Shown here: one piece after another, positions 1 to 49,147 of the stretch
How positions within the stretch are numbered: position 1 is the stretch's first letter
Layout: each line of letters opens with the position of its first letter
Made by a program: the position numbers and the translations under genes
The notes under the pieces: generated by a model
Seen by the model: the letters and a program-made list of their open reading frames with translations, nothing else
Told to the model about the DNA's origin: nothing
The model's database searches: none
Assembly: GCF_000003605.2 (NCBI RefSeq)
Contig: NW_003123908.1
Span: forward strand, 299,000-348,146
Origin: Saccoglossus kowalevskii
Lineage: Eukaryota > Hemichordata > Enteropneusta > Harrimaniidae
Direction: 5' to 3'
DNA: 49,147 nt

Positions 1-1012
1 CCCCCCCCCCATGATTTCAAATGTTTGGCCCCGAAATTCACATGGCATATAATATTTAATTGTTGTAGTCCATTTTTCTTACCCAAATGTGTCAGGAAAA
101 TTGAATAGTAGTGACAATAATACCATAATGTAATTATTATTCACTTTAAACATAACTAGTAAAATTCACATTTTCTGAATCTTTTACAGACCATCGAAAA
201 AAGCCCAGACGTGGTATAATCTTTGAAAAGGGTGGGCATTGGATTCAGAACTCATACCCTGAACTTATATCAGATGCAATACTTGATTTAATGCAGTTGG
301 TTGCACATAATTCAAGATGACCATTTTCATCTTTGTTTATCCATTTCATTTATTAATTGAGGGTCATTCAACCAAATGCATGTATTTCGGTGTGTATAGT
401 GGAATCACAGTCAGTTAGTGTACAAGTGATAACAAAATAAATGCGATCAATTTACCAATATTTAGGCTTGAAATTAAATAAAGAGACAAGTTGAGAAACA
501 CTTTCTTGAAACCGGAATCATCATTCAACTCAGAGGCCAATCAGCGACGACCTCATAGTTAATAAATGACTGCTTTGTGTTTGTGCTCTATGTTCTTTGT
601 GTAATTAGTTGTTTATATGCATGAGATTTTTCCACACAAAAACAACAAATTCGACTGAATTTGGTTAGCTTAATCTTTCCCAAACTGATTCTTATTTTTT
701 TTCGGATTTGTAGGAGACTGAAAAACCCATTTCTAAATTTGACTCTTCATTTAATTTCAAGTTGTATTCAAGATGGCTGCCCCATATAGTAAATACCAGT
801 AAATTGGTCGCATTTATGTTATTATCACATGTACACCAACTGACTGTGAGTGGGTATAAATATCTGCCACAACTAGTTCATAATGTCTTCAATTTATTTT
901 TTTAAGCAATAAAAATAGGATATTGGATGAGAATTAAGTTTTAAATGTATTCTAACACAATCAGGAATTCATATAAGATTACACTTGTTCATAGAGACAG
1001 TATGAGAATGTC
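1..1012. other. Intergenic, no gene seen
   Basis: AT-rich sequence with a run of ten C at the extreme left edge. No long open frame, splice-bounded exon or repeat structure was recognised. A CAAGATGGC motif (YY1-like core) lies at about 770. Confidence 0.5.
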
Positions 1013-2608
1013 ATAGGCTATATAGTATTATCCATATAAGCTATATAGTATTATCCATATAGCTATACAGTATTATCCATATAGGTTATATAGTACTATC
1101 CATATAGGCTATACAGTATTATCCATATAGGCTATATAGTATTATCCATATAGGCTATACAGTATTATCCATGTAGCTATACAGTATTATCCATATAGGC
1201 TATATAGTATTATTCATATAGACTATACAGTATTATCCATATAGGCTATACATTATTATCCATATAGCTATACAGTATTATCCATGTAGGCTATACAGTA
1301 TTATTCATATAGGCTATATAGTATTAGCCATATAGGCTTTATAGTATTATCCATATAGGCTATACAGTATTATCCATATAGGCTATACATTATTATCCAT
1401 ATAGGCTATACAGTATTATCCATGTAGGCTATACAGTATTATTCATGTAGGCTATATAGTATTAGCCATATAGGCTTTATAGTATTATCCATATAAGCTA
1501 TATAGTATTATCCATATAGGTTTTATAATATTATCCATATAGGCTGTATAGTATTATCCATATAGGCTATACAGTATTATCCATATAAGATATATAGTAT
1601 TATCCATATAGGCTATACAGTATCATCCATATAAGCTATATAGTATCGTCCATTTAGGCTGTATAACATTATCCATATGGGCTATATAGTATTATCCATA
1701 TAGGCTGTATTCTATTATCTATATAGGTTATATAGTATTATCCATATAGGCTTTATAGTATTATCCATTTAGGCTAGATAGTATTATCCATATAGGCTTT
1801 ATAATATTATCCATTTAGGCTGTATAGTATTATCCATATAGGCTATACAGTATTATCCATATAGGCTAGATAGTATTATCCATATAAGCTATACAGTATT
1901 ATCCATATAGGCTATAGAGTATTATCCATATAGGCTATATAGTATTATCAATATAGGCTATATAGTATTATCCATATAGACTATATAGTATTATCCATAT
2001 AGGCTATATAGTATTATCCATATAGGCTTTATAGTATCATCCATATAGGCTACACAGTATTATCCATATAGGCTATGTAGTATTATCCATATAGGCTTTA
2101 TAGTATCATCCATATAGGCTATACAGTATTATCCATATAGACTATATAGTATTATCCATATAGACTATGTAGTATCATCCATATAGACTATGTAGTATTG
2201 TCCATATAGGCTTTATAGTATTGTCCATATAGGCTTTATAGTATTATCCATATAGACTATGTAGTATTATCCATATAGGCTTTATAGTATTATCCATATA
2301 GGCTTTATAGTATTATCCATATAGACTATGTAGTATTATCCATATAGGCTTTATAGTATCATCCATATAGGCTATATAGTATTATCCATATAGGCTTTAT
2401 AGTATTATCCATATAGACTATGTAGTATTATCCATATAGGCTTTATAGTATCATCCATATAGGCTATATAGTATTATCCATATAGACTATGTAGTATTAT
2501 TCATATAAGCTTTATAGTATTATCCATGTAGGCTTTATAGTACATGTATTATCTATATAGACTATGTAGTATTATTCATATAAGCTATATAGTATTATCC
2601 ATATATAG
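1013..2608. repeat. 23-bp AT-rich minisatellite, about 69 copies
   Basis: A tandem array whose unit reads approximately TATAGTATTATCCATATAGG plus CTA. Period 23 was checked at several places by the spacing of the TCCAT core. Some units are 22 bp (one G lost before CTATA). In the right half, variants with GGCTTTATAG and GACTATGTAG alternate, suggesting higher-order units of two or three monomers. All units are so AT-rich and stop-rich that no coding role is possible. Confidence 0.95.
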
Positions 2609-2764
2609 TCGAGGAGCCAATTTCCACAAGTAGCCTAGAAATTTGATTTTGTAGCATCCCTAGTGCTTAAAATGCTTGAAAATATTTTCAGCTAGAGGGT
2701 CATTTTAGGGTCAATTTTTAGCCCTGTTAAAATGTAAAAAGCTGGCAGCAAAGTTATATTATGG

Positions 2765-5748
2765 GTGTTCAAATTGAGTATGTTCACAGGGCTCCAGGTC
2801 GTTTTTGATTGGTATATTTGTGCAGATGACACTGCGCTACTTACAGCTCACCAAACATTGGTGTGTGTGTGTGTGTGTTTATTAGCAAACCGTAACAAGC
2901 CACAACTAGTTTACTCAAGTGATATGTCACTGCAGGATGTAATTAATGCCGCAGCTACTACTTGCTTAAGTATGTCCACGGATATGTCCAACTGTGAAAG
3001 AACCACATCTGGGAATGCAGAAAGCCCAATGCAGTTACTTTATCATGCTGCACTAATTATCAAGGGTGATTTGACAGATTGCAATGGAATTAATACCAAT
3101 CCAGCTGACAATGAGGACCTCTTGAATGAAAAAGCTAAAGAAATAATAAGCCTTTACTGGGTTTTGAGATGGCTGACTACAAAGAAGGATGTAGAGACCA
3201 GTGAGTTTGGTAATCATAGTTGATGTTGTCAAAATGAAGCAGATGAGCGACATATCACCATGATTAGCCAAGATATTGTACACTGTGCAACACATGGAAG
3301 GAAGAAAATGCATAAACATAACAGTTTAGCCATGACTGTGAGGCACCTGACTGTGTCAAACAAGCTATTATTATCTTGAACCGTTTGGGACATTGTGCGT
3401 CTTATGTTGATATTGAGGTGGTTGACACAAGCTTAGCCCACGCAGAGAATACAGGTGTTGTTATTTCTACCAATATTGTTCCTAGTGCATTTGTCCAAAT
3501 GGCTGCAGATGGTATCATTGAAGAAACTTTAGATGGCAAGCAAACCACTCACTCTACTACATTGGTTGTGTACCAAAGGGGACAGTTTGGTTTAAAGCCA
3601 TTCAGAGTTGTACATGCAGACCATACTGTCAGGAGAAAAGCATTAATTGAAACAGACTATGTTCATAATATTCTGGAGTGTGGATTATTTGGTAAGAGAC
3701 CAACTGTCACATACCTCTTCAACAGCATCAATGTTGAATGGCACCAACGTAACAAAGACCTGGAAAAAAGTCAATTATCAATGGATCTGGTATGCGCAAT
3801 TCTCCGCATATACCCTACTAAGTTGTTTTAAGTGGATATCAACCATATGTCTAATCCAGAGAGACAAGTAGTATCCAGCTGGAGTTCCTTTAATGCACTT
3901 CAATGTACTTCAATGTAATAAACCACCAACCACAGAGATTGGTTACTATGCCCTATGATTGCAGGTTCTCCAACTGAATTTAGCGTTGTGTATACAGTCA
4001 TGAAGCAAGTTCACGAAGGTGCTGGGACAGGCAGAATCACATTCGACTTGGCGATTTATGTAAAAGAAAAGAAACTGCAGTGGAGACATGGAGAACAGTT
4101 TAATGAGACTGTGATCAGAAAGGGTGGTTTCCATATAGCTCTCAACTACTTGGCTGTTTATAGGGAAGCGCTTTGCAAACACAGGTCTAGAAGATCTTCT
4201 CATATAATCTAACACATATGGCGCTAACACAGCATCTTCTCTACTAAATGGTAATTCCTACAATCGTGGTGTTAGAGCTTATAAACTAGTGCTGGAAATC
4301 ACCTGAACACCAGATACATATGATGAAAGTTTAAACAGATAGATTGAAATATTCAGAGATCAAGCTGTAAAGAAAGGTGAAATAGTTGAGGAATTTGAAG
4401 AATTGTACAGAGATCTACGTGACATTCAACACAATTTCACGCCAGAACTCTTATATTGACTGACCGAGAGAACTAGAGACTGGAAGCTACATTTGTCTGC
4501 TGGAATGGTGCCTTTTTTAATGCATGGATAGAACCAAATACTCAACATGGTTACCCATGTATCTTTCTGATATGAATCAACTGCAATACACTAGCCCCCA
4601 GGTATATGAAGAGGGAAATCACCCTGTTAGTCGCTCGAATACACATTACAGTCAGGTTTGGACAGATATGGCCCTAGAACAGTCTGTCAACCTGGATTCC
4701 AAGAAACGTGGTGGGATAACAACTGCAACAAAAGACGTGTGTAGTCTGCAGATGAATGAATTTATTAGTGTGCGCAAGGAATTAATAAAACAGCGTCTGA
4801 CGAGAAATGAAAGTGATGTGCAGAAGCTTCTGACAGTATTTCACATCAGAGTTGATAATAAATCCATTCACAGTTGCAGGAGTTGTGGTACTAACAGAAA
4901 TGAGACCTAATATGGTGTATGCTGAGGAAATTGATAAAGAACATATGAATAAGTTCATTCAAGAATGAAAAGCTTCTGGGATTCCATACCACATTTGAAA
5001 TTAATAACATTTGCAAATCTAGTACAAAAGAAAGCAGTAAAGACAAAAGATGAGAAAGTTAAGAATGTGATTGCTGACAGAATTGTTTGGAAGACTGATA
5101 ATTGCAGCAACAACCCGGGATGTTGATCTGAAAAACGTACTGCCATATGAACTATCTGCAGTTTCTTTTGCACTGGCACATTCGGATGGAACTCTAAGAA
5201 AGAATAATAAGAGCATTTTGTTGGCAGAACTTGACTGGCTATAGCCGTGGTTTCGCAGCGTTTTGGGTAAACCACGGCTAGACTGGCTACGGTGCAAATG
5301 ACCAAATCAGCAGTAAATATTCTGGTGCTAACACATCTGTACCTAGATAGTGGAGCAAGTATATCAACAATCCTGTCACCAAAACTAATCTAAGTGCATA
5401 TTTATGTGAAAGATGGTGTCATATAGATCTAGAAATGTTGACTGCAGGTAAAACTGTCATTCTCGCTGGTGGATTTATAAATGGAATGGATGATGTGGCC
5501 ATTTCATTTAATCTAGTACAGCCCAATGATGTTCTAAGATCTGACTATGAGGAGGCTGACACACGCCTTGTCTTTCATGCAGCACATGCTTCCAACACGT
5601 ACTCAAGAGTTGTCATACAATCACCTGATAGAGATGTTGCTGTGTTGAGTGTATATGCAAAGAGGTCACTTAGTTGCAGTGATGTAGATATAGGCCTGTC
5701 AAAACGACCACCTACTCTGGTGAAAAATACCGGTTATTTTTCATTATG
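2765..5748 (+). pseudogene. Broken copy of a repeat-borne EADTR-family gene
   Basis: A chain of plus-strand frames, each interrupted, reads as one ancestral protein of roughly 900 residues. Recognisable blocks in order: QDIVHCATHGRKKM (about 3265-3310, after an in-frame TGA at 3221-3223); LNRLGHCASYVDIEVVDTSL (from 3376, after a frameshift near 3360); THSTTLVVYQRG (about 3550); GSPTEFSVVYTVMKQVH (from 3964); GGFHIALNYLAVYREAL (about 4123-4173); WLPMYLSDMNQL (from 4548); LPYELSAVSFALAHSDGTLR (about 5140-5200); and EEADTRLVFHAAHA with VVIQSPDRDVAVL (5549-5650). From memory, this block order recurs in uncharacterised multicopy proteins of corals, molluscs and other marine invertebrates. The EAD...SPD.DV portion resembles the acidic core of PIN/FEN-like nucleases, which is inference. 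At least one internal stop, several frameshifts and a palindromic insertion at 5242-5280 show that the copy is dead. A (GT)n run sits near 2863-2878. Confidence 0.75.
5233..5289. mobile_element. 39-bp palindromic insert with 9-bp target duplication
   Basis: GACTGGCTA occurs at 5233-5241 and again at 5281-5289. Between them lies 5242-5280, whose ends are perfect 12-bp inverted repeats: TAGCCGTGGTTT and AAACCACGGCTA. Removing the insert and one duplicate restores a continuous frame in the pseudogene. This is the structure of a very small non-autonomous transposon, or of what remains after internal deletion. Confidence 0.6.
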
Positions 5749-5931
5749 AAACAACAAATTTAGATAATAAAAAAAATTCGAAAAATATATTCTGTATACA
5801 CGGAATCGTAGCGTATTAAACGAATTCACGCATTCAAAGCTACGACAGTCTTTTTCCAAAGCAACACAGGGAAAATCTGTAGATGTTTGCTGAAAATTTA
5901 ACGTACTTCCGGATATGTTAATTACAATCAT

Positions 5932-6183
5932 ATGTGTATGACGTCATCATCCATTCTGACCCCTGGTTTTCTATGGCTCTATGCCCTTTATGTTTATTCA
6001 ACATGTTGTCAAACACATCGTCTACCCGGAAGAGAGCATCATCGAACCAGCATGGGCAGTCAACGATCAAGAATTTTTCAATTCCTGATAAAACAACTTG
6101 GTCGTTATATTAGATACATTCATGTCTCAGGTGAATCCTTAAGTGATGCCCAGACTGCACTAGTCCATGATTGTTATAAATAA
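5932..6183 (+). pseudogene. Possible 3' continuation of the EADTR-family relic
   Basis: An 83-codon open frame downstream of the main relic. Its end (FQFLIKQLGRYI followed by SLSDAQTALVHDCYK) loosely resembles the segment that follows the EADTR block in the family, where a leucine-rich stretch precedes a Leu-Tyr-Gly type motif. The first half does not match in any frame I tried. Between 5750 and 5930 the sequence is AT-rich with no match. It could equally be a chance frame. Confidence 0.25.
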
Positions 6184-7700
6184 TTTTGTTTGTTTTTGAC
6201 ATGTAGTAATGTACCTTTGGTGGAGAGTTGCAGTTTACATTGAGTAGTGTAGATTTACTCCCCATTTGGATACCTGTGCGAGTGTAGTTAATTAAATGCG
6301 AGTCTATTTAATCTTTCTTTTTACCTCCATGATTTAACCCTATGCGTTTTAATCATGTCCCATTCTGGACGTGAATGCTGTGCTGTGCTGTGCTGTGCTG
6401 TGCACAACAAGTCGTCTAATACACTAGACATAAAGCATTTAGTATTGCAGTTGCTGTACGCATTTCATTTGTAGGTACAGCTGTTTTAGCAGCATGCCAG
6501 AAAAGATAAGGAAAGCACCATACAATACATCTTATTGCCAGAGATTGGATGATTTTGTACAGTTCTGATCAAAAATCAAATTTTTCATTCACTGTATGTA
6601 TATACACTGTACACAGTAGTGCATGGCAAGATAAGCTTTTTTTTCATTGTGTTGTCTTATTGTAATTATTTCTTGATTAATGTAAGTATTGAGATGATAT
6701 ATTTTCAGAATTATCCCACCACTCAAAGCAAGACATATATAAGATAAGGAAGTATATTAATCCCTCTTTTGAACAAAGACTTTCTGTGCGTGTGTTCATC
6801 TGTCTGGAGCTATTTCTCTCACATGCTCTGATCGATCACTTTCTAACTTAACACAAAGATCATGTATGGTGACATACATATGCACCTGGATTTTCTTTAC
6901 CATCAGATCTAATTGGCTGAATTCTGTGCCCTGAACCATTCTTCAGATATGAAAAGGGGAGATTTTATTGATCATGATGATGCATTTGGGTGCTAGTCAT
7001 ATTTCTTTGAATGTAATGATAGATTCTGTTCAATGTTGGTGCACATTGATGTATGTTTTTTGGGGGGTGGGTTTTTGCATTTCAATGATTGTCAGATTTG
7101 CATTGAATATAAACTCAGCTTTCATATAAGGAGTAGCCGCACAAAAACTCATTTCCATATGTCGCATACGACTTGTTTACCACTTCCATGTGACTGAGAA
7201 TGTTCTAGAACTGTGCTGTGTCTGGGTGGAATTTTTAGAAGCTGGTTAAATAGGTAATAGGACACTGTAGAAGGTAATGGAACATTCTAGAAATTTGTCG
7301 TAAATTCCAGACTCATTATGTATGCTGATGTAATGGTCTCTTTATAGACAGTGTGGGTATATATAGGGGAGTTGTTCAGCACTGAGTTCAGATCGGAGAT
7401 CTCGTTGTATTGGAGTTTAAGTATCTAGTTATTGGAGGTTTGGAGTTTTACCGCGTTATTGTACTTGATGTTTGCAGAGTATAATAATACCAGTACCAGT
7501 TGAAACCTCATCTGTTGGCTCCGTGTTCGTATTTTATCATCGCCGCCAGGGAAGTCTTTTTATTACTGTTGCCATTTTGGTATTTGAACCATCACACCTG
7601 TACTATACCAATTACGGTAATATTACGTTGCGTGTGACATCATATCACTATCACTGTATGAAAGAAGTGTTGAAAATTAATAAATGAAAGCTGCTTCTTT
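6184..7700. other. Intergenic; TATA-like promoter segment and possible LTR
   Basis: No supported gene. A (TGCTG)n pentanucleotide run lies at 6376-6403. Around 7355-7400 a GTATATATAGGGG box is followed about 30 bp later by GCACTGAGTTCAGATCGGAG, and an AATAAA lies further down at 7678-7683. That order (TATA box, start-like segment, poly-A signal, no ORF) would fit a solo LTR, but no matching TG...CA ends or target duplication could be defined. The 71-codon frame at 7472-7687 resembles nothing I know. Confidence 0.3.
6376..6403. repeat. (TGCTG)n microsatellite
   Basis: Five and a half uninterrupted copies of TGCTG. Confidence 0.9.
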
Positions 7701-7721
7701 TAAGTGCTTTTCAATTGCCTT

Positions 7722-7727
7722 TTTATT
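7722..7727 (-). terminator. Poly-A signal of the minus-strand lectin gene
   Basis: TTTATT on the plus strand reads AATAAA on the minus strand, about 135 bases after the stop codon at 7863-7865. It is the first such hexamer recognised downstream, so the transcript probably ends near 7700. Confidence 0.5.
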
Positions 7728-7862
7728 ATACCACGTATAGGTGCATGTGCAATAAAATATGCCTATGTTCATGTTGTCTTGTGTGCATTATAATAAGTCG
7801 GAACTTGTCAAAGTCGTAGACAAGCGAATAACATTCATGAGTAAGGTTTTTGTGCCTCTAAT

Positions 7863-10800
7863 TTAATCTCCACCGCCGGGCATTGGAATCATGTAATCAG
7901 GTACCTCAGCACAGGATTGACAGTCATCCTGGTCATCACAGTCTGGAAATTAGAGAGAGAGAAATTTAGTATTTTTATATTGATGTAACAGTCCTTGAAT
8001 GATAAAACTGACTAAACATGAGCTCATTGAACATCTAGAAATAATGTACAAGTTGTTTGGTGTCATAAACGCGTTCTATACTACGTCTACGACAAAACAC
8101 CATATTGACCGAAATTTGAAGAATCTTTTACTTTCTTTGAAACATTAATATATCATCTGTCCATTATTTGCCAATGACTGCAGGGATTTTGTTGCGAGCG
8201 AAACACCTAACTTTCAAACTTAATAGTATTTTAACCACTACTGTGCCATCACGTCCAATGTTCCAATTTACCATGATCAAAGAAACAGTTATATTATGTA
8301 AATCATCTAGTTGATTGTGACCTTTTGATAATTGTAAATACCTTTTAAAAATGCCAATGCATTCTGAATTCATTCACATGAATCACTCAAACACTTATTG
8401 ATGACAGATGGGAATGCCAATTGCATAATTAATTTTGCCTTCATTTTAAAATTTAGTCATGTTTACTTACTGAAGTACATGCATATGTATCCTTTTTCAT
8501 CCATGCAGTTATCCTCCTGCCATTTATAGTACGTGTCTTCCCTTGAATATATAATGATATGCATCAGTTAATATAAAAGTACATATTTTTTAAAATTTCC
8601 ACAAAACCTTAATATTTTACTTGCAGGTAATTAGATTAATACTATAACACTGTCAATCGGTTTATATAACAATACGATATAACATTTGACTAATCTACAT
8701 AAAAGTATTCTTCACCATTGAGTTATTAAGGGATACTTAATATGTTAACTTCCTTCTTTAGTGGAAAACTAGTTTTGTCTCACAAGCATAGGTTTGTTAT
8801 GCCTTCAGAATACAATCGACCCGAAGTGTCAAGTGTTTTTGCAAAACAAAAGTGGATAAAGGTTTTTCAGGTAAAATTAACAAGTGTATGGCATTTTAGG
8901 TAATTGTTTATAACCAAAACCTCTAGTTCAAGAGTGCTGACCAATAACAACACACAGCAAGCATTGTAGTCTCTTGGTATATTACCCGTTCATCGCATAG
9001 GTCCCATTTTGAATATCATAATAGATTAGCCTACCTGACAGATATACAGTCATTCATGTTATTTCCTTGTGCACCGTACCAGTTTTCATAACAATCCCCT
9101 GGGGTAACAACACTGCCATCAATCCAAGAATATGTCCCTTCCATCATTATGTCATTCAACCCAATCCATAAACCATCGTCAATCATTTCTACGGCATCGC
9201 CATCTGTGATTGTTACCGAAATGTGAAAGAATGCAATGGGAGTGTCCACAGTTGCAAGCATTCCTCCATCAGCTTGGCATGCAGCTGCTGCTTCCCACCA
9301 GCACTTCTTTTGCAGAAATATTTTATACTCTATACAAGAACATACTGGACCATGTACTGTAAAATACAAGAGAATCGTGGTAAACATGGTAAGAACGGCT
9401 AAACCACACTTCACTGCTGCCGAAAATAATGAATATACTGTGTTACGATATCATCTAATTGGTCAATTATGTTAGGTGCACTTGCACATTTCACTTAAGC
9501 TTTTGATTAGTCGTTCTCACGACCAAATATTGTCAATTCAAAATACTGTTTTCTAGGTTTTATTTAATTAATGAAAGACAACATAAGCAATCAGAATAGT
9601 TTAAATGGCATTTTTTCTAATCCTCGTTATTTTTACGTTACCGTAGCGTCATGGATAGAGGGCGTGACTTATAGGAAGTGAATATTTCGATTGTGTTGAG
9701 AGACTTCTGTTAGCTATACTATTCAATGTTCATTGCATATTGTTGTGGACATGTTAATTCCATGCTTTGAGTTGTTCCATCATCGTGAATGATGCTGTTG
9801 TCAACTATGACAACTAAGTGGTTGATCAGATTGCTTTAATATTCATTGTATGTAGAGATATTTTTGGTTTCTTAATTTGTATTTGTTATTTACCACATTA
9901 GTTGAATGATGTATGTTATTTAACTGAAATATACAGGTATAAATTGCATTCAATTTAGAAGTTGGGTCTCATTTGCTTGTTCTGTTAGAAGTAGTTTGTA
10001 ACGTATAATTACCTTCACATCCATCAATTGGAGGAGGGTTTGTGGGTTCTTCAGATGAACTATCACTTGAAGAGCTACCAGAGCTACTTGAAGAACTACC
10101 ACTACTGCTTGATCCACTTGACCCACCACTGCTACTGGAGCCACTTGAACTACGACTGCCACTGGAGCCAGTACTATTAGAACCACTGCTTTCCGAGCTA
10201 CTAGACTTAGAACTTCCACTGGAGCTCTTTGAACTATCACTTGGAGAGCTACTAGAGCCACTTGAACTACGACTGCCACTGGAGCCAGTACTATTAGAAC
10301 CACTGCTTTCCGAGCTACTTGACTTAGAACTTTCACTGGAGCTCTTTGAACTATCACTTGGAGAGCTACTAGAGCCACTTGAACTACGACTGCCACTGGA
10401 GCCAGTACTATTAGAACCACTGCTTTCCGAGCTACTTGACTTAGAACTTCTACTGGAGCTCTTTGAACTATCACTTGGAGAGCCACTAGAGCCACTTGAA
10501 CTACGACTGTTACTGGAGCCAGTACTATTAGAACCACTGCTTTCCGAGCTACTTGACTTAGAACTTCCACTGGAGCTCTTTGAACTATCACTTGGAGAGC
10601 TACTAGAGCCACTTGAACTACGACTGCTACTAGAGCCAGTACTATTAGAACTACTGCTTTCCGAGCTACTTGACTTAACACTTGAACCACTTGAGTGACC
10701 ACTGCTTTTTGTTTCTTCTGACTTACTACCACTGCTACTGGAGTCACTTGAGGTATCACCTTCCGCACCAAACGTTCGTTTCTATTGTACAATGGAAGAA

Positions 10801-12857
10801 TGATTTAACGAATTATATTCAAATAATTAAATTTACAAAATGATACAATTAAGAACGTTTGCTGCCCAGTGGTTGCATATTTTTAATAGAAAATAAAATG
10901 ATGTTCTACTTCAGCTCAAATTATTAGGGATAACCCTGTAAGACTTCAGTAAGTGCGAATACTATTACTAGTATCTCAAGAACTAACAATTGAGCATCTC
11001 GATGAAATTCGAAATAACCAAATCAACGATCATATGAATGTATTAAAGAAATAAGAGATAGATTAAGGTACTATGAAAAAAACAATATAAATGTCTCCCT
11101 AATTATATTGCAGGGTTGCATTATTTGACGATAAAAATGATATCTTGAAGACAATTATTCCTTTAATTCGTGTGAATTGTGTGTTATAGAGGCTGTGAAA
11201 TATAGTATTCGGTGTTGCCGTTATAAGAAAAAAACGTTCCTTGTAGGAATTGTTCGTTACGCACTGCCTCTTCGACTGCATTGTTGTTAACTGTATGAAA
11301 GGCCTTTTGATGCTGATAATGGTAAACATTACATTTTAGAATTGTAGAACTAAAATTTTACATTACATATGTTGTATGTTTGCAAACTTCATTACTGTAG
11401 ATGAAATTTTGAATCATTTTAAATCTTTTTTTTAATAATAGCATCAGAAAATATTATTCAGCAAAGTTACCCAAACTATATAAAACATGGCTGTATGTGG
11501 TTTTCACATGTTTTTTTTCGCTTGTGTATTTATATTAATTCCATATATTATGGCAGTTCCTGGTCGCCATACTATGTGACATTATTCACATTAGTTCATG
11601 CAAGCATATTTGACTTTGGAAATCATGGCTGAATTGCGCTTTCAACTCCTGTTTGCGCATGTATTTGGAGATTTGTTTGAGAAATGTAGAAACACGTAAT
11701 TTTGCTGAGGGTGATAGTTTCAAATATGAGAGTTACATTCCCACTTTGCATGATCTGCAGAAATTTTCTCAAGTATCATATAACGAGAGATTTGAATTCT
11801 GTACAGTTTATGAGAAATCGTATCCTACAATACAGAAGACTCTCCAAAAATAAAATAAAGAGGCCTACAGTTCAGAGCGGGCTAGCTTCAAAGCTCCAAT
11901 GTTTCAGGATTAGATGCCAAACCAATCGATTTTATCATTTTTTTATAGCGACTGCCATAGTCAGTAGTTGGTAGACATAAGGCAGCAATGGTTCCTTTAC
12001 AGAGTAGGTCTACCCACACAGTGCTATGCTAACAAGGGCTTATAAACGTATTTATCAAAATAAAATAATCAGCATATATTCAACAGAGCTAAACATTGTT
12101 TAAGCCTATAGTCCACAAATTACGATTTACATATTAGTTTTATCGTTTCAAAACAATATAACATTTTAGGCGAGTAAAACATTGAAATTGTTACAAGACT
12201 TAAAATCTAATAAACGAGGGTCACTCATGAGATATAGTCCGTACATTATTTCGGTGTTTTTTGATAATATAAGAACTTGGCTAGCAAGTGTTTTATAACA
12301 CATAATGAATTATCGATGACGCTCAATAAACTTCAATAATATAATAAAAAATAAGAACGCAAACACAATAATGAATATACAAAATAAAAAAATACATGAT
12401 CAGTTCTACATAAAAACATAATAACTGTGTACATATTGAATGTACGAACAAGCATGTAGAATCATTAGTTGACCACATGTTCACCAGGATGTTTCCGAAA
12501 CACCTGCCATTAAATCACCGACGAAGGCTTTGATATGCATGCCCTCTGCCTGTGATTTGGTGATGTATTTTGTTTGTCAGTCGTTTATTGAGTTTCTTAT
12601 CAGGGCATTTCCTTTAGAAAATCGTAGTTTACTCCACTTATTATGTTAGTGGACAATGAGGTCTTTCCGCTATTCGTAACTGATATTCATTCACCGTCGC
12701 TATTAAACCATGCCACGTGCATTATGTTTATATAGAACATGTCGGATTTGTATAAAACTGATTCACATTACATTCAACTTGCCTTTTTTTCCAAAGTAGT
12801 GGACGACACGTAGTGTAGTACTACCAAACTACACAACAGAACTACTAGTAACTTCAT
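7863..12857 (-). CDS. Secreted Ser-rich C-type lectin-domain protein A
   Basis: Five minus-strand exons, 1317 nt, 438 residues: 12857-12783, 10781-10013, 9356-9035, 8541-8471 and 7942-7863 (TAA stop). Phases at the four junctions are 0, 1, 2 and 1, the same as in the paralogue at 19670-23875. Residues 1-16 (start MKLLVVLLCSLVV) look like a signal peptide; a KKKR cluster spans residues 24-27. Residues 28-281 are a Ser/Gly-rich, presumably disordered stalk. Residues 282-412 are a long-form CTLD with GPVCSC at 284-289, WWEAAAACQ (301-309), WIGLND, CYENW, NDCISVRE and GYICMYF. The tail has N-C414...D-C420-Q-S-C423. There is no EPN or QPD triplet, and WQEDNC stands where WND is usual, so classical Ca-dependent sugar binding is doubtful. 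Exon 1 ends in a GC donor (AAG|GCAAGT). Exon 2 lacks a usable ATG, so simple ORF finding misses this reading frame. The exon 1 assignment is the least certain part. Confidence 0.85.
10100..10700 (-). repeat. 117-bp in-frame tandem repeat coding the Ser-rich stalk
   Basis: The landmark GTACTATTAGAA recurs at 10171, 10288, 10405, 10522 and 10639, exactly 117 bp apart, so the unit codes 39 residues. In the minus-strand phase fixed by the splice sites it reads SSSES, SGSNSTGSSGSR, SSSGSSSSPSDSSK and similar. Copies differ at a few positions only, pointing to recent expansion or homogenisation. Because 117 is a multiple of three, shadow frames on both strands also stay open: a Val-rich minus-strand frame of 280 codons and a Leu/Glu-rich plus-strand frame of 218. 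Confidence 0.95.
10782..12782 (-). other. Intron 1 of lectin gene A (GC-AG)
   Basis: Begins GCAAGT on the minus strand at 12782 and ends with CCATTGTACAATAG before the Ser-rich exon. The content is AT-rich. Plus-strand frames at 11653-11974 overlap each other and resemble nothing known. Confidence 0.5.
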
Positions 12858-12878
12858 TGTTGTATACCGTGTGTAGAT
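12783..12878 (-). CDS. First coding exon (signal peptide) of lectin gene A
   Basis: ATG at 12857 opens MKLLVVLLCSLVVLHY, a textbook hydrophobic leader, then VSSTTLEKK. The exon ends in phase 0 at AAG|GCAAGT (GC donor at 12782-12781), fitting the phase-0 acceptor of the Ser-rich exon at 10781. Other in-phase donors exist inside the exon (TTG|GTAGTA, TAC|GTGTCG) but would shorten the leader. Upstream, TTTCATTTCAG ends at 12879, so about 21 nt of 5' UTR (12878-12858) probably follow a 5'-UTR intron, as in the paralogue. The intron to exon 2 is about 2 kb. The link to the lectin exons rests on phase and on analogy with gene B. Confidence 0.65.
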
Positions 12879-12910
12879 CTGAAATGAAACATTAGAAGCA
12901 AAAAGTCTTA

Positions 12911-13255
12911 TCAACATTGTACAATGAATTGCGTTAATCTTGATAGCAGAAACCCTGTAATTGGAATGACTTCATCCAATAGACAATAGTCGTATTTGTT
13001 TGCATGTTTTTTGTTAATGACTGATAGAACTTCACCATCGGCCACATGGTCGATCACCGTAATTATCTCAAAAATTAACATATGGGTTGAAAAGAATGGA
13101 AAAAAATCAACATATTCATCAATTAAAATATTAATGAGCTGTCTCAAAATTAACATTGAAATAACATAAATTGACACTGACGTCTGGTGATGGATATACC
13201 ATTGTTCATCTAGTATAACGTTGTCATTCAACAAAATATGTGTATTGAAAAGCAT
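12911..13255 (-). CDS. Unrecognised 114-codon frame, doubtful
   Basis: An ATG-initiated minus-strand frame of 114 codons, just upstream (5') of the lectin A leader exon. It is rich in Ile, Leu, Val and Phe (for example SVSIYVISMLILRQLINILI) with a more polar C-terminal part (VINKKHANKYDYCLLDEV). It is long for such AT-rich DNA, but no family was recognised and no splice sites clearly bound it. It may be a chance frame within the 5' region of lectin gene A. Confidence 0.2.
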   Translation of the reverse strand: MLFNTHILLNDNVILDEQWYIHHQTSVSIYVISMLILRQLINILIDEYVDFFPFFSTHMLIFEIITVIDHVADGEVLSVINKKHANKYDYCLLDEVIPITGFLLSRLTQFIVQC

Positions 13256-13702
13256 GTGAACAAAATACTGTCTTTGTAATTAAACTTTGTTGGAGTAAAT
13301 GAAAGTAATGTAAAATTGTTGAAAGTTTGCGCAAATGAGTGACGATCACTCTCCGTGAATTCTACGTGGTGTAAATCGGGAGGACATTTTTTTAAATGTT
13401 ATATAATTATTAATTCGGACAGTCACGTAAATAACGTTTTCTATTCAGAGCCACTTTGCCTGTCTGTCCATGTTAAGCAAATTCATCTTTAAACTATATA
13501 CGATTGTTTCACCATACGTTACCGATTAAGATTTCGAGATACTATGTTGCGAAATTTTAAGAGTTCTATTTCCGTGTTTTGTACAATAAATATAATAATA
13601 CAATAAACTATAATTATTTATCTGGCTTTGAAAAGATTAACATAACACAGAACCAGATTGTACACATCACAATCGGATAATTGTGGTATCTAAATATTAA
13701 TG

Positions 13703-13821
13703 TTAAAGGGCGGTAGTCGTCGCGCCGCGCATGTGCGACATTTATGTTGATAAACATGGATTACCCCGCAATCTAATGCGCTCTTCAAATGGAAATCATA
13801 AGTATGAGTATCGCCCTTTAA
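13703..13821. mobile_element. 119-bp MITE with TTAA flanks
   Basis: Begins TTAAAGGGCGGTAGTC and ends GAGTATCGCCCTTTAA. The reverse complement of the right end matches the left end at 14 of 16 positions, giving terminal inverted repeats bounded by TTAA on both sides, the target-site type of piggyBac-like elements. The interior is CpG-rich compared with its surroundings. A 79-codon frame (13731-13970) starting inside it is not considered a gene. Confidence 0.65.
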
Positions 13822-14644
13822 GCAGTAGAATAACGGACACAACTGAAGAAATAACTTGTTTCATTCTTACTTCCGATATTCCTCACCGCGAACCCCTTAA
13901 GCAAAGAATGTTTTTGCAAAACATATCCGCCGTTTGCTTCCCTGAACAATTTTTCAGAATCAGTAATTGATGGAAACTGAGTTAATTACAAATATGTTAA
14001 TTTTCCTGGACGTTTTCTCAGCTCGTCATCGAAGCTAATATGTCAAAGAATGTATTACAATAAAAACGAAATCATGCTACGAGTTTAAAAATACACATCG
14101 CCATGTCTCAGTACGTGTACAATGTTTTCAAATAGGAGCCTACATTCGCGTGTAATTGTTAGTGGTGAAACTTCGTGACATAGTACAGGATGGGGTGGTA
14201 GATTATACACAATCTTAGTAGCAGTCTTCTCTTCGTTCGTATGAATTCACCAAATTAACTTCTGCTTCCAATTTTCAGTGCCATTTCTATGGTCCACAGT
14301 GTTAATTAAATTTGAGTCTTCGATTTATATAATACAATGTGTACATCGCATATCACCACACAGATGGAAGTTGATGAAGAGTTGATAGCAGAGTTTACTA
14401 AATTTAGAACTTTTAACGCAATCTATTGTGGTTAGCGTATTAGTCATGTTTTTCGTTGGAGACACGTAACACGATTTGAGCAGCGGCATGTGATGTTCGT
14501 ACTCGATAATTTGTAATAAATAACCAAACAATTATTGTAGTGCTACGTAACGTAAACACGGTGTCAAAAACAGTCAAACTTGTGTGTGTGTGCGACATTT
14601 GTTGAAAATCAAAAAATATAGTGTAAAAATCTCAACTAACTCAC

Positions 14645-14740
14645 CTTCAGTTGGGTATTCCGGTCTTGGTCTTGTCTCACTGATCCCCTCAATACTCGGA
14701 CACTGGACTTTATTTCTGTTTACGCAGTCGTGGCATTTAT
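14645..14740 (-). CDS. Candidate minus-strand exon, Cys-containing
   Basis: A 96-nt segment bounded by a modest acceptor (TACAAATAG) and a strong donor (GAAG|GTGAGT). It reads KCHDCVNRNKVQC and then PSIEGISETRPRPEYPTE. It is phase 1 in and out, so joined to the candidate exon at 17543-17604 the split codon is GAT (Asp). The acceptor lacks a good pyrimidine tract next to the AG. No family recognised. The Cys spacing is faintly like the Cys-rich last exon of the lectin genes, which also starts in phase 1. Confidence 0.25.
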
Positions 14741-17542
14741 CTATTTGTACACGTGTATTAGAAACAACCAAACAAACGCGGCCGGAAAGATAGGTTCGTG
14801 TCCAACGAAACTGGACATACGTTTTCGAAGAAATGTAATTACATTTTAATTAATTTTGCGTTGGATGCACGTACACCGCCCTGTCGTGACGACATGGCTC
14901 AGTATATTAATGTTATCCTGTGTTGTTTGGTATGTTTTTTTGTCTTCTTATTTTCCTTTACTGTAATAATTGTCGAAGGTTGTTAATGTACTCTGTAATA
15001 ATTGTCGAATGTTTTTAATTTGCGTTTCACTTTTCAAACATCGCATAATATATACATAGATTAAACACATTAATTAATGTAACATATAGTCGTTGGCCAG
15101 CTGTTTGTTTTCTTGTTAAATTGTATTTGTGGTAAACTCCTGGCAGTGCATAATCTGCAAAATGTCCTGTCCACGGAACATTACATTGGTGAATCATTTG
15201 CCTGATACATTTCTAGAGTTTTAATATATTTTAAATCTAGCATCAATTCCAGAATTTCATTATTTAAAATAAGCGCTGTATGGATGTTACTAGCAGAGGT
15301 TAATTAAATGTAGTTGTTTTAATCAAAACAAAACAGGACATATGTCTACGTATTCTACGTTTGAATTAATTCTGACAAACGCATGCGTGTATATATTAAT
15401 GCATTGCTAGTATGGTAGTCGCACGTTTCCGGTAAAGATCTGCGACAATTCACTGGATAATACACCATTTTACAGCTCCAAAGGTTCAATTACAATTAAT
15501 ATATTAACTTTTGTTAATTAAAATCCAGTCATCCGTAGAATCGCGACCCAAATATATATGTGTATACTCTAATGTATATTATCACAATAATAGCTATTTG
15601 TTGTATGTTACGTCATATACGGTATGATTAGAAGAAGTGTCATGGGACACCCCCCCCCCGTGTGTTTATCCATTACGAGTGTTGGTACCACAAAGCATTA
15701 GACCACAGAGCATTTCTGGAACGGTGATATGGAGGGACTGTTATTTAACCTAAACGATAACCAATTAGAAATTTTAAAATAATGTGTTCTAATGTATGGG
15801 GTGAGATCAGTGCCAAAAACATTTCATTTAGCATTTTACTATTACACTATTATGTTCACATTATTTTTTCATTTTGTTAGCTTTTATAATTATTCAATCA
15901 TTATGTTCACATTTTTGTTATAATTATGTTTCAAACTCCCTAGATTAGCGTAGGCGCGAGTGCATGCGTAGTTGGTTTTAAACAATATACGCATGTGTGG
16001 CATAAATATACTAGTATCTTGTATTTATATTCCAGTGTACTAATACAGCATAATAAGCGAAGGTCTGATTTCACATAATAGACCTACAAACTAAGTATAG
16101 CTCTAAACCATGTACTTTCACACTCAAGCAAGAGAAGAGACATGCTGGTGACCTAGCCTTACACTGTGAGTGTTTTATTGTTTGCAGTTTGTAAAATACC
16201 TTTTTTTTTCACAAATAAAAAATTAAAATAAAAAAGAACTGCAGACCTCACATCTTTGTATTTTTGTGAGGCCAGCCAAGTTTCCACATACAAAAATACA
16301 CACTATATTTCTTGTTCAGAATACCATTTATTCCCGACATCATATTCAGTGGCTAGTTTTCAGGATCTACAACAGTAATAAATAAACAGAAATCGTTTTG
16401 AAGACACCGCCATATCTTGATTTGTACCATACCATTTCAAGCTACAGGGTGTCTAAACAATGACTCAACAACCAATAAACACATCTTCCACCCACCACAA
16501 ATAATTGAACAACCAAGTAAGCAACTAATATCAAGCTACATCCTGAAAACTATGAGAGAGCACATTGCAACCAGTCATTACAAACATGAAATCCTCCACC
16601 CCTCCCAATACACCCTACATCATTAATGGTTCCTATACTCATTACCCAATAGATGCACCTGACTCATCAAACTTTTGACCAACCACTCATTCTAATAATT
16701 ATTGTTGAGTGAGGGCGCTATTTACTAATGAGAGGAACCTTTTAAAAAAAATTAAACATCTATATATGTCATTTAATAGTCCCGCTCAGACGGAATAATT
16801 TGCATTATGTTTCAGTTTCGAAAAAGGCAGACAGTTGATAATAAAAAATTATAACTCGAAAATATTTAGGTACAGAATATTTTTAATCAAAAATCTATTC
16901 TCGTTGAGTCACTGCTGCGCTGAAACACTGCACCGTGGCCAATCTTCAAGAACACGTTGTTTGTTAACTGACGACGTTGGCGTGTCACTTTGTACGTACC
17001 GTGGACGATTTTTCGCTATATAGTAAACTATATAAAACTTCCATGATTAAATAAATTACTAGTATACTGCTAGTACTAGGTTATGATTCTAATATAAACA
17101 TTTAATAATCTGCAAACTGTAACCTGACCTGCAACCTGTACTCTGTGTAACTTTGCTAAATTTCAGCAGCTTGATGTCCGGTAAGACAACCTTTCGTCAT
17201 GTGATATCAATTAAAACATTGATAAAAGGACAATAATGAAAAAAAGAAGTCTTGGTCCCCGGTTGCCGTAGTAAACCGATGTCGTTGCTACACTGCATGT
17301 GATTTATTTCAAATTATCAGTTAATGACAGTACCGCCATTATGTTCCGAATCTGAAATAAATTCCAAATACACAATAATATACTATCAAATATAATAATG
17401 TATGCATACTATTTTAATATGTAGTTTCTCGTAGATGCAAACCTAACAAAAACAAGTAGATGAGAGAAGTGATTTTAATTCGCAAAAGTAATTCGATTTC
17501 AAACACATACGATCCATACTGTCATTGACAACAAACACTTAC

Positions 17543-17604
17543 CTCTAAATATGTGATCGGTGTCACCAAAGAATAACGTGTTTCTGACGCATGTATCACT
17601 TTTA
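17543..17604 (-). CDS. Candidate minus-strand exon, 62 nt
   Basis: A strong acceptor (CATTATTTCTGACTTTAG) and a perfect donor (AGAG|GTAAGT) enclose 62 nt that are open in one frame: KSDTCVRNTLFFGDTDHIFR. It enters in phase 2 and leaves in phase 1, like exon 4 of the lectin genes, though the peptide does not align convincingly with that exon. It may belong to an unrecognised minus-strand gene or be a splice-like accident. Confidence 0.3.
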
Positions 17605-19391
17605 CTAAAGTCAGAAATAATGATGGAAAAATACTTAAAATCATTCATGTAAAAGATAACAATTATATGAAAACTTTAAAACCATTGGCATTATGGGTAC
17701 ATTTTGTTCGGTGCATTTTGGCCGAGTATAATAATACACTGGCAAATAAGTATCGACGTGAAAAGTGATATGTAATTCGTGTGTTTGTGTCATTTTGTGG
17801 AAAGACGTGATATTTATAAAATGTTACTGGTAGCTTTTTGTACATATGATTATATAAATTGAATCATTTACTGTCGTAAGAGTATTCAAATTACCAATTG
17901 ACATTCATCGATTTGTATCGAAACTAACTATATCATGCATTTGTTGCTTATTGTCCGTGAATGAAAAAAAAAAAAAACGTTTCCAGACTTGAGATGGAAA
18001 GTGGGTCTTAGGGTCAAACACGGTGAAGACATCAACATTCCAAACGAGTGAACCCTATTTATTTAATACTAGGGTAAGATTTCGGTCAATTAATCGTTTC
18101 ATTAATTGTTATAAAAAAAAATAGTACAGCTATTCTTTTTTTTTTCAAGAAGATCATACTCTGTTTGTTTAAGAATTGCAAATTATCGCCATCCAAGACC
18201 AAATTGTTAATGCTTTAATTTGTAACAATTCACGCAAAGTATGGATACTATATTGTTTTTATGCCATAATTATCATACGTATATTACAACATAGGGTGTC
18301 ACCCCATCTATGATAGTTCCGCCATGCACTTTGCATTGACTACATACCAACTGAATGTTGATACAGACACTGAACTTGGATTGAGGTAATGAATTTCAAA
18401 CAAGAAAAGGTAGCCTTATTGGGTCCACGTTGGTAGTTGTAGGACTTGAGTCAAATGAAATACCACAAATTAAAACGCCAAATACTAAAACGAAGCCTAG
18501 TCGCGAAGAGACCGCGTAGAAATAATGAATGCTTATCCCCTCCACGCCAACTTGATTAGCAAAGAAGATTACTTTTACAAAAAAATACACAGAATGTATT
18601 CATTTTTCAATAAATTATACTACCTGTTGATATAACGATGTTGACTACTACATTTAGCTCATCAGCATATGGTGGTTATGATTAAGTGAAAGGCAGCCAT
18701 ATTAGTATTAGTGAGTGTTACCATTGGTAGCTATGGTGGAGATAGCGTACTACCTTTTGATTGATGGCTGGTGACATAGGGTGAAAAAACCATATAACAC
18801 TGAAGAGGTACTTTTGTTATCCCGAATTATTTAACAAAACTGGGGTTGGTTTTAACTATAGAATTTTGGTGTACTATGGAATTGTTTAAATTAGAATAAT
18901 ATTCAACCGAATTTCTCAACGTATGATACTGTAAAATGTAGACAAATGCTGTTACCATAGAAATGGAGCTTCATGATTGTATATAATAAATTATTAATTA
19001 CATCACAACTGATAAAATGATAGTCAGATCTCAAGTTTTGTAGACGTCATCACCCCAAAGCAGTACTGTTAATACATATAACGAAGTTGTTTCAACCTAT
19101 AGAATACACGATGACGTTCGTCACCTAGTTAGTAAAAAGCGTAGTAAAAAATCAAGAATAACACAAAAACATACGATATTGTGATTAATTAAATAGAAGC
19201 ATCAGAAAACGCACAGAATTCCGTATTCATCGATATATACCAACAATCACACCGTATGGTGTACCGTTCCACACCTTACGGAATAGGACTGAAGAATTCA
19301 GTGTTTGGATTATCCAATTTTCTTTTTAGAAAACAAGTATCTGTATGTATGTAACACCAAAGAAAAGAAGGTACACGTCAGCTTAGTGACA

Positions 19392-19398
19392 ATAAATA
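19392..19398 (+). promoter_or_regulatory. TATA-like box of lectin gene B
   Basis: ATAAATA, about 30 bp before an initiator-like TCATTTC (19422-19428) and upstream of a probable non-coding first exon that ends at 19469. Confidence 0.35.
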
Positions 19399-19424
19399 GC
19401 CTGGTGTTGAAACTGACACATTCA

Positions 19425-19469
19425 TTTCACCAAGCACGTCGACTTTTTCCAGAGTCACTCATTCGTAAG
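19425..19469 (+). other. Probable 5'-UTR exon of lectin gene B
   Basis: Ends at TCGTAAG|GTAAGT, a perfect donor. The next acceptor (GGTTATTTTTTAAG) ends at 19657, just 12 nt before the ATG, giving a 188-bp intron in the 5' UTR. The start of the exon is estimated from the TATA-like box and is approximate. Confidence 0.5.
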
Positions 19470-19669
19470 GTAAGTCTACTCGCGTCGCGCGTGAAACCTC
19501 ACTAATAAGTATGGCATCGTGCGAGATATCGCCGCTGGTTGTATAATGTACAAAAGACACTAACGTGCTTCTGTTAATTGCTCACGTGGTTAGTTACACT
19601 CAGCGATTTATATTTTCAAGACGGTTGAAACACTGCTCATCTTGGTTATTTTTTAAGGCATTGATAAGA

Positions 19670-22600
19670 ATGAAGATTCTTTTGATATCCATGCTGGCCC
19701 TGCTCCTGGTTGTTGCGATGTGCAACGCAGTAAGTATAGTGTTGTTATATAGAGTATGTTATTGCAATGTAACATGATTAGAACTAATTGAGAATATTGG
19801 GTTTGGGGGGAGGCAAAGTTTTAAATTAACACTTTATATATTTTGTGAAGAGAAATTGCTGCCTCGGTCGCAAATTTGATTTCTTTTTGCCTCGAACATT
19901 GGGCAGCTTATAAATAAACCGAAAGTCAATCAATTTAGAGACTGGGTGTTTGGGATTGCAAGTCTCTCTGTTTAACGTGCTATTCTAATTGGGTCATTGT
20001 GTGAGAATGACAACGGATCATGAAATAGAAAGAAAGTACACTTTTGTGACGTTTTTTTTGGACTTTATGTGACGCATAATGTGATGGTAATTTATACATC
20101 TGTTCACATGAATGACAAATAGAATAATCAACTTAAATCATTAAATGGGTTGTAGTTATATTAATGTGTTCATATCAAGCTGCCAGTGTATCACTTTTAG
20201 TATTACTAATGTGCGATTGGTCTGTAAAATCAAACTTGAAGTCAATCGTTTAGATGAAATGAGAAAACATTCACGCAAGCTACGATTAGGTAGCAGTGTT
20301 TACTAGTATATCTTTTTATGTGAACTTAGAATCCCGTTCACGCAAGCTACGAGATTACAATGTGTTTGATATTGTCATCAAATTACCCTCTACAGATGAT
20401 AATCTTGAATATGATGCTTCAGTTATAATTTGTTAATGGACTCTTCTTTATATATTATTCTATGTGTTATTTGTCGGATTTTTGCTATATTTGTTATATA
20501 TTTGTTCGTAACCATCATTCATTTTTTCATTCAATGCGATATCTGATGTTTCATTTCGTAGTTTGGTTCTTGTTGTATTCTCTCAATATTGTTATATCCA
20601 CACAGGGGAAACGTGGAAATAGTTCAGGCCATAAACATAAAGACAGCAAAAATAAGCCGGGAAGTAATTCAGTCAGTACCAGTAAAGAAAATAGAGGCAG
20701 TGGCAGCAATAAAAATAAAGACAGCGGCAGTGACAGCGATAAAAATAAAGACAGCGGCAGTGACAGCGATAAAAATAAAGACAGCGGCAGTAGTAGCAGC
20801 AGCAGCAGCAGTGGAAGTAGTAGCCGAAGCGACAGCGATTCCGGTGAACAAGAAGAAATTATAACGGGTATGTTCTAACACAAGCACATATACTGTAAAA
20901 TACTATATTTTCGTTTGCAACTAATTTGCTATTTTCGCGTAAGGAATGATTCAATGAAAATAAAATCCAGCGAATATACCTTGTTTTCTATATTTCACAT
21001 TCAACTCATCAAAAGTCAGTGAAAATAAATTCCATACAAAACACCCAAAAAGTCTTTTCAGCTGAAATAAAGTATTTTACAATGGTTATGGGGTATCATA
21101 ACATAAGCACACACATGACTTAGGGGCTACAATCTGAAATCTTACAATTAGGACATGGAATGAGTGGTTCGGCTTCACTTTGTAGTGATGTATAGGTAGA
21201 CGGATCGGCGTTCGTCTTCCGGTTGTCTTCTTCTCAAAAACCGCTGAGCCGATTTGTAAAGGTGTAGATGAGAATTCATTCATGAGAAGATTATATGCCA
21301 AATATTAATAAAATTAGTGAAACGATAGCTATCAAAAATGGGTAATTTTCCCCAAATTACTTTTTTTTTTCCTGGTAGTATTGCTCCTCAGTGCGGTTAG
21401 GATGACCACTATTAAACATAATTCTCTAATTATGGTAAATATTTTGACTACCTCTTGAAAACGTGCAGCCCGAGTGTATTGTTACGTTGGGATATGGTCA
21501 ATATGGGGGGGGGTCTCTCGTCTGTCTGTCTGTCTGTCTGTCTGAGTGTGTCAAATCGTATTCTTTAAATATCTCAAAAACCCACTGGCTGGAATAAAAT
21601 GCAATTTGGCACACAGATACTTTGCGATGAACTCCGAACCCTGGTTAAATGTTGGTATAAATTCGTGCATGTTTATCATGCTATTTGCTTAATAATTAAC
21701 AAAATTTTGGTCATAAGTTATGTTGACAACTTCATACATGCATACTGTTTGTGTAGTTGAATTTCAAAAAGTACTTTCAGTAGGTGTTTTTCTTTTCACC
21801 ATGTGATCTCGCGCATCGCATAAAAGGCGAGAAACGAATGTTTGCCGCAAAAATCGAATGATTTGAATTGTTTGTATAGCCCAATGTTGAAACGTTGACC
21901 TTTCAGAGAGAATTACGTCAGATAAAGGTCACTACAACAAAACTGACAATCATCAAATGTGTATAGCACATTTTAAAGCAAAAACAATGCTTTGAATTTG
22001 CGTTTGTCGAATCCCTTGATGTTTTGACGTCACTAGGACGCTATTACTTTTGTTTATTTTACTTTGATTTCATGCATAACGGGAGATCTCACAGTGAACG
22101 AAAAATTATCTGTTAATCTGTATATGTTAATTGCCTAATTTGCACATTAATTACTACTTTCGGCATGCTTGTTGATATCTTATAATTTTTCGTATGGGTT
22201 AAAACTTGCTAACATCATGATGTACATGTATAGTATTTGAAATATAATTATTGTTATTTTCATCTTTTTCATATATTTTATAATTATTTTGTGTACTAAC
22301 ATCAGTTTGGTTACATGAATCACGACATATCAATATATTTGAATCAATATATAAAGCAGTAAGAGTTGTGGTAACGTAGAAATGAGTATATGTTAACAAA
22401 TATTGGACTCAGTCCACACGGGAGAACTTTCTAGCATCTCTAGTGTGAAGATATTTCAGGGAGTATATCACATCGTATAACATCTATCATACATTTCACC
22501 GTTATACGTAAACTGTAACATTAATGCGCTTAGAGTCATATATGCATGTTTAGTAAACCAAACATCTGTGTAAGTTTGGTGAAAAAAACGCCTTTTTATG

Positions 22601-23875
22601 AAAGTCCTCTCCTCTCTCCCATTAGATGGACTGAACATGCATTTTATATTTCGAACCCACTTTTGTCACTTAAATTACATACACCATCGACATATCTTGC
22701 TGCGTAAACCTGTATTTCAATTTCTTTCAATGGGTAAATCTTCTGAAATCCTCGTCGCTGCCTTATTTTCCCACTTTCCCTTGCCTAATTGTAAGTGCAA
22801 AACTCATGCGCACATGCACAATTGAAAAAAAGTTGTATATCAACTTGCAATAATGAACAAGAGTAGCAAAAAATACTCAAACCTATATTTAAAATTCCTC
22901 AATTCCCGTGTTTTATGTATATTGTTTCAATTATTTATTCAAAGGACCTCTCTGTGACTGCATGGATTTCAAGTTCTTTTCTAACAAAAAATCCTGGTTC
23001 GATGCAAAAGCGTCTTGTGAAGATAATTTGGGAAGACTGGCGATTGTCACAAATGAAGAGCTACAAGCAATGATCGAGAATCAACTTCAAAGTAATACAC
23101 TGGAATCTGGTTTATGGGTTGGGTTGAGTGACGTAGATATTGAGAGCGAGTTTATTTGGGATGATGGTACGAAGATCTGTTATTCTAATTGGGCTGATTG
23201 GGCGCCCGCTACCGACGGAAACGACACTGACTGCGTGATGATCAGGTATTTGTTTATTTCTCAAACTATACGCGTTCCTTGTCTCGGAGTCATTTGGGCA
23301 ACATCTGTGGATGAGTATTACCATAGACCTATGGTATTACTAAAAGAAACCAGGGAAGGAAACGAGTCGAGTCTTAGACTTCTTGCAATGACAATCTACA
23401 CACTGTGCTAAGTCTCGGTGTCAACTCGACACAGATAGAGCAGACTGACTATGTGAACCAATATTTATTACACATTTTGACTAATTAATATATATTATAG
23501 TCCAGAAATGTTGTTTTTTTAATATTTTTTTTCACACATTTCACAGAGGGGATAACTATCAATGGCAGGACGCTGACTGTTATGAACCACGTGGTTACAT
23601 ATGCGAATTCCCAGCGTTAGGTATTTATCTATTAAGTTATAAATCCAAAGTTTAAAATGGCTGTGACTTTTGAGCCAAATCTTGCATATGCTTGCATCCT
23701 TATAAGTACCAACTCATTTGCATATACAAGAACGTATTTCAATCATTCTACAAAAAGAACTGTGTTTTTTTTCAATTATTAAGTGAATATACTCCTATAT
23801 CGATATTTATACAGTTTATTTTGCTGTGTTTTTGTTTCAGATTGTCCTACAGACTGCATTTCATGTTCAGTATAG
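19670..23875 (+). CDS. Secreted Ser-rich C-type lectin-domain protein B
   Basis: Five plus-strand exons, 732 nt, 243 residues: 19670-19729, 20606-20867, 22945-23245, 23547-23620 and 23841-23875 (TAG stop). All introns are GT-AG; junction phases are 0, 1, 2 and 1. Residues 1-20 (MKILLISMLALLLVVAMCNA) are a signal peptide ending exactly at the exon boundary. Residues 21-107 are a Ser/Lys/Asp-rich stalk with a 10-residue repeat (NKDSGSDSDK, period 30 bp). Residues 108-232 are a long-form CTLD: C111-x-C113, SWFDAKASC (124-132), WVGLSD (165-170), IWDDG (178-182), CYSNW (186-190), DTDCVMIRG (201-209), WQDADC (214-219) and YICEF (225-229). The tail is DCPTDCISCSV. There is no EPN or QPD triplet, so sugar binding of the classical kind is unlikely. 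It is a clear paralogue of the gene at 7863-12857, transcribed away from it. The exon joins are supported by phase, by consensus and by the continuous CTLD they produce. Confidence 0.92.
20269..20352. repeat. Direct repeat TTCACGCAAGCTACGA in intron 1
   Basis: Two perfect 16-bp copies, near 20270 and 20337, about 67 bp apart in the first coding intron of lectin gene B. Confidence 0.6.
20701..20800 (+). repeat. 30-bp in-frame repeat in the Ser-rich exon of lectin gene B
   Basis: AAAAATAAAGACAGCGGCAG recurs at 20711, 20741 and 20771. The unit of 30 bp codes 10 residues (Asn-Lys-Asp-Ser-Gly-Ser-Asp-Ser-Asp-Lys). An AGC run coding poly-Ser follows. Shadow frames rich in Ala and Val are by-products. 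Confidence 0.9.
20891..21083. mobile_element. TACTGT-type MITE, copy 1 (in lectin B intron 2)
   Basis: Begins TACTGTAAAATAC and ends near AGTATTTTACAATG. It carries internal GCGAATATACC and CATTCAACTC segments shared with the copies at 29636-29847 and 35444-35656. The right terminus has decayed. Confidence 0.7.
21505..21544. repeat. G9 run and (TCTG)6 microsatellite
   Basis: Nine G at 21505-21513 followed by TCTCTCG and six TCTG units at 21521-21544, within lectin B intron 2. Confidence 0.9.
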
Positions 23876-23975
23876 ACCATCGTGTCCGGGATCATGAGAG
23901 TACGCCACCAGCGGCAATGTATTCGACATTTAGTTTCCCATTTAAGACTTTATGAAGATAGTCTATTTAGTTTTG

Positions 23976-23981
23976 AATAAA
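23976..23981 (+). terminator. Poly-A signal of lectin gene B
   Basis: AATAAA about 100 bases after the stop codon at 23873-23875. Confidence 0.65.
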
Positions 23982-23989
23982 GAATGCAT

Positions 23990-26560
23990 TTAAACAATGT
24001 TATGTTGTCATAATTGTAAGATATAAAGAATAGGTCTACACGCACATAGAACATATTTTTGTGTTTTGTTATTATAGTACTATACAAGAGTAAATACGAT
24101 TGTTGGATTAAATATCCCAATACATGTATTTGTTTTGTTATTCGAACTACATGGACCATGGGAGGTACTAACGGTACCTTCCATACATGGACCAACAAGC
24201 TGCAACTCTTGTTGAGAACATGTACAAATGTTGATCCATGTGTTCAACTTCAGCCACTGGAAGTCTTTGTGTGGTTCGGGATTCAGTACGAATCATATTC
24301 ACTCTGGTTTACAGACTGGTCGTACCGTGATCTGTAGCAAATTTCCCAAAAATTGTTCAATATTTTGCGACAAACAAACTATTTAGTATTTTTAGTATAC
24401 GTTTTTTTGTTATTTTATTAAAGATGATTGGGAAGGTTGTAACAAAAAGTACAATTTCATCCGTTCATTGTACTTGCACAATTTCGCGGGAAATTCCAAT
24501 TCCAATTTTATGACGGAAAATTAGTACAGGGTTTCACTTTGTAGTTAACGAGTGTGCGGACAAAGAACACTGGGTGTAATAAAGGTCTTAGTTATTCTGT
24601 TCTGGGCATGATACTAAATAGCCTGCGTCGGAATTCATCGGCGAGGGCGCAATAACTAAGTGTCATATTTTGTAGACACGGTGAAGCATCATGAGTAGAC
24701 TGAAAGCAAACAACAGATCACAGCTACGTTTAAATACACAATCAGAACAAAATAGAATTGACTTCTCGAAAATACAAAAAGGGGTACTTTTTGGTCATGC
24801 AAAGTGGTGTGCTTAGTTTGTATTTTTACCTTTACTCCGACGACTTGGAATTTGCGTGGTCCTGTGAGCTATTTCGATCACATTAGAAACCCCATCACTT
24901 GTTAGTCATATCTCTGTATATGTATCTCTGTATATTAAGTGCTCCACGGGTTTCAATAACAGTATTTTAATAACAATTCACAATTTTATTAAAAACGCTT
25001 AAAATTAAAAAAAAAAGGAATTAAAATGTTTACATAACATATATCGTGAAAGATACCACTAACAGAAATCACAACATTAAACCATTAATAAGAAATACCC
25101 CCCCCCCCAAAAAAAAACAACAACAACAACATCCGATTTATTAAACGCTAGTGCCTTTTTTACTCGAAACAAATAATATGTGTTGAATATTTGGGTGACA
25201 GGTGTGTACAAGTTGGACTCATGATATTAAGGGTAGAAAGAAATAGATACGTATAATCGTTCTTTATCGATAAAATGTGACATTGCACGAAAAAAAGGAA
25301 CATTTAAGGTAGTGTGCGTGTTTCTGGGCACATGGTTGTCCAATGTTATGTCGGGTCAATATATTCAGCGTCAAATGGAAACAGCCGGGCATTTTGGTGT
25401 CTTGTGAAAGAGTTAACATTTCATGAATATTAATGTTTTATACTTCAGCGTGTGTTTACTGTGATAAATATTTCAGGTCGTCGGAGGTGAAGCCACTTCT
25501 GTAGTTTTCTGTCTACACGGTCATCTCTAGAAAAAATTTTTTTTTTTTACAAATTGATTGCAAACTTTGTCACGAACTTAGTTTTTAGTGCCTGTGCTTA
25601 ATCTAGCAGCATCAGCGAGGTGTATCACGAACAACACCTAACGCCGACCGCGTTGCTATGGGTAGTAGTTGATATAGCAACTACACACAAACACAGCATG
25701 GTACATATTTATTGCATTATTAGCACATCTACAAGTTTAACGAGAAATTTTCGTGAACATTTTGTAACAACTACCAATTTCACAGCGGAAACAACGCGCC
25801 ATAAATGCAATAACGTGCTTTTAAGCTGGGATCACCATTACTGACCCTCGTATTTAGTAGATTTTATCAGTTCATGGGCAATTAAAAGGCGGTGGTTGTC
25901 GCCATGTGCCGTGTTCGATAAGGGTTTCATCAAAAATGGGTAACATAGTTATAGCCATCGTAGCTTTACGACAAAAATTGTATTTGAGTGAGACGCCATC
26001 CCTTACCACCCACCCGTTTTTCCTGGACTGGGGGTCAGTAGTTATACGGCCGGTTACTGGTATACAATGGCGTAAAACACATATATATTGACTATTTACG
26101 CGAGATTCGATCGCTACACGAAGACCAATGTCCTTTGACATCTGTGAAAAACCTTCAATAAAATATTTGAACATTTCGTTGCGTCACAATATTTTTGTCA
26201 CAGTGTTTTTTTTTATATTTTCTAAGTTGTTACACACAGTACTGTAACGACATAATACGAACTTGTTATCACTGTACAACACAAATAAAAAGTTAAATGT
26301 GACAACTTTATAACAGTAAACAAAAACAAAAACTTGCCATCTATAAATTTTTAACTACACAATTTCTAAAAATTCAGTTCTCATCTTCGTACTACTTCGT
26401 AATTCGCAGCTCAAATTGTAATTCTCGGTACAATTATTCTGTAATTAAATATGCCACTGCTTGTGTTTTTTACTGTAATTTGCATTATTGTACACAAATG
26501 CGGGCAACATATTTACTTTAATTGTTCCCGTTTCAGTGGTTTATGCTTTGTGTTCCGCGG
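23990..26560. other. Intergenic, no gene seen
   Basis: AT-rich with scattered short frames. It holds a C11-A9-(CAA)n run at 25098-25130. At 25882 a segment (TTAAAAGGCGGTGGTTGTCG) resembles the left end of the TTAA MITE at 13703, but no right end was found. A 100-codon minus-strand frame at 25872-26174 overlaps it and is not recognised. Confidence 0.45.
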
Positions 26561-27090
26561 GTATGAAATTACGCGTCATTTATTATGCAAATGAGGACAG
26601 TAACAGCTGAGACTAGTTGCATATGAGTTCGTCATCGTCGCCGTTGAGGTCAGCTGTGTTTGGTGATCGTTGTTGCATGTGTGCGTTATTTTCGCGGATT
26701 TGCACTTGCTGTTGATGCGATGATGGGATTTACAAGGCGGGGAAATTAATTCAGCACCTTTCCGTATTTACCGTACTACCAGAAACCCGCGTGTATCGGC
26801 CTAAATGGGCGTATGAACTGAGACAACGAGTATTCCATCGATATCCACGTGTGTCTGTGTACAGACACCAACACGATGAAAAGGCCAACAACAACGGGTT
26901 CAATCAACCGGATCGCGTTGTATTCGGCGGGGACGTATTATGAAAACTGAACATGTAGGCAACCCGCGAACCATTCATGGAATCCAGATAACGTTCATTA
27001 TACGGTAGATTGTAGCCACTTTTTAGGCGATGGCGGTACAGGCGAAAAAGACTATACATCGAAAGACTTGCAGTATCAGTTGTCGCCAAC
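26560..27090. promoter_or_regulatory. CpG-richer patch, possible promoter or exon region
   Basis: Contrasts with the AT-rich, CpG-poor surroundings (GGCGGGG, CCCGCG, GGATCGCG and many isolated CG). A perfect POU octamer ATGCAAAT lies at 26585-26592. A plus-strand frame is open from 26716 to 26943 (75 codons, no ATG), reading for example WAYELRQRVFHRYP. Possible acceptors precede it (TTTACAAG, TTAATTCAG), but no good donor follows. No family recognised. Confidence 0.3.
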
Positions 27091-29630
27091 GACATAAAAT
27101 AAATTATGATAGCCACTGTGCAACTCGCTGGTCGAGCCGATTCTATTTATTTTTCTGCGTATTTCCTGCATATTTTTCTACTGTATTAGCCGATTCGGGT
27201 AAGTGAAATGTAATATTATATGCTTTATTGTAACCCATAATTTCACAGCGGATATGGCATTGTACGTTGCAGGGTTCAGATGTATTGAATTGCATATATT
27301 ACCACCATATGGTTTCACTCATGGAACTATAGTTCCATGGTTTCACTCTACTCCAATATATAACATAATCAGTGGTTATTCGCGATTAAATGTTCACAGA
27401 CACAAACTGCGATTTTGAGTTTACATGTCTGTTATACTAGTTTACAGTTGATGGCTATGCTTCACACATCACAGTTTAACATTTCGTATCGAAAAAAAAA
27501 AAAAAAAATAGTTGTCTTCGCGAAATTCAGGGAAGAAGTTAACAAAGCTTACATTTTTTAAATCCATGTAATTAGTAGATCGTGGTATATTGATCGAGTC
27601 ACGCGTCCAGTCGAACGCTTCTCACCTTGTTGAGTTTTCTCTTTGATGTGATAATTAGTAAAAGTCCATTCACATATGTTTTTAGTAGGGGGCTGTGACC
27701 ATCACCCCCGTGACACTTTGTTTTAATGGAGACACTCCGTAGTCACGCTGTACATAACTTTTCTTTTACATCTAATCCTTGGTGTCCCGCACGGTTATTT
27801 GGTGTCTGTGACCGTGGAACACTCTCCGCCCATCACACTGCCAAAATATTATTAAATCGCCAATATTTTCAATTAATTTCACATCATGTTTGCATAGTTC
27901 CACTGACGATTATTATTCCATAATAATAATATTAACAATGCCCACGCAATGTGGTGTTAGTCTTTGCCGCTTTTACACACACCGAATTGAAAGTGTTTAC
28001 CGTGTAAGTGTGAATGAAATTTACTTCCTAAAATCATATTTATTCAAATATTCACTGTAACAAATAAAAGAGATGTACCACACCCATCCACTGGTCATTC
28101 ACCATCATTTCATGATATCCAAACAGAGTGCTGCCACAGTACAAACAAATATGGCTGTTAAATACAGTGTAAAATTTAATGTTGTGTAAACACATTGAAT
28201 ACCCTTAAAACTATTATAGTTGAGAATTGTTTTGAAGGTTTGTATCAATCAGTGTGACTAATTTTATTTGAGGGTCTCTGCACAGCTTAGGAACAGGGTG
28301 GGGTGGTGGGGTGTGCGTTTGGTGGATTGCAAAGCTTAGGGACTAGGGTGCATAGCTTAGGCACTAGGGGTCCACTGCACAACCTCAGTGCTGGGAGGGA
28401 TGGTGATGCAGTGCACAGCTCAGAGACTAATGTGGCAAATTCCATGGTTCTGTAGAATGCTTGATTTCCACAGAAAAGTGGTAAATGGGAGAAATTGAAA
28501 TTCAATGAAAATATTTTTTCACTATGATTTGTTTGTAATTTATGACAAATCAGTGAAAATAAATATTTTGTATTGAATTAAATTGTGTCTCTAGTGAAAA
28601 TATAAAATAAAACAATTAAGCCCCCCCCCCCCAACCCACCCCATCACCCAAGTAAATTTTTCTGTGCATGTATTTTTATGACATTTTTGGTCAGATTTTC
28701 AAAAAAAGGAAATAAAACAATTTGTTTTTCAGGAATCTAACGGAAGCACAAATTTATTGACAATATTAACAAATACATATTCATGAAAAAATAAAAAGGA
28801 CATCATTTGATTTTTTTAAAAAAATTTTCGGGTTATAATCAATGGTACGAATACAACTGGTGACAAGAAACATCCGTCAGCTAAATTTGCTTGAAACGTC
28901 ATTATATATACCTGGTAATCTTTTCATCTGTTATCAGGCAGGTGTGTTTATAATTATTGACATTTGGTGCAATGGTCATGCTTATCTTTATGACTGTTGA
29001 TCTCTCTCTGTCTTGTAGATATGTAGATAATAAGATGAAAACAAATCTGTCAGTATAATGTGAGATTATTTGTTATATGTTGTAAATAACACACGCTTTA
29101 TTGCATTTCTGCATTGTGATTGGCCAGTCAAAAGGAAACCATTTAATTTTGTTTGAATTTATGACAAACCAAATAATTTGAATAATGCTAATCAATATTT
29201 ATGCACATTGTATTCTATAAAACAAGTCTATACATGAACGCATACATTAAAAAAGAACGAATTTAAAAGTTGGAAGTTAAATTTGTGAAAAATCTAAAGC
29301 TGGTGTAACAGGTGACAAAACACACTGTAGGGACACAAGGAAAATCATTCAAAAACAATAGAAATGTATTATTAAAGGAATGTGGATTGAAAAGTATGAA
29401 ACTATTAAAAAAGATTCACAGCACTACAGTCATTGCATTATGTGTATGATACTTTGTTTATATGAAATTAAAATGTGTACTGTAACTTTCAGTGTAGCAT
29501 AAAAAAAAAGACTCCCCAATGTTGTAGTACAGTGGTGTTTTAATTCAAGCTATGTTTACAGTGTACGTTGACTGTGTCATTTCAATAGAATTATGTAACA
29601 TAGTTTATATCATTCTAAAAATACTAATAT
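27091..29630. other. Intergenic with simple repeats, no gene seen
   Basis: Contains the palindrome at 27320, a poly-A run near 27491-27508 and a C12 run at 28621-28632. A degenerate array at 28275-28430 repeats a TGCA(C/A/T)AGCTTAGG core followed by ACTAGGG-like sequence in about five diverged copies. Confidence 0.5.
27309..27348. repeat. 20-bp perfect palindrome between 12-bp direct repeats
   Basis: CATGGAACTATAGTTCCATG at 27320-27339 is its own reverse complement. ATGGTTTCACTC occurs on either side, at 27309-27320 and 27337-27348. Confidence 0.85.
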
Positions 29631-29635
29631 CTGAA

Positions 29636-29847
29636 TACTGTGGAATACTTTATTTTCGCTTGGAATTAATTTTCGTTATTTTCGTTAAAGGAATGATTCA
29701 GTGAAAATAAAATCCAGCGAATATACCTGTTTTCCTATCTTTTACATTCAACTCGCCAAAAATCAGTGAAAATAAATTCCATATAACACACCTAAAAAGT
29801 CTTTTCAGCGAAAATAAATTCCAGTGAAAATAAAGTATTTTACAGTA
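29636..29847. mobile_element. TACTGT-type MITE, copy 2
   Basis: Left end TACTGTGGAATACTTTATTT, right end AAATAAAGTATTTTACAGTA. The ends are imperfect inverted repeats of more than 25 bp and the interior repeats TTTTCGC and GTGAAAATAAA in opposite orientation. TA at both tips may be the target duplication. Confidence 0.8.
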
Positions 29848-31790
29848 ATATATACAGTTAAATTATAAAATAATCAATATTTTCGGAGGAGTCCTTCAAC
29901 TCTGTTTCTATTTTTTGTTACAAGTGTTTAACTGTTATTCAATAATAATAACAGCAGTTACCATGTGAAGTATCAGGATAACAAATACTTACTTGTAGTC
30001 ATGTGACCCTTTTCTCCTAACAGTCTGCTCTGGAAATCCATCCCATAAACTCCCTGGTGTGAGGTGAACATGCTAACCAGTGTACAATTTCTCAGGTCAA
30101 TGCTTGAATCATCACAGAACTACTTAACTGATGAAATCCACAAGACCATAGGGTTGCTGTAGGGTTCAGAAAGTTTTCATAGTAATTCATTTTTTTTTTA
30201 AAAAAGCACAATTTTAATGATTATGTTTAATTCTAAAAAATCAAACCATGCATAATACTTCACGACTTAATAAAGTGTTTTTCCAATAATCTGGAAAACC
30301 AAGCAGATTGATTTTTAAACATTTTTATTTTATTTTATTTTTTTGGACCTAAACCAAAAATTGCACTAAATATTTTGACCACAGACACATTTCACACAGA
30401 GCTACTAATAGGACAAATACTGTATATGTTATCCCATGAACATTTGAGCACAGATGTCCAAGCTACTATTGTTATGCTAATTGAGAAAACATTTATATGG
30501 TGATCTGGTCCTTATATATGCAAAACAGTTGTCATATTTATGAATAAAAAAACAAACATATTAGTGGTAATATATCAGTAATATTGCATCTCTGTTGCTC
30601 TATGAATAAGCAGGGATTAATTAATATTTTATGAATTCATAGATTTATATAATTCAAACAAATAAATTCTATGCAGTGCTAATAAAATCAATACAAATGT
30701 ATATGATTCGTCTGTTCTCCAATTTTGTGTTTTAAAGCACAAAGAGGAAGTATGTATACAAAGTTTGAAATCAACAATGAAGCGATGTTTGGTTCTTAAT
30801 CAGGGTTCTGTGTGATTTTGATTAAAAATGCATGATGAAAAGTTTCATTTTTACTGACATTTCCTTTCTTTCTTCTGACATAATAATGTTTAGCTTAAAT
30901 ATTAAAGTTCGTATAGAGTTCATATTGTGTAAATGAATATGAGTTCTGCACTCAATCTAATTATAATTTCTGTAATGCAAGATAAGCATATAATGAACAA
31001 ACATAGTCTCCAGTTGGAAAATGTATATTTTCATAATTTGGTTTTTGGATATTTCCCAACATATTGCAAAATGTATGGTGCCATGTAGACTAAATAATGC
31101 CTCTCTGAAGAACCATAATACCGGTAGTCATATTTTCCCTGCTATGAAATTTCTCTATTGTCCCCCGAGCTTGAAAAATTCCTGAAAACTAAAGTTGAAC
31201 CTCTGTTTTTTACATAAATGCTTATGTGTTACTAATAGAGCAAATATGGTACAATATATAAATGCAGAAAACTGCACTAGTTGAAGCAGAACAGATACAA
31301 AAATCGTTATTAGTTTTGAAAGCTACTTCCGCAACTACTTGTCAAAACATTAGATTCTTAATAATGCAGTTTTTTATCACCATAATTGTTGGTAATTGCA
31401 ATTATTGTTAGTCTTCTTTTGCATTCATTGATAAAAAGGAAATAATCTAACTGAACATTTATTTCAAAATAGACTAAAAAAACTGGAGTATAATGATATT
31501 TCTATCATATATTATTTAATTTATAATATCCTGCCCACTCACTTCATATACCTTAGACAAATCCTGTCGTATAATAGAAATCTAATGATGTGAAAATTAG
31601 ATGTATATTAATAAAGTATGCACTATTGTTGGTGTGCTGTTCTGAACAAAAGGAAAAAATATTTGCTCTCCTGGATTGATGTCGGCTGGATAAGATGTAA
31701 TATCACTACATATATATGTATAAATAATAATAAATCCAAAAAATAGCATTTCAAATATAATTTGTAAGGCTATGCACATTCAATTGAAGA
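29848..31790. other. Intergenic, no gene seen
   Basis: AT-rich sequence without convincing exons. AATAAA-like and poly-T stretches occur by composition. Confidence 0.45.
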
Positions 31791-31834
31791 AAATGGTCTT
31801 GTGAAGTGATAGAAGTTGCTGCATTTTAGATATG

Positions 31835-31850
31835 GTCTTGTGAGCATCAC
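31835..31850 (-). repeat. Inverted single copy of the 17-bp minisatellite unit
   Basis: GTCTTGTGAGCATCAC is the reverse complement of the array core GTAATGCTCACAAGAC with one mismatch, about 50 bp before the array. A shorter GGTCTTGTGA sits near 31796. Confidence 0.6.
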
Positions 31851-31900
31851 TGTACTTTGTGCTTACTTTAAGGGCATTGTGTCCTTTTTTTCAATTCATG

Positions 31901-32978
31901 TAATACTGAGCTCACAAGACTGTAATGCTCACAAGACTGTAATGCTCACAAGACTGTAATACTCACAAGACTGTAATGCTCACAAGACTGTAATACTCAC
32001 AAGACTGTAATGCTCACAAGACTGTAATACTCACAAGACTGTAATGCTCACAAGACTGTAATGCTCACAAGACCGTAATGCTCACAAGACTGTAATGCTC
32101 ACAAGACTGTAATGCTCACAAGACTAATACTCACAAGACTGTAATACTCACAAGACTGTAATGCTCACAAGACTGTAATACTCACAAGACTGTAATGCTC
32201 ACAAGACTGTAATGCTCACAAGACTGTAATGCTCACAAAGACTGTAATGCTCACAAGACTGTAATGCTCACAAGACTGTAATGCTCACAAAGACTGTAAT
32301 GCTCACAAGACTGTAATGCTCACAAGACTGTAATGCTCANNNNNNNNNNNNNNNNNNNNNNNNNNNNNNNNNNNNNNNNNNNNNNNNNNNNNNNNNNNNN
32401 NNNNNNNNNNNNNNNNNNNNNNNNNNNNNNNNNNNNNNNNNNNNNNNNNNNNNNNNNNNNNNNNNNNNNNNNNNNNNNNNNNNNNNNNNNNNNNNNNNNN
32501 NNNNNNNNNNNNNNNNNNNNNNNNNNNNNNNNNNNNNNNNNNNNNNNNNNNNNNNNNNNNNNNNNNNNNNNNNNNNNNNNNNNNNNNNNNNNNNNNNNNN
32601 NNNNNNNNNNNNNNNNNNNNNNNNNNNNNNNNNNNNNNNNNNNNNNNNNNNNNNNNNNNNNNNNNNNNNNNNNNNNNNNNNNNNNNNNNNNNNNNNNNNN
32701 NNNNNNNNNNNNNNNNNNNNNNNNNNNNNNNNNNNNNNNNNNNNNNNNNNNNNNNNNNNNNNNNNNNNNNNNNNNNNNNNNNNNNNNNNNNNNNNNNNNN
32801 NNNNNNNNNNNNNNNNNNNNNNNNNNNNNNNNNNNNNNNNNNNNNNNNNNNNNNNNNNNNNNNNNNNNNNNNNNNNNNNNNNNNNNNNNNNNNNNNAATA
32901 CTCACAAGACTGTAATACTCACAAGACTGTAATACTCACAAGACTGTAATGCTCACAAGACTGTAATGCTCACAAGAA
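31901..32978. repeat. 17-bp minisatellite interrupted by an assembly gap
   Basis: Tandem units of ACTGTAATGCTCACAAG, with a common GCTC/ACTC variant and a few one-base insertions (CACAAAG). The array is cut by Ns at 32340-32896, so its true length is unknown. It resumes on the far side in the same orientation. Confidence 0.95.
32340..32896. other. Assembly gap, 557 N
   Basis: Unsequenced bases inside the 17-bp array. Any open frame crossing it is meaningless. Confidence 1.
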
Positions 32979-35443
32979 CTTATCCACAGATGATTTGTTA
33001 GCAAGTTTAACTAATAAATATGCAAATAAGGCTTACCTACCAACCATAAGTGTTTTTAACACAAACACACTTTATAACACCGGAAATTGTAGTATCTAAT
33101 ATCTCAGTTTGTTTGAAGACTGCTATGTGATTTGACCAATAAATGGTTGCATAGCAACATTCACATACAAAAGATTTCATATGAACTTCACATAAATTCT
33201 AAAAAAATGATATAAATAATTTATAAATTTAAATAATAACACCCTTTCATTTCTATTTAGAGACTTATTTTAGATAAGTTAGACAGTAATCAATAAAAAC
33301 TATATTGTATTTGCTCCATTATTTTGTATATTTTATTATTATGCATCTGTCACTGTACTATATTCTATTCTACCATATTAGGAAATGTAAATTCCAAATA
33401 TGGAACAATTTCCAAGATGGCAGCCATTATTATAAGTTCAAAGTGAGAAAATATTTTTTACGTTTTTACTCAGTTTTGGACATCCCAAGTTTAAGCAATT
33501 GGATCAGAAATATGTATTATAATGTTGTTTAGATAATACCACAAACTATGCACTCAAACTATAAATGGTTGCATCCACCTCAACGTTGTTTGAAGCACAA
33601 TAGTTGACCACAAAACCTAAAATACTATAAAAAAAGAAAGAATGACAATTTAATTAAGGAATGAGAAATATTATTTAGAAACAACAAATTCTCTAGCAAA
33701 ATCAAGATTTTACTGGAAATGAAAGACAGTAAAAAACTATAGGATAAACAAATCAGAGATGGTTGACTACATGTACATGTACACGTATGGAACAGCGAGA
33801 CACAATAATTAATCTAATATTTTTGATATTTATATATACTTTTATATTATATGCATTTATCACTAACATGAAATTAAAGCAATAAAGTTATTTATTATTA
33901 TTATATTTATATGAGTTATCTGTCTCTCACATCAACTCATAATGAAATGTTATGCAAAATTAAATGGCTGATGTCTGCATGTATTAAATTGTAGATAAAT
34001 CTTACTCAAACTAACATAGAGTGAAATGTTTACTTGTAATCCCAATGTAATTACCCTACTTGGTTACAATTGTATATTGTCATTCGTTTTCCTGTCAGCT
34101 TGCTGTAAATTGAAAATGGATTTAATCTTTGTAGAAATTTAAATGTGAATAAATCCCACCATGAAATAAACACACACATTGTTGGTCCTATATTTATGGA
34201 TTAAAATGTCACACAGTGACATCGGTTTTGTACTGCTATTGTCTACCAGACTGCAATGTTGATATGACGACAGTGTTTGAGTTACTGTTGATAAGCACAA
34301 TTAGATTGGATTCATTTCCATGGTTACATTTTGTTCTGATTAAAATGTTTTTTAAAAAAAAAACACATTGTTCTGTGATAAGGATGGACAGAAACATGAT
34401 AAGATTTATTGGTATTGTATTTTTATGGATGTTTAGATCCAAGGCTCAGTTGGATTTATGTTTATACCACTTCTAAATCTCTTAATATTTGTCTGACTTA
34501 AAAGGTCACGTTTTTATATGACCATATGTTAATAGGCATTTCAGAAATTCTCAAATAAATGATTGTAAATTATTATGTTTTACAAAATGTGAATACCGGT
34601 TACTAGTTTGCTGAAAATCATGTGATAGCAGGTAATTTGCATAACAATAGATATACTACACTATGTTGTTACTGTTCATTTTAGTTCATGGTGATTATCT
34701 AGTTCCAAAGCCATTTTTTTCTAATAAAAAAAAATATTCATTTTAATCATTCTAGCGTGACTGCAATATCTAACACGACTGAAAGAAATCCTGATTTTAC
34801 TGTTGTACACTAATGTAATGAAAATAATTAAAATTTATATTTCATTATATTTTATATTCGCTTAAATTCCACAATGATAATGATAAAACAATACTGATCA
34901 ATATTTTATACGACTCGCCAATGATGCTGTATTGATCATTCGCTCTGATCAATGATGTGTCTGGGGATGTTGTAATTCTCCAGCAGCATTATCACATGCC
35001 TTCACAAAAATTTAGTACACGTACATAGTTTGGAGCGGGAACATCCCAGGTATTTGCAGTGCCGTGAATGATCATTGTCCTGTATTTGTACGAACTGTTG
35101 CTACACGGTGAATAGTTAATCAAGATGGCGATGGTCACAGTTGTCTTGTTTATAAATAGTATCCCAATTCTGATAGTCTAACTGATCAACCCTTAGCAAC
35201 AGTTGTCACCCTGGTAGTACTGTGGTGTAAATTCTGTTATCTAGTGAATAATCAGTGTACCAGTCAAAAAAGGGTCATCAGTACTTATAACAATGAATTA
35301 TGCGGATTATACGTCCATGTTCATGTTGCAATATTTTAGGTACATTGAAGTATCTCTCCAAAATAATTTAAAATCCATTGAAGTTTTGAGAATGCAGCCA
35401 TCTTGGACAACTGTGTGGAAAAATCCTTACTTATAATAGTGAC
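32979..35443. other. Intergenic, no gene supported
   Basis: AT-rich. A short ATG frame at 35125-35181 in good context (CAAGATGGCG) reads MAMVTVVLFINSIPILIV and stops. It is leader-like, but no donor was found within it, so it is noted only. A CAAGATGGC motif also lies near 33413. Confidence 0.4.
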
Positions 35444-35656
35444 TACTGTGGAATACTTTGTTTTCGCTTGGAATTAATTTTCGCTATTTTCGCTGAAGGA
35501 ATGATTCAGTGAAAATATAAATCCAGCGAATATACCTTTTTTCCTACCTTTTACATTCAACTCGCTAAAAATCAGTGAAAATAAATTCCATACAGCACAC
35601 CTAAAAAGTCTTTTGAGCGAAATTTAATTCCAGTGAAAATAAAGTATTTTACAGTA
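35444..35656. mobile_element. TACTGT-type MITE, copy 3
   Basis: Same ends and order as copy 2: TACTGTGGAATACTTTGTTT at the left, AAATAAAGTATTTTACAGTA at the right, with shared interior (GGAATGATTCAGTGAAAAT, CAGCGAATATACC). Confidence 0.8.
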
Positions 35657-38600
35657 TCTGTACAAGCTCATTCCTCCCGAATGTATCTATTATATTTGGG
35701 AAAATTAAAGCAAATTGTTAGATTAATATATATTTTAGTTGGCAAGAAATTACTTCATTAGAATATGGCAAAGTATATGCTTGAAGGCAATACAATGCAC
35801 AGCTATACGATACATATTTGTCAAGCTTGTAATAATAATTTATAGTCTGTTATAGCTGAGTAAATATATATGTTCAGTCATACGACTCTGTTCCCATCAT
35901 GCTAAGGTTAACAAGACACAATGTTTGCAGGTGACTTCAATATCAAACCTGGAACATGTAAATGCTGGTGATGTAATTTGAATATCCTAAATAAGACAAA
36001 AATTAAACATTTTTTTATCGAGTACAGGTGTTTTAGAATGAATGCAAATAGATTTGTTACAGAATGAGAAATTCTATTGTTTTTGGTGTTAGATTTGATG
36101 TCTTGAATTAATGTAGGCATTTCAAAACTCCTTCTGCCGGAAAAATAGGATTATTATATTACCGGTATATATTAGTATTACATAAAATATTGGAGAAAGG
36201 GATTACATTGTATTAGTGAACCAGATGATAAGAAATTATTGCTTTAATTTCCCGGTTGACATTTCATATCAGTGTGGCTTCTGTGTAGGATTTCAAAAGT
36301 TCCAAGATAGTTTTGACATGATTGCCGATAAAAACAGAAAATATTAGATGTATAATTTTGTTCAATGCCTAAATTTTGAAATGTATCAAATAACCCAATA
36401 TATTATTTAATCTTGTTATTCTAATTAAATTGGTATTAGAGATTGATAGCTTAAATTTAATAATCAGAAATAAGTATGTATCCCTATAGCGCATGATTAT
36501 AGATTAATTGACCTAGTATTCCAGCTTCTCGTACCAATAATTTCAGAGTACGCTCATGAATGTGCACTACTGGGTGTATGGTCAATTTTCAAAGTTATGA
36601 ATTCAAATTTAAATAATAGGCAATAATTCGCTATTGAGATGCCTTATTGTAACGCCCTTTATCCCCACCGTTCGTATTACATCCATCAATTCATCTCTGA
36701 TCGTGTCGGTAATCTTTAAATAGGTCAGTTCATTGAATATCCGCATGAACTAGTGATGTCATTTGGACAGTTGTGATTGGTCAGATGGTTTTCAACTGTT
36801 GTTGAAAAGTTTAGAAATTTGTTTTAACAAAATGGAAAATATGGAAAAACACTTTTTATATCATTCATACATATGCAGTGAAGTCACACAAAATATAATT
36901 TATAATAACGTCAGTAGCCGTACATAGATTTATAAAATATCACTGGGGGACATTATACAAGTATGTCTATTCACCTCGTGAAAAATTGTGTCGAACAATC
37001 TCATGAATGACTGTGTTATAAAAGCAACCCCCCTACTATTGCAAGCAGTAACCTAGCAACCAGGGAACATACCTGGGGAACTGTAAAACTCATCTATTCT
37101 TCCATTTAAAAGTATATTGTGATCAAATATCGCGCCATTATATGTAAATTAACTGTGTGCCTTAATTGCATTGACACACTCATAGAAGGGTGGAGTACAG
37201 CTTGCCTTATGCTCCAATACAAATCAAATATATTTCTTTTTTCATATCAAAATGAAATTGTAATGATGTTTGGTTTCCCCTGCCTATTATTAGTTCTATA
37301 TATGTGCAAACACGTATATACATAGACTGGCCCAGCTGTGGTGATTTTTTTTCAGTTAAAAAACTTGGAAAAAAAATAGTTTTGCGATATTTGGGGTCAG
37401 CGCGAAACCACCGCCAGTCTAGTATATACCGGTACACTGTTAAAAATGTTGTTTAAATATTATTTAAATTAATTAACAATAATTTTTGTTGTGGCAGGCA
37501 TAATATGGAATCAAAGTATTATGTTTGTAATCGTTACTGTAAATAATTAGTGTTTTGTCGTTATATATTCATTTGTAATTTGTCCCACTAACTTTCTGAC
37601 ATTGGTTATCTATTTTTTCCTATGATTTATTTGTTATTTTTCAACCAAATGAACATTATCATTTACTATGAAAAAATCTGGAAAACAATGATGCGGGTTT
37701 ATTTAGCAAAAGGTCACAAAGGTGAAGTTGACTTTAGAATACAAAGCTGATTCCTTCATGTAAATTCATCATTATAGTTCAATATTTGTTGACAATACAA
37801 TGTTTTATGAATGCAAATTTGTGAATATCAAAATTTTCAATTAAAAAAAATGAAATTATTCTTTAAAAATATAATATTTCACAGTCTGCAGTAAAAATAG
37901 ATCATATCATTAATTGTTAGCCACATTTACTGAAATAAACAAGCTACTAATGCTTTGCATATTTGTATTAATATTAAAAACCCTAAGTCTATATAAAATT
38001 CAGTTTATGCTGGTAGTTGAAGTCTGTCTGAATATTTGTATTGAGCTCATATGCATGCTTTTTGAAGTTACAGTTGTAGTTCTTTTAATGTTACTCAAGT
38101 TACAAGTGTTTCACATGATGAATATATCAGGAACACCCTTCTCCTTGAATAATTACTGGTTAAATTTTAAATTAAAAATAAATTTCGATACCAGCATAAA
38201 TACCAGTGTATTAATAATATCTACCATAGTACACTGTGGTCCATACTGTGTTTAGTCTAATACAAGACCCTATGTAGACTTGCAGAACATGAAGCATGTA
38301 AATCATTGTAATAAACATGTACCATGGCACATGCAGTGTTCTAATTGGGTAAAATAATCGCACAAATAGTACATGAAACGTCACTCCAAACTGGGTCATC
38401 AAATGCCAGTTTTTGCTGAATAATCAATGTTTAAACCAAAAATAATTTCAAGAAATATAATATAATATTTTAATAGCAATACATTATTCACTCAATCAGA
38501 AACATATCTCTCATAAAATGGCTCATAAAGCAAAAAATTGCATTCATTCTATCCTGGATCCTTAAAATGACCATAGACACACTTTTGTCATTACATATTA

Positions 38601-38703
38601 AGCACATATACCTGGTATACTTCTAATAAAGCAAATACGCTATTAAAACCATCATCCAATGCTGACATTGAAATATTTCATATATGAACTCACTGAACCT
38701 TAC
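35657..38703. other. Intergenic, no gene seen
   Basis: AT-rich. The 113-codon plus-strand frame at 37914-38255 is dominated by Leu/Ile/Val/Cys in low-complexity AT-rich context and has no recognised motif or clear exon boundaries, so it is not annotated as a gene. Confidence 0.4.
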
Positions 38704-38915
38704 TACTGTAAAATGACTAATTTTCACTGGGTTTAAATTTCACTGATTTATCATTTCAGGCATATTCAGTGGGTTTTAAATTCACGGTTTTATCATTTAG
38801 ATAATGTGTTCTATGCTAAATTTTACATATTCACTGTGTTTTAATTTAGCGCATTTTTCCAGTCAGCGAAATAAGCTAAATTAAAACCCAGTGAATAATT
38901 ACCCCCTTTACAGTA
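38704..38915. mobile_element. Related palindromic MITE-like element
   Basis: Begins TACTGTAAAATGACTAATTT followed by TCACTGGGTTTAAAT and ends with AACCCAGTGAATAATTACCC then CCTTTACAGTA. The reverse complement of the end matches the start over the TACTGTAAA tip and the CACTGGGTTT block. TTAC flanks both sides. The tip is shared with the TACTGT family but the interior differs. Confidence 0.65.
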
Positions 38916-41900
38916 TTACATAATGTCATTCACCTGTGCCATCTATTACACTGAATGATGGTTTGTTATAATATCACAGTTGTCACACAATTTCATTTCA
39001 ACAAACACTCGTAGTATTTTGCATGTGTTGTATTGAATTCATATAAATTCAGTTAGTACAGACGGTTAGTCGTAAGTAATGACAGTTGATGACTTGAGTA
39101 TCATTAAATTTGTAAACCGTTGATATTACATGATTGTCAGTTAGTTTTTGATGTTAATTCTCATGGCCATATGATACATGCTGTGTAAGTGGAAAACGTA
39201 TTTGTATCAATCTTTGATTTAATGTTTGCAAATCAATACTGATTCCCCATTGCTAGGTGTAACACTTTCAAAGGAATCTCATATTGCTGGTGACTGACTT
39301 TAATAAAGGGTTGCCATGCCAATAGTGTACATCAATATATGAATGATATACTCAAATTCACGATTCCTCATTGATTGTAATAATTAATATACATGTCATT
39401 ACACTAATTGGATTATATTAATCCGCATAATTTAATATTAATTAGTAGATTTTATCAGGTCTCCAGAGATTCTGTAAATGTACATGTCTATAACTTTCTA
39501 TATCAAATATATCAGAGTTCTCTTAATCTGCCATGATTCAGTCTAAGCAATGGCTGTCTTTACCGGTAATTGAACATGTTAATGCAGATATGTTTCAGGG
39601 TTTTGACCTGTTAACTTCAAGTAGCATTTTTATTGTTTTTTTCATTCCTAACAACACAAACGTAACAAGCACACAGGCTATACATTGTTGATTGTTTGGT
39701 TTACTCTCCTCACAATCTGTTACAGTGTACAGTCTTGCCAAGTCAAGAGGAACAGGATGCCATAAATTATTCGCTCTGACTTGTATCCAACTACCAACAT
39801 GTTCAAACTACAGAGTCATAGCTCAAGCTCAATATTCCCAACAGTTTAAACTAAAAGATTGAATTAATAAATAAACACTTTTCAAATGTTGGATTTTAAT
39901 ATGTACATTGTGTGGTAATCAACATGTAACAATGTTGAAATGGCGTACAAACTAGTAGCGATTGAGAGATAGATATGTGTAGTGTATGGCAGTAACATAT
40001 TAATATCAACCGGCATGCAAATTGGAATTGGAAAGTCTAATTCCACCAGATATGAATCTGAAAATGAAAGTTAAACAATAAATTGTTCTTGTGTCTCTGC
40101 TTTATTTTCTGATAAATTTTATTTAAAACGACATAAATTGATCCTACATCATTGTTTATTATTACTTTACGTCACTCCACATATGAGAATTAATAAAGTT
40201 GTATAATCACTAAAATTATGTTTGAAGCATTTAACATGTTAATTAATATGTGTAATAAATACATCAGCTTCAGGATTTTCAAGATATCCAGATATCCTAA
40301 CATCATTGAGCAGTTTTATAGCTTTGCGGTTGCAATTGAGTTTTCAGCATATCAGTGTCACCCAATCACTGAATCACACCCAGAATTCTCTGTTCAACAA
40401 TCGAATATATTACAAAACCAATATTAAATGGAAAACATTTTTTATTAAGATTGGTATGCACACCACTCCTTTCTAATTGGACATTTATAGGTTTCTCTCA
40501 TTTGAATATATAGTATGAATGTTTTACTTGTATTAGCACAATGTCTGAGCCAACATTGAACATTACATACATCTTAGGAGGTAATGTGTTTAGCACTCCA
40601 GAGACTGAATTTGAACATCAGTGCATGACAGGATTTAATAATATAGTGAAGACAATAAATAACAGTCAATAAGCGACATAATGCCTCATAATGCCTATGA
40701 CCAGTAAAACTTGCATATTTTTGGCCAATTTTAAATCAGAAGTGCTTTCAAATAAGTTTTGCTGAAAATACAACTTTAAAGCTCACGTAACCCGCAATCA
40801 ATGGCGTATATTGAGTAAGAAATAGAATATTGTTTTCATACTGAAAGAACATAATGGCGTACTTCATACATGTATACTTACCCTGTTGTCTAATTTATAA
40901 ATAGAATTGTATTGTTAAATATAGAAAGATCTATCAATATACATGTACATTGAATAGAAAATAATATTTCAAGTTACAAAATGTTCAATATGTATGTTAC
41001 TATGGTAATGCTTACTACGTGTAAAACAAAGTCTCTGCAGTTTGAACTAAATCAAATAATTGTTGAAAACAGCGTGATCAATCTCTGGGATGTTATAGAA
41101 AATTCTATCATTGCCATGGCAACAGCAGTAATGAAAAATGTTTCAGATGCATAATCAGAAAAAAATATCAAATCAATCAGTCTAGCCATTTTCAAGTTAA
41201 TAAGAATATTCAGTAAAATGAAAAGATTGAAGTTATCTACATTGAATGAATTATTCTGATAGAGGAATGAATCAAGTTAATCTGACAGCGGTCCATCTAA
41301 GGTGTCTACATGTAGCCATGCTACATAAAAAATATTAAAACTATTAAAAGAAATATTTTTTTTACTAAAAATTACAAAAATATTCACTAAAATTAGATAC
41401 CTAAAGTCATTTTCAAAATGAAAATATAATTTTCTACCAAAAATTAATAATTTAAAAATATTCACTAAAATTAGAAAGGGTATCATAATAAATAAATAAA
41501 ATCTGAGAGAGAACTACATCCAATTTCAGCCAATGGATTTAGCCTTCCCAATAGGTCTGTGGCACATACACTATATATATTAAACAAGGTTGTTTAGGGT
41601 TGACCCTTTTTGGGTAGGATTTGAATTCTGGTCTACGAATCATTGCGTGGTGTAACAACTGCTAGTACTACCGGTAGTATATATGCTACTGGTTATCAAT
41701 TCGGTTCTTATTATTTAACTAGTCAATATCATGCTTAGGTGTTACATTCCTGTTTGTTATAGATGCTGTTTTGAATTCTGTGGTTGCTTTGAAATGTGAA
41801 TAGCTGTATCTATTTCGTGATACATTTCATGGGACTGTTTAATGCACTTTTCACATTTTTAATCAATTTTTTTCTTTTTTGGTCCTCAGAGATGTCTTGT

Positions 41901-42950
41901 AATGAACATATAAATACCAGAATATTTTTCAAACCGTAAACTTTTAAAGATTTCCTCAAACTTGACTGGCAGTGTTACATGTAGTAACCCTGCTTGTGAG
42001 GTTGACTCTCCTGCCAATATTAGCATAGCAACTGTAGAACCCAAGTAAACTTTGTACTATGTTACGGTAACCATGCACCACACCCATAAACATAACAAAC
42101 AAAAATTAAATCATTGCTATATTTATTTCATGAGATTTGCATGAATCATCAGCACAGATGCGTTTCTATGCAACGATCCTTTTATGACACGTAAGCAAAA
42201 TATATACATAGAATTTTTTTTTGTGCATAATTAAACGTAATAGCACATCTAGCAACATGTGTTACAGTTTAAATAGACATATTAGTGACCCCAGGTTTGA
42301 GTAACCGTCTACATATAATGATTTGCTGTCTATATCTGTCAAAATTTTTTTAATAAATGTTTGTTTGTTTTTCAAACATTGGTTCTTTTGGTTGTTGGAC
42401 AAAGACTTCTTATTACATAGTGTGAATGTTTGAACAAATTTATATATTGAATATGGTTTGAGTTTCCTGAAACTTTGCATGTATTAATTCACACCTGTAT
42501 ACACAGATATATCCCGTACTGGCTGTTTTGGGATTACGAAACTCAGTTGTATGTACATGTATTATTGATCAATTTTTACTTCCAAGTTGGCTGCCAGATC
42601 ATGGGGGAAATTGCAAAATTATTATTTCCACAAAAACTAATTTAGGCTTCACACTCTTTTTATTTTGTCATATATTTTTGGTAGGTGAAGTTTTCAAAAT
42701 TTCAAGTTTGTGTTTTATTTTCATTAATAAGCTGTGTTACATTTAACCGCTATGAATCTAATACCCATAATATGAACGTTATATGTTCAGTTTTTCATTT
42801 TTTGCTCAAAAATTGATTGTGTTCAATCATTCCAATTATTCATTCTGGCACTAAATGTACCCTAGTGGGCTGAGGTGGAGAATGTACAGTTGGATATGGT
42901 TTGTTCAAGGCCATTAGCGAGTGATACACTATCTATACGTATCAAATAAA
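38916..42950. other. Intergenic, no gene seen
   Basis: AT-rich. A 22-bp perfect direct repeat (core AATATTCACTAAAATTAG) lies at 41376-41397 and 41454-41475, 78 bp apart. A 14-bp palindrome TACTACCGGTAGTA lies near 41668. Confidence 0.45.
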
Positions 42951-43299
42951 TCTTAAACATTGACCACTAGAGGGCTCCCTTTACATACTTACAGGTAGTC
43001 TGAAACATGAAACGTAAGACATGTTCAATATTCAACAGACAATGATGGTAGCTGGCAGACACCATGTTTTAGGGCAGGGTTAAATAATAGAGGATATTTC
43101 TGTTAGGTTAAATATATTGAAAAAAAAGAAATTAAACGTTTTGAATTAGTTGTCAAATGTGTGAATTGCTTTATTATGTCTCACTATTTGCTGATATTGA
43201 ATTCATTGAAAATGTTTGTTTTTTTCACATACATATGCTGATATTCTATTTTTAGATTTTTCATCATTTTATTCAAACAATGAAGAATTGTGTGCTGTG

Positions 43300-43455
43300 C
43301 TAGTTGATTTGTTTGGCATATTTCTGTTATCTAGTTGATTTGTTTGACATATTTATATCGTCTAGTTGATTTATTCGACATATTTATATCGTCTAGTTGA
43401 TTTATTTGACATATTTATTTTGTCCAGTTGATTTGTTTTACATATTTTTATCATT
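43300..43455. repeat. 31-bp minisatellite, five copies
   Basis: CTAGTTGATTTGTTTGACAT starts units at 43300, 43331, 43362, 43393 and 43424, exactly 31 bp apart. It lies within one copy of the dispersed repeat, at its GATTTGTTTGACATATTT block. Confidence 0.9.
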
Positions 43456-43562
43456 AATTAAAAAAAACAAAAAAACATCTGTGCTGGCTATAATTTGCAT
43501 TAATTTGGGATTATCGCTTCATGTTTGTGTTTATGTAATCAGTGTGCCCTCCACTCTCCCTT

Positions 43563-43613
43563 GCAGAGTCTTCTTGACCTAGGGAGCCACAGAGAGCCGC
43601 AACTAGACTCTGC
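43563..43613. repeat. Inverted repeat GCAGAGTCT...AGACTCTGC
   Basis: Perfect 9-bp arms separated by 33 bp containing CTAGGGAGCCACAGAGAGCC, which is noticeably richer in G+C than the surroundings. Confidence 0.6.
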
Positions 43614-43959
43614 CACTAGCGACATTTTACACCAAAATTGTTGGTATTCCGCGTTTTTTAAAATTAATTTGTTTCTTATATCTGTTAAAAAAAATGTGTG
43701 TTATTTAAAATAAATATATCAAATATTTTTACATTCAGTGCTAAAATCTTTTCAAAATGTTAAAATAATGAAAAAGAAGATCCTGAGATAGAATGCTTCG
43801 CGGCTGCCCAGTTTTTGTTCATCTTCAATATGATATCACAACTGGTCGATGTTGGGAAAAAGATAGCGAACTACGAAATTGATAGGTAAAAAGGTGTTTA
43901 TATAATTTTCTCAAACATAAAATGCTAGTGTGCATGATTTCAAAATAAATTTTATATAT

Positions 43960-44160
43960 TTTATACGAGTTTCGCTCGCATAGCAACGGACCAATACATC
44001 TACTTCCTGCCACGTCGCTTGTCCCCCTCCCCCCAGGGATCGACATGAACGCACTCGTGGCAAAGCAAAAAGTAGGTCCAGTCATTAATATTTAAATTAG
44101 CTTGTGGCAAAGACTAGTGGGACGTTCCCTGGCGACTACCTAGCTTAGTGATAAAAGACC
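43960..44160. other. Locally GC-richer segment
   Basis: Contains GAGTTTCGCTCGC, GCCACGTCGC and TCCCCCTCCCCCC in AT-rich surroundings. It could be a promoter or an old repeat; no exon was supported. GTGGCAAAG occurs twice (near 44057 and 44104). Confidence 0.25.
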
Positions 44161-46516
44161 CATAGTCTCTGGATGGAGAATCTATGCCCTCTTAACATAA
44201 GTGATTTAGTTGGAGTCAAAATGGTATCCCCAAAAATCAGCTTTTTGACTGCTGGGGAGGTCGGTGTTCAGGAAAAAATTAATTGTGTGTGATAGTATAG
44301 GTGATTTTAAACCCAAACAAAAATGCTGTGGTCCCTGATTTCCTTTGTTTTTATATGTATTTTATTTATAGAATGTGAATTTCATTTTACCAAATTGCAG
44401 AATTTCAGTAAGAACTTTTTTCAAGATCTCTACATGTATATCAATATATGATTTTTTTGTTGTGTCAATGACCTGCCAGTGAATTAGTACAACTAGTTAC
44501 GTTACAGCAAATCCACATGCGTCAGTGACACGACGTCATACCAGCGTAAAGGGTACACTGTGTTTAATCAACTAATGCTCGTCACCTTGTCGAACGAATA
44601 CAATCACTGTACACATGTCAAGTTTTATGGATGTTTAGGCGAAAATTGGCCACTAGAGGGCGCACTTCACACATATTCAGATAAGTCTGAACATTCCATC
44701 ATTGCATGTATTAAAGACAATATGATTGGAATGATATGATTTGTATGTGCAGAAATATGACAAGGAAATAAACAGAAGCCTATTTACAGATCCAACATAT
44801 GATGGATTTTGATAAGATTGAATACAGTTTTCATTCTCGCAAGTCTAATTCAATTTCCAGCACACTATGACTGTAGCAATTAGCAATCACCTCTGATATG
44901 GCAGCGGATATTTTGCTCAGGATTTTAAATATTTTAAATTCTATGAATGAGTTGTATAAATTTTGTGTAAACCATTTTTTCTTCATGTATTGCACTTTGT
45001 TAAAGGGGAGCAGAGGTCTGGCTTTTGTCACTCCGTTTATGATATTTGAGATCTTTGAATGAATTCTGGCGATAAAAACAACTTGTATGCCCTCAATATC
45101 AAGTATAAAACAGGCTGTGAAGTAGACGACAAATGTCCACTTTGCCTGGCGTCATTTCACGTCTATAGGGCCAGTCACTGATGTCATCAGTGAACACTGA
45201 TAATTGAACCCATTCATTCTAGTACGTCAATCTCATAGAAATGCTACTATGGAAGACCTTGTTAATGGACAATTTAAAAGTTTAAACATGGTGAGGTGTT
45301 GTGCGTATGAATGCCAAAACGATTCATGTTAAGTTTCTCGAAATCCCAAATGAAAAATTCACTGTGTGCTTTTGATCACATGTATACATATATTCTTTTT
45401 TTAGATGTTTTCATCAGATAATGTTTATTCAACATATTATTAATTAAACAATGAAGAATGTTTTCCTGTGTATTTTAACCAATTCTTTTGACATATTTGT
45501 TAATTGAATGGAATAACAAATCTGTGAGCTGGTTATAATCCAGAGGGTTCTTAATTCTAATAATTTAGGATTATCACTTCACGTGGGCGTTTATACAAAA
45601 TTAATTTGTGTGTAATTAATTTACTAATACTCTCGGTAGTCATCTTGCCAATTGAGTACAACCACTGTACCCAATATAAGTTTTAGGTATGTTTAAGCAA
45701 AATCGGTCACTAGAGGGCTCCCTTTACATACTAATTTCTCTCTTGATAAAATATGCTGTAACATTTTATCTATCATGACAGTGCAATGTGACTATAGGTA
45801 TTTGATGTACTGGGTTAATCTGTGACTTGGACTAGGTACTTTCGTGATGCTCATTCGTTAACCGATTTGTTTGACATATTTGTATTGTTAATTGTTTGAA
45901 AAAAGAACGTCTGAACTCGTTATCATCCAGAAGGGTCTAACTTCCATTAATTTGGGATTACTGCTTAACGTAGATGTTTATCTGATAATAATTTGTGTGT
46001 AATTGAATAATTCTTGTCAGCTTACGGAATGATTATACAGTACCCATATAGTAGTTTAAGGTATGTTTAGGTAAAAAAAAAGTTTTGTCTCAGTCCTGGA
46101 GAAAATTGAAAAAAAATGATGTGGTAACACGATTTAATTTTTTCTTGTATTAAGATTATTTAATACCATAACAACAAGATTTATATATATGTTTAATGTT
46201 TGAAATTTTTCTAATAATGCATTCAAAAACAATAAAAGTTGATTTGGATTAACTTCCTTTCTGAAACAGAAAACCACAATTTCCACACTCTACCACATGT
46301 GATACCATCCTGATGCTATAACCGAAGATAGATATCTTCGAGGGCTCTTAATATTCTTACATGTGTATTTCCACCAGTATTCCTACACATGTTTTTCACC
46401 CAGCATTCATACATGTATATTTCTACTTCAGTAATAATCTGTTTTTACACATATACATTGTGTAGTATAATCAGTGTTTGTTTTTTGTTACATTATATTT
46501 TCTTTTTCTTTTTCAG

Positions 46517-49147
46517 ACATAATTACCAGGCCAATCATAAAACAATCAGTGCCTTCCCCAGTGGAAAGGATTTTAAATTCTAGAGCAGTATCAAATAGTA
46601 TTAATATTGCAAATGAGGCAACCAATCAAGAGACAGTTACAATTTTACCTACAAGGTCATTGCAGGTGAGAATTGCATTCCTACGCTCTTTTACTTCTTT
46701 GCATATTAGCCAATCACAAAGCCTGTATTAGTTTTGTGGTCCATCACCACTCAGTCGATGGTCACTAACCTATTGTTCAGACGAATTAAGAGCAAATGTG
46801 CAGCCCTCTGCATGGTTTGTGCATGTGATCATTCATAACACATATCAATAAAATAATTTGAAAACAACTTATTTATTCGAGAAAGGGAGAATAAAATGTT
46901 AATCATACAAAAAACTAATACAGGTTTTGTTTACGTGCCTGCATGTTGTTTCTCTGTGTCTGTACATGTCTAATTTATGTTGAATCCAAATATTGTGTAA
47001 GCCTGTTTCCTTTGTACCTGCCCAACAAACCAGCCATTTATTCCTTAAGTAATCCTGTGTGGGTGAGTAATCTTGGGTGTTCTACATGTTTTATGCAGTG
47101 CTTAGCCCTTAAAATAATAATATTGAAAATAATAACTTTTATGTTTGATATAACTATCTGATTTGGAATTATTTCTGTGCACAGTTTCACGTATAAAAAG
47201 TTGTTCATCTCTGTTTGTCTGACATATTTTGAATAGCATTTCAAACATTGGATTAACTGCGAATCAGATTGTGTCTTATAAAACTATATGTGCAGAATCA
47301 AATTTTTGTTTTACTAAGGCAGCATCTGATTGGATATCATTCATTTCTGTCATAGAAAAACTTTCATATAATATATGTCAAATGTACTTCAGAGAAACCA
47401 AGTTTAAGAGAAATGTGGACAGATAAAACTAAATCTAAACTCTGTAATCATTGTGCTGGCAGATAAATTGGAATAACTGATCAAAATACTTATAGTTTCT
47501 AAAATTAGAATATTTTATCACTTTGAAACTGATATTGATATTTGCATGTATGTGTAATTTATTTGTTTTCATTGTTTTCAAATCCAATAAAGCGTTCTTA
47601 GATACTATTAGTTGTAGTTTCTTGTGTGTTTATTATACTCACAGTGTTGTTTTCCCTTCTTGTTATATGTGTAGTGTACATGTTACCTCCTTCCCTACCT
47701 CCTGATCCATCCAAATAAACCAGGGTACAGTATACCATGTAGTTCTTGAAGCGATTCTATATAATTATATATATTAAGTTTATATGCTTGTTTCAACATT
47801 CAAAAGCATTCTCTATGTTGCAGCTATCCTGTTGAACATTCCTTTTTGCATGCAAACCAATAAAAGGTTTAATTTCATTATCATGTTTATCATCATCTTT
47901 TATGCATATAAGCTTTATACTCAGTGTTGTGGATCTCATTATCATTTGTATACATGTTTATGCTAACTTGTAAATAAAGAATGTTACTATACTTTATTTT
48001 TGGTGGTTGCTTCCATTTTCTTTTCATTGGCTTGTCATCTCTTTGCTCACTCTGGTTCCATGGTTACTGACAATGTTTTATATTCTTCCATTCTTCACTT
48101 GTATATGGTTTAATTTCAAAGCAAGGTGGCTTGTTATATCATTGCACAAAGCATGATTACTGCATTTCAATTCATTTCATGATATGGCTTTCATAATATA
48201 CATGAATTAATTGCCAATCAGTGTATAACTAATTATTTGGTTAAAAAATGCGAATATATTTTTATTTGTAACAGTAGTGTGTTATTTCCTATTCCAACAT
48301 GATTGCAATTCTGGAGGAAATTTGAAAAAATCATCACAACTGTATTGTCAGAGATTTAGCTCATGATGTAGCACAGTAAGAAAAACATTTGTGATCAGCA
48401 TAATAAAATTAATAAAAAACAGTCTTCCTCATCATGAACAATTTGGGTATTTGAAATGCATATCATGAGTTTGTGAATAGCATCTTGTTTGTTAATTTCA
48501 AATTGGCAGATTAAGGCATGATTTGTTCTTGTACATTTCATTCAGTTTTGGCTCAGTATATGCATGATATATTTTCATTAACTACATTCCATCATATAAA
48601 TTATCAACAGCCATCTACAAATCATACATTTTATGTTTCAGGAGGGGAACAGAGACTTGGATACTCTTGTGTCCATGGTTACAAGCATGCACAATCTTAA
48701 TGAGTTAAAACCATCACCATCCATTGCCATTCTACAATCACTGGTATCAAACAACGTAGCACAAAACTCCATCGTAACTTCTGATGTCACAAACTATGTT
48801 TCCATAGGAATAGTGGATGTTGAGCAAAGAGCACAAGCCAAAAATAAAACAAAAAAAAATAATGGATCACTAGAACAAACACTTTTCCAGACACATTCAT
48901 ATGCAACTGAAACTATCATTTACAAATCAATACCTTCTAGTTTTGCTTTTATTGAGTCAAGCGAGTCAAAACATTTTCAATCTTCGGTGCTAACAACCTA
49001 CTCAGAACAATCTGTGAATCCCTATAGTGAATCAATACAAGCAATATCACCTACTGCCAATACCTTGTTAAATATGGGTAGACATACATCAAATATTTTA
49101 GGAGACCAAATGTCTCCAACTATAAGTCATCTATTACCATCCCTGTC
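46517..49147 (+). CDS. Partial gene for a Ser/Thr/Asn-rich protein, runs off right edge
   Basis: Two plus-strand exons. Exon a, 46517-46665 (149 nt), follows CTTTTTCTTTTTCAG and ends CAG|GTGAGA; it enters in phase 1 and leaves in phase 0, reading IITRPIIKQSVPSPVERIL and on to ILPTRSLQ. Exon b starts at 48642 after TTTTATGTTTCAG, reads EGNRDLDTLVSMVTSMHNL and stays open for 168 codons to the window edge. It is rich in Ser, Thr, Asn and Gln, with runs such as SSVLTTYSEQSVNPYSESI, and has two N-glycosylation sequons (NKT, NGS). Such composition is usual for a mucin-like or adhesion-protein ectodomain, but no domain is visible. Upstream exons must exist, since exon a is internal, and the downstream end is outside the window. 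The intron between them is about 2 kb. Exon b has no early ATG and would be missed by ORF scanning. Confidence 0.6.
46666..48641 (+). other. Intron of the Ser/Thr-rich gene
   Basis: GT-AG intron. A possible 29-nt exon at 47032-47060 (after AACAAACCAG, before GTGAGT) would bring a stop in the phase required, so it is not included. The rest is AT-rich with no recognised feature. Confidence 0.45.

Follow-up and report, generated by a model that had tools for sequence, protein, structure and literature searches.

A divergent pair of genes joining Ser-rich stalks to C-type lectin domains in Saccoglossus kowalevskii

Gene structure

The window analysed here, a stretch of 49,147 nucleotides from the hemichordate Saccoglossus kowalevskii (contig NW_003123908.1, positions 299,000 to 348,146), contains two divergent genes, A on the minus strand and B on the plus strand. 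Each has five coding exons, with predicted products of 438 (A) and 243 (B) amino acids. In gene A, exon 1 (window positions 12857-12783) encodes a hydrophobic leader (MKLLVVLLCSLVVLHYVSSTTLEKK) and ends in phase 0 at a GC donor. Exon 2 (10781-10013) encodes a Ser-rich stalk of 256 residues, 156 of them Ser, which opens with KR, carries a 117-bp tandem repeat and ends in phase 1. The first part of the C-type lectin-like domain (CTLD), starting with CxC, lies in exon 3 (9356-9035, ending in phase 2) and its end, YKWQEDNC...GYIC, in exon 4 (8541-8471, ending in phase 1), followed by a Cys tail, CDDQDDCQSC, and the stop codon in exon 5 (7942-7863).

Gene B has the same layout. Its leader (MKILLISMLALLLVVAMCNA) is encoded by exon 1 (19670-19729, phase 0) and its stalk, rich in Ser, Asp and Lys, by exon 2 (20606-20867, ending in phase 1); the stalk has 87 residues, 30 of them Ser, opens with GKR and carries a 30-bp tandem repeat. 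The CTLD again starts with CxC in exon 3 (22945-23245, ending in phase 2) and finishes with YQWQDADC...GYIC in exon 4 (23547-23620, ending in phase 1), and exon 5 (23841-23875) encodes the Cys tail DCPTDCISCSV and the stop codon. An AATAAA sequence lies 3' of this exon, at 23976. The leaders of both genes were judged hydrophobic by inspection, and we predict secretion from them.

All eight acceptors of the predicted splice joins are AG and seven of the eight donors are GT. The exception is the GC donor of gene A intron 1 (window 12783; AAG/GCAAGT), the context of which is otherwise consensus. Outside the leader, A has 12 cysteines and B has 10, counts that are even in both, as required for all of them to pair in disulfides. 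A preliminary description of this DNA had proposed a divergent pair with leader, Ser-rich stalk, CTLD, Cys tail and common intron phases of 0, 1, 2 and 1, and both models do read in frame with these phases. The pair is real and well modelled.

Elsewhere in the window, Rfam gave no matches at gathering scores, and none of ten other open frames had a Pfam match over the curated cut-off. Several long plus-strand open frames at 2738-6183 look gene- or transposon-like; six were tested in Pfam, none exceeding the cut-off. A 182-residue open frame at 48600-49145 runs off the window end and has sub-threshold Pfam matches only. The window also contains a 23-bp tandem array of about 67 copies (1013-2542, 88% matches) and, at 31910-32977, 17-bp tandem arrays (31910-32339 and 32897-32977) flanking a run of unread bases.

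CTLD homology and site motifs

The Pfam family Lectin_C matches both products well above its cut-off of 22.6 bits (A: 58.2 bits, 1.5e-15; B: 74.7 bits, 1.2e-20), and is the sole Pfam domain above cut-off in each. Across the CTLD and tail, A and B are 37.9% identical over 132 aligned codons, with 0.40, 0.42 and 0.60 differences per first, second and third codon position; differences are thus most frequent at the third. Their local alignment score is 261, while 1000 shuffles gave a mean of 34.9 (sd 6.3) and a maximum of 71. The two domains are homologous, which bears out the paralogy proposed earlier.

We also looked for a trace of inverted duplication in the non-coding flanks, and rejected this candidate. 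Seven weak opposite-strand matches were found, with nothing datable among them; the best (61 bp, 74%, E 2.4e-4; 9116-9175 and 23108-23167) lies inside both CTLD exons, and the remaining six have E values of 0.034 or worse.

Calcium-dependent sugar-binding C-type lectins carry two motifs, one of EPN or QPD type with a cis-proline and one of WND type ahead of the third core Cys; these read EPN and WND in mannose-binding protein A (sequence confirmed against 1msb). Neither motif is found in A or B. At the EPN position A has QGN or AQG, depending on the alignment, and B has APA; at the WND position A has WQE and B has WQD. Among 14 relatives of the same exon layout, xP[N/D] is retained in 11 and absent in three, though the 11 include three near-identical copies and most of the set was chosen for high Pfam score, which favours canonical members. 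Exon 4 was recovered for eight of 14 genes scanned, seven with WDD and one with WYD; the search pattern required W and, two residues on, D, E or N, so that other forms would escape it.

The canonical sugar/calcium site therefore seems to have been lost from both domains, judging by these motifs. The departures make the term "lectin", in the sense of sugar binding, doubtful for A and B, and the earlier view of them as sugar-binding lectins is not supported. By inspection, the core Cys, GLW[IV]GL and GYIC are present in both, but the canonical site motifs are intact in neither.

Relatives in the genome

To place the pair within its genome, we searched the 572-Mb, 4830-contig assembly. It contains at least 147 Lectin_C matches on 81 contigs at an E-value cut-off of 0.001, a minimum because 150 of 480 candidates were scored. 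The molluscan haemocyanin domain PF14830 had no match, and neither did it in control genomes, which makes its absence uninformative. One match (C4613:481026-481202) lies in a 5929-residue open frame, unusually long for one exon. In the window itself, tblastn revealed no third CTLD copy (other matches had E values of 0.56 or worse). Further copies, which the preliminary description had suggested seeking nearby, are thus absent from the window and form a large family elsewhere in the assembly. Two pattern matches occurred in viral contigs, neither of them a relative.

Besides itself, gene A matches B best (59.7 bits, the runner-up having 57.5), while the best non-self match of gene B is a locus on contig C2228 (65.8 bits), followed by A (60.0 bits). 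Apart from matches to its own exons, A had none above 45% identity and B none above 49%, so a close copy was not seen for either gene. With exon 3 alone, B scores 192 with C2228 versus 180 with A, and a poorly resolved tree of exon-3 domains does not place A and B together. Whether the two are sisters is not settled by that tree, but the shared WQ, stalk, Cys tail and loss of the proline motif, together with their adjacent positions, favour a sister relationship.

The C2228 gene (locus L051), read for exons 1-3 with splice joins predicted from sequence, has a leader (MYNTILIVITLCIVSSSE) ending in phase 0, a second exon of 23 codons (ASSLNVDILSRDLDLLGVQKRSP) ending in phase 1, and a third exon that contains LLCDCQEYKIF and has the same CxC start as in A and B and a phase 2 end. 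It retains a QPN motif. We found no Ser-rich frame between its leader and CTLD. Its short exon 2 contains Lys-Arg, as does exon 2 of both A and B, where the dipeptide falls within the first three residues. The presence of this short Lys-Arg-bearing exon in place of a stalk points to stalk growth within a propeptide exon, and the stalks of A and B probably arose by repeat expansion inside an exon like that of C2228.

Stalk repeats

The two stalks differ in length (256 vs 87 residues) and in repeat unit, as the preliminary description had noted. In A the 117-bp unit is present in 4.7 copies and in B the 30-bp unit in 3.2 copies, each with 96% matches. Besides its 156 Ser, the A stalk contains 31 Gly and 8 Pro, and the B stalk contains 11 Gly and 1 Pro besides its 30 Ser. 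Both are near neutral (pI 5.96 for A and 8.19 for B). Summed over six pairwise comparisons, copies 0-3 of the A repeat show 20 amino-acid-changing versus 3 silent codon differences, as expected if composition and length outweigh sequence, and the sequence within the A stalk seems weakly constrained.

Long stretches of the A stalk exon are open in other frames as well, in a second frame on its own strand (284 amino acids) and on the opposite strand (229 amino acids). Openness alone is hence no proof of coding, which is shown instead by the splice phases and homology. When the stalks were used as queries against the genome (99 candidates scored for A and two for B), they matched their own genes alone, with the A query abridged to 192 of 256 residues (64 repeat-region residues omitted), the B query comprising all 87, and low-complexity filtering that may hide matches. 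We also scanned 20 stretches, each of 7.8-10 kb and in some cases overlapping, for Ser-rich open frames with 14 or more Ser in 30 and found none; CTLD exons are present in 18 of these stretches, which together cover part of the at least 147 Lectin_C places.

Gene order

We counted 52 pairs of CTLD neighbours within 20 kb, of which 39 are on the same strand (a count that includes exons of one gene), seven are convergent and six are divergent. Four of the divergent pairs belong to one array on contig C4110, one is A and B, and one is on C4724. Head-to-head order was rejected as a strong mark of function, as that of A and B is not unique in the family. A special bidirectional promoter is likewise unsupported; the start codons are separated by 6.8 kb, in which TATA-like words are common.

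The C4110 array (positions 1-37799, L031-L034) consists of tandem units of about 8 kb, approximately 98-99% identical over long matches, each with a divergent CTLD pair, giving four full pairs and one extra exon. It could be a recent duplication or an assembly effect. By inspection, a phase-1 leader seems to be joined directly to the CTLD exon in these genes. Contig C3820 holds more diverged sequence partly similar to this array.

Comparison with known proteins

Both A and B are variants of an already known architecture, a repetitive region with a CTLD. Vertebrate PRG2 and CLEC11A are secreted and have a low-complexity N-terminal region followed by one CTLD without the canonical site, although this region is acidic rather than a Ser repeat. 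Among solved structures, members of the mannose receptor family (MRC1, LY75 and PLA2R) are the top matches for both domains, a rank raised by summing several domains per chain; single MRC1 domains also match well, with 60.5 bits for B and 36.5 for A. These are large multi-CTLD receptors, whereas A and B each combine one CTLD with a stalk and additional Cys.

The spicule matrix proteins also join CTLDs to repetitive regions, according to PMC4336488 and PMC5460417. By the descriptions there, sea urchin SM50-type proteins resemble A and B in combining a CTLD with low-complexity repeats; they are secreted, have repeats whose number and sequence evolve more quickly than the CTLD does, and are encoded by duplicated genes. 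However, their repeats are acidic, enriched in Pro and Gly and, in SM50, at the carboxyl end, while those of A and B are Ser-rich, near neutral, Pro-poor and N-terminal to the CTLD. The pair thus has a CTLD, as spicule matrix proteins do, but falls outside their definition, its repeats being neither strongly acidic nor Pro-rich. In sea star skeleton, PMC5460417 reports no confident CTLD protein, so even among echinoderm hard parts the presence of CTLDs is not a general rule.

Perlucin and other CTLD shell matrix proteins are, by description, secreted invertebrate CTLD proteins of biomineral matrices (PMC4897951); perlucin has carbohydrate-binding ability, unlike what the motifs suggest for A and B. 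The nearest case in the papers covered is from the rotifer Adineta ricciae, a secreted CTL with a Thr/Ser-rich N-terminal region, which differs in being Thr-rich as well and for which the section on it describes no pair arrangement. Among the titles and abstract openings covered, we found no description of a Ser-stalked CTLD pair.

Proposed origin and role

The explanation we favour, though we would put it at somewhat below an even chance, is that A and B are offshoot, sister-like members of the large CTLD family, in which a repeat-expanded Ser stalk carries a site-lost CTLD head as a component of secreted material (matrix, mucus or adhesive). A short propeptide exon with Lys-Arg, between leader and CTLD, would have been lengthened by tandem-repeat expansion into a flexible Ser-rich stalk, and the canonical sugar/calcium site would have been lost in both genes. 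The leader would export the protein from the cell, and a putative dibasic cut just past it would leave the stalk at the start of the mature protein. Probably bearing phosphate or O-glycans, this region would serve as a hydrated, disordered spacer, and the CTLD and Cys tail, rich in disulfides, would form a folded head whose binding partner may be a protein, a polyanion or a mineral. As to role, a secreted protein of a matrix, mucus or adhesive is the most likely. The preliminary description had likewise raised matrix, mucus or shell roles, any of which may apply.

Several observations sit uneasily with this explanation. The exon-3 tree does not join A and B, and exon 3 puts B marginally nearer C2228. 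The stalks are near neutral, unlike the strongly acidic spicule repeats. Deuterostome CTLD skeletal matrix proteins are said in PMC4897951 to lack sugar-binding activity, which would be a precedent for the proposal, but PMC5460417 has spicule matrix CTLDs binding carbohydrates.

The proteins could instead act in secreted immune recognition, with CTLD heads that bind microbial surfaces, Ser-rich stalks that space or multimerise them, and family expansion reflecting an immune arms race. The large CTLD family and the near-identical tandem array on C4110 fit this, as does the high expansion of CTLs in molluscs, annelids and brachiopods, tied to immunity in PMC8878817. We nevertheless consider it unlikely, given that A and B depart from the xPN and WDD motifs of most relatives read and that the stalk has no recognisable multimerisation domain over the Pfam cut-off. 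We judge it less probable still that the pair encodes proteoglycan-like carriers, in which Ser-Gly sites of the stalk would bear glycosaminoglycan chains and turn the protein into a charged, gel-forming rod headed by a CTLD, much as in vertebrate PRG2 or the lecticans. SG dipeptides number 22 in the stalk of A and seven in that of B, where they have acidic neighbours (DSGSDSD), but SG is often expected in Ser/Gly-rich repeats. Finally, one or both loci might be non-functional or mis-modelled, for example as unexpressed duplicates or as stalk exons not joined to the CTLD. The GC donor of A intron 1 and the other open frames of the A stalk exon could be read this way. Set against the intact frames, matching phases, even Cys counts and a domain identity of 35-38% with differences most frequent at third positions, this seems very improbable.

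Returning to the stalked, site-lost matrix-type protein that we favour, a bolder form of the proposal is possible, although we hold it more tentatively. The genome may record the passage from a sugar-binding lectin to a structural tether, in which a 23-codon Lys-Arg propeptide exon was inflated to stalks of 87 and 256 residues, both halves of the site were lost, and a lineage-specific divergent pair acquired a new role in binding something other than sugar. Ordinary family members, a relative with the short exon and a stalked pair with degraded sites all appear to occur in this one genome, and the step from a lectin to a tethered matrix-type protein could thus be traced exon by exon. More generally, a check of the site is advisable before CTLD proteins are named "lectins".
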